Shown here in pieces: positions 1 through 64,000 of a DNA stretch of 64,000 bases. The stretch's first letter is position 1. Every line of letters starts with the position of its first letter. Under the pieces are notes generated by a model, which saw nothing but the letters and a program-made list of their open reading frames with translations, was not told the origin of the DNA and did not search any database. The stretch spans positions 7,089,954-7,153,953 of the forward strand of contig NZ_CP063458.1 of the NCBI RefSeq assembly GCF_015169395.1. The letters run 5' to 3'. The translations under genes were made by a program, and so were the position numbers. Source of the DNA: Humisphaera borealis (lineage in GTDB: Bacteria; Planctomycetota; Phycisphaerae; Tepidisphaerales; Tepidisphaeraceae).

Positions 1-317
1 TGCACCTGGGCAGCCGTGAGCCGTTCGCCCCGCGGCGGCATCGCGCCGTCCTGGTCGGCAGGCAACGCCAGGCGACTGAGCAGCTCGCTCTTGCCTGGCG
101 TTCCGGCGACAACCGCCGGCCCCGATTCGCCTCCCTTGATCGCTGCTTCGCGGGAATCCAGCCGCAGGCCCCCTTTCTGCTTCTCGGGTCCGTGGCATTC
201 GTAGCAGGCGCGCTGCAGGACTGCGACGGCCGCTGCCGGGTCCGCCGCCGCCACATCGGCCGCTACCGCCGAACGGGGCACCGCCAGGAAGAGAGCGATG
301 AACAGAACCAGCCGCAT
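1..317 (-). CDS. Planctomycete-type c-type cytochrome, N-terminal part (runs off window)
   Basis: This gene is cut by the left edge. The reverse complement gives about 105 residues from an ATG at 315-317, preceded by an AAGGA ribosome site. Residues 1-20 form a signal peptide (MRLVLFIALFLAVPRSAVAA). A haem-binding CYECH (C-x-x-C-H) follows at about residue 40, then GPEKQKGGLRLDS and a DGAMPPRGERLT stretch. That spacing is the usual layout of the cytochrome c domain (PSCyt1-like) at the front of many planctomycete multidomain secreted proteins, where a DUF1549/DUF1553 or LamG part often follows. It would act in the periplasm or at the cell surface in electron transfer. What follows the cytochrome domain is outside the window. 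It is transcribed divergently from the PQQ-propeller gene. Confidence 0.85.
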   Translation of the reverse strand, partial: MRLVLFIALFLAVPRSAVAADVAAADPAAAVAVLQRACYECHGPEKQKGGLRLDSREAAIKGGESGPAVVAGTPGKSELLSRLALPADQDGAMPPRGERLTAAQV

Positions 318-611
318 GATGCCAATCCTTCTGAGGTCCGATCCCGGTCCGACGCGTCAGCAGGCGAAGCTGGACCATCAACTGACGCGAGATGTTATCT
401 CAATCTACGCCCCGAGTCGGGGTTTATTCGCCAGTCACCCAGGCCGAATGCGACGAGTCGTTCCAAGACGGCAAGGGGGCAGAGCCAAATAATCCGGCAC
501 ACCGAGCGTTGAGGTTCGGTGCACCGCCTTTCCCGGCGGTACACTGCGCGGGTGACTCGGCCTGACGATGCGTCGCCGAGCGCTGGCACATCTCGACTGG
601 CCGGAGATTTC

Positions 612-3600
612 ATGAAGCTGATCGCACTCCTGATCGCCTTGTTCCCCCTGGCTGCACAGGCCGCCGAACCTTCGCGGGCCGGAGGACCTCTTGCCGGCGA
701 GATTCTGGCCGCCAGCGGCATCAAGGGCGGCGTCGTCGTTCACTTGAACTGCGGCGACGGCCGGCTGACGGCGGCGTTGCGTGCCAACGACAGTTACATC
801 GTCCAGGGCCTCGGGGCCGACATCACCGCCGCCCGGCAGCACATCCAGTCGCTCGGCATCTACGGTCCGGTATCGGTCGCCAGGTGGACAGGCGACCGCA
901 TTCCGTACGTCGACAATATGGTGAACCTACTGGTCGCTGACGACCTCGGCAGTGTGCCGATGGACGAAGTCAACCGCGTGCTGACGCCCAACGGCGTGGC
1001 AATGATCGGCGGAAAGAAGACGGTCAAGCCCAAGCCGTCGGCGATGGACGACTGGACGCACTACTTTTACGACGCCCGCGGCAACGCCGTCTCGAAGGAT
1101 ACTGCCGTCGGTCCGCCGGAACGGTTGCAGTGGGTGGGCAGCCCGCGGTGGTCGCGGCATCACGATCGCATCTCGAGCCTCAGCGCGATGGTGTCGGGTG
1201 CGGGGCGGATGTTCTACATCATGGACGAAGGGTCGCGGATCTCGATCTTGCTTCCGTCCAAGTGGATGCTGACCGCCCGCGACGGCTACAACGGAGCGAT
1301 CCTCTGGCGCAAGCCGATCGCCAAGTGGCAGGACCACATGTGGCCGCTGAAGTCGGGTCCGACCCAGCTCACGCGCCGGTTGGTCACCGACGGCAAGCAC
1401 GTTTTCGTCACCATGGCGATCGACGCGCCGGTCAGCGCGCTCGACCCGGCGACCGGCGACACGATCCGCATCTACGAAGACACCAAGGGTGCCGAGGAAA
1501 TCCTGCACGTCGATGGCACGCTCTATTGCCTGGTAAACCCTGAAGCCTGGTCGCTGAAAGAGTTCGCGCCCAAGCTCAACACCGGCGATCAGAAGCGGGT
1601 TGAAACGGAATACAACTGGGATGAAAAGCCCCGGCGGCTGGTCGCGGTGGATGTCGAGACCGGAAAGCTCAAGTGGAAGCTCGACGGCAAAATTGCGCCG
1701 CTCACCCTCGCTGCCGACGGCAAGCGCGTCATCTATTACGACGGCGAGAAGCTGACGTCGCTCAACCCGGCCACGGGCGAGCAGCAGTGGGCCAGCGCCC
1801 CCGTCGCCAAGCGAAAACTGTTTGAATACAACTATGCCCCGCGCGTGGTGATGTTCAACGACATGGTGCTTTACGCCGGAGGCGACGGCGCGCAGAAGGG
1901 CCTGGCGGCAGACACCGGCAAAGAGCTCTGGTCGGCCCCGCACGCCAAGTCGGGCTATCGATCCCCTGAAGACCTGATCTGCGCCGGCGGGTTGGTTTGG
2001 AATGCACCCGATACGGCGGGCAACATGTCGGGCATTTTCACCGGGCGTAATCCCAAGACCGGCGAAGTGGTCAAGGAGTTCCCACCGGACGTGGACGCGT
2101 ATTGGTTCCACCATCGCTGCTACATCGCCAAGGCGACCGAGAACTTCATTCTGACGTCCCGAACCGGCATCGAGTTCGTTGACATCAAAAAGAGCCACTG
2201 GGACATCAATCACTGGGTTCGCGGCGCGTGCCTGTACGGCGTTCTTCCGGCGAACGGACTGGTCTACGCCGGCCCGCACGACTGCGCCTGCTACCCGGAA
2301 GCCAAGCTCGACGGCATGAACGCGCTGGCGCCTGCCGCTCCGACGCCGCACCCCAAGCCCGCTTCGGACGATGAGCGGCTGGAGAGAGGTCCGGCCTGGG
2401 GCCAGCCGATTGACGAAGTCGCCGCCGACGCCAGGGACTGGCCCACCTATCGCCACGACCCGGCCCGCAGCGGTTACTCCGATCAGCCCCTTCTCCCTGA
2501 CCTCGGCCAGGCGTGGGACATCAAGCTCGGCGGCCGGCTCAGTGCAATGACCGCGGCCGCCGGCAAGGTGTTCGTCTCGCAGGTTGAAAAGCACACCCTG
2601 CACGCACTCGACATGGCGACCGGCAAGAGCGTCTGGCAGTTCACCGCCGAGTCGCGAATCGATTCGCCGCCAACCTACTGGAAGGGGCGCGTGTTGTTCG
2701 GCGGGATGGACGGATACATCTACTGCCTTCGCGCCAGCGACGGCGCGATGGTCTGGAGATTCCTCGCGGCGACCAACGGCCGCCGGCACATGGCGATGGA
2801 GCAACTCGAAAGCGTCTGGCCTGTTCACGGCAGCGTGCTGGTGGAAGACGGTATCGTCAGCGGTGTCGCCGGTCGGTCGGTCTTCCTCGACGGCGGGCTG
2901 CGGTTCGTACGGCTGGACGTGGCGACGGGCAAGAAGCTGGTCGAAGTCGTCTACGACGACAAAGACCCCGAAACCGGCAAAGACCTGCAGGAACGCCACA
3001 AGACGCTCCAGATGCCGGTCGGTTCGAATGACGTCTTGGCCAGCGACGGCAAGTGGATCTTCCTGCGATCGCAGAAGATCGCTGCCGACGGCAAGCGCGT
3101 GGACATCGGCCCGGTCTCGGGCAACGCCATCGAACAGGGTGCCGCCCAGAAGGGCGAAGGGGCGCACATCTTCGCGCCGATGGGGTTCCTCGACGACACC
3201 TGGTTCCACCGCAGCTACTGGGTATACGGACGCAACTTTGCCGGTGGGCACAACGGCTACTACCAGGCGGGTAAGTATGCGCCTTCGGGGCGGCTGTTCG
3301 TGTTCGACGACAAGGAAGTCTTCGCATTCGGGCGACAGCCGCAGTATTTCAAGTGGACGACCACGATGGAGTACCAGCTGAGCGCGGCGAGCAAAACCCC
3401 GCCCGATGTCGAACCCGAACAACCCGCCGAGGGCAAGAAAAAGGGCGCTGCGAACAAGCCGGGCGCGGGCAACAAAGCCGGCGCGGCGGCGAAGATTCCG
3501 GAAGTGAAACTCGTCTCCGAGAAGTTCGACGCCAGCAACAAGCCCCTGACAGTCGAAGCCTGGATTCTTCCGGAAGGACCCGACGGCATGATCGCCCAGT

Positions 3601-4553
3601 ACGGCGGGGCGGTCACCGGTTTCTCGCTGGCGTTGCAGGACGGCCGGCCGGGCTTCTCGATCCGGGCAGACAAGACGTCAGCGACGGCAGAGGCCGCACG
3701 GCCGCTTGATGCCGGGTGGCATCACGTTGCCGGCGTGCTGACCGAGGGCAAGCAATTGCGGCTTTACGTCGATGGTCAGCTCGCCGCCGAAACCAAGGCC
3801 CCGGGATTGATCACCAAAAAGCCGGCGCTGGGCCTGGTGCTGGGTGCGGCCAATCCGTCGGCGGTCAGTGACTTCGGCCGGGGCGCGCCCTACACCGGCC
3901 TGATCGACATGTTCGCAATGTTCCCCAAGGCGTTGGATGTCGGCGAACTGACAGAGCATGCCAGGCAGGCAAACGCGGTCAACCCGGGCAACGGTGCGAT
4001 GGTGGCGTTATCGTTCGACAAGGGAGACGCCCGCGACGAATCGGGCAACGCCGTGCAGGGCATTATGTCCGGCGTTGATACTGCCAAGGGGAAGACGGGG
4101 TTGGCACTGCTATTCAAGAAGCCGTCGGATTCGAACCCCGCGACAAAGCCGAGCCTGCTCGCCGGTGGCGGCAAGGGCGGCCCGGCTCAGAAGGGGAGTT
4201 TCGTGCAGGACCGCTGGACGGGCTATGTCCCCATCGTCACGCGGGCGATGGCGATGGCCGGTCGAACGCTGGTCGTCGCCGGACCGCCGGACGACCTCAA
4301 CGAAGAGTACGCCTTCGAACGCATGTCCGAGAAGGACCCGGCGATCTTCGCCCAGCTGGCCGAGCAGGATGCCTCGCTGGAAGGCTTGCGTGGCGGCAAG
4401 CTCTGGGCGGTGAATGGAGACACCGGCGCGACTACCCAACAGCTCGATCTCAAGAGCCCGCCGGTCTGGGATGGTATGATCGTCGCCCAGGGTCGGCTGT
4501 TCGCCGCGACGGTCGATGGCAAGGTGATCTGCCTGGGGGTCGTCAAGCAATGA
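612..4553 (+). CDS. Secreted PQQ-like beta-propeller protein with SAM-methyltransferase-like N-terminus and LamG domain
   Basis: The start is taken at the ATG at 612, with GGAG 5 nt upstream, because it gives a clean signal peptide (MKLIALLIALFPLAAQA); the reading frame is open back to 519. The product has 1313 residues. Residues about 38-130 resemble the first half of a class I methyltransferase (GGVVVHLNCGDGRLTAAL as motif I), yet the protein is predicted to be exported, so this is probably a relic fold or a binding module. Residues about 140-930 carry repeated blades of the PQQ-like type (VDVETGKLKWKLDGK, LDMATGKSVWQF). A lysine/alanine/glycine-rich linker follows, then a LamG/concanavalin-like domain at about 972-1135 (LTVEAWILPEG, HHVAGVL), and a final propeller blade. 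True quinone binding cannot be inferred. It overlaps the next gene by ATGA, so it is probably the first gene of a six-gene operon. Confidence 0.85.
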   Translation: MKLIALLIALFPLAAQAAEPSRAGGPLAGEILAASGIKGGVVVHLNCGDGRLTAALRANDSYIVQGLGADITAARQHIQSLGIYGPVSVARWTGDRIPYVDNMVNLLVADDLGSVPMDEVNRVLTPNGVAMIGGKKTVKPKPSAMDDWTHYFYDARGNAVSKDTAVGPPERLQWVGSPRWSRHHDRISSLSAMVSGAGRMFYIMDEGSRISILLPSKWMLTARDGYNGAILWRKPIAKWQDHMWPLKSGPTQLTRRLVTDGKHVFVTMAIDAPVSALDPATGDTIRIYEDTKGAEEILHVDGTLYCLVNPEAWSLKEFAPKLNTGDQKRVETEYNWDEKPRRLVAVDVETGKLKWKLDGKIAPLTLAADGKRVIYYDGEKLTSLNPATGEQQWASAPVAKRKLFEYNYAPRVVMFNDMVLYAGGDGAQKGLAADTGKELWSAPHAKSGYRSPEDLICAGGLVWNAPDTAGNMSGIFTGRNPKTGEVVKEFPPDVDAYWFHHRCYIAKATENFILTSRTGIEFVDIKKSHWDINHWVRGACLYGVLPANGLVYAGPHDCACYPEAKLDGMNALAPAAPTPHPKPASDDERLERGPAWGQPIDEVAADARDWPTYRHDPARSGYSDQPLLPDLGQAWDIKLGGRLSAMTAAAGKVFVSQVEKHTLHALDMATGKSVWQFTAESRIDSPPTYWKGRVLFGGMDGYIYCLRASDGAMVWRFLAATNGRRHMAMEQLESVWPVHGSVLVEDGIVSGVAGRSVFLDGGLRFVRLDVATGKKLVEVVYDDKDPETGKDLQERHKTLQMPVGSNDVLASDGKWIFLRSQKIAADGKRVDIGPVSGNAIEQGAAQKGEGAHIFAPMGFLDDTWFHRSYWVYGRNFAGGHNGYYQAGKYAPSGRLFVFDDKEVFAFGRQPQYFKWTTTMEYQLSAASKTPPDVEPEQPAEGKKKGAANKPGAGNKAGAAAKIPEVKLVSEKFDASNKPLTVEAWILPEGPDGMIAQYGGAVTGFSLALQDGRPGFSIRADKTSATAEAARPLDAGWHHVAGVLTEGKQLRLYVDGQLAAETKAPGLITKKPALGLVLGAANPSAVSDFGRGAPYTGLIDMFAMFPKALDVGELTEHARQANAVNPGNGAMVALSFDKGDARDESGNAVQGIMSGVDTAKGKTGLALLFKKPSDSNPATKPSLLAGGGKGGPAQKGSFVQDRWTGYVPIVTRAMAMAGRTLVVAGPPDDLNEEYAFERMSEKDPAIFAQLAEQDASLEGLRGGKLWAVNGDTGATTQQLDLKSPPVWDGMIVAQGRLFAATVDGKVICLGVVKQ

Positions 4554-5599
4554 ACGTCTCTCGCACCTTCATTCTCATCGCGTTCGTCGCCGGTGCCTTA
4601 GCCGGCGGTGCGGCGGATGCATTGGCGTGTTCTGTGCCGGTCTTTCGCTTTGCGCTGAATTATTGGCCCGGCGACCCGTACCAGTTGCGATCGCAGGACG
4701 CGCGGCTTTCGGACGACCTGCACATCAACCTCGAACAGAAACCGGCCACGAGCCAGACCGCGCGGCTGAGCCTCGGCGACCGCGAAATCTGGTCCGGCGA
4801 ACTGACGCCGGCCACGCTGGCAGACCTCGTCGATTCGCCGGCTCGGCGCGAACTGCGGGCGCGAATCCTGCGAGGCGAATCGATCGTGTGGCTGCTCGTC
4901 GAGTCCGGCGATGCCGACAAGGACGCCGCCGCCGAGGCTGCGCTCACCAAGCGATTGAAGTACCTAGAGTCGATCGCCGTCGTTCCGGAAATGCAGCCGA
5001 ACGACCCGGCCAACCGCCTGGGCCCCGGACCGACGCTGACGGTCCGCTATTCGATCCTCCGCCTGTCGCGCAAAGACCCGAAGGAGCAGTTGACCCTCGC
5101 CATGCTCGACCGCGACGGGACAGACAAGACGACGCCCATCGCGTATCCCGTCTTCGGGCGGTGCCGCGTACTGATCGCGCTGCCTCAGGAGAAGTTGACG
5201 CAGGACAATATCGACGAAGTCTGCCAGTACCTGACGGCGGCCTGCTCGTGCGAGGTGAAGGATCGGCGCATCGGCTGGGATCTGCTGGTGCAGTGCGATT
5301 GGGACCAGGAGCTGGCCAAGGTCGAACAACGCCGACGGCTCGGCCAGGATGAGACAGGCACCGCGGCAGCAACGCAACCCACCGGCGGTTCAGCCACCGC
5401 CGCACCGGCGACCAAGCCGGTATCGCAGGCGGATCTGGTACCTGAGGTTGTTGTGCTGCAGGCCCGGCCCCTCCCGGCCGCAGCCGTATCCGCCCCGGCG
5501 TCGCCGTCCTCCTGGATCAGCCCCTTGGTGGCTGTTGTCGGCGGTATTGTCATCCTTGCCGGCGTCGCCGGATTGTTCGCGATGAGGAAACGGTCTTGA
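4550..5599 (+). CDS. Membrane-anchored exported protein of unknown function in the mod-like operon
   Basis: The product has 349 residues. It overlaps the upstream gene by ATGA and the downstream gene by TTGA, so translation is probably coupled. Residues 1-26 look like a signal peptide (MNVSRTFILIAFVAGALAGGAADALA) followed by ACSVPVFRFALNYW; the Cys after Ala could be a lipobox cysteine, although a C-terminal anchor also exists. The folded part spans about 27-265 and contains three further cysteines in YLTAACSCEV and one in LLVQCDW. A low-complexity Ala/Thr/Pro stretch (about 275-320) leads to one transmembrane helix (WISPLVAVVGGIVILAGVAGLF) with a basic cytoplasmic tail. I do not recognise a catalytic motif. 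Its place between a PQQ-propeller protein and a ModA-like protein suggests a periplasmic partner of the transporter. Confidence 0.75.
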   Translation: MNVSRTFILIAFVAGALAGGAADALACSVPVFRFALNYWPGDPYQLRSQDARLSDDLHINLEQKPATSQTARLSLGDREIWSGELTPATLADLVDSPARRELRARILRGESIVWLLVESGDADKDAAAEAALTKRLKYLESIAVVPEMQPNDPANRLGPGPTLTVRYSILRLSRKDPKEQLTLAMLDRDGTDKTTPIAYPVFGRCRVLIALPQEKLTQDNIDEVCQYLTAACSCEVKDRRIGWDLLVQCDWDQELAKVEQRRRLGQDETGTAAATQPTGGSATAAPATKPVSQADLVPEVVVLQARPLPAAAVSAPASPSSWISPLVAVVGGIVILAGVAGLFAMRKRS

Positions 5600-7146
5600 A
5601 ACTCGGTGGCTTTATCCTGCTGGTCCTTGTGTTCGCCGGTGCGTCGTGGCTCTGGTTTCAGCGCCAGGCCGATCAGACCGCGACGACCAACCCCGTAGCG
5701 CTCAAGATCTTCTGCGCCGCCGGGATCAAAAGTCCGGTCGAAGCTGTCGCCGCCGCGTACCAGAATGAACTCGGCGTCAGGGCGGAGCTTCAGTACGGCG
5801 GGACGGCGTCGCTGCTGAGCTCCATTCGCGTCGCTGGCGGCGGGGATCTGTTCGTCGCCGCCGACGACGCGGCAATCGTCGAATCCCGCAAGCTCGGTCT
5901 GATTCGCGAGGTGCTCCCCCTGGTCACGCAGACCCCGGTGATCGCCGTCATCAAGGGCAACCCCAAAGGCATCCGCACGCTCGATGATCTGCTCCGCGCC
6001 GATGTGAAGTTTGCACTCGCCAACCCGGAAAGCGCCAGCGTTGGCCGCATCAGCAAGCGAATCCTGAAGGATCGCTGGGAATCGTTCAGCGGAAAAGCCG
6101 CCGTGATGAAGCCCACGGTGATGGAGATCGCCACCGACGTGAAGATTGGCTCGGTCGATGCGGCGATCGTCTGGGATTCGGCCGTCGCGCAGTTTCCCGA
6201 ATTGGAAGCCGTCACGGTTCCCGAGCTTGCCGCCAGTCCGGAGAATGCCAGCATCGCGGTGCTTGCCGGCAGCACGAATCCGACGGCAGCACTGCGGTTT
6301 GCCCGGTATCTCACGTCGCCCGAAAAGGGCGGACCGATCTTTTCAGCCAGGGGTTTCAAACCCGCACGCGGCGATCAGTGGGCGGAAAAGCCGCGGTTTG
6401 TCATCTACAGCGGCGGCGTTAATCGACCCGCAATCCAGCAGACCCTGCAGGAGTTCGCCGACCGTGAAGGCGTCGATCTGACAACAGTCTTCAACGGCTG
6501 CGGTGTACTTTGCGCTTCGATGAAGGCGATGTCGCAGACGCCCGGGAACCAACTACCCGATGTGTACTACGCCTGCGACGTCTGCTTCGTCCCCCCGGTC
6601 GCGGAGATGTTTCCCGAGGCGATCGTGCTGACCGAAGCCGATATCGTGCTGGCGGTGAACAAGGGCAATCCGCGAAACATCCGATCGATCGCCGACCTGG
6701 CCCAGCCGAACCTGAAGGTCGGGATCTGCAATGCCGAGCAGGCCACGCTGGGCTTCATGACCAAGGCAATGCTCAAGCAGGCCGGCCTGCTGCCGGCGGT
6801 GATGAAGAACGTCTGCTCGCAGGTGCCGACGGCGGACCTGCTGGTCAACCAGCTTCGCACCGGCTCGCTCGATGCCGCGATCGTGTACGAGATCAACGCC
6901 CGGCCCGCCGCCGAGTTTATCGATACGATTTCCATTCCGGCGTCGGCCGGGGCCAAAGCGGTGCAGCCGTTCGCCGTCGCGGCCAAAACGCCGTATCCTC
7001 TGCTGGCGCATCGCCTGCTGGATTGTCTGAAGTCCAACCGGGCCCGGTTTGAGGAAGCCGGCTTCCGCTGGCGCGACGACCCCACCATTCCCAGCAAGGA
7101 CATCGTCCTGCCGGACTATCTGAAAAATGCCAACAACAACGACTGA
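5596..7146 (+). CDS. Tandem ModA-like oxyanion-binding protein (two binding domains in one chain)
   Basis: It starts at a TTG overlapping the preceding stop codon; 516 residues. Residues 1-22 form a hydrophobic signal/anchor (GGFILLVLVFAGASWLWF). Two type II periplasmic binding domains follow. Residues about 35-265 have LKIFCAAGIKSPVEAVAAAYQ, YGGTASLLSSI, GDLFVAADD and DAAIVW. Residues about 272-505 repeat the same pattern (FVIYSGGVNRPAIQQTLQEF, LPDVYYACDVCF, DIVLAVNKGNP, LDAAIVYE). ModA proteins normally have one such domain of about 230 residues, so this is an internal duplication. The second copy carries a cysteine cluster, CGVLC near residue 301 and CDVC near 328, that the first copy lacks. 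It is followed by ModB- and ModC-like genes, so molybdate or tungstate is the default ligand guess, but the two sites need not bind the same anion. Confidence 0.85.
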   Translation: MKLGGFILLVLVFAGASWLWFQRQADQTATTNPVALKIFCAAGIKSPVEAVAAAYQNELGVRAELQYGGTASLLSSIRVAGGGDLFVAADDAAIVESRKLGLIREVLPLVTQTPVIAVIKGNPKGIRTLDDLLRADVKFALANPESASVGRISKRILKDRWESFSGKAAVMKPTVMEIATDVKIGSVDAAIVWDSAVAQFPELEAVTVPELAASPENASIAVLAGSTNPTAALRFARYLTSPEKGGPIFSARGFKPARGDQWAEKPRFVIYSGGVNRPAIQQTLQEFADREGVDLTTVFNGCGVLCASMKAMSQTPGNQLPDVYYACDVCFVPPVAEMFPEAIVLTEADIVLAVNKGNPRNIRSIADLAQPNLKVGICNAEQATLGFMTKAMLKQAGLLPAVMKNVCSQVPTADLLVNQLRTGSLDAAIVYEINARPAAEFIDTISIPASAGAKAVQPFAVAAKTPYPLLAHRLLDCLKSNRARFEEAGFRWRDDPTIPSKDIVLPDYLKNANNND

Positions 7147-7933
7147 CAGGCACAGGGCGGGACCGAACTGGCCGTTCTGGGTTGCCATCGCCGCTGTGAC
7201 GGCGGCCTACCTGGCGTTCCTGCTTTACATGCTGCTGGCGACGGCAACGTACACATCGCGCGATCATTTGATCCGCTCACTGGGTTCCCGCGAGATTCGC
7301 TACGCGATGGGCCTGAGCCTGATCACCTGTACGACCACCTCGCTGCTGGCGCTGCTGATTGCCGTTCCCGTCGGCTACCTGATGTCGCGCAGCCATTTTT
7401 TCGGCAAGAATTTCATCGATACGCTGATCGATATTCCCATCGTGCTGCCGCCGCTGGTGATCGGCCTGTGCCTGCTGATCATGTTTCAAACCCCGTTCGG
7501 CCAGGCGATCCAGCAGCACGTGCGGTTCACGTACACGGTGACGGGGGTCGTGCTGGCGCAACTGGTGGTTGGGGCGGCTTTCGCGGTGCGGCAGATGCGG
7601 TCGACCTTCGACCACCTCTCTGCCCGGCCGGAAGACGTCGCGATGACGCTCGGCTGCTCGCGCGGCAGGGCGGTCTGGCTGGTCACGCTGCCGGCGGCAA
7701 AGCGCGGCATGTTCAGCGCCGCGAGTGTCGCCTGGGCCCGCAGCCTTGGCGAGTTCGGCCCCATTCTCGTCTTCGCCGGCGCGACCCGCATGAAGACTGA
7801 AGTTCTGCCCACCACCGTCTGGCTCGAACTGAGCGTCGGCAACCTGGAAGCATCGGTCGCCGTCAGCCTGACGATGATCGTGCTGGCGGTGATCGTGCTG
7901 CTGGCGATGCGCGTGGCGGGGGAGCGGCCATGA
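7127..7933 (+). CDS. ModB-like ABC transporter permease
   Basis: The product has 268 residues and overlaps the tandem ModA-like gene by 20 nt. It is an inner-membrane permease with about six helices. The EAA-type coupling loop that contacts the ATPase is visible as SARPEDVAMTLGCSRGRAVWLVTLPAAKRG around residues 163-192. IDIPIVLPPLVIGLCLLIMF and SLGEFGPILVFAG are typical of the molybdate/tungstate/sulfate permease family (ModB, TupB, CysT/W). Its ATG lies inside the preceding coding sequence and its stop overlaps the next start (ATGA), which supports coupled translation. The substrate is inferred only from the ModA-like neighbour. Confidence 0.88.
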   Translation: MPTTTTDRHRAGPNWPFWVAIAAVTAAYLAFLLYMLLATATYTSRDHLIRSLGSREIRYAMGLSLITCTTTSLLALLIAVPVGYLMSRSHFFGKNFIDTLIDIPIVLPPLVIGLCLLIMFQTPFGQAIQQHVRFTYTVTGVVLAQLVVGAAFAVRQMRSTFDHLSARPEDVAMTLGCSRGRAVWLVTLPAAKRGMFSAASVAWARSLGEFGPILVFAGATRMKTEVLPTTVWLELSVGNLEASVAVSLTMIVLAVIVLLAMRVAGERP

Positions 7934-8583
7934 TTTCGCTCCAGCAGATCGCGGTCCGCGCCGGTGTTTTTGCGCTGGATGACGTCTCGTTCGTCGTCCC
8001 GTCGGGCGCGTATGGCGTGCTCATGGGGCCCACGGGCTCAGGCAAAACCACCCTCATCGAAGTGATCTGCGGACTGCGAAAGCCGGCGGGCGGGCGGGTG
8101 CTGGTGAACGACATTGACGTCACCCGTGAACCACCGGGGAACCGCGGGATCGGCTATGTCCCGCAGGATGGCGCGATGTTTCCGACCATGACCGTCCGCG
8201 AGCAGATCGGTTTTGCGCTGCGGATCCGGCGGCTGCCACGAACGGAGATCGACCGGCGGGTTGACGAACTGTCCGCCCGCCTGGGCGTCGCCCACCTGCT
8301 GGATCGCAGGCCCGCCGGCCTGTCGGGCGGCGAGCGACAGCGCGTCGCGCTCGGCCGGGCGCTGGCGTGTCGCCCGGCGGTACTGCTGCTCGACGAGCCG
8401 CTGTCGGCGCTGGACGAAACCATGCGCACCGGTATGCGGGATCTGCTCAAGAGCGTGCAGAGAGACTTCGGCGCTTCGATCCTTCACGTAACCCATGATC
8501 GTTCCGAGGCCGCCGCACTCGCCGACGTCTTGTTCATCCTGTCCGACGGCCGAGTCCAGCCTGCGGAGATCCACAAGCAATGA
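7930..8583 (+). CDS. ModC-like ABC transporter ATP-binding protein, short form
   Basis: The product has 217 residues with all ATPase motifs: Walker A GPTGSGKTTL (about residues 37-46), a Q-loop at YVPQDGAMFP, signature LSGGERQRVALGRAL, Walker B VLLLDEPLSALD and the switch histidine in HVTHDR. Classical ModC is about 350 residues because of a C-terminal molybdate-binding MOP/TOBE domain; that domain is absent, so substrate feedback through the ATPase is not expected. It is ATGA-coupled to the permease upstream and to the ThiF-like gene downstream. It is the cytoplasmic energy-coupling subunit of the importer built by the two preceding genes. Confidence 0.9.
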   Translation: MISLQQIAVRAGVFALDDVSFVVPSGAYGVLMGPTGSGKTTLIEVICGLRKPAGGRVLVNDIDVTREPPGNRGIGYVPQDGAMFPTMTVREQIGFALRIRRLPRTEIDRRVDELSARLGVAHLLDRRPAGLSGGERQRVALGRALACRPAVLLLDEPLSALDETMRTGMRDLLKSVQRDFGASILHVTHDRSEAAALADVLFILSDGRVQPAEIHKQ

Positions 8584-9347
8584 AGCCGCCCACGGAAGAA
8601 CCTCCCCTGACGGATGAAGAGCGTGCGATCTACGCTTGGCAGATGCGCATTCCCGGCCTGGGCGAGCCTGGCCAGCAGAAGCTCAAAGGGGCTTCGGTAC
8701 TGATCTCGCGGTGCGGCGGGCTGGGTGGTGCTGTCGCCTACGAACTGGCTGCCGCGGGCGTTGGCAGGCTGGTCATCGCGCATGCAGGGAATGTGAAGCC
8801 CAGTGACCTCAACCGCCAGCTGTTGATGACGCATGATCAGATCGGCCGGTCGCGTATTGAGTCGATCGACCGCCGATTGCGCGAGCTGAACCCGCGTCTG
8901 GAGATCGTGCCCGTTGCCGAGAACGTGTCGTCAGCGAACGCCGATCGACTCGTCGCGCAGGCGGACATCGTGGTGGACGCCGCCCCCCTGTTTGAAGAGC
9001 GTTTCGCACTGAACGACGCCGCCGTCCGGCAGCACAAGCCGATGGTGGAGTGCGCCGTTTACGAGATGGATGTCCATGTCACCACGATCCTGCCCGGCCG
9101 CACGCCGTGCCTGCGGTGTATCGTCCCTGAGATGCCGGTCGATTGGAAAAGACAGTTCCCGATCCTGGGCGCCGTGTCGGGCGTCGCCGGGTGCATTGGC
9201 GCGGTCGAGGTGGTCAAACTGTTGACCGGCATCGGCAAGCCGCTGGCCGGTGTTCGGCTGGTGATGAACCTCGACACCATGCAGGTCCGGCAGTTGAAGC
9301 TGATGCGCGACCCCGGATGCCCGGCATGCGGTTCGCCGGCGAGTTGA
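8580..9347 (+). CDS. ThiF/MoeB/HesA-family E1-like adenylyltransferase with altered active site
   Basis: The product has 255 residues and is the last gene of the coupled operon. The Rossmann region ISRCGGLGGAVAYELAAAGVG (about residues 42-62) and SDLNRQLL align with the nucleotide-binding and SNLQRQ segments of MoeB/ThiF. Two CxxC pairs, CLRC at about 178-181 and CPAC near the end, would bind structural zinc. MoeB adenylates the C-terminal glycine of MoaD in molybdenum-cofactor synthesis, which would fit the importer. Two differences matter. The usual DxD after the glycine loop reads IAHAGN, and the magnesium-binding Asp of the usual CTDN motif is replaced in VVDAAPLFEERF. It may therefore be a diverged or non-adenylating member. 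No MoaD-like small protein is encoded next to it. Confidence 0.8.
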   Translation: MKPPTEEPPLTDEERAIYAWQMRIPGLGEPGQQKLKGASVLISRCGGLGGAVAYELAAAGVGRLVIAHAGNVKPSDLNRQLLMTHDQIGRSRIESIDRRLRELNPRLEIVPVAENVSSANADRLVAQADIVVDAAPLFEERFALNDAAVRQHKPMVECAVYEMDVHVTTILPGRTPCLRCIVPEMPVDWKRQFPILGAVSGVAGCIGAVEVVKLLTGIGKPLAGVRLVMNLDTMQVRQLKLMRDPGCPACGSPAS

Positions 9348-9488
9348 ACGAATCGGGACGGGCGGGCGGTCGATCCGTGTCCGTTCGTCTGCGACGGTGG
9401 ACGGCAGCGGCTCTCGCACTGGACGTTCAATGCCGAGCCGCCTATGTTGCTCGACACGCATCGTACGAGATTGAGGAGGTTCGACCGC

Positions 9489-9863
9489 GTGAACATGTCC
9501 CACGCCACAACCACCACGCCGGGGTGGACGTTTCTGAGCAACCACGCCCACGTTCTGTTGCTGATCGCCGCCGACCCGGGCACCAAGCTTCGGGACGTCG
9601 CAGACCGGGTCGGTATTACCGAGCGTGCGGTACAGCGGATCGTTGCCGATCTCGAGGAAGCGAAATACATCGAGCGTGAGCGCGTCGGGCGGCGTAATCA
9701 CTACCGGGTTCACCCGGAACTGCCCTTGCGACACCCAATTGAAGCGCATACCGAAGTCGGTGCGCTGCTCGAACTGGTCCTGCGCAAGTCCGACCCGGCC
9801 CCGAAAGGCAAGTCCGGGTCTTCAGAACCGTCCGTCCGTCGCCGGTCGAAGGCCCGGCCCTGA
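9489..9863 (+). CDS. Winged-helix transcriptional regulator (ArsR/MarR-like)
   Basis: The start is the GTG at 9489, with AGGAGG ending 9 nt upstream; an ATG at 9495 and one at 9444 are in frame. The product has about 124 residues. The helix-turn-helix is [45 protein letters not shown] (about residues 30-74), with the wing in [12 protein letters not shown]; this is the winged-helix form found in ArsR-like and MarR-like repressors. The C-terminus is a basic, disordered tail ([17 protein letters not shown]). There is no cysteine pair for metal sensing. It lies 228 nt upstream of dabB in the same direction, with an imperfect palindrome in between, so it is a plausible local regulator of the dab-cysD operon. 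Confidence 0.75.
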
Positions 9864-10014
9864 CTCTCGCGGCATCGGTTCATCACTTCCATCTGCCTGA
9901 TTTCTGAATCCATCTTGATGGCCTGGCCACGCCGGGTTCGCATTGCCGCGCGATCCGAATCGGCCTGGCAATGGCGGGAAATTTCCGATTCTTCCCGACA
10001 GTTGCCCTCTGCAG

Positions 10015-10070
10015 TTGACACGCCGAAATATTCGCGATAAACAATACGCGACAACTATGTCGTAAATTGT
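10015..10070 (+). promoter_or_regulatory. Candidate promoter and palindromic operator in front of dabB
   Basis: A perfect -35 hexamer TTGACA lies at 10015-10020, with a weak -10 candidate GATAAA at 10036-10041 (15 nt spacing). Directly after it is a 30-bp imperfect palindrome at 10041-10070: ACAATACGCGAC, six bases, then GTCGTAAATTGT. Nine of twelve arm positions match. This stretch is conspicuously AT-rich in a GC-rich neighbourhood. The palindrome overlaps or follows the -10 and ends 21 nt before the dabB start, a usual repressor position. The regulator at 9489-9863 is the obvious candidate to bind it. Confidence 0.5.
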
Positions 10071-10091
10071 GTATCGCATATTGGAGATCGT

Positions 10092-11594
10092 ATGTTTTCT
10101 GTCCGGCGACGTTCGTCCTCAAGTGGCGGGGGGATGTTTGTGGCGTTGGTACTGGCCGGCGCGGCGGCGGCAGCGGTCGCGTGGCAGGCGGCTTGGCCGC
10201 AGCCGCTGAAGGTTGCCGGATTCACCATCGACCGGCTGAGTGCAACACTGGCGCTCCTCGTCGGTCTGGTCGGGGCCGCAACTTACCGGTTCTCGACACG
10301 GTACCTCGACGATGCCGCAGGCCGCCGCCGGTTCCTGCGATGGCTCCTGATCACCGTGTGCGCTGCCTATGCCCTTGTGCTGTCCACTGACCTGCTGCTG
10401 CTGTTTGCCGCATGGTCGCTGACCAGTGCCGGATTACACCGCCTGCTGACGTTCTATCCGGATCGGCCGCAGGCCTTGGCTCCGGCGCGTAAGAAGTTTG
10501 TCATCAGCCGATTGGGTGACGTGGCGCTGCTCGCGGCGATCGCGCTGATCTGGCGCGGTTGGGGAACTACGGATCTTCACGTCTTCATTGCCGCGGTCCG
10601 GGAAGGGGCAGCTACGGGCGCCGCCGATTGGGTTGCAATGCTCGTGGCCGTCGCCGCGTTGACCAAGTCGGCGCAGTTCCCCTTCCACAGCTGGCTCCCT
10701 GAAACAATGGAGTCCCCGACTCCCGTCTCGGCGCTGATGCACGCGGGGATCATCAATGCCGGTGGCGTACTGCTGCTTCGGTTCGCGCCGCTGCTGGCGA
10801 CGGCCCCAGCCGCGCTGACGCTGCTCGTGCTGATCGGCACTTTGACCGCCGCCCTTGGGACGGTGTCGATGTGGTCGCAGGTCAAGGTCAAACGTCAACT
10901 CGCCTGGTCCACGGTCGCCCAGATGGGGTTCATGATGGTCCAATGCGGGTTAACTGTGTTCCCGGCCGCGGCTCTGCATATTGTCGGGCACGGGTGCTAC
11001 AAGGCATGGAGCTTCCTGCGGTCGGGCGGACTGCCGGCGTCGGCCGCACCGGTTCGCCCGGCGTCGCCGGTGAGGACACTCGCCCTTGCAGCCCTGGGCA
11101 CGCTGCTGGCCATCCCCGCTCTTCGGGTGGCTTCCTCGATCACGGGGTTCGATCCGAGCCACTCGCCCGGCGAGATGGCGATGTCCGCAGTCGTCGCGAT
11201 CGCCATCGGTCAACTCTGGGTCGGGCTCTTCCGAACATCTGTCTCCGGCCCAGCAGCCGTGGGTTGGCGCGTCGTCGCGGGTGTCGCAGCGACCTTTGCC
11301 GCGGCGGGAATGGCATTCGGAATCTTTCACGGCGTGACGGTGTTCCTGGCTCCCGCGCTGGGCCCGATCCAACCTCCCACTGCGTCCTGGGCGTGGGTGC
11401 TGGCGAGTATTCCCGTGCTGACGTTCGCGGGACTGGCTGTTCTCCATGCGTGCCTGCCCGCCCTGGCGCGAACGCGGGCGGGACGGGCGTTGTACGTGCA
11501 CGCCCTGCACGGCTTTTACTTCGGCGCGGTCGCGGACCGCGCGGTGGAACGACTCTGGCCGATTCGAGCACGAAAGGACGTGGCACTTGCGTGA
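10092..11594 (+). CDS. dabB: DabB: NuoL-like membrane subunit of the DAB inorganic-carbon transporter
   Basis: The product has 500 residues; start ATG with GGAG upstream. It is a polytopic protein of the proton-conducting NuoL/MrpA family, with the diagnostic segment TKSAQFPFHSWLPETMESPTPVSALMHAGIINAGG around residues 193-228. It contains the charged residues (K in TKSAQ, H in SALMHAG) used in proton translocation. Complex I or Mrp genes are absent here; instead a DUF2309 (DabA) gene follows with overlapping ends, the defining arrangement of the DAB system. Known DAB complexes use cation flux through DabB to drive CO2 hydration in DabA, trapping bicarbonate in the cytoplasm. Confidence 0.88.
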   Translation: MFSVRRRSSSSGGGMFVALVLAGAAAAAVAWQAAWPQPLKVAGFTIDRLSATLALLVGLVGAATYRFSTRYLDDAAGRRRFLRWLLITVCAAYALVLSTDLLLLFAAWSLTSAGLHRLLTFYPDRPQALAPARKKFVISRLGDVALLAAIALIWRGWGTTDLHVFIAAVREGAATGAADWVAMLVAVAALTKSAQFPFHSWLPETMESPTPVSALMHAGIINAGGVLLLRFAPLLATAPAALTLLVLIGTLTAALGTVSMWSQVKVKRQLAWSTVAQMGFMMVQCGLTVFPAAALHIVGHGCYKAWSFLRSGGLPASAAPVRPASPVRTLALAALGTLLAIPALRVASSITGFDPSHSPGEMAMSAVVAIAIGQLWVGLFRTSVSGPAAVGWRVVAGVAATFAAAGMAFGIFHGVTVFLAPALGPIQPPTASWAWVLASIPVLTFAGLAVLHACLPALARTRAGRALYVHALHGFYFGAVADRAVERLWPIRARKDVALA

Positions 11595-14013
11595 AGTAAT
11601 GAACCATGATGCGGAAGTTCTGGACGAAGCGTCCGTAACGTTGATCGTCGAGCGGGTTTGCAGCCGGATTGCGCCCTTGTGGGACCTGCCGAACTATGTC
11701 GCAGTGAACCCGTTTCTCGGATTCACTTCGCGGCCCCTGGACGAGGCGGCACGTGAGATCTCTGACGGGCTGGGCGCCCGGGTCCTGCCCCCGGTCGAGT
11801 ATTACCGGCAGCGCTGGGCAGAGTACGCATTCGATCAGGCGGTGCTCGACGCTTCGGCCCGCCGCCACGGCTTCGATCCGGCAGACCTGGAGGCGGTTCT
11901 TGAAGGCCGCCAATCAGCGCCGGTGCGCGCTGCCTCGCCGGTCCTGTCGCTGGCAGAGAGGCTCGACCGCGCCCGGGGCAGCCGGTGGAATGAGGCTGTT
12001 GTTCGATCGATCGCGCGGTGGTGCGCGGTCTATGCGACCGGTGACGCCGACAGTGGTGCCTGGGGCACGCTCGCCACGCATCGAGGTCTGTTCGCCTCCT
12101 GGCGGGAGGCCGAGACGATCGACCGCACGCTGGAGATCGCCGGCCTGGCAGGCTGGCGGGCGTGGGTCGGTCGGCTTCCGGAATCGCCGGCTGCGGCGAC
12201 GGCGTTGATGCTCAGCAAACTTGACCTGCCCAAGGCCAGTCGTGAGGACTACCTCTACCACCTTCTCGGCGACCTGCTGGGCTGGGCGTCGTACTTCCGG
12301 CGGTCATCTTGGTACGCCGGCAACAGCAAAGCCGGTCTACTGCCGGAACTGCTGGCGATCCGTCTCTGCGCTGACATGGCGGTAAACGAACTAGCAAAGC
12401 ACCCGGCGAACCCGCCCCGACCCGAGCCAGAGCCCAGTGTTGAGGACGAGTCGACGCGGGTTGCCCTTCAGGACGCGTTGGAGGACGGCTACGTCGCCGG
12501 ACTGCTCCAGACGCTTCATCCCCCGTCGGAAGCAACAGCCGCGCGGCCGGCCGTGCAGGCGGTGTTCTGCATCGACGTCCGGTCTGAGCCGCTGCGGCGT
12601 CACTTGGAGGCGCAGTCCCGTGAGGTTGAGACGCTCGGGTTCGCCGGGTTCTTCGGCGTCTCATTGGATTGGCAGTCGGGCGACGAGCGGAGTACGCGGT
12701 GCCCCGTGCTGCTCCGGCCGGCGGTAAGCCTGCGAGCGATCGGTGAGCCGTCCAGATCGACCGGATCATCTGCTCTGAAGCACCTGCAATCCGCACCGGC
12801 CGGTGCGTTCTCCGTGGTCGAAACGCTCGGCGTCCTATACGGCATCGGCCTGCTCCGCGACGCCGCGGTCGTCGGAGGTAACCGGGTCGCTGCAGACGGG
12901 AGCGAGCCATTCAGTCTTGCCGATGACCGTGCCGGCCTCGGTCTGGACATCGCCGCACGAACGGAACTGGCGCGGGGGATCCTGAAGAACACGGGACTGC
13001 ATCACCCGCTGGCACGGCTCGTCCTTCTTTGCGGACACGAAGGCCGAAGCGCGAACAACCCCCACGTCGCCGGTCTGCATTGCGGCGCCTGCGGCGGTCA
13101 CGGCGGGGGGATTAACGCCCGGGTTGCCGCCGCAGTGCTGAACGACCCCATGGTCCGTTCCGGCCTGCGGTCGCGGGGCGTGGTGGTTCCCGAGGACACC
13201 TGGTTTGTCGCCGGCGTTCACGACACGTCGGTCGACAAAGTCACGCTTCTTGATGTCGCGAACGTGCCCGCGACGCACCAGGGCGACCTGGCCCGGTTGA
13301 GCACATGGCTTTCGGCAGCCGGCGAAGCGACCCGGGCCGAGCGGGCGACTGCACTCGGACTCGCGGACCAGCCTGCCGATCGGCTCGCCCGACTGTTCGA
13401 CCAAAGGGCGCGCGACGCTTCGGAAGTACGCCCGGAATGGGGCCTGGCTCGCAACGCGGCGTTCATCGCGGCGCGTCGGGCGCGCACCAGGGGTGTTGAT
13501 CTGGCCGGCCGCGCCTTCCTTCACGAGTACGACGCCGCAGCCGACCCCGACAACGTCGTCCTCACCCTGATCCTCACCGCGCCGGTCGTCGTCGCTTCAT
13601 GGATCAACCTGCAATACTTCGCATCGACCGTCGATAACCGGTCGTTCGGCTGCGGTGACAAGACGTTGCATAACCGCGTCGGCACGCTGGGCGTTGTGCT
13701 CGGCAACGGCGGCGATTTGCGGACCGGACTGGCGTTGCAGTCGGTTCATGCCGCCGATGGGAGCTGGTACCACGAGCCGCTGCGGCTGCAGGTAATCGTG
13801 GAGGCGCCGATTGAGAAGATTGAGACCGTCCTGACCGCGCAGCCCGGTGTGAGGGAGCTTGTCGAACACGGCTGGATCAGGCTGTTCGCCATCAGTCCTG
13901 ACGGCCAGGAGCGATACCGCAGGACACCCGGCTCGGGTTGGGAGCTGTACCCGAACGTTGAGGAATCCGGCGAATCGGTCGAGAACGAGCGCCTGCTGGA
14001 GGTCTGCGCGTGA
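11587..14013 (+). CDS. dabA: DabA: DUF2309 zinc carbonic-anhydrase-like subunit of the DAB transporter
   Basis: The start is placed at the TTG at 11587 because AAAGGA ends 8 nt upstream and it overlaps the dabB stop; the ATG at 11599 is the alternative. The product has about 808 residues, the usual DUF2309 length. The zinc-site motifs of DabA are present: VFCIDVRSE gives Cys328 and Asp330, and LCGHEG followed by GLHCGAC gives His484 and Cys499. The 15-residue His-to-Cys spacing equals that of characterised DabA (H524/C539), as far as I recall those numbers. The [10 protein letters not shown] and [11 protein letters not shown] segments are also family hallmarks. It is a peripheral cytoplasmic-face subunit that hydrates CO2. 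The stop overlaps the start of cysD, so all three genes are probably co-translated. Confidence 0.9.
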
Positions 14014-14915
14014 ACTACCGCCATTCGCACCTGCAGCTTCTCGAGGCCGAGGCGATCCACGTGATTCGGGAAGTGGCCGCCGAGTTTCAGAATCCGGTGT
14101 TGCTCTATTCGGCCGGGAAGGACTCGATGTGCCTGGCCCACCTGGCCCGCAAAGCGTTCTGGCCGGGGCGGATTCCGTTCCCGTTTTTACACGTCGCGAC
14201 GACATGGGACTTTCAGGATCTGCTGGCATTCCGCGACCGCTACTGCGCCCAGATCGGGATCAGGCTGATCGTCCACACCAATGAGGAGGCGCTGGCACAA
14301 GGCGTCAATCCGTTCGACTACGCGACGCCGGCCTACAGCGCCGCGATGCAGACCCAATCGCTCGTTCAGGCGTTACAGCGAGGCGGTTTTGACGCCGCGT
14401 TCGGTGGGGCGCGACGGGACGAGGAAAAGAGCCGGGCCAAAGAGCGCGTCTACTCTTTTCGCGACCGCCGCATGCAGTGGGATCCCAAGAGTCAGCGGCC
14501 GGAGTTGTGGGATCTCTACAACGGGAAGGTCAATCCCGGCGAGTCCATTCGAGCATTCCCGCTCAGCAACTGGACGGAACTGGACGTGTGGCAGTACATC
14601 CATCGCGAGCAGGTCCCGCTGCCGGACCTTTACTTCGCCAGGTTGCGGCCGGTGGTCCAGCGGCACGGGCAACTGATCTGCGTGGACGACGAGCGCATGC
14701 GCCTGGAGCCGGGTGAAATCCCGATACAGAAACTCGTGCGTTTCCGGACCCTCGGCGACTATCCCCTGACGGGCGCATCGGAATCGACGGCGACCACCAT
14801 CCCGGAGATCATCGCCGAGACCCTGGTCGCCCGCCGGTCCGAGCGGGAGGGCCGGGTCATTGACCACGATGAAGCGGGGTCGATGGAGCAGAAGAAGCGG
14901 GAGGGGTACTTCTGA
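14010..14915 (+). CDS. cysD: Sulfate adenylyltransferase small subunit CysD
   Basis: The product has 301 residues from a GTG that overlaps the dabA stop by 4 nt. The PP-loop pyrophosphatase motif is [12 protein letters not shown] (about residues 32-43), followed by the CysD hallmarks [27 protein letters not shown] and the full-length C-terminus KKREGYF. The enzyme makes adenosine phosphosulfate from sulfate and ATP, normally as a CysDN heterodimer in which the GTPase CysN drives the reaction. No cysN or cysNC follows: the next gene is a glycoside hydrolase with its own leader. One change from usual CysD is HVATTWDF where HVDT is common. Co-transcription with dabBA is unusual and suggests either an orphan CysD that pairs with a distant CysN or a different adenylation role. 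Confidence 0.88.
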
Positions 14916-15042
14916 AGGACGGTGGATCAACCGCAGCCTTCCGTACTTCGGCGCTTGTGGCAGGGTACTGCGGCAAGTTTGAGTATACTTCGAGCCCCAC
15001 GCGGTTCGATGCGAGCCGCACAACGGAAGGCAGGAACAATCG

Positions 15043-16149
15043 ATGTCGCGAAGTAATCCCTTGGTCCGGCTCTGCTGCCGGGCCTTGATCATCGCAATGC
15101 TGGTGGTGCCTGTCTCGGCAGACCCGGTTCCGTCTGCGAAAGATGCGCTCCTGGCGCGCACGCCGCGCCAGGTTGCCGAGCAGCTTTCGGCGGTTTACGG
15201 GCACAAGCTCGACCAGGTGGTTTACATTCCTGCGCTACCGCTGGTTGCCAAACTGCGATTGAGCGAGTTGACCGGCGATGCCAGGTACGCCGACGAAGTA
15301 CACAAGGTGATGGCTCCGTTCCTCGCCGGCGAAAAGTCGCCGGTTCCCAAGTCCGGCAGCGATCAGGCGGGTCATCTGATCTTCGCCGCATTGGCCGACC
15401 GGGCCGAGGGGAAGGATCGCGAACGGTGGGTGGTTCTCTGCCGTGCGGCGGCGGACCAGATCTTCGGCAAGGACGGCAAGCCGTTTGCCATCATGCCGTT
15501 CCATAACGAGATGAGCGACGCCGTCTTCATGTCCGGGCCGATCCTGGCCGCCACGGGCAAACTGACCGGCGACCGCAAGTACTTTGACGCCGCCGTCACG
15601 CACTTCGCGTCGATGCGGAAGCTCTGCGTTCGCCCCGACGGCATCTACCGGCACTCTCCCCTTTGCGACGCCGCCTGGGGCCGTGGCAACGGCTTCCCGG
15701 CGCTGGGGCTGGCGCTGGCGTTAAGCGACTGGCCCGACGATCACCCGGCGAAGAAGGACCTGATCGCCGAGTTTCAGAAGCACCTCGCCGCCCTCAAGCC
15801 GCATCAGGATGCCACGACCGGCTACTGGCACCAGGTCATCGATCACCCGGAGAGCTATGACGAGTACTCGGCCACCTGCATGATCGGGTTTGCGATGCAG
15901 CGGGGAATCAGCCGGGGGTGGCTCAAGAAGGACGAGTTTCGGCCGAGCATCGACCTGGCGTGGCGGGCGATCAAGGAGCGTACGAGCCCCGACGGCAAGC
16001 TGGTCAACGTCTGCTCGGGTACAGGGAAACAGAAAACGCTGAAGGACTACTTCGACCGGCCCGCCATCAACGGCCGTGACGATCGCGGCGGGGCGATGGG
16101 GCTCTTGTTCGCCACTGAGCTGCTGGCCGCCGAAATCGCCCGCAAGTGA
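15043..16149 (+). CDS. GH105-type unsaturated (rhamno)galacturonyl hydrolase, secreted
   Basis: The product has 368 residues and an N-terminal signal peptide (about residues 1-26, PLVRLCCRALIIAMLVVPVSA). The (alpha/alpha)6-barrel family GH88/GH105 is recognised from HNEMSDAVFM, from SPLCDAAWGRGNGFPALGLALAL (the WGRGN-aromatic segment is characteristic of GH105) and from YWHQVIDHPESYDEYSATCM with RGISRGWL. These enzymes remove unsaturated uronic acid from oligosaccharides left by pectate or rhamnogalacturonan lyases. It has its own leader of 127 nt with a TATACT-like -10 at 14984, so it is probably not part of the dab operon. It converges with an esterase gene, and together they fit plant-polysaccharide use. 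Confidence 0.82.
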   Translation: MSRSNPLVRLCCRALIIAMLVVPVSADPVPSAKDALLARTPRQVAEQLSAVYGHKLDQVVYIPALPLVAKLRLSELTGDARYADEVHKVMAPFLAGEKSPVPKSGSDQAGHLIFAALADRAEGKDRERWVVLCRAAADQIFGKDGKPFAIMPFHNEMSDAVFMSGPILAATGKLTGDRKYFDAAVTHFASMRKLCVRPDGIYRHSPLCDAAWGRGNGFPALGLALALSDWPDDHPAKKDLIAEFQKHLAALKPHQDATTGYWHQVIDHPESYDEYSATCMIGFAMQRGISRGWLKKDEFRPSIDLAWRAIKERTSPDGKLVNVCSGTGKQKTLKDYFDRPAINGRDDRGGAMGLLFATELLAAEIARK

Positions 16150-16187
16150 TTTCATCGGCGGTCGGCTTCAAGCCCGGATCGAGCCGG

Positions 16188-17063
16188 TCACTTCTTGAAG
16201 TTCTGCGCCACGAAATCAATCAGCGCCTTGGTTGCCGGATCGTCCGGCATGCCCAGGTCGTTGTTCAGTTTCGAGTGATTGGTGTCCTTGGCACCAAAAG
16301 CCAGCGAAGCCACACCGGCATCCTTCAGGACGCTGTTCAGCCGGAACGCCTGGGCCGAAGTATCGGGATGGCTCGAGACGTAAAGGATGAGGAACGGCGG
16401 AATGCCCTTGCCCTTGGCGACATGGGTGACGGCTGAGAAGTCCCGGTGCTTGGCCGGGTCGTCGCCGAACTTGGCGCGGTGGCCGTACTTGGGTTGGGGC
16501 ATGCCGTGGAGGCGGTTGCGGGTCTCGGCGACTTCGATGATCGCGGGCACGTCGTAGGTATCGCCGTCCACCGGCACGCACCCCTTGATGACGTCAAGGG
16601 ACGAGCCGACTTCCTTCAGATAGCGATCGTCAGTGCAGATCAGTGCCGCCAGTTGTGCGCCGGCGGAGTGCCCGCCGACCAGCACGCGCTTCGGATCGCC
16701 GCCGTACTCGGCGATGTGGTCCTGCACCCATCGGAAGGACTTGGCGACGTCGCGGGTCAGCGTGCCCATATCGACATCGGGGAGCAGGCGGTAGTTCGTG
16801 CTGACAAAGACAAATCCCCTGTCCATGAACGCCTGGGGCTTTGTCTTCACATCGGTCTTGTCTCCCATCTGCCAGCCGCCGCCATGGATCCAGAAGACCA
16901 CGGGACAGTTCCTGGCATCGGCGGGTGCGTAGATGTCCAGCGTCAGCCGAGGCTCTTTCGGCTGCGCGTAGGGGACATCTTTTGTGATCTTGGGTTCGGT
17001 CGCGGCAAGCGAGGTCAACGGGAAAAGGCAGCCGAGAAGTGCGACGGTCAACAAGCGGTTCAT
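16188..17063 (-). CDS. Secreted alpha/beta-hydrolase esterase (BD-FAE / acetyl-esterase type)
   Basis: The start is taken at the ATG at 17061-17063, with GGAGG 7 nt upstream; 291 residues. A signal peptide ([20 protein letters not shown]) precedes the mature enzyme. The oxyanion motif HGGGW is at residues 60-64, and the nucleophile elbow GGHSAG puts Ser133 at the active site. A histidine in KDTNHSKLN near residue 270 and an aspartate before it complete the likely triad. HGGGW plus GxSxG is the hormone-sensitive-lipase/BD-FAE layout, so substrates are likely acetyl or feruloyl esters on polysaccharides. It converges with the GH105-type gene, with 38 nt between their stops. Confidence 0.85.
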
Positions 17064-17591
17064 GGCCGGGCCTCCGTGAGAAGTTGGGGACATTGGGCTG
17101 AAGGGAATGGTAACGAAACGAGGCTTGGATCCCAGCCGAAGTTATTCGGACGCGCAGGAGGCTATCAACCCATGTTTCCAGTCCGTGCTGTGTAAGTGAC
17201 ATCTTGTAGGTTCATCAAGAGCTGATATACACATGTACTCACGGGAACGCGCTTCAAACGACTCCTTAATGACTGAATCAGGTATGTCGATTGGCTTGGG
17301 CCGGCATTTTTGCCAATGCCCACGCACGGGGCCTCAAAATACGGAGTGGGAACCAGTCGTTGTCTTGCGATGGCTGGTGAACTTAACGCCATTGAAGTCC
17401 GAAGAACTATGGGGCTCGTAGGCTAGCCACCATTGCGCGTCGTCCGGCCGTTTGGCCAACTGTCGTCGCGCCCAGATTCTGCCCCGTGTTTACACCGGCC
17501 TGCCGATTCCCACGAACGGCGTGCGCCGTCGGGGCCTCTGCGGTTTTTTACGGGTTCACAGACTGCTTAAGTGTGTTGTACGGAGCTGGCA
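17064..17591. other. Intergenic region without a recognisable gene
   Basis: About 530 nt between the divergent starts of the esterase and the small membrane protein. Short open frames here lack ribosome sites and family features. The left end holds the esterase leader. I see no tRNA, riboswitch or strong hairpin. Confidence 0.5.
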
Positions 17592-17954
17592 ATGAATGCG
17601 TTGCAACTGGTAGGACCCCTCATGGGGGCGGCGGGAATGCTGGTGGCATTGGCGTTGGCGCGATTCGGCACTGACGACTTGGTCAAGCCATCGGCCACGT
17701 TCGGACTCGTCGCCGCGGCGCTGGGACTGTTCCTCTATATCGCCGGGCGTGTCGCCGCCGGCCCCGCGGAAAAGCCCATCCGCCGAACGCCCACCATCAA
17801 GGGCCCCGGCAGGTTTCGTGTCTCAGGCGTAACACGCACCACACAGGCCGACGCCGAGATCCTGGTTGAAGCGGCAAGCGAATCCAACGCGCGCGTCAAG
17901 GCAGAACTCAAGGGGATGGTCGTGACGGCGATCGAGCGGGACTTCGGCATTTGA
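17592..17954 (+). CDS. Small two-helix membrane protein of unknown function
   Basis: The start is taken at the ATG at 17592 with GGAG about 6 nt upstream (another ATG lies at 17571); about 120 residues. Two hydrophobic helices, LVGPLMGAAGMLVALALARFG and FGLVAAALGLFLYIAGRVAAG, are followed by a basic loop and a soluble tail with a charged helix (ASESNARVKAELKGMVVTAIERDFGI). No known motif is seen. The gene stands alone upstream of an inverted-repeat element. Confidence 0.6.
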   Translation: MNALQLVGPLMGAAGMLVALALARFGTDDLVKPSATFGLVAAALGLFLYIAGRVAAGPAEKPIRRTPTIKGPGRFRVSGVTRTTQADAEILVEAASESNARVKAELKGMVVTAIERDFGI

Positions 17955-18049
17955 AAGGCCGTTTGCCCTTGCGGGCTATCTGCAGGCGCGGCCAACGCAC
18001 CACAAGCGCGTGATCGAAGGCTTCATCCCGCTATCTCACGACCCCAGTC

Positions 18050-18206
18050 TAGTGCTCTGTCACACGTTGATTTTGGGATAGATTGGGTGCCATGGGCTGC
18101 GGTACTCCGCTGCCCGTGGTACGACATCCTTCGCGCGAAATCACGGGCAGGCGAGTAAGCCAGCCCATGGCACCCAATCCCAGGATCAAGCTGTGACGCA
18201 GCACTA
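18050..18206. repeat. Inverted-repeat (MITE-like) element, copy 1
   Basis: A 157-bp near-palindrome. The ends TAGTGCTCTGTCACA and TGTGACGCAGCACTA are inverted repeats, and a second inverted pair lies inside (GGGTGCCATGGGCTG and CAGCCCATGGCACCC, with GCTGCCCGTGG facing CACGGGCAG). A diverged copy of the inner part lies inverted at 32890-32983, which makes this an interspersed element and not only a terminator. Its right end supplies the TAG stop codon of the neighbouring minus-strand gene. TA-bounded ends are what Tc1/IS630-mobilised MITEs show, and an IS630 remnant occurs at 45675. Confidence 0.8.
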
Positions 18207-19061
18207 GCGGTTGTGCCCCTTCAGGTGCCGGATGATTTCGCTGTGCAGCAGGTGCATCTCGCGCTCAATATCGTCGAGCCGGCTTACGACCTGACCCGTC
18301 TTCACTTCGGCACGCACGTTGACCTGATGATCGATATCCGCCGCAAGCCGGTCCTTTAACGTCTGGCGGTTCTGGCTGACCAGGACGAAGATCGACAGGA
18401 AGATGGCCTCGAGCGAGACGATCATCGTCAGCAGGCCGAAGGGGTAGGCGTCAAATACGCCGTGCTGCTCCCACCACTTCGTCCAGGGCATGTTCCACAG
18501 AAGCCAACCGCCGAACCAGCACGCATTGAGCAGGAGAAACGAGATGCTCCCGCTGAAGTCGGCGATGACGTCGGCGATCTTCTGGCCGGCGGTGAGTTTC
18601 TCTTCCAGTTCGAGGTTTGCGTTGCGGCTGACGCTCTGGCGGATCAGCTTGTCGGTCGTATAGAGCCGCCGGCTGATCGCCGTCAGAACGTCGATCGCGG
18701 CGTGGGGATGACCGATCAGGAACTTGTGGAACTCCTGGCGATCGAGCGAAAGGGTGTCCACATCACCCTTGGCGCGAACGCGCACCAGTCGCTTCTCCCC
18801 CGTCAGCATCGACAACTCGCCGAAGAACGACCCGGGCCCGGCTTCGTCGAGAACGATTTCCTTGCCCTCGGCGTCGGCCGTCAGGTACTGCACCACCCCG
18901 GCCATCAGCACGTAGAAGTACGCCCCTTCTTCCCCTTCGCGAATGATGATCTGCCCGGGCAGAAACCGCTTGGCCTCCATCACTTTTCGAAGACCAGCCA
19001 ACTCCTGTTCGTCCATGCTCGAGAACATGGGAATGGCTTTAAGTGCGGCGGTTTCGTCCAT
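18204..19061 (-). CDS. Cyclic-nucleotide-binding domain fused to DUF1003 membrane protein
   Basis: The start is taken at the ATG at 19059-19061 (GGAG upstream on the minus strand); 285 residues. Residues about 5-125 are a Crp-type cyclic-nucleotide-binding domain: LPGQIIIREGEEGAYFYVLMAG, GPGSFFGELSMLTGEKRLVRVRA with the PBC-like FGELSML segment. Residues about 160-285 are DUF1003, with two transmembrane helices (ISFLLLNACWFGGWLLWN and FGLLTMIVSLEAIFLSIFVLVSQNRQ) and a C-terminal coiled-coil-like tail. No helix-turn-helix is present, so it is a membrane-bound cyclic-nucleotide-responsive protein, not a transcription factor. Its stop codon lies in the terminal repeat of the MITE-like element, so the last residues may have been changed by that insertion. 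Confidence 0.82.
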   Translation of the reverse strand: MDETAALKAIPMFSSMDEQELAGLRKVMEAKRFLPGQIIIREGEEGAYFYVLMAGVVQYLTADAEGKEIVLDEAGPGSFFGELSMLTGEKRLVRVRAKGDVDTLSLDRQEFHKFLIGHPHAAIDVLTAISRRLYTTDKLIRQSVSRNANLELEEKLTAGQKIADVIADFSGSISFLLLNACWFGGWLLWNMPWTKWWEQHGVFDAYPFGLLTMIVSLEAIFLSIFVLVSQNRQTLKDRLAADIDHQVNVRAEVKTGQVVSRLDDIEREMHLLHSEIIRHLKGHNR

Positions 19062-19336
19062 GAGGTCTCCGTAAGGAACTTCGGCCCGGGAGTGCCGATG
19101 CTTTATACTACTGCAGGGAAGGTGATATTGACGGACGGAAGGTCGTCCGAGGGCCGGATTCCGCTCGGCACGCAGATCGCGGACGTCAGAGTCACTGCCG
19201 CCGAACCGCTTCTGGCCGACGATCGCCGGAATTGCTCTGCCCGATGCAGTGTGGGTGGGCCACTGGTGCCCCGCGCCGGGTACTGTGCCTCGCGTTGGCG
19301 ATTGAAAACCTTGCCGATCGTGGTTAGCTACTCCAC

Positions 19337-20920
19337 ATGCCCACCGCCGAATCACGTCTGCTGGAACTAGGTCTGGAGCTTCCCCCCGCCCCCAAACCGC
19401 TGGCCGTTTACAAGCCGATGGTCGTGGCGGCGGGGTTGGCTTACGTCTCGGGACACGGGCCGGTGAACGTCGATGGGTCGCTGATTCGCGGGCGGGTGGG
19501 GGCCGACCTTTCGCTGCAAGACGGCTACGCCGCCGCCGCCCAGGTGGGCCTGGCCATCCTCGCGACGCTCCGGCGGGAACTGGGGTCCCTCAACCGCGTG
19601 AAGCGCGTGGTCAAACTGCTGGGAATGGTCAATTCGCCCCCCGACTTTCTCGACCACCCCAAGGTCATCAACGGCTGCAGCGAGTTGTTCGCCAGGGTTT
19701 GGGGGCCGGCGGCAGGAATCGGGGCGCGAAGTGCGGTTGGCATGGGCGCGCTTCCCGGCAACATTGCGGTCGAGATCGAAGCGATCTTCGAACTGGACGC
19801 CAGGCCGGTGCTGGATATCGACTGGACACGCGACGTCGACCTGTCGCAGGTCGCGTCGCCGGCGCTTTTGCTCGGGAAGGAGGCGATCCAGGAAAACCTT
19901 CGCCGGATGGTGGCCGTCGCCGGCGAGGTTTCGCGGCTTCGACCTCACGTCAAGACGCACAAGCAGCCTTGGCTGGTGAAAGAGCAGTTGGCGTTGGGGA
20001 TCAGCAAGTACAAGTGCGCCACCATCGCCGAGGCCGAGATGTGCGCCCGCGCCGGGGCGACGGACATCCTTTTGGCGCTGCAACCCGTGGGGCCGAATGT
20101 CGCCCGGCTGCTGAACCTGCAGCGAGCTTTTCCGGCAGTCGCGTTCTCCACGATCGCCGATGACGCCGGTGCTCTTGAGGCGATGCAAAGCGATGCGGCT
20201 GCCGCCGGCGCGACTATCGAGGTGCTCATCGACCTCGACATCGGCCAGCACCGCACGGGCATCAGACCTGGTCCGGCGGCGATCGCGCTCTATCGCCAGC
20301 TCGCCGCCGCGACCGCCCTGCGGCCCGGCGGGCTTCACGCCTACGACGGGCACCTGCATCTGGCAGACTTCATCGAACTGACTGCGGCCTGCGACAAAGC
20401 ATTCGCCGCCGTCACCAAGCTGCGCGAAACGCTGGTGGGGCAGGGCCTGCCTGTGCCGCGTGTCGTCGTCGGCGGTACACCCAGCTTTCCGGTCCATGCC
20501 GCGCGAACCGATGTCGAGCTCAGCCCCGGCACGCTGGTGTTGTGGGATGCGGGGTACGCGACGAAGTGCCCGTTCCTGAACTTCAAAGTTGCCGCCACGC
20601 TGCTGACTCGCGTCGTCAGCAAGCCCGGCGAGAACCGGCTCTGCCTGGATCTGGGCCACAAGGCCGTCGGCTCCGAGATGCCCCATCCCAGGGTCATCTT
20701 CCCCGATCTGCCCGACGCCGTCGCGCTGGTCCACAGCGAAGAGCACCTGGTCATCGAAACCGCCGAGGCCGAGCGTTTCGCGGTGGGGGACATGCTGATT
20801 GGTGTCCCCTGGCACATCTGCCCGACGGTCGCGCTGCACGCCGAGGCGGTGGTGATCGAGTCCGGCCGGGTCGTGGAGCGACAGGCGATCGAGGCGCGGG
20901 CGAGAAAGGTGACGGTATGA
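19337..20920 (+). CDS. RidA domain fused to D-threonine aldolase / D-serine dehydratase-like PLP enzyme
   Basis: The product has 527 residues. Residues about 1-155 form a complete RidA/YjgF domain (LPPAPKPLAVYKPMVVAAGLAYVSGHGPV, then GARSAVGMGALPGNIAVEIEAI with the conserved substrate-binding arginine of ARSAV). Residues about 165-527 form a fold-type III PLP enzyme. The lysine that would bind PLP is K206 in RPHVKTHK, followed by KYKCATIAEAEM, IDLDIGQHRTG and HAYDGHLH. A metal site near the end is H493-x-C495 in PWHICPTV, the pattern of D-serine dehydratases and D-threonine aldolases. RidA hydrolyses reactive 2-aminoacrylate or imines, the direct product of serine/threonine dehydratases, so the fusion makes chemical sense. 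It is ATGA-coupled to a GntP permease. Which of the two activities applies cannot be told from sequence. Confidence 0.85.
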   Translation: MPTAESRLLELGLELPPAPKPLAVYKPMVVAAGLAYVSGHGPVNVDGSLIRGRVGADLSLQDGYAAAAQVGLAILATLRRELGSLNRVKRVVKLLGMVNSPPDFLDHPKVINGCSELFARVWGPAAGIGARSAVGMGALPGNIAVEIEAIFELDARPVLDIDWTRDVDLSQVASPALLLGKEAIQENLRRMVAVAGEVSRLRPHVKTHKQPWLVKEQLALGISKYKCATIAEAEMCARAGATDILLALQPVGPNVARLLNLQRAFPAVAFSTIADDAGALEAMQSDAAAAGATIEVLIDLDIGQHRTGIRPGPAAIALYRQLAAATALRPGGLHAYDGHLHLADFIELTAACDKAFAAVTKLRETLVGQGLPVPRVVVGGTPSFPVHAARTDVELSPGTLVLWDAGYATKCPFLNFKVAATLLTRVVSKPGENRLCLDLGHKAVGSEMPHPRVIFPDLPDAVALVHSEEHLVIETAEAERFAVGDMLIGVPWHICPTVALHAEAVVIESGRVVERQAIEARARKVTV

Positions 20921-22302
20921 CCGAAGCCCAACTCGCGCTGATCGCCGTTGCCGCTGCCGGCATTGGCGTATTGGTGTTGCTGGTCACCCGGCTGAAGTTC
21001 AACGCGTTCGCTGCGTTGCTGGTGGCGGCGTTGCTGGTGGGGATTGGCTCGGGGAAGCCGGCGTTGGTCATCGTCAAAGCGTTTCAGGAAGGCCTGGGCG
21101 CAACCCTCGGCGGGACGGCGGCGGTCATCGCCCTGGGTGCGGTGCTCGGCCGGCTGCTGGGCGAATCGCGCGGGGCCGAAGTGCTGGCCGAGCGGCTTAC
21201 CCAGACCTTCGGGCCGCAGCGGATCGTCTGGTGCCTGATGACGCTGGCGCTGGTGGTCGGGCTGGCGACCTGGTTCACCGTCGGCCTGCTCCTGATCCTG
21301 CCGATCCTGCAAACGCTCGCACGAGAATCCAAGCGACCCTCCGGCCAGCTCGCGTTGCCGATCCTGGCGTGCCTGTCGGTGATGCACGGGCTGATGCCGC
21401 CGCACCCGGGTCCGATCGTGGCGATCGACGCGTTGCACGCCCGGACCGGGATGGTGCTGCTCTGGGGTTTTGTGCTGGGGCTGCCGGTCTGCCTGCTGTG
21501 TGGGCCGGTGCTGGCTCGCTTTGTGGGTCGGGAGCTGGATTCGCCCGATGGCGGCGCGGCCGTCTCGCCTCCGGTTACAGCCGGGACGTCCGCACCACAG
21601 CCTGCGCGACAGCAATTGCCCGAACGCCTCACCCGCCGGCCGGGGTTTGGGCTGACGCTCGTCTCTATCCTGTTGCCGGTATTCCTGATGCTGCTCGCAA
21701 CGGTCGCCGGACTTTTGCCCGATACCGGTTCGTCCTGGCGGGCATCGGCGGAGTTCATCGGCCACCCGACCGTGGCGTTGCTGATCGCCGTCCTCTTTTC
21801 GATGTGGTCCCTCGGCACGCGCTGCGGTTTTGGTCGAGGCGAGCTGCTGAAGTTCTCGGAGGAATCCATCGCTGCCGTCGCCATGGCGATTCTTGTTGTC
21901 GGCGGCGGGGGCGGGTTCGCCCGGGTGTTGCGCGATGCGGGCGTGGCCGACGCCGTCGGATCGCTCGCCGGGTCACTCCATGTGCCGCCACTGGTCTACG
22001 GCTGGCTTGTCGCGGCGTTCATTCGCGTGGCGACCGGGTCGGCCACTGTCGCGATCACCGCCGGCTCGGCACTCCTGGCTCCCGTCCTGGCGGCGAACCC
22101 CGGTACCAATGTCGAACTGGCCGTCATCGCCCTGGCATTCGGGTCGCTTTTCCTCTCGCACCTCAACGACGGCGGTTTCTGGGTCGTCAAGGAATGCCTC
22201 GGCCTTTCCGTCCGCCAAACCCTGCGAACCTGGAGCGTGATGGAAACGCTCGTCGGCGTGGCCGGGCTCGGACTGACCTTACTGGCGAGCGTACTTATAT
22301 GA
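20917..22302 (+). CDS. GntP-family permease
   Basis: The start is the ATG at 20917, overlapping the preceding stop by 4 nt; 461 residues, the normal GntP length. About 12 hydrophobic segments are visible. Family signatures are GGTAAVIALGAVLGRLLGESRGAEVLAERL, LACLSVMHGLMPPHPGP, VGGGGGFARVLRDAGV and FLSHLNDGGFWVVKE. GntP proteins are proton symporters for gluconate, fructuronate and, in some clades, D-serine (DsdX). Position behind a D-amino-acid PLP enzyme and before a dipeptidase points to a D-serine/D-threonine-like or other D-hydroxyamino-acid substrate, but this is inference from context. Confidence 0.88.
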   Translation: MTEAQLALIAVAAAGIGVLVLLVTRLKFNAFAALLVAALLVGIGSGKPALVIVKAFQEGLGATLGGTAAVIALGAVLGRLLGESRGAEVLAERLTQTFGPQRIVWCLMTLALVVGLATWFTVGLLLILPILQTLARESKRPSGQLALPILACLSVMHGLMPPHPGPIVAIDALHARTGMVLLWGFVLGLPVCLLCGPVLARFVGRELDSPDGGAAVSPPVTAGTSAPQPARQQLPERLTRRPGFGLTLVSILLPVFLMLLATVAGLLPDTGSSWRASAEFIGHPTVALLIAVLFSMWSLGTRCGFGRGELLKFSEESIAAVAMAILVVGGGGGFARVLRDAGVADAVGSLAGSLHVPPLVYGWLVAAFIRVATGSATVAITAGSALLAPVLAANPGTNVELAVIALAFGSLFLSHLNDGGFWVVKECLGLSVRQTLRTWSVMETLVGVAGLGLTLLASVLI

Positions 22303-23396
22303 ACCCACCCACCTCTACGCCGTTCATTTTCGACGCTCACCTCGACCTGGCGATGAACGCGATCGAGTGGAACCGCGACCTGACCCGGCCCGTCGCCGAG
22401 ATCCGTGCCGCCGAGGCAGGCATGACCGACAAGCCTGACCGCGGCCGCAACACGGTCTGCCTGCCCGAGCTTCGGCGCGGCCGAATCGGGCTGGTCGTCG
22501 CGACGCAGATCGCCCGCGTCAAGCAGGGTGGGGCGTACAGCCCGGTCTTCGGCTGGCATTCAGCGGCGCAGGCCTGGGCGATGACACAGGCCCAGCTCGC
22601 GTGGTATCGCGCCATGGAAGAGGCCGGCGAGATGACGCCAATTCGCAGCCGGGCCGAGCTGGACGCTCACCTCGCCCGCTGGAACTCGCCCGACGAATCG
22701 CAGTCGTTGCCCGTGGGCTATGTTCTAAGCCTGGAGGGTGCCGATTCAATCCAGACGCCCGCGCACCTGGAGCGGGCCTACGAACAGGGCCTGCGGGCGA
22801 TCGGGCCGGCGCATTACGGCCCGGGACGTTACGCGATGGGAACCGACTCCACCGGTGGATTTCCACCCGCCGGCCGCGAACTGCTCGCAGAGATCGCCCG
22901 CCTCGGCATGATCCTCGACGTCACGCACCTGAGCGACGCCTGCTTCTTAGAAGCGATCGATTCGTTCACCGGCCCGATCTGGGCGAGCCACCACAACTGC
23001 CGGTCGCTTGTTCCGCACCAGCGGCAACTGAGCGACGAGCAGATTCGGCTGCTAGTCGGCCGCGGAGCGGTCATCGGGGCGGCCTTGGACGCGTGGATGA
23101 TCGTCCCCGGATGGAAGCGGGGCGAGACGACGCCCGAGTCCGTCGGACTGGGTCTGCGACACCTGGTCGAGCACATCGACCACATCTGCCAGATCGCCGG
23201 AAATGCCAGCCATGTGGGGCTGGGATCGGATCTTGACGGAGCGTTCGGCCGGGAGCAGACGCCGAAGGATTTGGCGACGATCGCCGACCTCCAGAAGCTG
23301 CCGCAGTTGATGCGCGAGCGGGGATACACCGAGCAAGACGCGAGCGGCTTGGCCAGCGGGAACTTCCTGCGCTTGCTGGGAAGTGCGCTGCCTTAA
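22299..23396 (+). CDS. Membrane dipeptidase, peptidase family M19
   Basis: The start is the ATG at 22299, overlapping the permease stop; 365 residues. All M19 (renal dipeptidase) zinc motifs are present: DAHLD (H14 and D16), the glutamate in LSLEGADS, ILDVTHLSD, ASHHNCRSL and VGLGSDLDGAFG. M19 enzymes hydrolyse dipeptides and, unusually, accept D-residues at the C-terminal position, so a role in releasing D-amino acids for the RidA-PLP enzyme is plausible. There is no signal peptide, which implies cytoplasmic action after uptake. A strong symmetric terminator follows about 180 nt downstream. Confidence 0.9.
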   Translation: MNPPTSTPFIFDAHLDLAMNAIEWNRDLTRPVAEIRAAEAGMTDKPDRGRNTVCLPELRRGRIGLVVATQIARVKQGGAYSPVFGWHSAAQAWAMTQAQLAWYRAMEEAGEMTPIRSRAELDAHLARWNSPDESQSLPVGYVLSLEGADSIQTPAHLERAYEQGLRAIGPAHYGPGRYAMGTDSTGGFPPAGRELLAEIARLGMILDVTHLSDACFLEAIDSFTGPIWASHHNCRSLVPHQRQLSDEQIRLLVGRGAVIGAALDAWMIVPGWKRGETTPESVGLGLRHLVEHIDHICQIAGNASHVGLGSDLDGAFGREQTPKDLATIADLQKLPQLMRERGYTEQDASGLASGNFLRLLGSALP

Positions 23397-23576
23397 GCGA
23401 GACAGGCCAGTGATCGGGCCGACAGATCGCCGGACGAGAGTAACCTGCGACTGATTGATGACGCAGTCCGGTACCGGAAGGTTTTTGAGCTGGCCGATAC
23501 GGTCGAGAAGCCCTCGACACCAACAAAGTCCGGAAATGGCACCGCGGAAGCCGCTTCCTACCAGCAACAGGGAACG

Positions 23577-23606
23577 AAAAACCCCGTCCGGCAGGGACGG
23601 GGTTTT
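23577..23606. terminator. Bidirectional intrinsic terminator
   Basis: AAAACCCCGTCC, a short loop, then GGACGGGGTTTT form a stem of about ten pairs flanked by A and T runs, so it can work on both strands. It lies between the M19 dipeptidase operon (plus) and the end of the giant surface gene (minus). Confidence 0.85.
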
Positions 23607-23691
23607 AACTGGCGCTAGGATTACAACCTACTAGCACGCTCTCGCTGTCGCCACGCCCTATTCAAACTCATCTTCAAAGGAGCCCAGAGAT

Positions 23692-23730
23692 ATGAACCCT
23701 GCCGTCCGTAGTTCTATCTCGATGCGTTGA
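23692..23730 (+). CDS. Micro-ORF with a strong ribosome site (12 codons)
   Basis: AAAGGAG at 23676-23682 stands 9 nt before an ATG that encodes MNPAVRSSISMR and a stop. The ribosome site is better than those of most genes here, yet nothing longer follows in any frame. It may be a leader peptide, or the surviving start of a deleted gene. Confidence is low because of its size. Confidence 0.3.
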   Translation: MNPAVRSSISMR

Positions 23731-23882
23731 CATTTTCTAACGGCGAATCGGCACCTCGACCTATTCGCGACCTTCGACACCCCTTAAAAATCAGCAGCAT
23801 CGCGACCTGGAGCCCTGTTCCCAAAGTCCGGCGCACCTGCGAGACGCAGTTGCGGGCCGCATTGCGACTCCGCTGCCGCCGC

Positions 23883-26800
23883 TCATCCAATGACCAATTC
23901 TGGCCGGCCTGAAGCGGCTTCGTCGCTGCTGAAGGTCGCCAGCGGCTTGGAGACGTCGGTCATCCGCACCACCAGCGTAACGCTCGTCGCGCCGGCCAGT
24001 TTCTGCTGTCGGACGTAGTTGCCGACGTCGAACTGCCCCCACGCGTCGGTCGTGGCGTTGAAGCTCGCGGTCGTCAGCAGCGCGCCTGCGGCAGGGCGGT
24101 TGGACCAGTTCACGCCGGCTTCGGTCCATGCCGCCGTCGCGGCGTAGACGCCGAGCGTGACCGGGCCGGTCTGCGAGAGCTTGCCGAAGAGGCGGAGCAC
24201 CGCGGTGTTGATCGTCGCCGCAGCAGACAGATTGAACGAAAGGTAGAGGTCGCGGCTGTTGTCGGCGACGGAGCTGTTGCGGATCTCCAGTGCGGCCAAT
24301 GAGCCGTAGTTGGTTCCGGTGAAAACTCCGTCGCGCACATGGGCATCGGACGACGCGCGAATCGTCTGTCCGGTGCCCGGTGGTGGCGGAGGGGGAGGAG
24401 GCGGCGGTGGTGGCGGTGGCGGTGGCGGGGGCGGAGGAGGTGGCGGCGACGTCGGGCCGCCGGTGATGACTAGTTCCGGTGTGTTTGCGCCGGCCTCGCC
24501 GCTGTTGATCGACACCAGCGACTTGGAAGCCGCCGTGGCCTTCACTGCTAATGCGACTTTCGTCGTACCCGCTTGTTTCTGTTGGCGCAGGTAGTCGGCG
24601 ACGTCGAACTCAAGCCACTGGCCCGTCGTTGACGTCACACCGAGGCTGCGCAGCAGCGCGCCGGTGGCGGGGCGGTTGTTCCAAGTCAGGGCACCTTCGG
24701 TCCAGGTTGTTGAGGCCACGCCGTAGACGCCGAGCGTCGCGGTCTCCGTCGTCGAGAGCTTGACGTAAAGCCGCAGCTTGGCCGAACCGATCTGCGCCGC
24801 TGACGCGATGCCACTGAGATCGAACTGGAAGAACGACTCCCGGCTGTTGTCGGCGACAGTGCTGCTGCGGACTTCCAGCGCCGCCGCGTTGCCATAGTTG
24901 GCGGCGGCGTAGGCCCCGTTGCGACCGTGAGCGTCGGCGATCGCCGGGAGTTTGAACGTCGTCGACGTGGCGGCCTGCGGCAGGCCGTCGTCGTCGGTCT
25001 GCGTGAACGCGACGTTCACAGCGTTAACACCCGGAGCCGAAAATGCCAGCGTCGCGGTGTTGTTCACGGTGTCGGCGTCCTGGGGCGAGGCGACAACGAG
25101 GTTCTGCGACACATTCCAGTTGCTCGGCGTGAATGTCAGCGTCGTCACCGCCGGCGCAGCCGATGCATGGCTCGCAGCGATGGAGACCACCAGGTTACCC
25201 GACGGTTTCGCGCCCAGCTTGACGCCGACCGTCTTACTCGCGCCTTCGGCAACCTTCAGCGTTGTGGGAGAGACAACCAGAGACTGCGGCGTCAGAACGA
25301 TCGCGCCGGTGGTGCGCAGGTCGGGCTTGTTGGTCGTCGCACCGCTGCCGTTGAAGATGGCGTGAATCGAGGTGTTGGTCGTGCCCTTGAGTGCGAAGCT
25401 GACGGCGGTGTCGCCGGCTTGTTTTCGCTGCTTCACATAACTGGTGACGTCGAACTCGTACCAGGTTCCGGTCGTGCCGCTGACCGTCTTGGTGACGATC
25501 GGCGACGCACTGGTCGCCGGGCGGGTGCTCCAACTGATGGATTGCCAGGCGGTGCTGGCGACCGTGTAAAGCCCGACGGGCACGCTGCCGGCGGCCGAGT
25601 TCTTGCCGAAGACCCGGACCTTCACCGATGTGATCGCCGACGCCGACGGAAGGGTGGCAATGCTGAACTTGATGAACGCTTCGCGCGTCTGGCCGGCGGT
25701 CGTGGTCTTGCGGACGGTCAGCGTCGGAACGGTGACCGCGCCGGCTCCGGCGGCGGGCAGCACGCCGGTGCCGGCGAACTCCGTCGACGACAGCTTGCCC
25801 GTGGAGAGCACCATCGCACCCGTTGCGCCTGTTGCACCGGCGGGGGCTTGTACGCTGGCATCCAGCGCCGGGGGCAGCGATTCGGCCAACGGCACTGCGT
25901 CGTCGTCCATCGAGTAGAGCGACACTGACGACTGATAGCGCAACTGGTCGCTGCCGAAGATGAGCACGTCCCAGTCGTGTTCGGCGTCGGCGTCCTGGGC
26001 GGCGTTGATGGTGACATACTTCGGCACGTTCCAGTTCGTCTCGTTGAACAAGACGTAACTCGGGTAGGGTGCCGGGTCGGCGACGGAGATGCCCTCGTTG
26101 TGACCGTGGTCCCCCACGTAAACGCGGACGTCGCCGTAGGGGTTGCGCGACAGCTTGAAACCCACCGTGCCGCTGGTGCCTTCGTTCAGTGATAGCTGTT
26201 GTGACAATGTCACGACGCTCAATCGCTTGTACTGCTGGTTGACGACCAACTCGGGCCGGTTGGCGACGGCCTCACCGGAGTTGATCACCGCATACGCGCT
26301 ACTAGCCTCGCGCGGAACCAGTGCCAATGTGAGCGACGTGGCACCCTCGCTGGCCCGGCGCGACAGGTAGCCCGCGAGGTCCAGTTGGTAGAGCGCACCG
26401 GCGCCGGCTTCGACGTTGAATTCGAGCACGGGTTCACCGATTAATGCTGGCCGCGTGTTGAACGAGGTCCCCGTTTCCGTCCATGTGGGGTCGGCTTCGT
26501 AAATCGCGATCGGAACGCCACCCGCGCCGCCGGCGGTCGCCGCCCACAGCTTCAGAATCGCGCTGCTGATTTCTTTCTCAGCGCTCAACGATGAAAGGTC
26601 GAACCGCAACAGCGTCTGCCGTACGTCGGACGTCTGTCCGACCTCCAGCGTCGCAGAATCGCCAAAGTTGACCGCGGCCTGACTGTTGTTCCGGATGTGG
26701 GTGTCCTCGACCAGCGGCAGCGGCGCGGGGTCGTAGGGAAGTTCGTTGATCCAGGTGATGCTGGCGTCCTCAACCATCGGATTGCCGTACAAGTCGACAA

Positions 26801-29800
26801 TGCCCGAGTTGGCTGCGACGATCGTGAACGTGTACTTACCGGCGGGCCGCGTCAGTGCAGTGAGCTCCCGCACTCCCCCCCCGCCGAGGTACGCCTCGGT
26901 GCCGATCAGTTCGACCGGTTGTCCGTCGCGCGTCAATCGCAGATCGCCCATGTCAAGCCCGTAGGCCGGCTCGTTGAACCGCCACTCGACGGTCCACACC
27001 GCGTTGGAATAAGTGTTGACGCTGGTGAAGGTTGCGAACGGTGCCGCGGTCTCGTTCCAATCGAGTGTCAGCGTATAGCGGCCGGTGGAAGCGCCGTTCT
27101 TTCCGAACACACCGAATACATATTCGACGCCCTCGGTTCCCGTCGGGAAGGTAAGGCTTTCGATCGCGCCGGCGTTGTCGGCGCGGGTGATCTCGTTGCC
27201 CTGAAGATCGTAGACGACCAGGTAAAGATCGCCGACCGCCGGGTTGTAGTCGAGCTGCGCCGACATGGTGCCGTTGCTGCCGCGGGGGCTGGCGCGATAG
27301 TAGTCCAGATCGCCCGGAGCCAGCGCGGCGGTTGCCTTCGCCTCCTCCGGACCGACGCCGTAAAGCTGGTAAGCCGTCGCGACCGAGTTGTTCGACTCGT
27401 AGGAGTTCAATAGCGGCTGACGATCTGTGATCGTGAAAGTCAGGGTCGACGTGCCCAGGTAGTACGCATCGTCCGGCACGATTGTCACGATGACGGTCTC
27501 GCCGGGGTCAAAATGCTCGTCGAAGTAGACGGGCATGGTGATGTCCGGCACCGCCGTGGTCCCCGGAGGCAGGGTGATCTGTCCCGTCGAGGCGGTGTAG
27601 TCGGCACCACTGGCCGCCGTGCCACTGGTGGCCGTGCCGGAGATCGTATAGTTGACCGTCAGCGGCTGGGTGGTGAACGTGCTGCGCTGAATCTGGAACC
27701 GGATCTGGCCGTTGCCCGTCGCCTCCGGTTCGCCCGGGGTGCCGAACCCGACGAGCTTCACCGTCGGCTTGACCGGCGTGATGTGGAAGTTCTCGAACTC
27801 GCCGACCACGCCATTGGAAGCGGCGGTGTCGAACACCACGCGGATGACGCTCTGCCCCGCGAGGAGGGTGATGGGGGTACTGGTGAGTTCCCGTGCGCCG
27901 CCGGCGATCACGCTGACCGGCAGGCTCGCCGTCAGCGCCACGCCGTTGAGTTCGAGATGGTAGACGCCGCCGGGCGCGGTGTTCCCCTGGTTGACAAATA
28001 GCTGGTAGGGCGCTGCAGACGCGACATTGACCGTGTACTCCAGCCACTCGCCGGGGCGTACATCGGACAGAATCGGACGCAACGGCTGACCGACGCCGGG
28101 GCTTTCCATGCGGAAGTCCACGGCGTCCAGTGGTCGGGATCCGCTGGGCCCGTTCGTGAGCGGCGTGGAATCGAGCCAGGCCAGCCCCTCACCGCCAATA
28201 TCAAAGTTAACGAAGGGGATCGTGGTCTGCTGATCGCTGACAACGGCGATGGGCGTCTGGCCGACCGGCCGTTGCGCCTTGATCGAGAACAGGTATCCGT
28301 TGTAACCGGCATCCGGCGCGACGGGGTCGGCCAAGCGAACGCGAACGAAGTAGACGCCTGCCGGGGCATCCTGGAGCTGAACATTCTGGGCGGCGCCGGC
28401 GACCGCGGAACGGCCGACCAGGTTGCGCGCGGCATCGTAAACGTCCAGTTCCATCGCCGCCGTGCCGCTCGCGCGGGTCATCGCGACCGACAGGCCCGGG
28501 TATCCCGTCGTCACGCGGAAGAAGTCGACATCGGCCGGGTGGTGCAGCGAGAACAGTTGCGGCAGATTCTGATTGACCGTGGTGAAGACCCGGGCGGTTT
28601 CGAAGGTGTCGTTGCTCTCGGCGGCGTCGATACCCTCGTTGTCGAGGATACGGACTTCCGCCACCGCGCCGGAGAATCCAAAACCCGTCGCCGAGAGACC
28701 AGTGATGGTGACCGACTCGTTGCCTTCCAGGAGCAGGTCGTCGAGAACCGGGACTTCTAGGTTGACCGAGGCCTGGTCGTCGGGAATGGTGACAGTCGTC
28801 GGCAGCGCGGTGAAGTCGACGCCGGAGGTTGCCGAGCCGCCGTAGCTGACAGTGACCACCAGCGCGCCGACGAACGGCGTGCTACGGCTGATCGTGAATC
28901 GGCCCGGGATGGCTGCGCTGGGGGCGGCGCGTTCCTCGCCGACGATTGTTGCGGCGGCTGAGAGCGTCGGTTGATCGTGGAAGGTCGCGACGGCCGCCTT
29001 GGAGGCCAGGCCCCCGGCCGGCATTGCTACGCTGCCGGCGACGACCAGCTTGCCCGCCGCGTCGAATGTCGCGCCGGCGTTCTTGCCGATCGAGTCGGAC
29101 AGCACCCTGCCGCTCGATCCGAACTGCAGGACCGGTGCGCCGTCGGCCGTCAGCAGCGCGGCGGCGACGCGCGACGTGTTCCCGACCGGCGCCGTTCCGG
29201 TGACCGCGACCCGTCCGTCCCCGCGAATCGCGATCGTGCCGGGAATCGCGGCATAGACGGTTGTGCCGATGGTGAACGTCGACTTCACGCGACCGTTGGT
29301 GCCGAAGCTCGTGTCGTCCGCGCCGGTGTCGGTGAGCTGGTAGGTGGTGAAGGCGTTGTCGCCTTCGGAGCCGGCGACGACGATTCGGCCGTCCGGGCGG
29401 ACCGCGATCGCGGTCAGGTCGGGACTCGTCGCCACCGTCTGGTAGAGCGACCGGACGCCGCCGGTTCCGAACGCGCCGTCGAGGATGCCGTCCGAAGTGA
29501 CCGCCACGATTGACAGGTGTCCGATCGCGCTGACGCGCCGCGTGCCCGCCAGCAGGATGCGGCCCGACGGCGCAATCGCGATCGCTTGTGCGCCGCGACC
29601 GTTCCAGGACTGGATTCCGGCGGTATCGAACCGCACGTGTCCGCCGTCGCCGAATGTCAAATCGAGCGCGCCGGTGGCGGTGAAGCGAACGAGGGCCCAT
29701 GCCGTGCCGCTCATGCCGGCGGCGAGGATTTTACCGTCGGGCTGGACCGCGATCGCGGAGAGCGTGTCGAGGCTTTCGCCGGTGACATCGCCGAAGGGAA

Positions 29801-31481
29801 TTGCCGCCGTCGCCAGGCCGGCCGTGCCGAACGCCGTATCGGGAGAACCGTCGGCGTTGTAGCGGGCGAGCGCGAAGCCGACGTTGGTGTGATAGCCGCC
29901 GGCGTAGATCTTGCCGTCGGCAGCGATCGCGGTCGAGCGGGTTTCGATTCGGCTGACCGCCGCGCCGAAGAAATGCAGTCCGAGCGAGGCCCGCCCGCGG
30001 GTTCCGAAGTCCTGATCGAGCCCGCCGTCCGCGTTGACCTTCATCACCGCCAGGCGGTTGTAGGCGTCCGTGATGCCGACGATGAGCGATCCGTCGACGG
30101 CGCGACTGAGGGACCGGGCGTCAGCGGTTCCCGGGCCCGATACATGAAACAGGTTCCCGCCCCCGGCCGCAAACGACGCATCGAGCACACCACTGGCGGA
30201 GACGCGGCCGGCGGCCGGGATGCTTCTCTGCGAGTCGGTCGCGGCGATCGCGGTAATTCTGCCGTCGGCGCCGACCAGTATCTGCTTGACCTCTTCGTAC
30301 TCGGCGCCGTTAATCTCTATCGTCACTTTCCCATCGCCGCCGCCGAAGCCGGTATCCCACTGTCCGGCCGGCGTGACTTTTTCGACAGAGATGGCACGGT
30401 CGGCCGCGACGCTGTGTTCTCCGCCGAGCACAATGCTGCCGTCGGCGAGCCTGGCGGCGGCGTAGTAGTTGTCGGTGTCGCGGGCAAACTCCGCGATGCG
30501 GTAGCCGGTGGTGTTGAACGACAGATCGATCTGCCCGTTGGCCTGATAGCTCGCGACAGCGCCGTAGAACGAGCTCTTGCCGACGGCGACGATCCTGCCG
30601 TCAGCGCCGACCGCCAGGGCGTTGATCTGCTCGTCGTACTGCGAGCCGGAGCTGAGCATGCCGGTCAGCGTTTTGCCGCCGGTGCCGAACGAGCCGTCGA
30701 GCGTGCCGGCGGGCGTCAGCCGGGCCAGCGCGAAGTCGTCGGTGTAATACGCAGTGAAGAAGGTCTGAGCAGAGCCGCCGACCAGGATGTTCCCGTCCGG
30801 CTGCACCAGGACGGCGTTGGCGCGGTCGATCTGGCCGTTGAAATCGATCCGCACCATGCCGCTGCCGTCGGCGGCGAAAGTCGGATCAGTCAGACCCGAA
30901 CTCGTCAGGCGGACGATGCCGAAATCGCCGGAGATCTGTCCGACCATGACCGGCCGTCCGAAGGCGTCAACGTCGATCGCGGTCGGCGCGTCGAATGACT
31001 GCGGCAACGCCGCCACGCCGGCGGCACCAAAGGTCGTATCGAGGGTGAAGTCGGCATTGAGCCGGAACGCGATGCGCTGTCCCTCGACGACCTTCCCGAA
31101 CCCGACCAGCCGGCCGTCGGGCATCCGGGCCCAGTCGGCGACACTGCCCAGATTCGGGATTTCGGTGAGAATGCTTCCTTCGTTGCCGAAACTGCGATCA
31201 AGTTGACCGTTGGAGGTCAGACGGATAATGCCCGCCGAGCCGCTGCCGGTGGAGTCGGGCGAGGTGGCATGACCGGCGATAAGCAGTTTGCCATCGGGCA
31301 GTTCAAACCCCGCCTTGGCGAAGAACGCCGAATTTCCCAGCGCGTAGTGTGCCGAATTACCCTGTGACCCGAACGAGGTGTCGAGGGGATCGCTGCTGAG
31401 GTAGGCCCGGCATTCGAGGACTTCGAGTACGCCGCGTACGGCATGCGTGACGGCAGGATGTTTCTTTCGATTGTCGCGCAA
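23883..31481 (-). CDS. Giant cell-surface protein: delta-60 repeats, Calx-beta, PPC-like and DNRLRE domains
   Basis: The open frame extends to a GTG at 31592, but a TTG at 31479-31481 behind AAAGGGA gives the usual short N-terminus before the planctomycete surface motif, here VLEVLECRAYLSS (compare LEPRxLLS); about 2530 residues. Residues about 35-840 hold tandem delta-60-type repeats (LDTTFGAAG, DGRIVAVG), expected to form propellers. Two Calx-beta domains follow (GSATSGVDFTALPTTVTIPDD; ATSGTAASGADYTASTG), with pre-peptidase-like domains and a carbohydrate-binding-like segment between. The C-terminal third has four DNRLRE domains (ADAHGRNGAYAAANYG and similar), the last two joined by an uninterrupted run of about two dozen prolines. 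It is expected to be secreted and cell-wall associated, possibly in adhesion or polymer binding. No catalytic domain is evident. Confidence 0.85.
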   Translation of the reverse strand: MRDNRKKHPAVTHAVRGVLEVLECRAYLSSDPLDTSFGSQGNSAHYALGNSAFFAKAGFELPDGKLLIAGHATSPDSTGSGSAGIIRLTSNGQLDRSFGNEGSILTEIPNLGSVADWARMPDGRLVGFGKVVEGQRIAFRLNADFTLDTTFGAAGVAALPQSFDAPTAIDVDAFGRPVMVGQISGDFGIVRLTSSGLTDPTFAADGSGMVRIDFNGQIDRANAVLVQPDGNILVGGSAQTFFTAYYTDDFALARLTPAGTLDGSFGTGGKTLTGMLSSGSQYDEQINALAVGADGRIVAVGKSSFYGAVASYQANGQIDLSFNTTGYRIAEFARDTDNYYAAARLADGSIVLGGEHSVAADRAISVEKVTPAGQWDTGFGGGDGKVTIEINGAEYEEVKQILVGADGRITAIAATDSQRSIPAAGRVSASGVLDASFAAGGGNLFHVSGPGTADARSLSRAVDGSLIVGITDAYNRLAVMKVNADGGLDQDFGTRGRASLGLHFFGAAVSRIETRSTAIAADGKIYAGGYHTNVGFALARYNADGSPDTAFGTAGLATAAIPFGDVTGESLDTLSAIAVQPDGKILAAGMSGTAWALVRFTATGALDLTFGDGGHVRFDTAGIQSWNGRGAQAIAIAPSGRILLAGTRRVSAIGHLSIVAVTSDGILDGAFGTGGVRSLYQTVATSPDLTAIAVRPDGRIVVAGSEGDNAFTTYQLTDTGADDTSFGTNGRVKSTFTIGTTVYAAIPGTIAIRGDGRVAVTGTAPVGNTSRVAAALLTADGAPVLQFGSSGRVLSDSIGKNAGATFDAAGKLVVAGSVAMPAGGLASKAAVATFHDQPTLSAAATIVGEERAAPSAAIPGRFTISRSTPFVGALVVTVSYGGSATSGVDFTALPTTVTIPDDQASVNLEVPVLDDLLLEGNESVTITGLSATGFGFSGAVAEVRILDNEGIDAAESNDTFETARVFTTVNQNLPQLFSLHHPADVDFFRVTTGYPGLSVAMTRASGTAAMELDVYDAARNLVGRSAVAGAAQNVQLQDAPAGVYFVRVRLADPVAPDAGYNGYLFSIKAQRPVGQTPIAVVSDQQTTIPFVNFDIGGEGLAWLDSTPLTNGPSGSRPLDAVDFRMESPGVGQPLRPILSDVRPGEWLEYTVNVASAAPYQLFVNQGNTAPGGVYHLELNGVALTASLPVSVIAGGARELTSTPITLLAGQSVIRVVFDTAASNGVVGEFENFHITPVKPTVKLVGFGTPGEPEATGNGQIRFQIQRSTFTTQPLTVNYTISGTATSGTAASGADYTASTGQITLPPGTTAVPDITMPVYFDEHFDPGETVIVTIVPDDAYYLGTSTLTFTITDRQPLLNSYESNNSVATAYQLYGVGPEEAKATAALAPGDLDYYRASPRGSNGTMSAQLDYNPAVGDLYLVVYDLQGNEITRADNAGAIESLTFPTGTEGVEYVFGVFGKNGASTGRYTLTLDWNETAAPFATFTSVNTYSNAVWTVEWRFNEPAYGLDMGDLRLTRDGQPVELIGTEAYLGGGGVRELTALTRPAGKYTFTIVAANSGIVDLYGNPMVEDASITWINELPYDPAPLPLVEDTHIRNNSQAAVNFGDSATLEVGQTSDVRQTLLRFDLSSLSAEKEISSAILKLWAATAGGAGGVPIAIYEADPTWTETGTSFNTRPALIGEPVLEFNVEAGAGALYQLDLAGYLSRRASEGATSLTLALVPREASSAYAVINSGEAVANRPELVVNQQYKRLSVVTLSQQLSLNEGTSGTVGFKLSRNPYGDVRVYVGDHGHNEGISVADPAPYPSYVLFNETNWNVPKYVTINAAQDADAEHDWDVLIFGSDQLRYQSSVSLYSMDDDAVPLAESLPPALDASVQAPAGATGATGAMVLSTGKLSSTEFAGTGVLPAAGAGAVTVPTLTVRKTTTAGQTREAFIKFSIATLPSASAITSVKVRVFGKNSAAGSVPVGLYTVASTAWQSISWSTRPATSASPIVTKTVSGTTGTWYEFDVTSYVKQRKQAGDTAVSFALKGTTNTSIHAIFNGSGATTNKPDLRTTGAIVLTPQSLVVSPTTLKVAEGASKTVGVKLGAKPSGNLVVSIAASHASAAPAVTTLTFTPSNWNVSQNLVVASPQDADTVNNTATLAFSAPGVNAVNVAFTQTDDDGLPQAATSTTFKLPAIADAHGRNGAYAAANYGNAAALEVRSSTVADNSRESFFQFDLSGIASAAQIGSAKLRLYVKLSTTETATLGVYGVASTTWTEGALTWNNRPATGALLRSLGVTSTTGQWLEFDVADYLRQQKQAGTTKVALAVKATAASKSLVSINSGEAGANTPELVITGGPTSPPPPPPPPPPPPPPPPPPPPPPPGTGQTIRASSDAHVRDGVFTGTNYGSLAALEIRNSSVADNSRDLYLSFNLSAAATINTAVLRLFGKLSQTGPVTLGVYAATAAWTEAGVNWSNRPAAGALLTTASFNATTDAWGQFDVGNYVRQQKLAGATSVTLVVRMTDVSKPLATFSSDEAASGRPELVIG

Positions 31482-31560
31482 CTGAGTTCCCTTTGGGAGA
31501 TTCGATCGGTCCGTCGCTGAGTTCTCGAACACGAAGCCCCACATTTCTGAGTTGAACTGA

Positions 31561-32510
31561 TCAAGTAAATTGACCGTAAGTGCCCGCCGCACCGGCCGTC
31601 AGTGATCCACCCCTAGAGCACCACACCCTACACCGTAGAGAACCCTTATCGCAAGGGCAATCCCAGAGGTGCCCATGTCGGGAAATTGCCCTGGCCCTTG
31701 TCCCTAAAACCCACTCAGTGTTTTGGCCGGACCGCGAAACTTCCGAGCTGAGCACGCAACGGTGATGCCGGTCGTCTACGAGGGACGGGTGTGCGGGGGG
31801 CCGGGCAGCACCCTGGCGCGTCCCAAAGGGGGTACATGGACTACGTCGCCGTGGTCTACAGAAGTAGAGCTGGGCCGGATGACGTCGGCAGAGTCGGCCA
31901 GAAGCATCACCATCCATCCTGCCCAACGAGCCGCTGATGTCGGCGAGCGCGACATGGCCAACCATGTCTTCGAAAAGAGAAAACTCAATTCGTCGCTTCT
32001 TCCCTGGCCAGTTCGCCGCCCGTTTCCGGACAATGCTCACGCTGTCCTCGCCAGCGGTTTCGGGCAGCTTGGCACCGACAATCTCCGCACAGGTAGCCAT
32101 CAGGTCGGTCAGGCAGATCAGTTGATCGCTACGGCTGGCGGCTTTGACTCGGTCCGGCCAGCGAACGATGAATGGGATGCGGTGGCCGCCGTCCCAGATA
32201 TCGGACTTCGATCCGCGCCGCTGTTCGCCGGGGTAATGGCCTTGTTCCTCCAATTTGCCGATGCCGGCGGCGCGGGAGCATCCGTTATCGCTGGTGAGGA
32301 TGATCAGCGTGTTCTTTGAGATACCCGCTTTATCAACGGCCTCCATCATCTGCCCGATCGACCAGTCGGTCTCCATGACGAAGTCGCCGTACTTGCCGAG
32401 ACCACTCTTGCCTTGCCATTCCTTCGTCGGCACGATGGGCCTGTGCGGCGCATTCAGCGGCATGTAGAGGAAAAAAGGCTTGCCCGTCTTCGCATGTTGC
32501 TAACCCCTTG
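31561..32510 (-). pseudogene. Decayed arylsulfatase gene fragment
   Basis: On the minus strand a clear sulfatase segment starts near 32500 (KPFFLYMPLNAPHRPIVPTKEW, YGDFVMETDWSIGQMMEAVDKAG, ILTSDNGCSRAAGI, LTDLMATCAEIVGAKLP). It is the C-terminal half of a family S1 sulfatase. The N-terminal half, including the C/S-x-P-x-R formylglycine site, is missing. The 5' side breaks at a frameshift near 32500, and after about residue 170 the frame drifts into unrelated, arginine-rich sequence and runs on to 31561. The gene is therefore inactive. Confidence 0.8.
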
Positions 32511-32889
32511 CCGTGCGGGGCGGCGTTCACGATGGGCCGAAGTTCCCGGTAGCTCCGAACCGCCTGCTCGGCGACCAATCGCTCTTCTTCGTTTGCGAAC
32601 TGCTTAGACCATCCATGACCAGAAACCCATTCTGGGGGTTGTCGTAACGAAAGTGCCTAAAACGCGCGCTACACCCATCGCGGTTGAGTTCTCCGCAATT
32701 GCATCACCCGGCCATCGTTGCCAAGACGGTTGCCGCCGATGGATCAGTCGACCGCGCGGCGGTGGCAGTGGCGATGCGAAATTACTGAGAGAGATAGGGG
32801 CTTCACCGTGAAGTAAGCCCTCGAATTTCGGACTCGGAGGCCAATAAGGGTGGTCACAGGGGTCTAACTCGCGTCTTCGTCATCATGCT

Positions 32890-32983
32890 GGGTGGCATGG
32901 GCTGGCATACTCGCCTGCCCGTTGCAGTGTCACGGCGCTCAGGCGTTGCCACGGGCAGCGGAGTACCGCAGCCCATTGCACCC
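32890..32983. repeat. Inverted-repeat (MITE-like) element, copy 2, inverted and shortened
   Basis: Its reverse complement matches the inner part of the 18050-18206 element: GGGTGCAATGGGCTGCGGTA, then GAGTATGCCAGCCCATG at the other side, again as an internal inverted repeat. The outer TAGTGCT ends are not present. It lies between the sulfatase remnant and the autotransporter-repeat gene; the surrounding 380 nt hold no gene. Confidence 0.8.
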
Positions 32984-33263
32984 GAAAAACACGCCAGTGC
33001 CAAGAATCTGCGATACGCCCACTTCTAGCCTATCCTCGAATTGTAATTGCTTCCTATGAAACGACCCCGTAATTTGTTCGATAGCACTGTCGCCAAGACG
33101 ATTCTTGGACCTACTCCATCTTGGCAGATGAAGGCTGCGTACCTCGTGCCATTCGAGCTGAACGGTTTTCGAGTCGCCTCAATCCAAAACGGTGCCGCGC
33201 CGCAGTCGGACTTTTACACGTGGTAATCTGCCGCGCAGGTTTTTTTCAGCAGAGAAAATGCAC

Positions 33264-36200
33264 ATGTCGAAGAAGGCAAAGTTCGCAGCACGGCGTCATC
33301 CACTCACGGTCCGCTCGTCGGCCCTCGCCGCCGCGGCGGCGATTGCGCTGACCCAACTCGCTCCGTCTCCCGCGCAGGCCGCCAGTGGTGCCTGGAATGT
33401 CGACGCCGCGGGCAACTGGATCACGGCTGGCAGTTGGACACCCGCCGCAGCGCCCGGTTCGACCACCGCCGACAATACCGACATCGCTACCTTCGGCTTT
33501 ACCCTCACGGCGGCCAGAATCGCGACAGTGGATGCCACGCGCTTCATTGGTGGCATCAGCTTTGGGAACACTTCCGCTTTCGGCTACACGCTCAGCGGTG
33601 GGTCGCTGCGCCTGAACAACGGCGGTGTGATTCAGACCTTGGCGGCCAACGGCGCTCATACCGACACCATCAGCACCCCGATCCAGATTTCCGGCACCAC
33701 CACAGCGGCGGCCACATTTACCGCCGGCGCCACGGCTGCCACCAGCCTGCTGAGCATCGGTGCGGTCACGGGCTCTGCCACTGCCACAACCACCACCACG
33801 CTTAATCTCAACGGCACCAACACCGGCGGCAACGCCGTCACCGGCATCATCGCCAATGGCACGGGCGGCGCTCTGTCGCTCACCAAGAGCGGCACCGGCA
33901 CTTGGGTGCTCTCCGGTGCGAACACCTACACGGGGCTGACAACCGTTTCGGCCGGGGCGCTTACGGTGACAAATGCCGCCGGCTTGGGAACAACGGCTGC
34001 CGGTACCAGCGTGACTTCCGGCGCCGCGTTGCAGCTCAACACAGTGGTGGTGGGCGCTGAGGCCCTGACCTTGAACGGGACGGGGATTTCGGCTGGTGGA
34101 GCGCTCCGCAATCTGGCGGGCACGAGCAGCTACGCCGGGGCCATCACATTGGGAAGCGCATCCCGAATCAATTCGGATGCCGGAACCATGACGTTGAGCG
34201 GGGCGATGGGCGGCGCATTTGCCTTGACCGTCGGCGGGGCGGGCACCACGACCATCTCCGGTGCGATCGGCACGGGTGCTGGGACACTCACCAAGGATGG
34301 CACCGGCGTTTTGATCCTCTCCGGTGCGAACACCTACAGCGGGGTGACAACGGTGTCCGACGGCACCTTGCGGATTTCGAACGCCAGCGCTCTCGGGACG
34401 AATACCGCGGTGACGGTCAATCAGGGCGTGGTAGCGGGCGGCAACGGAACCATTCTGGACCTGACCGGCACCCTCACCCACGGCTCGGGCAAGACGGTGA
34501 CGTTCAATTCCAACAGCACCGGCGACTTCCGCAGCACGCTCCTGAACAGCGCGAACAACAATACTTGGGCCGGAAATATCGTAGCCGCCGGCACTGGGAT
34601 TGTGGCGGTCAATGCTGCAACCGGCACCACGCTTACCGTAACCGGCGGTGTCTCCTCCACTAGCGGAGCCGGCACTGGAACGCTCTTCACCCGGGGTGCC
34701 GGCACGGTGGTTTACAATGGAGTGATCAACCTCGGCAGCGACCGCATTTTCAGTAAAACCGATGCGGGGACGGTGATCGTCAACTCCACCGGCAACTCTT
34801 GGGTGCGCGCCCAAGTCGCCAACGGACAGATTCAAATCGGCGCCAACAATGCACTTGCCAATACGGAATTCACGTTCGGACAAACTGGTGCTGGGGACGG
34901 GCGTCTGGAACTGAACAGCTTCAGCCAGACCGTAACTCGGCTGAACACCGCTGCGGGTTCCACCGCCACCAACCACATCCTCCGCAACTCGAACCTGACG
35001 ACCGCTTCAACCCTCACCTTCGCCACCCCAAACGCGACCACCGACACACTGACAAATCTTCAGGTGCAGGGCACCGCAAGCGGCCTGGGCACGCTGAACC
35101 TGGTGAGCAACGGGCTCGGCCGGACCGAGTTCAACGGCGGCCTGGTCTCCGCCAATTCGTGGACCGTCAATTCCGGTACTCTGGCCTTCACCGGCGCAAA
35201 CAATCGCGTTCTCCCCGGCAGCGTAACCGGGCTGGTCGGCGCCACAATTGAGAAGGCGGGCGCATCCACCCTCGCGGCCACCAGCACCTGGAACAACGCC
35301 GGGACCACCAATGTCGTCGGCGGCGCGCTGGTGCTCGGGGCCGGCACGGCAGGGGCCGTGAACGTTTCCGACCTGGCCACGCTGAGCACCGGCCTCGGTG
35401 GCGGCGTCCTCAGTTCCTCTGCCGTCACGTTCGGCACCGCGGGTGCCACAACCTATGTGCCGCTGCTCACCACGGCAGGGGCCGTTGCGCCTCTGAACGC
35501 CTTCAGCCTCACCACCGCCGGCACCACGGTCACGATCGCGCCGCAGGCGGGCTTGTTCACCCCCGGCACCTACCGCCTGCTCGACTACACCGGCAGCATC
35601 GGCGGCAATGGTTTTGGCGGGTTTGCGCTGGCCCCAGTTGGCAGCTATCCGCACATCACAGCGGCGTTGGACAACACTACGGCCGGTCAGGTCAATCTCG
35701 TGGTCACCGCCGCGGATTCGCTTATCTGGGCCGGGCAGACCAACGGCGTTTGGGACGTCAACACCACGTCCAACTTCGCCCTCGCCTCCAGCACCAGCAC
35801 CGGAGCGACATTCTATCAGGGTGACGCCGTTGTGTTTGGCGACACGCATGACGTGGGCGGGCCGGCAACACCGGTAACCAACAGCACCATCACCGGCGGC
35901 GCCGTCACCATCGGCAACCTGACTTTCAACAACAGCGCGGTCAACTACAGTGTCGCCAACCCCCTCTCGGGCGCCGGCGGCATCACCAAGACCGGCACCG
36001 GAGCCGTCACGCTGTCCGGAGCCAGCACTTATGCCGGGGCCACCAGTGTCAGCAACGGCACCCTGACACTTAGCGGGGCGAACGTTCTCGGCGGCGGGGC
36101 GGTCAATGTGACCGGCGGCACGCTGCGGATAGGCAACAGTGACGCCCTGCGCGGTGCGGGATCAATCACCGTGAGCGGCGGCGGAACCTTTGATGCCAAC

Positions 36201-39200
36201 GGCACGCCAGTCGGCACACGCTACGCGGAACTGGTTGTTTCCGGTGTGGGTGTGGGTGGGAACGGCGCTATCGTCAACAACGGTGCCGCCATCACGAATA
36301 ACAGCCATTTCGCCAAGATCACCCTCTCTGGGAATACCACGTGGGGTGGCAGCGGACGCTATGACCTGGTCGCAGGTCAAATCTTCAACGGGGGTGCCTT
36401 TACGCTGACCAAAACGGGGACTGGAGACCTCTGGTATAATCCCTCGGCCGGCTCGGTCCTGGAAAACGTGATCGTCAATGGAGGGGTCTTCGGCTCCCAG
36501 GGTGCTAATCCGCTGTCCGCGACGGCGACCGTCACGGTGAACAGCGGGGGACTGCACCAGATTTTTGGGGCCAATGCGCAGCAACATAACGTGGTGCTCA
36601 ATGACGGCGGCATCCTCCGCCAATCAAACAACGCCGCCGGCACCATCAACGGTCAGGTCACGCTGAGCGGCACCACTGCCGGCCGCAACATCCAGGCGAT
36701 AACCGGCGGCACGCTGAACATCGCGGGCAAGCTGACCGGCACCGGCGGTTTCACGGTCAACGAAGCCGGCACGGTGCAGCTCCAGAACGCGGCCAACGAT
36801 TACGCCGGCGACACGGTGATCACCCTGGGCACGCTGAATTTCAGCGCCACCGGCATCATGCCGGCCACGACGAACCTCATCGTGAACGGCGGCACGTTTG
36901 CCACGGGCAACCTTCCGCGCTCCGTTGGCAGCCTCTCCGGGACGGGCGGCACCATCAGTGGCGGAAACAACCTGACCACGAACCAGTCGACCGCCACAAC
37001 TTGGTCTGGCATTCTCAGCGGCACCAACCTGATCATGAACGGGGCAGGCACGCTCACGCTCGCGGGCACCGCCGACAATAGCGGCGGTATCGTTATCGCG
37101 AACAGCGGCACAACCGTCCTGGCCAAGACTGGTGACTACGCGGTTCACGCTACTGGGTCAGGCAATCTCGGCCTCACCATCAACAGCAGCGCCACCGTGC
37201 AGATCGCCGGGAGCCTGACCGCGGTCACCGGTGGCTCCGCGAGCAATAATCCTCCCGCTGATATCACCATCGCCACTCCCCCTTCAAACTACGTCGACCA
37301 GATTTTCAACCTCACGGATGTGCAGTTGAATACCGGCGGTACGCTGGACCTGAATGGCCGCTTGGAAGCGATCGACGGCCTCGCTGGCGGCGGTACGGTG
37401 ACAAACACCTCTGCCACCACAGCACGCCTGTACGTCGGCTACAACAACACCACTAGCACTTCGCCTGGCTTCACAGGCAACACCAGCACGTTCTCCGGCG
37501 TGATTCAAAACGGAGCGAGCACGACAGAATTAAGAAAGATTGGAACTGGCATGCTCGTGCTCAGTGGGGCGAATACTTACACGGGAGCCACGATCGTTGA
37601 TGCCGGGACGCTGAACATCGCCGCAGGAGGTTCGCTTTCTAACACGCCGATCACCGTCAACGCTGGCACCCTGTTACTCGATGGCACGCACGGCACTGGC
37701 CCCATCGCGGTGAACGGCACCTCCGTCTTTGCCGGCGCAGGCACCTCTGGCGGCACCCTGACTGCCGCCACCGGCACCACGGTCCAGGTCGGCGCGGCCT
37801 CGGCGGGCACCGCCGCCACCACCCTCACCCTTGGTGGGCTTACCCTCAATGGCGGCACTAACCTCAATCTCGATTTCAACACCGCCGGCACCACGCTGGA
37901 CAAGATCGCGACGACCGCGACCAACGGCCTGAGCATCAGCGGGGCGAACCCCCTCAACGTCGTCTTGAGCGGGGCGGGCTGGGTTCCGGGCACCTACTCG
38001 ATCCTGACCTACGCTGGGGCGGTGCAAGGCACCGGCGCGACCAATGCGACCCTGGTGCTGAGCACCCCCGTGGGCCACAGTACTGTCAATGTCGTGGATA
38101 ACGGCTTGGGCAGTGTGAACCTTGTGGTCGCCGGCGCTGCAAACAAATGGGTCGGCGGTGTTAATAACATCTGGGACACCAACAACACGCTAAACTGGAA
38201 TGCCGGGGACCAGAAGTTCTTGGCCGGCGACTCTGTCGTGTTCGACGATACCGCCACGAGTTTCACTCCGAACATCCTCGCGAATCAGACGGCAGCCGGA
38301 GTGACCTTCGATAACACCACCGCCTACACGCTCACCAGCACCGGCACCTTCGGCATCGCGGGCACCGGCGGCCTGATCAAGAAGAACACCGGCACGGTTA
38401 CCATCTCCAGCGCCAACACCTACACCGGCTCCACCGATGTGCAGCAGGGCACGCTGATCGCGAACTTTAACACAGGCACTGCCCAGACGGTCTTCGCTGC
38501 CGCCAGCACCATCAACGTGGCCAGTGGAGCGACCTTCAAGGCCGTCGCCAACGACTCCAGTTTCACCCTCGCCAATAACCTCACCGGCAGCGGGCTAGTC
38601 GTGATCGATCCTCACTTAACGGCCGGAGCCGCCGTCCGCGATGTGACCATCTCCGGCAACAACGCCGGGTTCACCGGCACCCTTCGCCTGTCCCCGACCG
38701 TGATCGGCGATGGCCTTGGCACCTTCCGCACCAACCAGATGACACCGGCCAACGCCGGCGGCGCGACCATCGACGTGGACGCTGGCGGCCAGGCCTGGCT
38801 TTCCGCCGCAACCTTCACCAACAACTTCATCCTCACCGGCCACGGTTTCGCCGAAACCGCCGGCGGAACCCCGGTTGCGGCCTCCGGTCTCACGCAGTAT
38901 TCCGGCGCCGTGAAAGGCGGCATCGGTGCGATCCGCATGAATGGCGGGGCCATCATCAGCGGCAACATCACATTGGATGGGTCCGCCAAGATCATGCCAT
39001 ACAACGCCGCGGGTACCATCAGCGGTAGCATCAGCATCACGAATCCCACCGACACGCTCGTGGTCGGTGGTGGCGGCGCTGGCGCAACCCTAATCCTCAC
39101 CGGCACGAACAACGTCGGCGCAAATGCGCTCAACCAAGTCTTCGTGAATGCCGGAGGAACCGCCGGGACCAATATCCTGGCGATCGGTGCCAACGGAACG

Positions 39201-42200
39201 GTTGGCACACTGGGCACCGGGGCCGTCACCCTCAATGGCGACGCCGCGACCGGTGCGATCCGCTTCGACCGGGCGGACGGCTACACGCTCGCAGCCGCAA
39301 ACACGATCACCAGTTCGGGAACGACCACGGCCAACACCCGTCTGTTCATTGACACCCAGGGCACTGGCTTCGTCCAGAACGGCGTGGCGATCAACCTCGG
39401 CGGCGGTGCGTTGCAGTTCGGCACGCAGGCTGGTCGCACGGGAGCCACAGGCTCGTTCAATGGCAATGTAACCGTGGGTGCAATCAACGTCGGCACCGCC
39501 TCGACCGGCGCAGTGATGAACATCCTGCCCGGTGCCAACATCGCCAACTCCGGCAACTTCTTTCTCGGTGAAGCGGCCAACATGTCGGGCACGGTGATCC
39601 AATCCGGTGGCGACGTCAGCGTGGGCACCCATGTCCGCGTCGGACATTTTTCAACCAACACCAGCGCCTACACCATCAGCGCAGGAACACTGACTGTCGC
39701 CAACATCAACACGGCGACCGATCCTTCTACTTCCGGCACTACCGAGCAGAATGGCGGCATTTATCTTGGTATCGATGGCACCGGAACGATGGCTCATTCC
39801 GGCGGCACGGTGACGACGGACTGGATCGTCCTTGACAATCGTGGAGACACTCCGGCGGGAACGAACATGCCGGATGGGATCGACCGCTACACCCTCAGCG
39901 GCAGCGGCCTGCTCGTCCTGCGTAGCCAGTGGGGCATCACGCAGCGCAATACCAGCGCCGCCGTAACGCTCGCGGGCGGTACCATCCGAAATGGCGGCAC
40001 GAACCTTCAAGTGCGGCTCGACACGGCTCCGGACATTTCCGGCGCGATCACCCTCGACACCGTATCTGCCGGAAATAGCTTCAACTGGACGCGCAACGCC
40101 GCGGGGGCCGGATCGTTGGCCTTGTCCGGCGGCGGCACGCTCAAGTTTACGACCACCACCACGCAGTCCGTCGCGGTCCCCGTTTCAGGCACTGGAGCTT
40201 TGGAAAAGCTGGGCACTGGCACCACCACGCTGGGCGTCGCCAATACCTACAACGGCACCACCACGATCACCAACGGTACCCTGCAGGTGGGCGCGGCCAA
40301 TGCGATTCCCTCCGGTGCGGGCAAAGGGAACGTCGTGTTCAGCGCCGCCGCCACCAGCTCGCTCCTCGACCTCAACGGCTTCGACACCAGCATCAACGGC
40401 CTGAGCCAGCCGACCTCTTCCACTGCCAATCTGGTGGTGAACAACGCCACCGGAACCAACAAGACGCTGACGCTGGGCAACAACGATGCCACGGCCACGT
40501 TTGCCGGCATCATCGCCAATAACACCAGTGGCACCGGCACGCTAGCCCTGACCAAGGTCGGCACCGGCACCCAAACCCTGAGCGGCGCCAGCACCTTCAC
40601 CGGGCCGATCACGGTCAATGGCGGCCAGATCGCCTTCCCCTCGTCCCCGGCCACCAGCGGCCCGCTCGGCAATTCCACAGTCGTCAACCTCAACAACGGC
40701 AGCATCAGCTACACCGCCTCTGGCACCAACGCGCTGAACCGCAGCTTGGCGATCGGCGCGGGCAACGGCACCGTCGATGTCGCCCTCGCCACGGGTACCC
40801 TTACCGTCGCCAACCTCACGAGTACCGGCGGCAACTTGGTCAAGACGGGTGCCGGCACGCTCGCGCTGAGCGGCACCACCACCTTGAATGGGGGTGCGTC
40901 CAGCGTCACCGTGAGTGGTGGCACCCTGCAGGCAGGCTTCGGCACCAACGGCGTCACCGCGGTCAGCATCGGCGCGACCAGCAACCTGAGCATGCAAAAC
41001 TCCGCCATCCAGGGATTGACGCTCGGGAACACCGCGGGTGCCCTGACCCTCGCCGGCGGAGCAAGACTCGGCTTTGAGTTCGACGCGGCGACGAATGACA
41101 GCATCACGATCGGTGCAACAGGCACTCCTTCTTTGACGGCTGGGGTCATCACGCTGGACCTCTTCAACTTCAATACTGGCATCGCCGGTGGCAACACTTA
41201 CAACCTCCTCTCTACGACCCTCGGGGACCTCACCTTCGGTGGGCTCACGACGTATGTGCTCGGCTCGGCACCGAGCGGTTTTAACTACACGCTGAACGCA
41301 ACCAATAACCTCGTCTCGCTGGGGGTGTCGGCATTCTCGCCAGCCTATTGGACGGATAGTCAGGGAACCGGCTCCTGGTCCACGCTCAATGCGGGTCCGC
41401 TGAGTAACTTCAGCACGCTCGCCACTGGGGGCGCCAATACGGCTGCACTGCCGGGAGTCAATGAAACGGTCTTCTTCAGCCAAGACGGCGTGGCGGGCCC
41501 GACCGTCACTTCGGCGCTGAACGGAAACTTCACCATCCGCGGTCTCAATTTCGTCGCCGGATCCGGCACTGTCACCGCGGTGAATATCAACCAGGGCAGC
41601 TCCGGCACACTCACGATTCAGCCTTCGACCGCTACCGGCGGCATCGATGTCGGAACCAACGCCGGCGCCGTTACCATCAGCGCACCGCTAGTGGCCTCGA
41701 ACACCAGTGCGGCCAGCCAGACTTGGAATGTGGACGGCACGGGTGCCAACGGCTCGTCCCTCACCCTCAATGGCGTGGTCACCTTCACGGCCAATGTCAT
41801 CAAGACCGGTTCCGGGACGCTGACTCTGGGCAATGCCGGCAACAGTGGTGCGGGCAACTTCACGCTGACCGGCGGCACGCTCGCCGTCAGCGCCACCGGC
41901 AACGTCCCGACGGGTGTCTTCACCATCGGCACCGGCACGACGATTAACAACACCGGCGGCGGCACCGTCGCCTTCTCGAACTCCTCCTACGTCTGGAACG
42001 GCGACTTCACCCAGTCGGGCCAGAGTCTGGATCTGGGCGCAGGGCCGGTCACTCTCGGCCTGAACACGCAGGTCACCGTGGCCACCAACACCCTCACCGT
42101 CGGCGGCGCGATCGGCGATGGCGGCAACAATCGCTCGCTGACCAAGGCGGGTGCGGGCACTCTGGTGCTGGGCGGCACCAACACTTACACTGGCGCAACC

Positions 42201-45200
42201 AGCGTGACTGCCGGTACGGTCAGTCTGACCGGCGCCCTCACGGGCGGCGGGGCCATCTCCACCAGCGGCACCGGCGTCCTCTCGCAGACCTCCACCGGCG
42301 TGATCAGTGGCGCTTCCACCATTACCCAGGGCAGTTCCGGTACCAGCGTGATGGCTGGCAATAACACCCACGCGGGACTGACCTCGGTCACTGCGGGCGT
42401 CCTCACCCTGTCGGGCAATAACTCTGGCGCTTCCGGCGGAGTGACCCTCACCGCAGGCCAGTTAAACATCAACAACAACAACGCCCTCGGCACCGGCACG
42501 CTGACCCTCAATGGCGGGACGATCGACAACACGTCCGGTGGCCCGGTCGTCGTTCCAGCGGGCCTCGTCCCCACCCAGATCTGGTCGAACACCGCGACCG
42601 TTGCTTTTGTGGGATCCAACACCCTGAACCTCGGCACCGGTGCCGTGGCCCTGGGAACGGATGCGACGACTGGCACCTTCACGCTGACGAACAACAGTCT
42701 TCTGGTAGGCACCTCGCTTACTGTCGGGGGAAGCATCTCGGCCATCGCGGGCGGCACCGCGGGAGTGAAGACCCTCACCATTGCCGGACCCGGCAGCACG
42801 GCACTTACAGGAAGCATCACGAAGGGAAGCGCTTCCAACGTGGTGGTCACGGTCACCTCCCCAGGCACGACGACGCTCTCCGGTGCTGCAAGCTCGATCC
42901 AGACCATCAATATCGACGGCGGTGCGACCAGCATCGTGGATCTCGGTGCGGGTAACCTCACCATCACAAATGGCGGCACCAACGGCTTCCGATCGTCGAC
43001 CGGCGGCACCATCAATGCGACCGGTGGCGGTAAGATCATTCTGGGGAGCGATCTGTTGGACAATGGCACGAACGATGGAACCACGCTCACCGTGAACGCG
43101 GGGATTACCGGGCCCTTCACGTTCGAGATCTATGGAGGCTCGGCGACCAATACTGGCGTCACCGTGCTGACGGCTCAGAATACTTTCACTGGCAACGTTC
43201 AGATCAATGGTGGCAACCTGCGCGTTTCCAACATTGGCAACACTGGCTCCCTGACCAGCAATCTTGGCCAGGGTACGATCATCCAGAGCGGAGCCGCTGT
43301 CCTGGCAGGAAGTACTGTCACAACAGGCAAACTCATTTACACAGGTGTTGGAGAAACCACGAACCGCGTTCTGACCATGAGTGGAGCGGGCTTCGCGATT
43401 GAACAAGCCGCGACCTCGGGCCACCTGGTCTTCATCGCCCCAGTCAGTGTGACCAACACTGCCGCGAAGAATCTTTTCCTGCTCGGTTCGACGGCTGGCA
43501 CCGCCGAAATTGCCGGAGTGATTCCAAACAATACGGCCGCCACCAGCATCACCAAGCTCGGCAGTGGCACTTGGACGCTCAGCGGTGCCAACACCTACAC
43601 GGGGACGACGAACGTCAACGAAGGCACTCTGGTTCTCTCGGGAAGGGGCACCGGTACCCCTGGCATAGTTTCCGTGAGCACCCTCCCCGGCCTGAGCGCC
43701 ACGCTGAACATCACCGCTGGCACCTACGCTTTCGGTGCCGCGCGGATGAACGTCGGTAACGCCGCGACCACCGCGGCCACCGGCACAGTGAATCAAAGCG
43801 GTGGGGCGATCAGCTTCACCGGCAGTGATCAACTGCTCGTAGGTCAGGGCACTGTCGGAAACACCGGCATTTACAATCTCAGCGGGGGAAGCATCACCAC
43901 CGCCGCCGCCGCGGGTCGTGGTGTGATCCTCGGAGTGAACTCGAACCCCACCCCCGGACCCACCAGCGGTGGCGGCACCTTCAACCTCAGCGGAACGGGT
44001 GCGCTGAACATGACGGCGGCCTCCGGTGGAGGTGGCAACGCGATCCTCCAGATCGGCCGTTCCGACGCCGTTGCCAACAACACAACGAACGTGTTCAACC
44101 AAACCGGCGGAACCGCAAGTGTGGGAATTCTGGCGATGGGTGGCGCAGCAGCCGGATCGACGGGTGTGAGTTCCACGCTCAATCTCACCGGCGGCACGTT
44201 CTTGGCGAACTCCTTCACCCTGCTCGCAGCCGGTGGCACCAACACGGCAGTGATCAACATCGGTGGCACCGCCCAGGTCACCCTGCCAGCCTTCCCGACG
44301 AATGCCAAAGGGGTCGGCTCGACGGCGACCATCACCTTCGATTCCGGGACGGGTTCTTTGTCTCCGCTTGCGGCCAGCGCCACCTACATGCCAGCCGGAA
44401 CTTTCAACAATGCCTACCTCACCGCCAATGGGGCGAAGTTTAATGTCGGCACCGGAAATGACATCACCATTGGCCAAGTGCTGCAGGACGCCGTCTCGCC
44501 CGCCGCCGCCGGTACGCTCACCAAGCAAGGCACGGGAATGCTGACGCTCACGGGCGCCAACACTTACACCGGCCAGACCACCATTACCGCTGGCACCTTG
44601 GCCGTCACTGGTTCAATCTCCAGCTCCACCCAAGTCCTCGCCGGTGGCACCCTCGCCGGCAACGGCCAGATCACGGAAGCCGTGACGATCAGCGCCGGCG
44701 GGTCGATCCGGCCCGGCGTGCCCGGTGGATCGATCACCAGCATTCTGACCGTCAAGAGTCTGGCGATGGTGAATGATCCGACGGCGGTCTTCGGTGTCGA
44801 CATCACCGGCATCACCGTCGGCACTGGCTATGACCAGGTGACGTTACCCAACGCCGGGACGTCGACCGTGTCGCTGGCGGGTGCGAGTCTGTCGGTGAAG
44901 CTCGGCACGGTGCTTGCCGGCGACGGCAGCGAGAAGTTCGTCATCATCAACAACACCTCGGCCGTCAACACGCCGACTGGTCAGTTCTCAAGCCTGATCG
45001 TCGAATCTAGTCCTGCGTTCGGCGTGCCGGCGACGACGACACTCACCTCCGCAAACGGCGGGCTCGACTTCATCGACCCGTCGAACGGTTTCGTCTACAC
45101 GCTGATGTACAACGTCGACTCGGCGAACACCTCGACGCCCGGCAACGACGTGGTGCTGAGTGTGGTGCCCGAGCCGGGAAGCCTGGCGCTGGCAGCGATG

Positions 45201-45239
45201 GCGGGCGTGGGCCTGCTGGCTCGTCGGCGACGGAGGTAG
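33264..45239 (+). CDS. Giant autotransporter-associated beta-strand repeat protein with PEP-CTERM anchor
   Basis: The start is taken at the ATG at 33264 (33258 is also possible); about 3990 residues. A long signal peptide (RSSALAAAAAIALTQLAPSPAQA) is followed by a very long series of autotransporter-associated beta-strand repeats with the core G-AN-TYTG-T-V-GTL. Three breaks start new modules: VWDVNTTSNF near residue 830, IWDTNNTLNW near 1635 and YWTDSQGTGSWS near 2693. The C-terminus is a PEP-CTERM signal, VPEPGSLALAAMAGVGLLARRRRR, made of the PEP motif, a hydrophobic helix and a basic cluster, which is normally processed by an exosortase. There is no outer-membrane autotransporter barrel. 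It is expected to form a long beta-helix at the surface. The continuous 12-kb frame argues that it is functional. Confidence 0.9.
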   Translation: MSKKAKFAARRHPLTVRSSALAAAAAIALTQLAPSPAQAASGAWNVDAAGNWITAGSWTPAAAPGSTTADNTDIATFGFTLTAARIATVDATRFIGGISFGNTSAFGYTLSGGSLRLNNGGVIQTLAANGAHTDTISTPIQISGTTTAAATFTAGATAATSLLSIGAVTGSATATTTTTLNLNGTNTGGNAVTGIIANGTGGALSLTKSGTGTWVLSGANTYTGLTTVSAGALTVTNAAGLGTTAAGTSVTSGAALQLNTVVVGAEALTLNGTGISAGGALRNLAGTSSYAGAITLGSASRINSDAGTMTLSGAMGGAFALTVGGAGTTTISGAIGTGAGTLTKDGTGVLILSGANTYSGVTTVSDGTLRISNASALGTNTAVTVNQGVVAGGNGTILDLTGTLTHGSGKTVTFNSNSTGDFRSTLLNSANNNTWAGNIVAAGTGIVAVNAATGTTLTVTGGVSSTSGAGTGTLFTRGAGTVVYNGVINLGSDRIFSKTDAGTVIVNSTGNSWVRAQVANGQIQIGANNALANTEFTFGQTGAGDGRLELNSFSQTVTRLNTAAGSTATNHILRNSNLTTASTLTFATPNATTDTLTNLQVQGTASGLGTLNLVSNGLGRTEFNGGLVSANSWTVNSGTLAFTGANNRVLPGSVTGLVGATIEKAGASTLAATSTWNNAGTTNVVGGALVLGAGTAGAVNVSDLATLSTGLGGGVLSSSAVTFGTAGATTYVPLLTTAGAVAPLNAFSLTTAGTTVTIAPQAGLFTPGTYRLLDYTGSIGGNGFGGFALAPVGSYPHITAALDNTTAGQVNLVVTAADSLIWAGQTNGVWDVNTTSNFALASSTSTGATFYQGDAVVFGDTHDVGGPATPVTNSTITGGAVTIGNLTFNNSAVNYSVANPLSGAGGITKTGTGAVTLSGASTYAGATSVSNGTLTLSGANVLGGGAVNVTGGTLRIGNSDALRGAGSITVSGGGTFDANGTPVGTRYAELVVSGVGVGGNGAIVNNGAAITNNSHFAKITLSGNTTWGGSGRYDLVAGQIFNGGAFTLTKTGTGDLWYNPSAGSVLENVIVNGGVFGSQGANPLSATATVTVNSGGLHQIFGANAQQHNVVLNDGGILRQSNNAAGTINGQVTLSGTTAGRNIQAITGGTLNIAGKLTGTGGFTVNEAGTVQLQNAANDYAGDTVITLGTLNFSATGIMPATTNLIVNGGTFATGNLPRSVGSLSGTGGTISGGNNLTTNQSTATTWSGILSGTNLIMNGAGTLTLAGTADNSGGIVIANSGTTVLAKTGDYAVHATGSGNLGLTINSSATVQIAGSLTAVTGGSASNNPPADITIATPPSNYVDQIFNLTDVQLNTGGTLDLNGRLEAIDGLAGGGTVTNTSATTARLYVGYNNTTSTSPGFTGNTSTFSGVIQNGASTTELRKIGTGMLVLSGANTYTGATIVDAGTLNIAAGGSLSNTPITVNAGTLLLDGTHGTGPIAVNGTSVFAGAGTSGGTLTAATGTTVQVGAASAGTAATTLTLGGLTLNGGTNLNLDFNTAGTTLDKIATTATNGLSISGANPLNVVLSGAGWVPGTYSILTYAGAVQGTGATNATLVLSTPVGHSTVNVVDNGLGSVNLVVAGAANKWVGGVNNIWDTNNTLNWNAGDQKFLAGDSVVFDDTATSFTPNILANQTAAGVTFDNTTAYTLTSTGTFGIAGTGGLIKKNTGTVTISSANTYTGSTDVQQGTLIANFNTGTAQTVFAAASTINVASGATFKAVANDSSFTLANNLTGSGLVVIDPHLTAGAAVRDVTISGNNAGFTGTLRLSPTVIGDGLGTFRTNQMTPANAGGATIDVDAGGQAWLSAATFTNNFILTGHGFAETAGGTPVAASGLTQYSGAVKGGIGAIRMNGGAIISGNITLDGSAKIMPYNAAGTISGSISITNPTDTLVVGGGGAGATLILTGTNNVGANALNQVFVNAGGTAGTNILAIGANGTVGTLGTGAVTLNGDAATGAIRFDRADGYTLAAANTITSSGTTTANTRLFIDTQGTGFVQNGVAINLGGGALQFGTQAGRTGATGSFNGNVTVGAINVGTASTGAVMNILPGANIANSGNFFLGEAANMSGTVIQSGGDVSVGTHVRVGHFSTNTSAYTISAGTLTVANINTATDPSTSGTTEQNGGIYLGIDGTGTMAHSGGTVTTDWIVLDNRGDTPAGTNMPDGIDRYTLSGSGLLVLRSQWGITQRNTSAAVTLAGGTIRNGGTNLQVRLDTAPDISGAITLDTVSAGNSFNWTRNAAGAGSLALSGGGTLKFTTTTTQSVAVPVSGTGALEKLGTGTTTLGVANTYNGTTTITNGTLQVGAANAIPSGAGKGNVVFSAAATSSLLDLNGFDTSINGLSQPTSSTANLVVNNATGTNKTLTLGNNDATATFAGIIANNTSGTGTLALTKVGTGTQTLSGASTFTGPITVNGGQIAFPSSPATSGPLGNSTVVNLNNGSISYTASGTNALNRSLAIGAGNGTVDVALATGTLTVANLTSTGGNLVKTGAGTLALSGTTTLNGGASSVTVSGGTLQAGFGTNGVTAVSIGATSNLSMQNSAIQGLTLGNTAGALTLAGGARLGFEFDAATNDSITIGATGTPSLTAGVITLDLFNFNTGIAGGNTYNLLSTTLGDLTFGGLTTYVLGSAPSGFNYTLNATNNLVSLGVSAFSPAYWTDSQGTGSWSTLNAGPLSNFSTLATGGANTAALPGVNETVFFSQDGVAGPTVTSALNGNFTIRGLNFVAGSGTVTAVNINQGSSGTLTIQPSTATGGIDVGTNAGAVTISAPLVASNTSAASQTWNVDGTGANGSSLTLNGVVTFTANVIKTGSGTLTLGNAGNSGAGNFTLTGGTLAVSATGNVPTGVFTIGTGTTINNTGGGTVAFSNSSYVWNGDFTQSGQSLDLGAGPVTLGLNTQVTVATNTLTVGGAIGDGGNNRSLTKAGAGTLVLGGTNTYTGATSVTAGTVSLTGALTGGGAISTSGTGVLSQTSTGVISGASTITQGSSGTSVMAGNNTHAGLTSVTAGVLTLSGNNSGASGGVTLTAGQLNINNNNALGTGTLTLNGGTIDNTSGGPVVVPAGLVPTQIWSNTATVAFVGSNTLNLGTGAVALGTDATTGTFTLTNNSLLVGTSLTVGGSISAIAGGTAGVKTLTIAGPGSTALTGSITKGSASNVVVTVTSPGTTTLSGAASSIQTINIDGGATSIVDLGAGNLTITNGGTNGFRSSTGGTINATGGGKIILGSDLLDNGTNDGTTLTVNAGITGPFTFEIYGGSATNTGVTVLTAQNTFTGNVQINGGNLRVSNIGNTGSLTSNLGQGTIIQSGAAVLAGSTVTTGKLIYTGVGETTNRVLTMSGAGFAIEQAATSGHLVFIAPVSVTNTAAKNLFLLGSTAGTAEIAGVIPNNTAATSITKLGSGTWTLSGANTYTGTTNVNEGTLVLSGRGTGTPGIVSVSTLPGLSATLNITAGTYAFGAARMNVGNAATTAATGTVNQSGGAISFTGSDQLLVGQGTVGNTGIYNLSGGSITTAAAAGRGVILGVNSNPTPGPTSGGGTFNLSGTGALNMTAASGGGGNAILQIGRSDAVANNTTNVFNQTGGTASVGILAMGGAAAGSTGVSSTLNLTGGTFLANSFTLLAAGGTNTAVINIGGTAQVTLPAFPTNAKGVGSTATITFDSGTGSLSPLAASATYMPAGTFNNAYLTANGAKFNVGTGNDITIGQVLQDAVSPAAAGTLTKQGTGMLTLTGANTYTGQTTITAGTLAVTGSISSSTQVLAGGTLAGNGQITEAVTISAGGSIRPGVPGGSITSILTVKSLAMVNDPTAVFGVDITGITVGTGYDQVTLPNAGTSTVSLAGASLSVKLGTVLAGDGSEKFVIINNTSAVNTPTGQFSSLIVESSPAFGVPATTTLTSANGGLDFIDPSNGFVYTLMYNVDSANTSTPGNDVVLSVVPEPGSLALAAMAGVGLLARRRRR

Positions 45240-45255
45240 GCGATGACCCGGAGTT

Positions 45256-45289
45256 GTCCGTCTTTCTTCCCATCACAGGAAAGGCGGAC
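45256..45289 (+). terminator. Hairpin after the autotransporter-repeat gene
   Basis: GTCCGTCTTTC and GAAAGGCGGAC pair over 11 positions (one G-T wobble) around a 12-nt loop, 17 nt after the stop codon. No T-run follows, so it may act as an RNA 3'-end stabiliser instead of an intrinsic terminator. Confidence 0.4.
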
Positions 45290-45489
45290 GGCTCTGGCAG
45301 CAGTCCGACAGTGTTCGCGATAGCGCAGACGGTTTGACCGGAAATGCAGGACACAAAAAGGTGGCAGTTCCAAGCGCATTGAGCTGGGCGCAAATATGAG
45401 TCTGAGGAACGAATTAGTGGTTTGCGCTTTGGCTGTGTCCGGTTGGTTGCAGGTCTTGGCCTGCTGCTCACGTTGCCGGGCGGTGCCGG

Positions 45490-45655
45490 GCTCAATGTCG
45501 ATTGCAGCACCACGACCGGCGACCACGGCCTCAACTTCGTTTCAATCAACAGCGGAGGCGCCGTAGCCCCGGGCAACGACGCGGTCATCGCCCTGACCAC
45601 CGCAGACCATGCTTGGATGGGCGGCGGCATCTATATCCTAGTAGAGATCAGCAAC
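45490..45655 (+). pseudogene. Fragment of a second PEP-CTERM/autotransporter-type protein
   Basis: In one frame the stretch reads VSINSGGAVAPGNDAVIALTTADHAWMGGGIYILVEIS. The order GG-VAPGN, then W-GGG-Y and an EI segment, is a common tail motif of such surface proteins (recalled, not searched). No start, signal or PEP-CTERM end is present, and the frame then fuses into transposase remnant sequence, so this looks like a relic and not a gene. Confidence 0.4.
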
Positions 45656-45674
45656 CACACCTGCTATGCGCTGT

Positions 45675-45789
45675 GCCGAGCGGAGGGTCGAGTTGAAGTT
45701 TGTCGACGCGGTTTCGTACGAGACGGCGCGGAAGGTCCTAGTGAAGCGACCTCAAGCCGTGGCCGAAGCAGCAGTGGTGCATCGCGTAG
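45675..45789 (+). pseudogene. IS630-family transposase remnant
   Basis: One frame gives ERRVELKFVDAVSYETARKVL, and a neighbouring frame continues with SDLKPWPKQQWCIA and a stop. Together these match the helix-turn-helix end of IS630-family transposases (a-SYETVR-x-L-KK-x-x-LKPW-x-x-x-QWCIP). A frameshift near 45740 joins them, and both the N-terminal and catalytic DDE parts are missing. Confidence 0.7.
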
Positions 45790-45904
45790 CGTACAAGTAT
45801 TTGGCCACTTGCCTTACCCAACTTTATGCGCCATTCGCGCGAATTATTGCGCAAAATAGAGATGGCCTCCAAAATCAGGTTCCCTTCTCACAAGGAGCCG
45901 ATGA

Positions 45905-46606
45905 ATGGAGGCCAAGCTCTATGCTGCACTGTACCAACTGGTGTTCTCAACTCCACACCCTCGTCGCAAACGTGAACAGTTCTGTGACCGCTGGGTCGTG
46001 ATGATTTATCTCTGGGCCGCGATCTGGAATCGACCGGTCTGTTGGGCATGCAAAGAGGAGAATTGGACGGTGACGCTGGACCGCCCGTTGATCTCGCAGT
46101 CACGCATGAGCCGCCGTCTGCGAACCGTCGGCATGAGCCAACTGTTCGAGCGGCTCCTGGCCATCGTGTCGGAGAAGTTCGGCACCCCGCTGGTCAAACA
46201 GATTGATTCCAAGCCACTGGTCGTCGGCGCTTACAGCAAGGACCCTGACGCCAGGCGGGGACGCCTGGCCGATGGGCAGTTCTGCAAAGGCTACCGCCTG
46301 CATGCAGTGTCGCACGGCCGGATTTTCAAGCAGTTTCTGATCGACTCGCTCAACACCAACGATGCGGTCGTCGGACCGAAATTGCTGCCGAAGCTCGAAG
46401 GCGGCGGATACGTGTTGGGCGACAACGCCTACGACACCAACGATTGCCACGAGGCGTCGGCGTCGGCGGGTCATCAGTTGGTCGCGCCCCCGAGGGAGGT
46501 CAACAAGGGCAAGCGGGACAAAAAGTACAACGGCCCCGAGCGACTCCGCGGGCTGGACATCATCGACAGTCCGCTGGAGAACTGCGGGGAGCCGAGTCAG
46601 GCATAG
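45905..46606 (+). mobile_element. IS4/IS5-like DDE transposase, C-terminally truncated
   Basis: The product has 233 residues from the ATG at 45905, preceded by AAGGAG. It matches a transposase type frequent in planctomycetes: MEAKLYAALYQLVFSTP, RPVCWACKEENW, SQSRMSRRLRTVGM, then the catalytic core IDSKPLVVGAYSKD (first Asp), FCKGYRLHAVSHG and VLGDNAYDTND (second Asp), with PERLRGLDIIDSPL. The normal C-terminus, with the glutamate-containing arginine-rich VER-x-FG segment, is lost: the frame ends in CGEPSQA where it meets an IS3 fragment in the opposite orientation. It is very likely inactive. Confidence 0.8.
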
Positions 46607-46969
46607 TAACCCGAGCGACTGACGTCCAGTGTGTCGCAGGCGACGCCGATCGGGAACTCGCCGAGATGTCCTTTGATGAAGGAGAACTTCACGTCTGCTC
46701 CCTGGCAAAGAACGCGGCCGCTCTTTTTAGGATGTCACGCTCCATGACCAGGCGGGCGTTTTCCTTGCGGAGCCGCCGGAGCTCGGCCTGGACGGCGCCT
46801 TCGCCGACGGGGGCTGCTCCGGCATCGGTGCCGAACTTGGTTACCCAATACCTCAGGCAGTTGGGGCAATGCCCAGGCTCTTGGCCGCCGCCGCGATCGT
46901 GTAGCCCTGGTGGTTGACGGGTTGGACGGCGGAGATTTTGAACTCCCGCGTGAACTTCCTTCGTGGCAT
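46597..46969 (-). pseudogene. IS3-family orfA (frameshifted) and start of orfB
   Basis: Minus-strand translation from the ATG at 46967-46969 gives MPRRKFTREFKISAVQPVNH and AAAAKSLGIAP, the orfA helix-turn-helix. A one-base loss near 46858 breaks the frame. The next frame continues CLRYWVTKFGTDAG and LRRLRKENARLVMERDILKR (the leucine-zipper part), with a stop at 46689. orfB begins there with MKFSFIKGHLGEFPIGVACD and RSGYYA but stops at the junction near 46597. The element is dead. Confidence 0.8.
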
Positions 46970-47089
46970 ATTAGCTCCTTCGGACAGTCATTATGCTGTC
47001 CGTTCGGAGCGCCCGCCAAACGTGGGGAAGTCCAAGGGTTATGCGGCTTTATTCAGTTGTGTGCGCCTCTATGCGGGAGGCTCTGAAAA

Positions 47090-47112
47090 GCTGGGGTACT
47101 AGGATTCGAATC
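47090..47112 (-). other. Attachment core: tRNA-Gln 3'-end fragment next to the integrase gene
   Basis: The minus strand reads TTCGAATCCTAGTACCCCAG: T-loop, 3' half of the T-stem, the acceptor strand TACCCCA and a G discriminator base. These are the last positions of a bacterial tRNA-Gln (its 5' end would be TGGGGTA). The rest of a tRNA is not present to the right. The fragment ends 75 nt before the tyrosine-integrase start. Tyrosine integrases commonly use tRNA 3' ends as attachment sites, so this is best read as the left att core of the island. Confidence 0.65.
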
Positions 47113-47186
47113 CAATCCGAACTCCGATTTCTGTGATTTGAACGGACAATTTTGCTTTTGTGCTAATCCTGTGCTAATGAGTCTTC

Positions 47187-48305
47187 ATGGCGAGTGTGAT
47201 CAAGCGTAAGAAGTCGTCCAAGGTCTGGACCGGGATCTACATTGACCACACCGGACGGCAAGTCTGGAAGGCCCTGTATGCGGACAAGGCCGAGAGTCTG
47301 CGCGCCGTGCAGCGACTGGAGGACGCCGCCAAGAGGATCGCCAATGGCGACATCGATCCTGCGGCGGAGGAACGTCGTCGCGAACGGGCGAAATCCGTAC
47401 AGGACCATATCAGGGGCTTCGAAGCGTCGATGATTTCCAATGCACGCTCCGCCGGCCATGTGTCCTACTCAACGCGAGACGTCGAACTCTTCGTCGCTCA
47501 CGCCGGCGTCAAGCATGCGGCGGCCGTCACCCGCCAGCATGTCGATGCTTGGCGGACGCACTGCCTCGACGTCGGATATCTGGACCCTCGTCGGCTGAAG
47601 CGCAAGGAGCGTGACGGCGACGTCCCATTGATTCCCAGTCCCGATGCCCGACGGACCGTAAATCGCAGGGTCGCTTCCGTCCGTGCCTGGCTGTATTGGT
47701 GCCAGCAGGCAGGTGTGATCGATCGCAACCCGCTGCATCGCTATGGAACTCTGGCGACTGCTGGGCACGAGCGGCGGGGCAGGCGCCGCGCGCTGTCGCG
47801 TGAGGAGCTCGACAAGCTTCTCACCGCCACACCGGATGAGCATCGCCGGCTGGTGTACCGTTTCGCGGCGCTGACGGGGTTTCGCAGGTCGGAGGTTGCA
47901 AGTCTGACCGCAGCCAGCTTTGACCTGAAAGAGGCAACGGTCACTGTCGGGGCACTGCATGCCAAGCGAAAAGATGCCGACCAAACATTGCCACTTCATC
48001 GCGAGCTGGTTGGGCCGGTCGGGGCGCTCATAAAAACCGTCGGTAAAGGCCAGCCCTTGTTCGCCGTCCCGCCGAAGAATGACGTGGTCGCGACGCTCCA
48101 TGCCGACCTTCGGGCAGCGGGCGTTGAGACGGCTGGCATTGTTTTTCACTCTTTAAGACACACCTTCTGCAGCTTGCTAGCGGCCAAACAGATCCGGCCG
48201 GAGGTTCTAAAGCACCTCGCGAGGCACAGGGACATAAAAACCACATTGGGCTACTACGTTCACTGGCGGTCATCCGACGAACGCGACGCAATCAATGCAA
48301 TGTAA
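47187..48305 (+). CDS. Tyrosine site-specific integrase
   Basis: The product has 372 residues. The N-terminal arm-binding and core-binding domains (about residues 1-195, with ARRTVNRRVASVRAWLYWCQQAGVIDRNP) are followed by the catalytic domain (about 205-372). Catalytic residues are visible: Arg in ALTGFRRSEVASL, the H-x-x-R box in FHSLRHTFCSLL, then HRDIKTTLGYYVHW carrying the late histidine and the tyrosine nucleophile. The full length suggests it is active. It lies directly beside the tRNA-Gln 3'-end fragment and heads the island of small HTH, ParB-like and nuclease genes. Confidence 0.9.
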   Translation: MASVIKRKKSSKVWTGIYIDHTGRQVWKALYADKAESLRAVQRLEDAAKRIANGDIDPAAEERRRERAKSVQDHIRGFEASMISNARSAGHVSYSTRDVELFVAHAGVKHAAAVTRQHVDAWRTHCLDVGYLDPRRLKRKERDGDVPLIPSPDARRTVNRRVASVRAWLYWCQQAGVIDRNPLHRYGTLATAGHERRGRRRALSREELDKLLTATPDEHRRLVYRFAALTGFRRSEVASLTAASFDLKEATVTVGALHAKRKDADQTLPLHRELVGPVGALIKTVGKGQPLFAVPPKNDVVATLHADLRAAGVETAGIVFHSLRHTFCSLLAAKQIRPEVLKHLARHRDIKTTLGYYVHWRSSDERDAINAM

Positions 48306-48317
48306 CGTCAGGTTGGG

Positions 48318-48980
48318 CTACGGCGCGCCCAGTCCCTCCAGCCATCGATGGATATCTGTCCGGCACCACCGTACCACCCGGCCGAAAGGTAGGGGCTTCG
48401 GCAGTACGCCGGAGGACTTCATTGCCCGGATCTTCCGGGGAGAAAGTTGCAACAGATGCGCGAGTTCGGCGGGGGTGTAAACGGCGCTCGGCAATGACGG
48501 CCGAGGTGCCGGCAATCTCCGCTTCCTGGGCGGTCGCAACCTGCTGGGCAATGGCATCGGGGTGGGGTGAAAGTCGCCCGCCTCTTTGAAGGGTCCCGTC
48601 GCGAGCGATAGCAAAAAGTCCCTCCACGATCCGCCTGCATAGGGGATTCCGGCAGCAGCGGCGAGCTTAATGATCCGATCGTCCATCGGGCTGTCTCCGG
48701 CGAACCAAGACGCACTAAGGTGGTTAGGGTCTACAGCGGACTGCCCAGCCGCTGTCATCCATACACGGTCCAGCAGTGTTGAACGTTGGGCGTCGAACAG
48801 TACACACATTCTGGCAGCAATCAGCGATCCGGCAAAGGCCGGGTCACTCAAGCCAGCAATCGGATCAATAACGCGCGCCCCGGATCGCCCCGCGCCTGGA
48901 CCGCCCGGGACAGTCCAGCTGGTCATCGTCATCAGTCGTCGACGATCAGCGGGCTTAGACGATTTGCGACGGCCGGGCAA
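48318..48980 (-). CDS. Excisionase-like helix-turn-helix protein with long N-terminal extension
   Basis: Up to 220 residues; the start is uncertain (TTG at 48980, ATG at 48932). The C-terminal 50 residues are a MerR/excisionase-type winged HTH: SAVYTPAELAHLLQLSPRKIRAMKSSGVLPKPLPFGRVVRWCRTDIHRWLEGL. The first 150 residues are not recognised and include a proline/arginine-rich linker. Converging with the integrase, with only 12 nt between stops, it is a candidate recombination directionality factor or regulator of excision. Confidence 0.6.
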   Translation of the reverse strand: MPGRRKSSKPADRRRLMTMTSWTVPGGPGAGRSGARVIDPIAGLSDPAFAGSLIAARMCVLFDAQRSTLLDRVWMTAAGQSAVDPNHLSASWFAGDSPMDDRIIKLAAAAGIPYAGGSWRDFLLSLATGPFKEAGDFHPTPMPLPSRLRPPRKRRLPAPRPSLPSAVYTPAELAHLLQLSPRKIRAMKSSGVLPKPLPFGRVVRWCRTDIHRWLEGLGAP

Positions 48981-49152
48981 CCGTCACGTTCTTCGTCGCC
49001 GCGGCGTCGTGGCGATCCTTCCGATACGCATCGATCGCTTCGGCGGAAATCCTGATGGTGCCGCGACCGATCCCATACCGCTCGCACTGAAGAAGTCCGC
49101 GATCACACAATGCGTACACTAGTGGCAAGGGTGGCCCGCGGCTTGCTGCCAC
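48955..49152 (-). CDS. Small helix-turn-helix DNA-binding protein
   Basis: The product has 65 residues from a GTG. LVYALCDRGLLQCERYGIGRGTIRISAEAIDAYRKD is the AlpA/excisionase-type pattern of a recognition helix, a wing and a final helix. It overlaps the larger HTH gene downstream by 26 nt, so the two are probably made together. The role is likely regulation of, or help in, integrase-mediated excision. Confidence 0.55.
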   Translation of the reverse strand: MAASRGPPLPLVYALCDRGLLQCERYGIGRGTIRISAEAIDAYRKDRHDAAATKNVTVARPSQIV

Positions 49153-49517
49153 ACGTTCCGCTCATTTACCATCCGCCCACAAACGTGGCATTGAGCTTGA
49201 TGGTCGTACTTTCGTCTGCATACCATACTGAAGGCGTGGCGTACCGCAGAATGATTCTGCTCGGACCAACTGATGTCGTACCCGACGCTTTGTTGGTGAA
49301 CCACGCAGAATTCCGGAATGTCTGGTGGCGGTCAGCCACATCGTGCGCGGTTAGCATATGGCCCGAGCATGGACCGGCGACGTGCTGACTCGGCGGGACT
49401 GGCCGCTAACCGCCCCAAGTATTTGTAGCTGTCGACACGCCGCAGGCATCGCGCCACATGACTCGATTGCCGTAGTCTGAAGCAGAGAGAAAGAGTCCGG
49501 TGAAACGGAGCAAAGCT
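49153..49517. other. Intergenic region without a recognisable gene
   Basis: About 365 nt between divergent genes. Short open frames on both strands lack ribosome sites and known motifs. It must contain the promoters for the HTH pair and the next gene, but I see no clear consensus. Confidence 0.4.
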
Positions 49518-50603
49518 ATGGTGTATGACCCCCTTCCCACCTGTGAATTGAACAATGCGTCGCTGGTGGCGGACCTCACTTCGCGGCACCAGGAGTTTGT
49601 CGCCATCTATAACTTTCTACAGGACAAGCGCCCGATCGAACTGGTCAATGCAATGGAACCGGCAGCTTTGGGGGACTTTCACCAAGCGTTCCCTCAGCAG
49701 TCCCTTCTGGAGGTGACCAAATCCCGGGCCTCCAGCGCTTATGTACTTGGTGCGGGGGGGCTCTATGGCTTGATCGGCAGCCATGCCAAGATGAACGGCT
49801 GGACCTTCGGGCGCACCATACTGACGATGGCCTTGCGGCTGGGCTACAAGCCTACGGCATCCGTCGATGACCTAAAGTGCGCGATCGGCATGTTTCCCGG
49901 CGACTCGTTCGAGCCCCTGCGGATCGGCGACGGCTGGATTGACGTAAAGAGTCCTACCCCTCCCTGGCTCGAGAAAGAAGAGGTTGAAGTAACCGCCTCA
50001 TCATCAGCATCGCCGACCTACAAGTTTCAAAAAGACGGGGAGGTCTTCGTTGTGGCCTTCGACGGCGCGGAAGCCAAACTCCCTAGCGATGTCAATCTGC
50101 GGCGACTTCACTATCTGCTGGGGCGCCCCGACCAAGAGATACAGTGGCACGAATTGGCAGCGGTTGATGCAGAAGCCCCGCCGTTGAGGGTCGGTTTCAA
50201 GACGGCAGATATCAACGATTTGAACCCAGACGGTGGCACGACGCCTGATTTTGCTATGGATGGAGAGTACGTCGCAAAAGTGCAGACATATATCGAAGAG
50301 GCAGAGAGAGAACTCGAGTATTGCTTGGACCAGGAAAAAAGAGTTGGCCTGGCAGATGCAATTTCTAGGGCGAAAACACACCTCGTGGGCTCGACCGGCC
50401 TTGGCGGGAAGATTCGCGATCTAGGCCAGGGATCCACTCAATCAAAGGCCGCTAGCGTTGGTAGATCGCTCGCGCGGGGCATCAAACGGCTCCGGGAGCG
50501 CGGTCTCGGGGCACTCGCAACCCACCTGGAAAAGAACATTGACGCGCCCGGCGAGACATGGAAGTACGCGCCTGAATCACCCGCTCCCGAATGGGAGCTG
50601 TAA
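49518..50603 (+). CDS. Island protein of unknown function
   Basis: The start is taken at the ATG at 49518, with CGGAG 7 nt upstream; a GTG at 49500 is also in frame; 361 residues. No signal peptide or membrane segment. The central part (about residues 130-240) looks like an HTH-containing region (FQKDGEVFVVAFDGAEAKLPSDVNLRRLHYLLGRPDQEI), a layout I associate with winged-helix effector domains of planctomycete proteins. The C-terminal 100 residues are a charged helix (EYVAKVQTYIEEAERELEYC) followed by AASVGRSLARGIKRLRERGLGALATHLEKNI and WKYAPESPAPEW. I do not recognise the enzyme or partner. Confidence 0.6.
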   Translation: MVYDPLPTCELNNASLVADLTSRHQEFVAIYNFLQDKRPIELVNAMEPAALGDFHQAFPQQSLLEVTKSRASSAYVLGAGGLYGLIGSHAKMNGWTFGRTILTMALRLGYKPTASVDDLKCAIGMFPGDSFEPLRIGDGWIDVKSPTPPWLEKEEVEVTASSSASPTYKFQKDGEVFVVAFDGAEAKLPSDVNLRRLHYLLGRPDQEIQWHELAAVDAEAPPLRVGFKTADINDLNPDGGTTPDFAMDGEYVAKVQTYIEEAERELEYCLDQEKRVGLADAISRAKTHLVGSTGLGGKIRDLGQGSTQSKAASVGRSLARGIKRLRERGLGALATHLEKNIDAPGETWKYAPESPAPEWEL

Positions 50604-50825
50604 AACGATCTTCGAGAGCTATGAAGATACTGCGAGAGCCGGGAACTTCCCGGCTCTCGCTCTATTTCAGGGGCCTTCTTCTTGCAGGCATCGGATGACC
50701 TGCCAAGAAAAATTCTGCGTGTCCGTAAGCGGACAGGTTTTGTCTCGCCTTAGGGTTAACGCCGCCGTGTTGGCGGCCACCATCGCGAAATGACGCGACC
50801 CAACCCGCTAAGTGCGAGGAGACCT

Positions 50826-51863
50826 ATGACGCTGTCGAGTGATGATTGTCCGAACAAGCCCGCCGATGCCCCGGTCCCGCCCGTGGAGGCATGCCCCTCC
50901 GTGGAGCCGAACACCGCTGCCGATCTTCCCGGCGACCCGAGTGCCGGCCCGCCGGCACCTGACCCGGTCGAGGAGCTCGATCGTCTGCTCAATTCCCCGA
51001 GGCCCCCCGTCGAGGTCCCGATCCTGGACCTCCTGCCGGTGGACCGCGGCATGCAAGTGCGGGAAGGTTGTAATCCGGATGCCGTGTCGAACTATGCCAC
51101 CGCGATGAACCGCGGCGACGCCCTCCCGCCGATTCGGGTCATCAAGGACCGGGGACGCGTCCGTGTCTTCGACGGTTTCCACAGGCTTGACGCCGCAATC
51201 AGCCTCGGTCGGGAAAGTGTCGCCTGTACTGTTTACGAGATCTCCCGCAACCAGGCCGAGTTGCTCGCAATCAGGAGCAACGTTGTGCACGGGCGGGTTC
51301 TGGGCAACGCGGAGAAGGCCGCCGCGGTCAACAAAATGCTGGCGGGCAGCAACTCTACTTGGAGCGATAACCACATCGCTGGGTTGTGCGGCGTGAGTGC
51401 TGCCCTGGTCGCCGCACGCCGCAAGCTGAGCGGTGCCAAGAGCCCCACCAGGACGGCAGTTAGGCGGGGCGTCCCCTACCAGATGCGCGTTGACAAGATC
51501 GGCCGCGCTACCAAGAGTCGGGCCCCTGCGGTCAACGCCCCGCCCGCATCCGTGCAGCCCCGCTCTACTGCCATCAGGGTCGCTGATCAGTTTCAGAAGC
51601 TGGAGGTTTGGGGGCAGCGGGCCGGCGACGACGAATGGCGATCGCTCGTCGTCGCTATGAGCGATCACGGTGCGCCGCTCACCACGGCCATCGAGACGAT
51701 GAGCAGCCAGTTCTCGACGCTCCAGAGCGCTACTCTGAGCCCCGTTCAGGTTGGGGCGGCACGGGCGTCGCTTGAAGCTTTTGACGCCGCATTTCAGCAG
51801 TATCTCGAACGGCTTGATGCGGTCATGAAGCGGCAGGGTATCGAGGCGTGCCGGGAACCGTAG
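50826..51863 (+). CDS. ParB/Srx-fold protein with HTH, island partition-like protein
   Basis: The start is taken at the ATG at 50826 behind GAGGAG; 345 residues. The first 60 residues are acidic and proline-rich. Residues about 65-150 are a ParB nuclease-like domain (DLLPVDRGMQVREGCNPDAVSNYATAM, LPPIRVIKDRGRVRVFDGFHRLDAA). The GFHRLDAA box corresponds to the ParB G-x-H-R motif. An HTH follows (WSDNHIAGLCGVSAALVAARRKL). The C-terminal region may dimerise. No ParA is encoded nearby, so it may be a stand-alone regulator of the mobile element and not a full partition system. Confidence 0.75.
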   Translation: MTLSSDDCPNKPADAPVPPVEACPSVEPNTAADLPGDPSAGPPAPDPVEELDRLLNSPRPPVEVPILDLLPVDRGMQVREGCNPDAVSNYATAMNRGDALPPIRVIKDRGRVRVFDGFHRLDAAISLGRESVACTVYEISRNQAELLAIRSNVVHGRVLGNAEKAAAVNKMLAGSNSTWSDNHIAGLCGVSAALVAARRKLSGAKSPTRTAVRRGVPYQMRVDKIGRATKSRAPAVNAPPASVQPRSTAIRVADQFQKLEVWGQRAGDDEWRSLVVAMSDHGAPLTTAIETMSSQFSTLQSATLSPVQVGAARASLEAFDAAFQQYLERLDAVMKRQGIEACREP

Positions 51864-51904
51864 GCCTGCCACCGCCGGACTTGCCAAGATCGGAGTGCAT
51901 GCCA

Positions 51905-52186
51905 ATGACCGCGCCGGTAGCGACATCGCTTACATCCATCGACGGAAGATTGGGCGTTATGACTGAAGAAGATTCCAGATCCGGACTTCCACTGACGGTA
52001 TCCGAAGCCGCAAGAACGGTGAGCGATATCGTCGGCTCGGAGGTGGCCCCCAAGGTGCTGAGCGACATGCTGTACCGGCGTGAGCTCGACGATCGGGTCT
52101 GTCCGGTGCATGCCGGGAGACGGATGATCCCTCGCCACTATCTGGACGTTATTGCTCAGAAGGTCCGGCAGCGTCGGGGGGAGTAG
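51905..52186 (+). CDS. Small putative DNA-binding protein
   Basis: The start is taken at the ATG at 51905 (GGAG 9 nt upstream; in-frame alternatives at 51848 and 51899); 93 residues. The C-terminal 65 residues (GLPLTVSEAARTVSDIVGSEVAPKVLSDMLYRRELDDRVCPVHAGRRMIPRHYLDVIAQKVRQRR) have the layout of an excisionase/MerR-like HTH with a wing and a final basic helix. It follows the ParB-like gene by 41 nt. Confidence 0.5.
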   Translation: MTAPVATSLTSIDGRLGVMTEEDSRSGLPLTVSEAARTVSDIVGSEVAPKVLSDMLYRRELDDRVCPVHAGRRMIPRHYLDVIAQKVRQRRGE

Positions 52187-52810
52187 CGAAAGCGGGCGCC
52201 CGAGCCGCCCACATTGCAGCGTGCCGTCCAGCCGGCACGCTGCAATGCAGGTAGGTTCGACGTCGAGCTGTCTACGTTTTGCTCTCCAAGCGACGATTAA
52301 CGGGGTGGCTCGCAGCCGCAGCGATCGCATTTTGGCTGCTTCTACTATCGAAAGAATACAAGCAACGCAAGAGGCACCAAGAGATGAGTTTCAGCTACAT
52401 CTGCATCCCCCTGTCCGTCACCCGTCCGTCAGCGAAAACGGACGCCGAGGGGGTCGAAAACCCCCAGTCCGCCACGTCCGTCACCTCTTCTTCCTTCATG
52501 ATGATCGAAGACAGACAGAATGGAGACAGGGGAGAGGTAGTCACCCTCCAGAGCAACCCGCACTCCTGCGGAGGTAGGGCGGCCCCGCTCCGCCGCAGCG
52601 TAGCGGCGAAGCCCTGGTAGTTCTTGGCGAGCAGTTTAGGGGCACCATCTTCATTCTGAGGATGAGATAAGTCCCGCCCATTCTTCGTCACAATACGTTG
52701 AACGTCTTAGCGGTCAGCACAAATCGCTTGTGCTGACACCTCTCTCATGGCCCGCCGGCGCTCTCACTCTGAGTGTCGACGGGCCCTTCTCTTTTTCAGG
52801 AGGTCTCTCC
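52187..52810. other. Gene-poor spacer with GTCCGTCA-type octamers
   Basis: About 620 nt. Open frames here have poor starts and no family features. A 26-bp inverted pair near 52210-52245 (CATTGCAGCGTGCC and GGCACGCTGCAATG) follows the small DNA-binding gene and could be its terminator. The stretch 52412-52482 holds four octamers. Confidence 0.5.
52412..52482 (+). repeat. GTCCGTCA/GTCCGCCA octamer cluster A
   Basis: GTCCGTCA occurs at 52412, 52423 and 52475, and GTCCGCCA at 52466, all in the same direction, with a small hairpin (GGGGTCGAAAACCCC) between the pairs. A larger cluster of the same octamers lies at 54521-54733. Confidence 0.6.
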
Positions 52811-53032
52811 ATGCCCTTGTCCATCAATGTCGGCCTCAGTCGCAAGGCGAGCCGAGACTATCAGTCGACCGGTTACTCCATCAACGTCACCGCCGAACTC
52901 GATCAGGCCCTGCTGGGCCAATGGCCCGCATTGCGCCTCGTGACAGCCCAGACCATCCCATACGCCCGGCCAACCGCCAGGCTCTGGCCATCACCGGCCG
53001 GCCGTACCTGTCCCATTCACAGATGTACCTGA
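52811..53032 (+). CDS. Short INVGLSRK-type protein, probably the severed front of the next gene
   Basis: It has a strong ribosome site (CAGGAGG, 8 nt before the ATG) and 73 residues. The first 40 (MPLSINVGLSRKASRDYQST, GYSINVTAELDQALLG) look like a genuine conserved N-terminus. After about residue 43 the sequence turns into Pro/Arg-rich text (PTARLWPSPAGRTCPIHRCT), which is the out-of-frame reading of the nuclease gene that overlaps it. I infer a frameshift near 52930 or a deletion joining two genes. Confidence 0.5.
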   Translation: MPLSINVGLSRKASRDYQSTGYSINVTAELDQALLGQWPALRLVTAQTIPYARPTARLWPSPAGRTCPIHRCT

Positions 53033-53784
53033 TGCGGACCTGTCCCCGAAAGTTTGCCTTCAGCTACGTCGAGAGAGCCCGACCGTCCTTCGTCCCCGCC
53101 ACGCTGCGGTTCGGCGGCTCGATCCACGCCGCCTTGGAACTGCGTTACCGCTGCCGGCTCGAAGGCCTGACCGCGACGCCCGAGGCGTTGCTGTCGGCGT
53201 ACCACGATGCCTGGCGACGCGAACACCAGCGCGATGGCGACATCCCCGTCCGCTTCAACAAAGGCGACGACACGGACACCCTCGCCGCCCTGGCCGATCG
53301 CATGCTCCGGTCCTTCCTGGATTCGCCGCTGGCGACGCCCAAAGGCACCATCCTGGGCGTCGAAGAAGAGCTACGTGTGGAGCTCGTCCCGGACCTGCCC
53401 GACCTGCTGGCCCGGGTGGACCTGGTCACGATGACCGACGAATCGCTGTTCGTCATCGACTTTAAAACGAGCCGATCGCGGTGGACCGAGCCCAAAGCCC
53501 AGGAGTCTGGCGACCAACTTGTGCTCTACGGCCGAACGGTCGAGGAGCTTGGCCGCACCCTCGGCCTGCCGGTCAAGCTGCACTTTGCGATCATCACCAA
53601 GGCGAAAAAGCCGGTGATTCAGCTTCTGCCTGTGCCGACTGACCCGACTCGTGTCGCCGCACTTACCGAGTCGGTGAGCCAGGTGTGGCGGGCAATCCAG
53701 ACCGGGAACTTCTACCCAAGCCCGTCGCCGCAGAACTGTACGTCGTGCCCCTTCCGCAGCCGCTGCCCAGTGTTCGCGGGCTGA
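52921..53784 (+). CDS. PD-(D/E)XK nuclease, RecB/Cas4-like with iron-sulfur cysteines
   Basis: About 287 residues; the start is uncertain, since the ATG at 52921 lacks a ribosome site and the frame is open back to 52747. The nuclease starts with YLSHSQMYLMRTCPRKFAFSYVER, followed by RFGGSIHAALE. The catalytic core is LLARVDLVTMTDESLFVIDFKTS, with the motif II Asp and the D-x-K. The last residues CTSCPFRSRCPVF, together with the early CPRKF cysteine, give the four-cysteine iron-sulfur cluster set known from AddB and Cas4-type nucleases. There are no cas genes or helicase next to it. A role in DNA end processing of the mobile element is likely. Confidence 0.8.
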   Translation: MARIAPRDSPDHPIRPANRQALAITGRPYLSHSQMYLMRTCPRKFAFSYVERARPSFVPATLRFGGSIHAALELRYRCRLEGLTATPEALLSAYHDAWRREHQRDGDIPVRFNKGDDTDTLAALADRMLRSFLDSPLATPKGTILGVEEELRVELVPDLPDLLARVDLVTMTDESLFVIDFKTSRSRWTEPKAQESGDQLVLYGRTVEELGRTLGLPVKLHFAIITKAKKPVIQLLPVPTDPTRVAALTESVSQVWRAIQTGNFYPSPSPQNCTSCPFRSRCPVFAG

Positions 53785-53854
53785 GGCCTCACCTTCCTGA
53801 TCCCTTGTTTTCAACCACCAACCACCCGCCCCTAGGGCGGGAGAAGGATCTTCC

Positions 53855-54058
53855 ATGTCGATTATTCCCGTTTCGCGTCTATCCATGTCCGACCTGTCCC
53901 GGCTCGGCAACAACCTTCGCTACGCCGAGAACGCGGCTTCCAACTATGAGCCCGATGCCGACGAGCGAGACCGCAAAGCCGAGCGCCGGCGGCTGGCACC
54001 GCTGAACCGCTCGCTCGCCAGCGTCGGTGAGCGGATCGACGGCCTCACCCGTGACTGA
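53855..54058 (+). CDS. Small charged island protein
   Basis: The product has 67 residues, with AGAAGGA 8 nt before the ATG. It is mostly helical and charged (ADERDRKAERRRLAPLNRSLASVGERIDGLTRD). No family is recognised. It is in line with the nuclease upstream and the next small gene, so probably in one operon. Confidence 0.5.
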   Translation: MSIIPVSRLSMSDLSRLGNNLRYAENAASNYEPDADERDRKAERRRLAPLNRSLASVGERIDGLTRD

Positions 54059-54106
54059 TCGCGGCCGTCGCGACAGCACCATTCCCGACTATTCAAGGAG
54101 TTCTCG

Positions 54107-54487
54107 ATGAGTCACCGCCGATATCGCCTGCTCACGGAGCAGGTCAAGCTGTGCAGCCCGGAGGCGATCCTCCGGGCTGCGTCGTTATGTGATGGGCACA
54201 GCATCCTTGCCCCCAAGGCATTTCTCGACGCCGGTCTGCCACCCGACGTCGTCGCACACCTGACGTCAACGCACGAGTCCGACGGCACGCCAAAGAGCTC
54301 GATCTACGTGAACGGACATGCGGTCGAAAAGCTGGAGGGCGTCTACGGCTTGGACGCCTTGCGGTTCCTGGCGTCGGCGTTGTGCGTGGAGTACCGCAGC
54401 GCCATCGGTAGGGGGTTCGAGGCCGCCAACATCCTTCATGCTCTTGAGCAGCACCTGCAGCCGACGGTGCCCAAGCCTGCGGCGTGA
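54107..54487 (+). CDS. Island protein of unknown function
   Basis: The product has 126 residues, with AAGGAG 7 nt before the ATG. It is soluble and alpha/beta-like, with no signal peptide (RLLTEQVKLCSPEAILRAASLCDGHSI, SSIYVNGHAVEKLEGVYGLDALRFLASALCVEY). No motif is recognised. The good ribosome site and neighbouring genes support that it is real. Confidence 0.55.
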   Translation: MSHRRYRLLTEQVKLCSPEAILRAASLCDGHSILAPKAFLDAGLPPDVVAHLTSTHESDGTPKSSIYVNGHAVEKLEGVYGLDALRFLASALCVEYRSAIGRGFEAANILHALEQHLQPTVPKPAA

Positions 54488-54520
54488 GGGTGGGCAGATT
54501 CGGCACATCTTCAATCGCCC

Positions 54521-54733
54521 GTCCGTCAGCGTCCGTCGCCGTCCGCCAGCAGGGGAGGGGCTGTTTTTCCCTGGTCCGTCACGTCCGCCACGTCCGTCAC
54601 TACCTATCTCTCTTGATTGAAAATGATCGCTAAACCAACCTGTCTGGGTCGGGGGGGGGGGCTTCCTGTTGCCGAGCCGTAATCTCTGCGAGAAGAGTAA
54701 GCGTAGCTGGCGGACGTGACGGACGGTGACGGG
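54521..54733. repeat. Iteron-like GTCCGTCA octamer array, cluster B
   Basis: About ten copies of GTCCGTCA, GTCCGCCA or close variants. Plus-strand copies sit at 54521, 54531, 54541, 54574, 54583 and 54592, spaced 9-10 nt within each group; minus-strand copies lie around 54709-54733, and one more lies at about 54770. Between the two orientations is an AT-richer segment (TTGATTGAAAATGATCGC) and a run of more than ten G. Such arrays resemble replication iterons or binding sites for a partition protein. Confidence 0.6.
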
Positions 54734-54894
54734 CCAGGCTTTTCAGGGCTTCGCAACCCTCGTCGGCCTGACGGACGGCCAGATCAATCCCTCCCAAACG
54801 ATCCAGACCGGCGATGGAACCTCGCTGTCGCTGCCCTTTCATAGCAGTGGCGGCACGCTCAGCATCACCCACCCCATCTTCGACACTGTCGAAG

Positions 54895-55048
54895 ATGCGA
54901 CCCATTCCCCAAGACCCGCCGCGGCGTGCCCTTGCCGAAGTCCACCTGGGCCTCGTCGCCCGGCATCGCGGTCGCCGGTGTGGTTGGAAAGCTCCAGCGG
55001 CTTGCCGTCCACAATCTTCACCGGCGTGGGTTGGGGTTTACCGTTCAT
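54895..55048 (-). pseudogene. IS21-family transposase (istA) remnant
   Basis: Minus-strand frames read NGKPQPTPVKIVDGKPLELS and, after a shift, MPGDEAQVDFGKGTPRRVLG. The P-G-(D/E)-x-A-Q-V-D-F/W-G box is the start of the IstA integrase catalytic core, with its first Asp. Frameshifts and missing flanks show it is a relic. The rest of 54734-55197 holds no gene I can support. Confidence 0.6.
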
Positions 55049-55197
55049 CCGCCGCCCGACGCATGCTCCTTCGTGGCTGAAAGAGTGCCATGGGCTGGTA
55101 CTGCGCGTAGCGCAAGGGCTTATGACGATGGCGCATGGTCCTCTTTTGTCCTCCTGCGGATAAAAAGCAGTCGGCGATGCGGATTGGCAATCGTTCC

Positions 55198-58100
55198 TTA
55201 AGCCGCCGCCGCTTGGCCGGGTTTGATTGCCAGATACTTCACGACGTTATCTGCGGACAGTGGACGAGAGAAATGGTACCCCTGGGCGAACTGGCAATCG
55301 AGAGCTTGCAGCAAAGCCACCTGCTCAACGGTCTCCACTCCCTCGGCCACCACCTTGAAGTTCAGGTTGCCGGCCAGGGTGCAGATTGCATTAACCAGGG
55401 CAGCAAACTCGCGGCCTCTGGACAAATTGGCTATGAAAGAGCGATCGATCTTCAACACGTCGATCGGGAACTGATGCAGACTGGAAAGCGAAGAGTGTCC
55501 CGTGCCAAAGTCGTCCATGTAGATCTTGAAGCCAAGCCCCCTGATCTGGCTCAGCAAAGCCACGGCGTGCTCGGGGTTGGACATGATCGCGCTCTCGGTG
55601 ATCTCCAGGTGGATGGCCGACCGATCCACGCCGGTGTCGTCCGCAATTCGGGCCAAGGTGTTCGGTAGGTCGGCCAACGAAAGCTGCTTGCGGGAGAGAT
55701 TGACGCTGATCGAAGGCACCGATTCGCGCCCCATCGTTTTCCACCATTGCGCCAGTTGCCTGCACGCCTCCTTAAACACCCATTCGCCCAGGGGTATGAC
55801 CAGCCCGGTCTCCTCCGCAACCGGTATGAACTCTCCGGGCGAAATCATCCCGTGCGTCGGGTGTTGCCATCTGACCAGTGCCTCGAACCCCTCGACCCGC
55901 CGCGTCTCCAGCGACACGATGGGCTGATAGAACAGGCGGAACTGTTTCGCATCGAGCGCCCGGCGGAGCCCGTCCTCCAGCTCAACCTTCCGCTGCACGC
56001 GCACCCGCATTGAGTCGTCGAACATGACGGCCCGCCCCTTCCCCGCTACCTTGGCTTCGTACATTGCGGTATCCGCGTCCCGCAGCACTTCCTCTGCCTC
56101 GGCATGACCAAAGGTACTGGTCACAATACCGATGCTGGCAGTGCTGACAACCTCGTGCCCGTCCAGCATGTAAGGCGTGCTCAAGGCTTCCAGAATACGG
56201 TCCGCCACCTTCAGGGCATCCTCAGCGGCCGCAAGCCCACTGAGTAGCACGACGAACTCGTCGCCCCCAAACCGGCTGGCCGTGCCCGCCTGCGTCGGCC
56301 GCGTGACCGAATCCAGGGATCGCACTGTTGATTCCAGTCGTCGGGCGATCTCCTGCAGCAATTGATCCCCGGCCCCATGCCCAATGCTGTCGTTGACCAA
56401 CTTGAACCGGTCAAAGTCGAGGAACAGCACGGCGTAATGAGATTGCTTGAAACGCTTGTGGCGTTCGATTTCCTGTTGCAGCCGATCCAGAAGTAGCGCG
56501 CGGTTGGGAAGCCCCGTCAGCTTGTCCGTCGTTGCCGATGTCTTGAGCTGCTCCTCCATCGTCTTGCGATCATCGATATCCTGGATCGATCCGGCAACGC
56601 GAATCGGCTGGCCTTCTGCGTCGAACTGCGAGGCACCGCGGGCGCGAAACCATCGATACGCCCCGTTGACCATGCGCAGGCGATACTCCACGTCGTAGGG
56701 TTCCTTGTGCGTCTGATGACGCTGCAGGGCACCCAAAGTCGCCTCGGAATCATCGGGGTGAAGCCGGTCCGACCAGCTCGCAAAACACGGGGGAGGAAAC
56801 TCCGCCGGATCGATGAAGCCCAGGAGCGTCCAGAACTGATCGGAAAACCAAACCTCCTCGGTTGCCACCTTCCAGTCCCACAGCCCGTCGCTGGTTCCCG
56901 TCACGGCGGCCTGCAGGCGGTCACGCATCTTTTCAAGTGTGGCCTGTGCTTTAAGCAGCGCTTCGCGGCTTTCGACCTCGGCCGTCACGTCGGTCGCGGT
57001 CCCGAAGATGTCGACGACCTTACCCGACGCATCGAACCGGGCCCGGCCCTCGAGTCGCACGTGGCGGGCTTCCGTCGGGCGCGCGCCGCTCGTGCGCAGC
57101 ACCAGTGAGTAGGGCTTGCCCTCGGTCATGCACGCCTCGACCGCGGCATCGAGGGCGCGGGAGTCTTCGGGGTGGTAGTCGGCGAGCACACCGGCGTAGT
57201 CGGGCGGGCCGTTGGCCTCGTCGCGGCCATGGAGCGCGTAGACCTGCTTTGACCAGTTCACCTTGCCGGCCGCGAGATCGAACGACCAGTTGCCCATGCG
57301 CCCGACGGTCTGGGCTTCTTCGAGCAACGCTGCCGCCTCTTTCAGTTTGTTCTCCGCTACCACCTGTTCGGTGATGTCACGGGTCACACTCACCACCGCC
57401 GTCACCGGGCCGTCGCCGTCGCGCAGCGGGACGGCGTGCATGTTGAGCCACCGCTGCGTGCCGCGCAGCCCGATCATCTGGAACGTCAGCGAGCCGGCTT
57501 CGCCGCGCAGCGCCCGCTCGATGATGCCCTTGAACTCGGCTCGATCATGGGGGGCAACGAACATCTCCGGGCCACGCTCCCTGACCTGCTCGATGGTCTC
57601 GGCTTCCAGCATCCGGAGCCCGGCGGGGTTCATCTCCAGCAGGGTACCGTCGGTCCCGATCACCTTAACGCATTCGGGCTCGGCATCGATGATCGTGCGG
57701 AGGCGGACCTCGCTCCTGGCGATAGCGGCCCTGGCCTCCACCTGCTCGGTGATGTCGCTCTCGATGGCCATGAACCCCGCCAGCGTCCCCGAAGCATCAG
57801 ACAGGGGCTGTATCTCGATGTCCAGGACGTACTCCCGCCCGTCTTTTCCGCGGTTGACGATCTCAACCCGGCACCCTACGCCACGGCGCTGCGCCGTACG
57901 CATGATCTCCGTCGCCCCGGGGTCGGTCTTGTCACACCGCAGCATGTGCCCGGGCACCTTGCCGAGCACTTCCTCAAGGGTATACCCCGTGATCTTCGTG
58001 AACCCTTCGTTGACCCAAGTGATCCGCCCCTCTGCATCGGTGATGATCACCGCGTTGCTGGTCCGCCGGGCGATCTCCGCCAACCGCTCGGAGCGCACCC

Positions 58101-59439
58101 CTGCCTCCCGTAGTTCCCGGGTCATGGAGCTCGCCAGTGCGATTGCTCTGGCTCGGCCGCTGCCCATCGTCCACAGCACCATCGCCCCCAGCAGGGTCAG
58201 AGCAGCCCCGCCCAGGGCGGTGAAAACCGGCGTGGTGGTGTCGATCTCCGCCTCGAAGGCCGGCGTCGTGCTCAGCGTGACGGTCCAACTGCGGCCGCCG
58301 ACGGTGATCTCGTCGGTGATCGCGAACATGCGGCCGCTGAAGTTTGCTTCGGTGACCGCCCCCGAGGCGTTGTCCAGGTGGCCGTCCAGATCGAACAACT
58401 GGGCCGACTTGTCGGCGACCGGCCCGTCGAAAATCTCGAGGTCAATGCGGTTCCCGACCGTCTCGTGCAGGTCGGCCAGCGCGGTCTCAAGAACGATGGG
58501 CGTGAAGACCAGCCCGGTCAATGTGGCCATCCGCTCGGCCGGGGTGGAGGGACGGGTGCCGTTGCGGAAGACGGGCATCAGGTACAGGAACCCGGTGTGC
58601 GACTTTTCCTGTTGTACGAGACTGATCCGACCCGAGATGGCGGGCTGGCCGGTGGCGATCGCCCGCTCGATCGCCTCGCGGCGGACCGGCTCAGAGCCGG
58701 CGTCAAAGCCCCATGCCGGGCGGTTCGGCCCGATGGGGTAGATGTGTTTGATGATGTACAAGTCCGGTGCCAGCGCGACTCCGGGGCCGGCTGTTGCGCC
58801 CGCGCCCGGCGATTGCGCCGAGAGGCTGACGTTGAAGTCCGGGGCGTCGTCGGCTCGCTCTGCCGCGATGAAGGCGTCCAGGTCATCACGCATCACCCGC
58901 TCGATGAACCCCATTCCCGGCACGCCTGGGAACTCTTTGGGCAGGTCGCGCGATTCGACATACGCCTTGAACTCGAGGCGCTCGACAGACTTGCTCGCGG
59001 CGTACACGCCGCGGGCTCCGTTGAGCCCGTGAGCCGTCTGATTGACCCGGAGTTGCACGTCTTCGAGGGCATCCTTCGCCAGTGTCTGGAAGTGGGCCCG
59101 CGCCTCGGCCTGTGTTGAACTGTGGATCTGCCGCCCGGCGGCTAACGACAGGCCTAAGCCCAACGCCAGCACCGTCACCACCCCGAGTTTGAGCCGCCAC
59201 CCACCGGCGGCCGAATCCGTCGCAAGGTCACGATCGGACTTCTTCGCCGCCGCCCACACCCGCCACAGGACCACGGGCCCGGCGAGGATCCCGAGGATCG
59301 CGACATTGAGGATCGCCAGGTGCATGCCCGTGGCGTTTGGCGCGAACGCCCGCAGGATGAACATCGCCGCCGTCTCGCCCACGACGATGGCGGCGAGGAT
59401 CTCGACGAAGAGGCGGGCGGTGTTGAGGGGTGCTTTCAA
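55198..59439 (-). CDS. CHASE-PAS(4)-GGDEF-EAL cyclic-di-GMP signalling protein
   Basis: The start is taken at a TTG at 59437-59439 behind AAAGGA (7 nt); a GTG at 59493 is in frame; about 1413 residues. Three N-terminal hydrophobic segments (about residues 10-105) precede an extracytoplasmic CHASE domain (about 110-350; YPIGPNRPAWGFDAGSEPVR). A transmembrane helix lies near 410. Four PAS domains begin near 451, 575, 700 and 838. GGDEF follows (about 970-1130) with an intact RFGGDEF motif, then EAL (about 1160-1410) with intact EALVRW, DDFGTGHSSL and VAEGVET. Both synthase and phosphodiesterase signatures look active. It would sense an external small molecule and set cyclic-di-GMP. Confidence 0.9.
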   Translation of the reverse strand: MKAPLNTARLFVEILAAIVVGETAAMFILRAFAPNATGMHLAILNVAILGILAGPVVLWRVWAAAKKSDRDLATDSAAGGWRLKLGVVTVLALGLGLSLAAGRQIHSSTQAEARAHFQTLAKDALEDVQLRVNQTAHGLNGARGVYAASKSVERLEFKAYVESRDLPKEFPGVPGMGFIERVMRDDLDAFIAAERADDAPDFNVSLSAQSPGAGATAGPGVALAPDLYIIKHIYPIGPNRPAWGFDAGSEPVRREAIERAIATGQPAISGRISLVQQEKSHTGFLYLMPVFRNGTRPSTPAERMATLTGLVFTPIVLETALADLHETVGNRIDLEIFDGPVADKSAQLFDLDGHLDNASGAVTEANFSGRMFAITDEITVGGRSWTVTLSTTPAFEAEIDTTTPVFTALGGAALTLLGAMVLWTMGSGRARAIALASSMTRELREAGVRSERLAEIARRTSNAVIITDAEGRITWVNEGFTKITGYTLEEVLGKVPGHMLRCDKTDPGATEIMRTAQRRGVGCRVEIVNRGKDGREYVLDIEIQPLSDASGTLAGFMAIESDITEQVEARAAIARSEVRLRTIIDAEPECVKVIGTDGTLLEMNPAGLRMLEAETIEQVRERGPEMFVAPHDRAEFKGIIERALRGEAGSLTFQMIGLRGTQRWLNMHAVPLRDGDGPVTAVVSVTRDITEQVVAENKLKEAAALLEEAQTVGRMGNWSFDLAAGKVNWSKQVYALHGRDEANGPPDYAGVLADYHPEDSRALDAAVEACMTEGKPYSLVLRTSGARPTEARHVRLEGRARFDASGKVVDIFGTATDVTAEVESREALLKAQATLEKMRDRLQAAVTGTSDGLWDWKVATEEVWFSDQFWTLLGFIDPAEFPPPCFASWSDRLHPDDSEATLGALQRHQTHKEPYDVEYRLRMVNGAYRWFRARGASQFDAEGQPIRVAGSIQDIDDRKTMEEQLKTSATTDKLTGLPNRALLLDRLQQEIERHKRFKQSHYAVLFLDFDRFKLVNDSIGHGAGDQLLQEIARRLESTVRSLDSVTRPTQAGTASRFGGDEFVVLLSGLAAAEDALKVADRILEALSTPYMLDGHEVVSTASIGIVTSTFGHAEAEEVLRDADTAMYEAKVAGKGRAVMFDDSMRVRVQRKVELEDGLRRALDAKQFRLFYQPIVSLETRRVEGFEALVRWQHPTHGMISPGEFIPVAEETGLVIPLGEWVFKEACRQLAQWWKTMGRESVPSISVNLSRKQLSLADLPNTLARIADDTGVDRSAIHLEITESAIMSNPEHAVALLSQIRGLGFKIYMDDFGTGHSSLSSLHQFPIDVLKIDRSFIANLSRGREFAALVNAICTLAGNLNFKVVAEGVETVEQVALLQALDCQFAQGYHFSRPLSADNVVKYLAIKPGQAAAA

Positions 59440-59808
59440 GTTCGGTTCCTTTGCCCCGTTATCGGCTGACAAAGAGGAGCGGTTCAGAATCACGCAGGCT
59501 GCCGTCCCAAGCCTCCTCGCCGTTCAACCGGCCACGTCTGGTCATACTGGTTCATTAGGGGAAACCTTATCGGTGCTTCCAGCCAAAACCAGGCCTTCGG
59601 TGCCATCGTGTTCCTTTACCGCCACGTCGTCTTCGACGAGGCCCACGACCAGGCCGTAAGCCTTTTCAGCCGAGTGCGGCGTCGGGCAGCTGAAGTGCAA
59701 GCCGGCCGATGATGTCGAGTAACCATAAGGGGGCAACTAGGACGACACAGCCATCGATCTGTGTCGCCAATCAACAACGTTCACAACCATCTACAACGGA
59801 GAATAGAG
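59440..59808. other. Intergenic region without a convincing gene
   Basis: About 370 nt between the divergent signalling gene and the DUF1257 gene. A 64-codon minus-strand frame (59542-59736) has no ribosome site or family. No RNA gene is evident. Confidence 0.4.
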
Positions 59809-60192
59809 ATGAGTCACATAGTGAGTATCAAGACCAGGGTCACCGACCCGGTCGCTCTGGCCGGCGCTTGTCGCCGTCTGGGGCTCGCGGAGCCCGTGCA
59901 AGGCACCGCAACCCTCTTCGCGGGTCAGCAGGCCACGGGGCTAATCGTCCCGTTACCTGGCTGGACATTCCCAGCCGTGATTGACACTGTCAGCGGCGAG
60001 GTGAAGTTCGATACCTATAACGGCGCGTGGGGAAGCCAGTCGGAACTCGACAAGCTGCTCCAGGCATATATAGTCGAGAAGGCTATGTCGGAGGCGCGGC
60101 GTGCTGGTCACTCCGTCGCCGAGCGGCGGCTGGACGACGGATCGATCAAGCTCACGATCCAGGTCGGGGCGGGGATCGGGGGTGGCCTATGA
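59809..60192 (+). CDS. DUF1257 (Ycf35-like) protein
   Basis: The start is taken at the ATG at 59809 (GGAG upstream); 127 residues. MSHIVSIKTRVTDPVALAGACRRLGL, VPLPGWTFPAVIDTVSGEVKFDTYNGAWG and LQAYIVEKAMSEARRAGH are the DUF1257 pattern. The function is unknown; homologues occur in cyanobacteria and plastids (Ycf35) and in planctomycete accessory regions. It is ATGA-coupled to a DUF2997 gene, the usual partner, and the start of an AAA ATPase gene lies further on. Confidence 0.85.
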   Translation: MSHIVSIKTRVTDPVALAGACRRLGLAEPVQGTATLFAGQQATGLIVPLPGWTFPAVIDTVSGEVKFDTYNGAWGSQSELDKLLQAYIVEKAMSEARRAGHSVAERRLDDGSIKLTIQVGAGIGGGL

Positions 60193-60398
60193 GCACCAAC
60201 ACTTCCCGCATAATTGAAGTCACGATCAGCCCCATGGGCGAGACCACTGTGCAAACCAAGGGCTTCAGGGGTCAAAGTTGCCGAGACGCGAGCCGATTTG
60301 TGGAACGGGCACTAGGCAAGGTCGTGCAGGACCGGCCGACAGCGGAGATGTACCAGTCGCAGTCGACGGCCCATCAGGTCAACCAGAACAACGGCTGA
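60189..60398 (+). CDS. DUF2997 protein
   Basis: The product has 69 residues, overlapping DUF1257 by 4 nt. RIIEVTISPMGETTVQTKGFRGQSCRDASRFVERALG is the DUF2997 core (I-x-V-x-I-x-P-x-G-x-x-x-V-x-x-G-F-x-G-x-x-C). The function is unknown; the pair travels with an AAA ATPase in intact copies, as I recall. Confidence 0.8.
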   Translation: MSTNTSRIIEVTISPMGETTVQTKGFRGQSCRDASRFVERALGKVVQDRPTAEMYQSQSTAHQVNQNNG

Positions 60399-60544
60399 TC
60401 GCGCCGCAACCACTTCTATGGAAAGACCGATCTGCGGGATTTCCGCAGATGCGGGGGCTATCTGGGTGCCAGTGCCGCAGATTCACTCCGATCCGGCTTC
60501 CTCCCGACATCCTCCCGTCCCGTCATTCTCAATAAGGAGCAGCC

Positions 60545-60640
60545 ATGCAGCTATCACATCGCCTCGGCGAGTAGATCGCCGCCACCTTCACTGGTAGCCG
60601 GATTCAAAGCCACGGACACGCCGAGGCCCTACTGAGGGTG
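60545..60640 (+). pseudogene. Broken start of the AAA ATPase gene that follows DUF1257/DUF2997
   Basis: AAGGAG precedes an ATG that reads MQLSHRLGE, then a TAG stop, then IAATFTGSRIQSHGHAEAL in the same frame. This resembles the N-terminus of the AAA ATPase expected at this place (RLxEYxAACFTGLWxxSHEHxxAL, recalled). No Walker motifs follow; the frame meets the end of the RND pump gene. Only about 30 codons survive. Confidence 0.55.
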
Positions 60641-60654
60641 CGGTCGGGTGTCGA

Positions 60655-63600
60655 TCAAACGATCCCCTCGGCTGCCTGGCGTGTTCCGACGATCTTGTAG
60701 AGAGCCGGCAAGACCACCAGCGTCAAAAGCGTGCATGAGACGATCCCGCCAATCACCACGGTCGCGAGTGGCCGTTGCACCTCTGCGCCGCTGCCCGTGG
60801 CAATGGCCATGGGGAGGAAGCCGATCGCGGCCACCGTCGCGGTCATCATGACCGGCCGAAGTCGCGTCATGCAGCCCTGATACACCGCATCGTTCAATGG
60901 CACGCCATCGGCGAGCAACTGGCGTATGAAACTGACCATGACGAGGCCGTTCAAGACGGCCACGCCGGACAAGGCAATAAACCCGACGCCGGCGGAAATA
61001 CTGAAAGGCATCCCGCGCAACGCCAACGCCGCCACGCCGCCCGTCAGCGCCAGCGGCACGCCGCTGAATACGAGCAAGGCATCGCGCACAGAGCCGAACG
61101 ACGCAAACAGCAGTGTGAAGATCAGGAACAGCGCGATCGGCACGACAATCACAAGGCGATGCCGCGCGGCGGCATACGTCTCGAACTGGCCGCCCCACTC
61201 GATCCAGTTGCCGGCCGGAATCTGGACGTCCCGGGTGACCTGCCGCCGGGCATCGTCAACGAATGAGCCAAGATCCCGTCCGCGCACGTTGCACTGGACG
61301 ACGACGTGCCGTTTGCCGTTTTGCCGAATAACTTCGTATTGCTGGTCCTCGATATGAAACCTGGCCAGCGCCGAAACCGTGAGGACGTTGGGCTGGTCTG
61401 TTACGGACTGCGGCCGGGGCAGCCGACTGGCGACGGCGGGGTCCGGCAGTTTTGGCAGCGATATAGGCAATTGCGCAATCGCGTCGACGTCATTGCGAAG
61501 TGCTTCAGGCAGCCGCACAACGAGGTCGAAGCGACGGTCACCCTCGAAAATGACCCCGGCTTTCCGGCCGGCAACGGCGACGTCGACAAAGTCCGTAACG
61601 TCGGCGACGGCGAGTCCGACCCGGGCGATGGCCTGCCGGTCGGGCACGATGTCGATCACGCTGAGACCTTCCGTCGCTTCGACCTTCACGTCCACCGCAC
61701 CGGGTACCCGCCGCAGGACCGCCGCCACGCGCTCGGCCGCGGGCCGCATCTGATCGAACTTCTCGCCGTAAACCTCGATCGCGACGTCGCTCCGCACGCC
61801 CGCAATCATTTCATTGAACCGATCTTCGATCGGCTGCGACATTTCGTAGCCCGTTCCGGGCACGACCGCGATCTCAAGCTTCATCAGTTTGACGAGCTTG
61901 CCCTTGTGATCCAGTGCGCGATCGGCATCGCCGTCCTCATCATCTTCGGACAACGCCGCAGCGGGCGCGTCTTTCAGAATCCCGTCAGATTTGAGACGCT
62001 TTTCCAGAGCCGCTGTCGCAGCGTCGAGTTCTGCTTCGCTCCGCCATTTGTCCGGAGTTTGAAGGGTGGCGAAAGTATCGGCCTCGAATTGGGGAATGGG
62101 GTCTTGCGCAGCATCGCCGGTTCCCGTGATCGAGAGCACGTTTCGGACCTCCGGCATCCTGAGGAGAACGCGCTCGATCTGCCGCTGCATCAGGATGGCT
62201 TCAGACAGGCTGGTGCTGGGAATGCGGGTGGTGATGACGTTGACGTCACCCTCGTCAAGTCGAGGGACAAACACCCTGCCAAGGGTGGTGAACCAACACG
62301 CCGCCCCGACGATCATCAGGAAAGCGACCACGACGACCGCGAGGCGCATCCGCAGGGCGAGCCGAAGGATCGGACCGTAGGCCCGGGAGGCGAGATGGAC
62401 GATCGGGTTCTCCGTCTCGCGCACTCGGCCGCGAACCAGTATCGCCACCATCGCCGGCACGAAGGTGAGAGACAGGACGAACGCGGCGGCCAGCGCGAGA
62501 ACGACCGTAATCGCCATCGGTCGGAACATCCGTCCTTCGACGCCGGCGAGGGTGAGAATGGGCAGGTAGACAATGATGATGATCGCTTCGCCGAACGCGG
62601 TCGCCGATCGCACCTGCTTGCTTGCGACGAGCACGGTCTCGAGGCGCTCGGGGGTGGTCAACGTTCGGCCGAGCTCGCGCTGCCGCAGGGCGAGCATTCG
62701 AAGGCAGTTCTCGACGATGATGACGGCACCGTCGACGATGAGTCCGAAGTCGATCGCGCCGAGGCTCATCAGGTTTCCGCTCACCTTCGACGCCACCATG
62801 CCGACGGACGTCAGCAGCATCGAAAGCGGAATCGCCAGCGCGGTCAGAAGTGCCGCGCGAAGGTTGCCCAACAGCAGCAGCAACACCACGACGACCAGGA
62901 TCGCGCCTTCGATCAGGTTGGAACTGACGGTGCGAATGGTGGAATCCACCAGGCGTTCGCGGTTCAGAACCGTGGTAATTCGCACGCCGGGCGGGAGGTT
63001 GATCGCCTTAAGCCGGGTGTCGACGTCCGCGGCGACGGTACGGCTGTTTGCGCCAGTCAGCATCATCGCGATGCCGCTTACCACCTCGTGCCCGTTCAAA
63101 CTGGCGGCCCCCGAGCGAACGTCGTGGCCGATTCGGACCTCGGCCACATCCATTACAAGCAGAGGCGTGCCGTTGGTTGAACGCAGCGGGATCGAGGCGA
63201 TTTCGTCGACATCCCTGGCTCTCGCGTTGATTCGCACCAGTGCGGCTTCGCCCCGGCGTTCGATGTACGAGCCGCCAGCGGAGCGGTTGTTGCGGTCCAG
63301 CGCCGAAAGCAGATCGGCGATCGTTATCCCGTACTGGACGAGTTTCGCCGGCCGGGGCTCGACGACATATTGCTTCACAAAGCCGCCCAGCACGTCAACG
63401 TCGGCGACGTTTTTGACCTGCTTGATCTGCGGCTTGACGATCCAATCCTGCACGGTTCGAAGGTAGGTCAGTCGATCGCTTTCGGTGCGAAGCGATTCAC
63501 CGTCGGGGGTCAGGTATGAGCCGTCGGACTGCCAGCCGGGGTTCTGCTCGGCAGGATCGCCGGCGCTGGGAGGCGAGATTGGTTTTGTATCGGACACCGC

Positions 63601-64000
63601 TGCGGTTGCAGGTTCGCCGTCCGCGTGGCCGCCGGGCGGTTCCAGTTCCAGTGCCCACAAATAGACGTTGCTCAGTCCCGTCGAAACCGAGCCGAGTCGC
63701 GGTTCCGTGCCCGGCGGCAGCATCTCCTTCGCCTCGACCAGTCGTTCGCTCACCTGCTGGCGGGCGAAATAGATGTCCGTGCCTTCTTCGAAATCGGCCG
63801 TCACCTGGGAGAAACCGTTGCGCGAGAGAGATCGTGTGCGAGTCAGTCCGGGCGTACCAGCCAGTGCGGATTCGATCGGAAAGGTGATCTGCTTTTCGGT
63901 TTCCTCAGGATCGAGACCGGACAATGCGGTCGTCACGACCACTTGCACGCCAGTCGCATCGGGGACGGCGTCGATCGGAAGCCGCTGGAGCGATCCGACG
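60655..64000 (-). CDS. CzcA-type heavy-metal efflux RND pump (N-terminus beyond window)
   Basis: About 1115 codons are visible; the beginning lies past the right edge, since the frame is open to 64000 with LPIDAVPDATGVQVVVTTAL. It is a CzcA-family inner-membrane RND pump: GLDPEETEKQITFPIESALAGTPG, the heavy-metal signature GAIDFGLIVDGAVIIVEN with its charged transmembrane residues, SLTFVPAMVAIL, and RVFVPRLDEGDVNV. It exports divalent or monovalent metal ions with CzcB- and CzcC-type partners that would lie to the right. Two additions are odd: an insert of about 45 residues near residue 105, rich in Pro, Ala and Asp, and an acidic insert SEDDEDGDADRALDHKGK in the second periplasmic domain. 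Either could bind metal. Confidence 0.9.
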   Translation of the reverse strand, partial: VGSLQRLPIDAVPDATGVQVVVTTALSGLDPEETEKQITFPIESALAGTPGLTRTRSLSRNGFSQVTADFEEGTDIYFARQQVSERLVEAKEMLPPGTEPRLGSVSTGLSNVYLWALELEPPGGHADGEPATAAVSDTKPISPPSAGDPAEQNPGWQSDGSYLTPDGESLRTESDRLTYLRTVQDWIVKPQIKQVKNVADVDVLGGFVKQYVVEPRPAKLVQYGITIADLLSALDRNNRSAGGSYIERRGEAALVRINARARDVDEIASIPLRSTNGTPLLVMDVAEVRIGHDVRSGAASLNGHEVVSGIAMMLTGANSRTVAADVDTRLKAINLPPGVRITTVLNRERLVDSTIRTVSSNLIEGAILVVVVLLLLLGNLRAALLTALAIPLSMLLTSVGMVASKVSGNLMSLGAIDFGLIVDGAVIIVENCLRMLALRQRELGRTLTTPERLETVLVASKQVRSATAFGEAIIIIVYLPILTLAGVEGRMFRPMAITVVLALAAAFVLSLTFVPAMVAILVRGRVRETENPIVHLASRAYGPILRLALRMRLAVVVVAFLMIVGAACWFTTLGRVFVPRLDEGDVNVITTRIPSTSLSEAILMQRQIERVLLRMPEVRNVLSITGTGDAAQDPIPQFEADTFATLQTPDKWRSEAELDAATAALEKRLKSDGILKDAPAAALSEDDEDGDADRALDHKGKLVKLMKLEIAVVPGTGYEMSQPIEDRFNEMIAGVRSDVAIEVYGEKFDQMRPAAERVAAVLRRVPGAVDVKVEATEGLSVIDIVPDRQAIARVGLAVADVTDFVDVAVAGRKAGVIFEGDRRFDLVVRLPEALRNDVDAIAQLPISLPKLPDPAVASRLPRPQSVTDQPNVLTVSALARFHIEDQQYEVIRQNGKRHVVVQCNVRGRDLGSFVDDARRQVTRDVQIPAGNWIEWGGQFETYAAARHRLVIVVPIALFLIFTLLFASFGSVRDALLVFSGVPLALTGGVAALALRGMPFSISAGVGFIALSGVAVLNGLVMVSFIRQLLADGVPLNDAVYQGCMTRLRPVMMTATVAAIGFLPMAIATGSGAEVQRPLATVVIGGIVSCTLLTLVVLPALYKIVGTRQAAEGIV

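Follow-up and report, generated by a model that had tools for sequence, protein, structure and literature searches.

Three noncoding blocks of an octamer repeat in Humisphaera borealis are somewhat better than evenly likely, judging from sequence comparison, to represent an orphan iteron origin of the D5, SaPI-Rep or P4-alpha kind within a decayed tRNA-Gln island. Such an orphan origin would most likely be a relic, and its use in trans is less likely. The arrays match a D5-type origin in word, spacing, presence in two orientations and an adjoining AT-rich stretch. Protein binding, melting and past replication are inferred, as is the former presence and later loss of an initiator.

Octamer blocks and their clustering

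Pattern matching in the window (the whole stretch of 64,000 nucleotides that was analysed) located 13 noncoding copies of GTCCGYCR within 52413–54776. Eight of these are the exact word GTCCGTCA, which occurs nine times in the whole window compared with a mean of 3.3 in whole-window shuffles. A near-copy, GACGGGC, was seen by eye at about 54727, and together with the 13 copies it makes up the “at least fourteen” clustered octamers of the initial annotation, the clustering of which is real. The blocks and the features between them are as follows.

52413–52483, plus strand: block A, octamers at 52413, 52424, 52467 and 52476
54521–54599, plus strand: block B, octamers at 54521, 54531, 54541, 54574, 54583 and 54592
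54605–54634, no strand: AT-rich stretch of 30 bp at 30% GC adjoining block B, candidate unwinding element
54651–54661, plus strand: run of 11 G in the gap separating B from C
54708–54776, minus strand: block C, three inverted octamers at 54708, 54717 and 54769

Block A reads, in order, GTCCGTCA, GTCCGTCA, GTCCGCCA and GTCCGTCA, with spacings of 11, 43 and 9 bp, and the six octamers of block B form two triplets spaced by 10, 10, 33, 9 and 9 bp, such that octamers within a block are mostly 9, 10 or 11 bp apart, or approximately one helical turn. A perfect inverted repeat of 17 nt pairs 54574–54590 in block B with 54708–54724 in block C, and the 107-bp gap between these blocks has a GC content of 53% versus 64% for the window. 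The AT-richer segment and G-run that had been described between opposite blocks do lie between B and C; however, A and B are co-oriented and only C is inverted. All of the blocks begin inside the interval first proposed, but block C runs to 54776, which is 43 bp past its end. Two origin-type features are present at these positions, namely short noncoding repeats clustered at intervals of about one helical turn, and an AT-richer stretch flanked by repeats in both orientations (B and C).

Pattern counts over the genome place the octamer near background, with 330 copies (178 + 152) in 7,189,892 bp compared to 269 (140 + 129) for the same word read backwards, and the clustering is therefore local. 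The possibility raised at the outset that the octamer is equally frequent throughout the genome does not hold, and the Poisson probability of eight exact octamers in 2.4 kb is about 4e-13. Half of the 14 GTCCGYC-N1..4-GTCCGYC pairs in the genome are at the blocks (7 pairs), and the tandem 14-mer has only one other genomic copy, inside an open frame that is RtcB-like by eye. In a shuffle test of repeated 7-mers, blocks B and C were exceeded in 0 of 200 shuffles, and block A alone was not significant (p 0.135). A genome-wide regulon was rejected because the octamer is near background, and a conserved hairpin or RNA was rejected because the DNA of B and C folds no better than shuffles; the three blocks also gave no credible Rfam match. 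Vertical conservation was rejected, with no DNA match found across 25 other genomes of the family; DNA similarity to phage records was also absent, and a literature search with the octamer returned unrelated papers only.

Candidate island ends and gene content

The left end of the island is likely at 47091, where a 20-nt sequence repeats the 3′ end of a tRNA-Gln(CTG) gene. The intact tRNA-Gln(CTG), at G000:C1:7174895-7174967, places the other copy of this direct repeat 37.85 kb to the right of the copy at 47091, beyond the window, and C1:7174915 is a candidate right end. As in integrative elements at tRNA genes, a tyrosine integrase adjoins a directly repeated tRNA 3′ end. The stretch toward tRNA-Gln also carries an efflux system, PEP carboxylase, and transposases, and the island may thus be composite. 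The features inside the left end are listed below.

47091–47110, plus strand: att-like core of 20 nt, identical to the tRNA-Gln(CTG) 3′ end, candidate island end
47187–48305, plus strand: tyrosine integrase (Phage_integrase), next to the att-like core on its inner side
48318–48980, minus strand: HTH_17 protein, excisionase-like
49500–50603, plus strand: 367-aa protein, no family match
50790–51863, plus strand: ParB-like protein (phrog_1033, E 4e-16)
51848–52186, plus strand: small protein, perhaps HTH as judged by eye; no family match, and an uncertain start codon
52747–53784, plus strand: RecB/Cas4-like PD-(D/E)XK nuclease (PDDEXK_1), true start uncertain, homology from near residue 60
52811–52915, plus strand: 5′ remnant comprising the first 35 codons of a 194-aa gene, rest deleted
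53855–54058, plus strand: 67-aa ORF, counterpart seen by eye in related islands
54107–54487, plus strand: 126-aa conserved protein, 58–60% identical in two G053 islands

The nuclease and the 126-aa protein are encoded between blocks A and B. Both neighbours that had been proposed from the letters, a ParB-like gene and an end-processing nuclease, are real, the former by a PHROG match and the latter as a RecB/Cas4-like PD-(D/E)XK nuclease by Pfam.

The same word beside D5 helicase genes

Noncoding octamer arrays were found directly 3′ of D5 (SF3) primase-helicase genes in five phage contigs, L225, L277, L288, L267, and L286, the last with a truncated gene that matches D5 helicases by BLAST (E 2e-25). 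Each of these five arrays begins within about 180 bp after the stop codon of the gene. In the Acidithiobacillus phage AcaML1, three TGACGGGT-type octamers followed by two inverted ones, 9 bp apart, lie 3′ of Gp17, and within the same class as the window, L582 has TGACAGAT arrays 3′ of its D5 gene. The exact octamer is used by 0 of the 28 D5 loci of the phylum with readable 3′ sequence. From left to right, the window has GTCCGTCA first and TGACGGAC second, the reverse of the five D5-linked arrays in gene direction. A phage contig, L255, has noncoding GTCCGTCA × 4 then TGACGGAC × 4 at 14260–14408, the same block order as the window, and also encodes an AAA_25 protein and a PDDEXK/DUF2800 nuclease.

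Scanning viral contigs for octamer pairs gave 13 noncoding matches and, with the backwards word, 4; the corresponding numbers for further copies close by were 15 and 0. Triple copies were not commoner overall (68 stretches versus 81 for the backwards word), and the D5 link therefore rests on noncoding position and geometry rather than on raw counts. The triple-copy count by itself was rejected as proof because the backwards word is just as frequent, most such stretches being coding or perfect tandem repeats. The tandem 17-mer is rare across 298 genomes from the window's class, and by eye most of its matches are coding. The recurrence of the octamer beside helicase genes of different hosts suggests one recognition word, about TGACRGRY.

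Repeats 3′ of initiator genes appear to be general. Where D5 homologues were collected from a protein search alone, short repeats are dense immediately beyond the 3′ end of the gene, in words that include CGGACAG, GCGTCCA, and CTGTCCA. Over the first 350 bp that follow D5 genes, a 7-mer recurs above the level of all 200 shuffles at 15 of 22 loci (11 of 18 once the four loci picked for their arrays are removed), compared with 1 of 21 control stretches inside D5 genes. In phages A2 and phi-adh a rep_origin is annotated immediately 3′ of a D5-type gene, in the same geometry and with repeats that are both direct and inverted, and published work shows that the helicases SaPI Rep and SCC Cch2 use or bind iterons lying just downstream of the genes that encode them (PMC7581432). 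Other two-orientation arrays follow the Prim-Pol/AAA_25 genes of islands in the window's own class that also encode a ParB homologue. Those at L120–L123 (CAGTTCCG; GTCAACTG), 3′ of Prim-Pol/AAA_25 genes, are likely to be origins.

The missing initiator and probable decay of the island

Origins of this type are normally recognised by a primase-helicase encoded directly 5′, which binds the repeats in both orientations, melts the adjacent AT-rich stretch and loads itself. In the island, the putative melting site would be formed by blocks B and C with the intervening AT-rich stretch, and block A, 2 kb off, could be a second origin or an accessory cluster similar to P4 crr. An origin-type feature that is absent is the cognate primase-helicase gene directly 5′ of the repeats. 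There are no D5_N and no Prim-Pol matches in the genome, tblastn of the window gave no credible remnant of either, and the long ORFs that were scanned from the window end to tRNA-Gln included no initiator. With the initiator gene absent, the origin would be orphaned, and the arrays are accordingly described as D5-origin-like and not as a complete D5-family replicon. Of the original interpretation, “origin” gains from the same octamer being 3′ of phage D5 genes, where two phages have annotated origins. The further proposal of an element “able to replicate when excised” is not supported; the island has an integrase and a tRNA-derived att-like repeat, but the genome yielded neither a D5 nor a Prim-Pol initiator.

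Deletions in the neighbouring genes also suggest decay. One at 52811–52985 has left the remnant of the 194-aa gene fused, in a different frame, to the nuclease gene; in a related island of G053 the 194-aa gene precedes the nuclease gene. The G053 genes that flank the 126-aa homologue, which are beta-clamp-like and DUF932-like by eye, are absent here. The truncated 194-aa gene and these missing flanking genes indicate that the element has probably lost parts. Arrays were not found near homologues of the nuclease, ParB, and 126-aa genes, including in the islands that are closest by gene content (G053), and conservation of the arrays alongside these genes was rejected for this reason.

Alternative explanations

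The alternatives to a relic origin are taken here in order of decreasing probability. It is unlikely that the octamers are an operator array occupied by an HTH protein of the island (encoded at 48318–48980, at 51848–52186, or an unrecognised regulator), and likewise that this protein regulates the nuclease operon through the upstream block A and another unit through B and C. Block A is indeed located about 330 bp upstream of the first codons of the nuclease operon, and the island encodes an HTH_17 protein. However, no recognised gene is immediately downstream of B and C, thirteen copies in both orientations exceed the usual operator number, and arrays of the same word elsewhere are 3′ of D5 genes. 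A search for a sigma-70-like promoter found none, which is a weak test in this phylum.

Quite unlikely is an origin still working in trans, whereby an initiator-less island carries iterons matching the widely shared D5-helicase word TGACGGAC and the D5 helicase of an infecting phage either replicates the island as a satellite or is titrated by it as an origin decoy. Phage origin regions supplied in trans do confer phage-encoded resistance (PMC8965321). The octamer is the iteron-like repeat of several D5 phages, and the integrase and the 126-aa gene look intact, but deletions in the neighbouring genes suggest decay, packaging genes were not seen, and a phage that infects this host and carries TGACGGAC iterons was not found.

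Plasmid centromeres are typically clusters of short repeats, and a ParB-like protein is encoded nearby at 50790–51863, 550 bp upstream of the octamers, which might then serve as its parS-like centromere. Such a partition site is distinctly unlikely, considering that no ParA was found among the proteins scanned near parB, which took in some of the small ORFs there, and that in the ParB-bearing islands L120–L123 the arrays follow the Prim-Pol gene on its 3′ side and are kilobases away from parB. Repeats with no function, for example a short-period expansion of the GTCCGYCAC word, are very improbable: GTCCGYCAC arrays with a 9-bp period do occur in coding DNA elsewhere, but the three blocks share word and spacing and yet differ in spacers and orientation, lie outside coding DNA at a distance of 2 kb, and agree with the arrays linked to D5 genes.

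Comparison with known replicons

Read as an orphan origin, the arrays can be compared with several characterised systems. They share short noncoding iterons with the SaPI Rep origin and the site of SCC Cch2, a D5-family helicase that binds repeats downstream of its own gene (PMC7581432). Those iterons are directly downstream of the helicase gene, whereas the window arrays have no adjacent helicase gene and none was detected in the genome. The Lactobacillus phages A2 and phi-adh likewise combine direct and inverted short repeats, and those of A2 flank an AT-rich stretch, but their repeat words are different (ACGGGAGGAT; AACTATACACAA) and the initiator is present. There is also a likeness in word to AcaML1 and the viral contigs L225, L267, L277, L286, and L288, with TGACGGAC or TGACGGGT octamers 9–11 bp apart in both orientations; these differ from the window in having a D5 gene directly 5′ and a reversed block order. 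Satellite phage P4 has a replication layout of ori plus crr, which the two clusters of the window, 2 kb apart, recall, but the window lacks an alpha-like gene.

The octamer ties a word in a planctomycete island to repeats beside the D5 primase-helicases of unrelated phages, and shows that the noncoding DNA following D5 and Prim-Pol genes is well worth searching for origins. Were the orphan origin still in use, the island would have a way to exploit phages or to block them while encoding no initiator itself; a relic, the likelier case, would be of modest interest.

Additional observations

A related island, L058 (3192–7253, minus strand), encodes a protein of 1353 aa that is Cas9-like by eye, beside an integrase, the 194-aa gene and the nuclease, and adjoining a tRNA-like sequence. 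In the window, a leader with hairpins ending in ‘TTCAGGAGGTCTCT’ at 52713–52808 has 73% identity to G000:C1:827363-827458, where it occurs without the gene. Elsewhere in the window, 33192–45239 encodes a repetitive, autotransporter-like protein of 4015 aa with a PEP-type sorting signal at its end (by eye).
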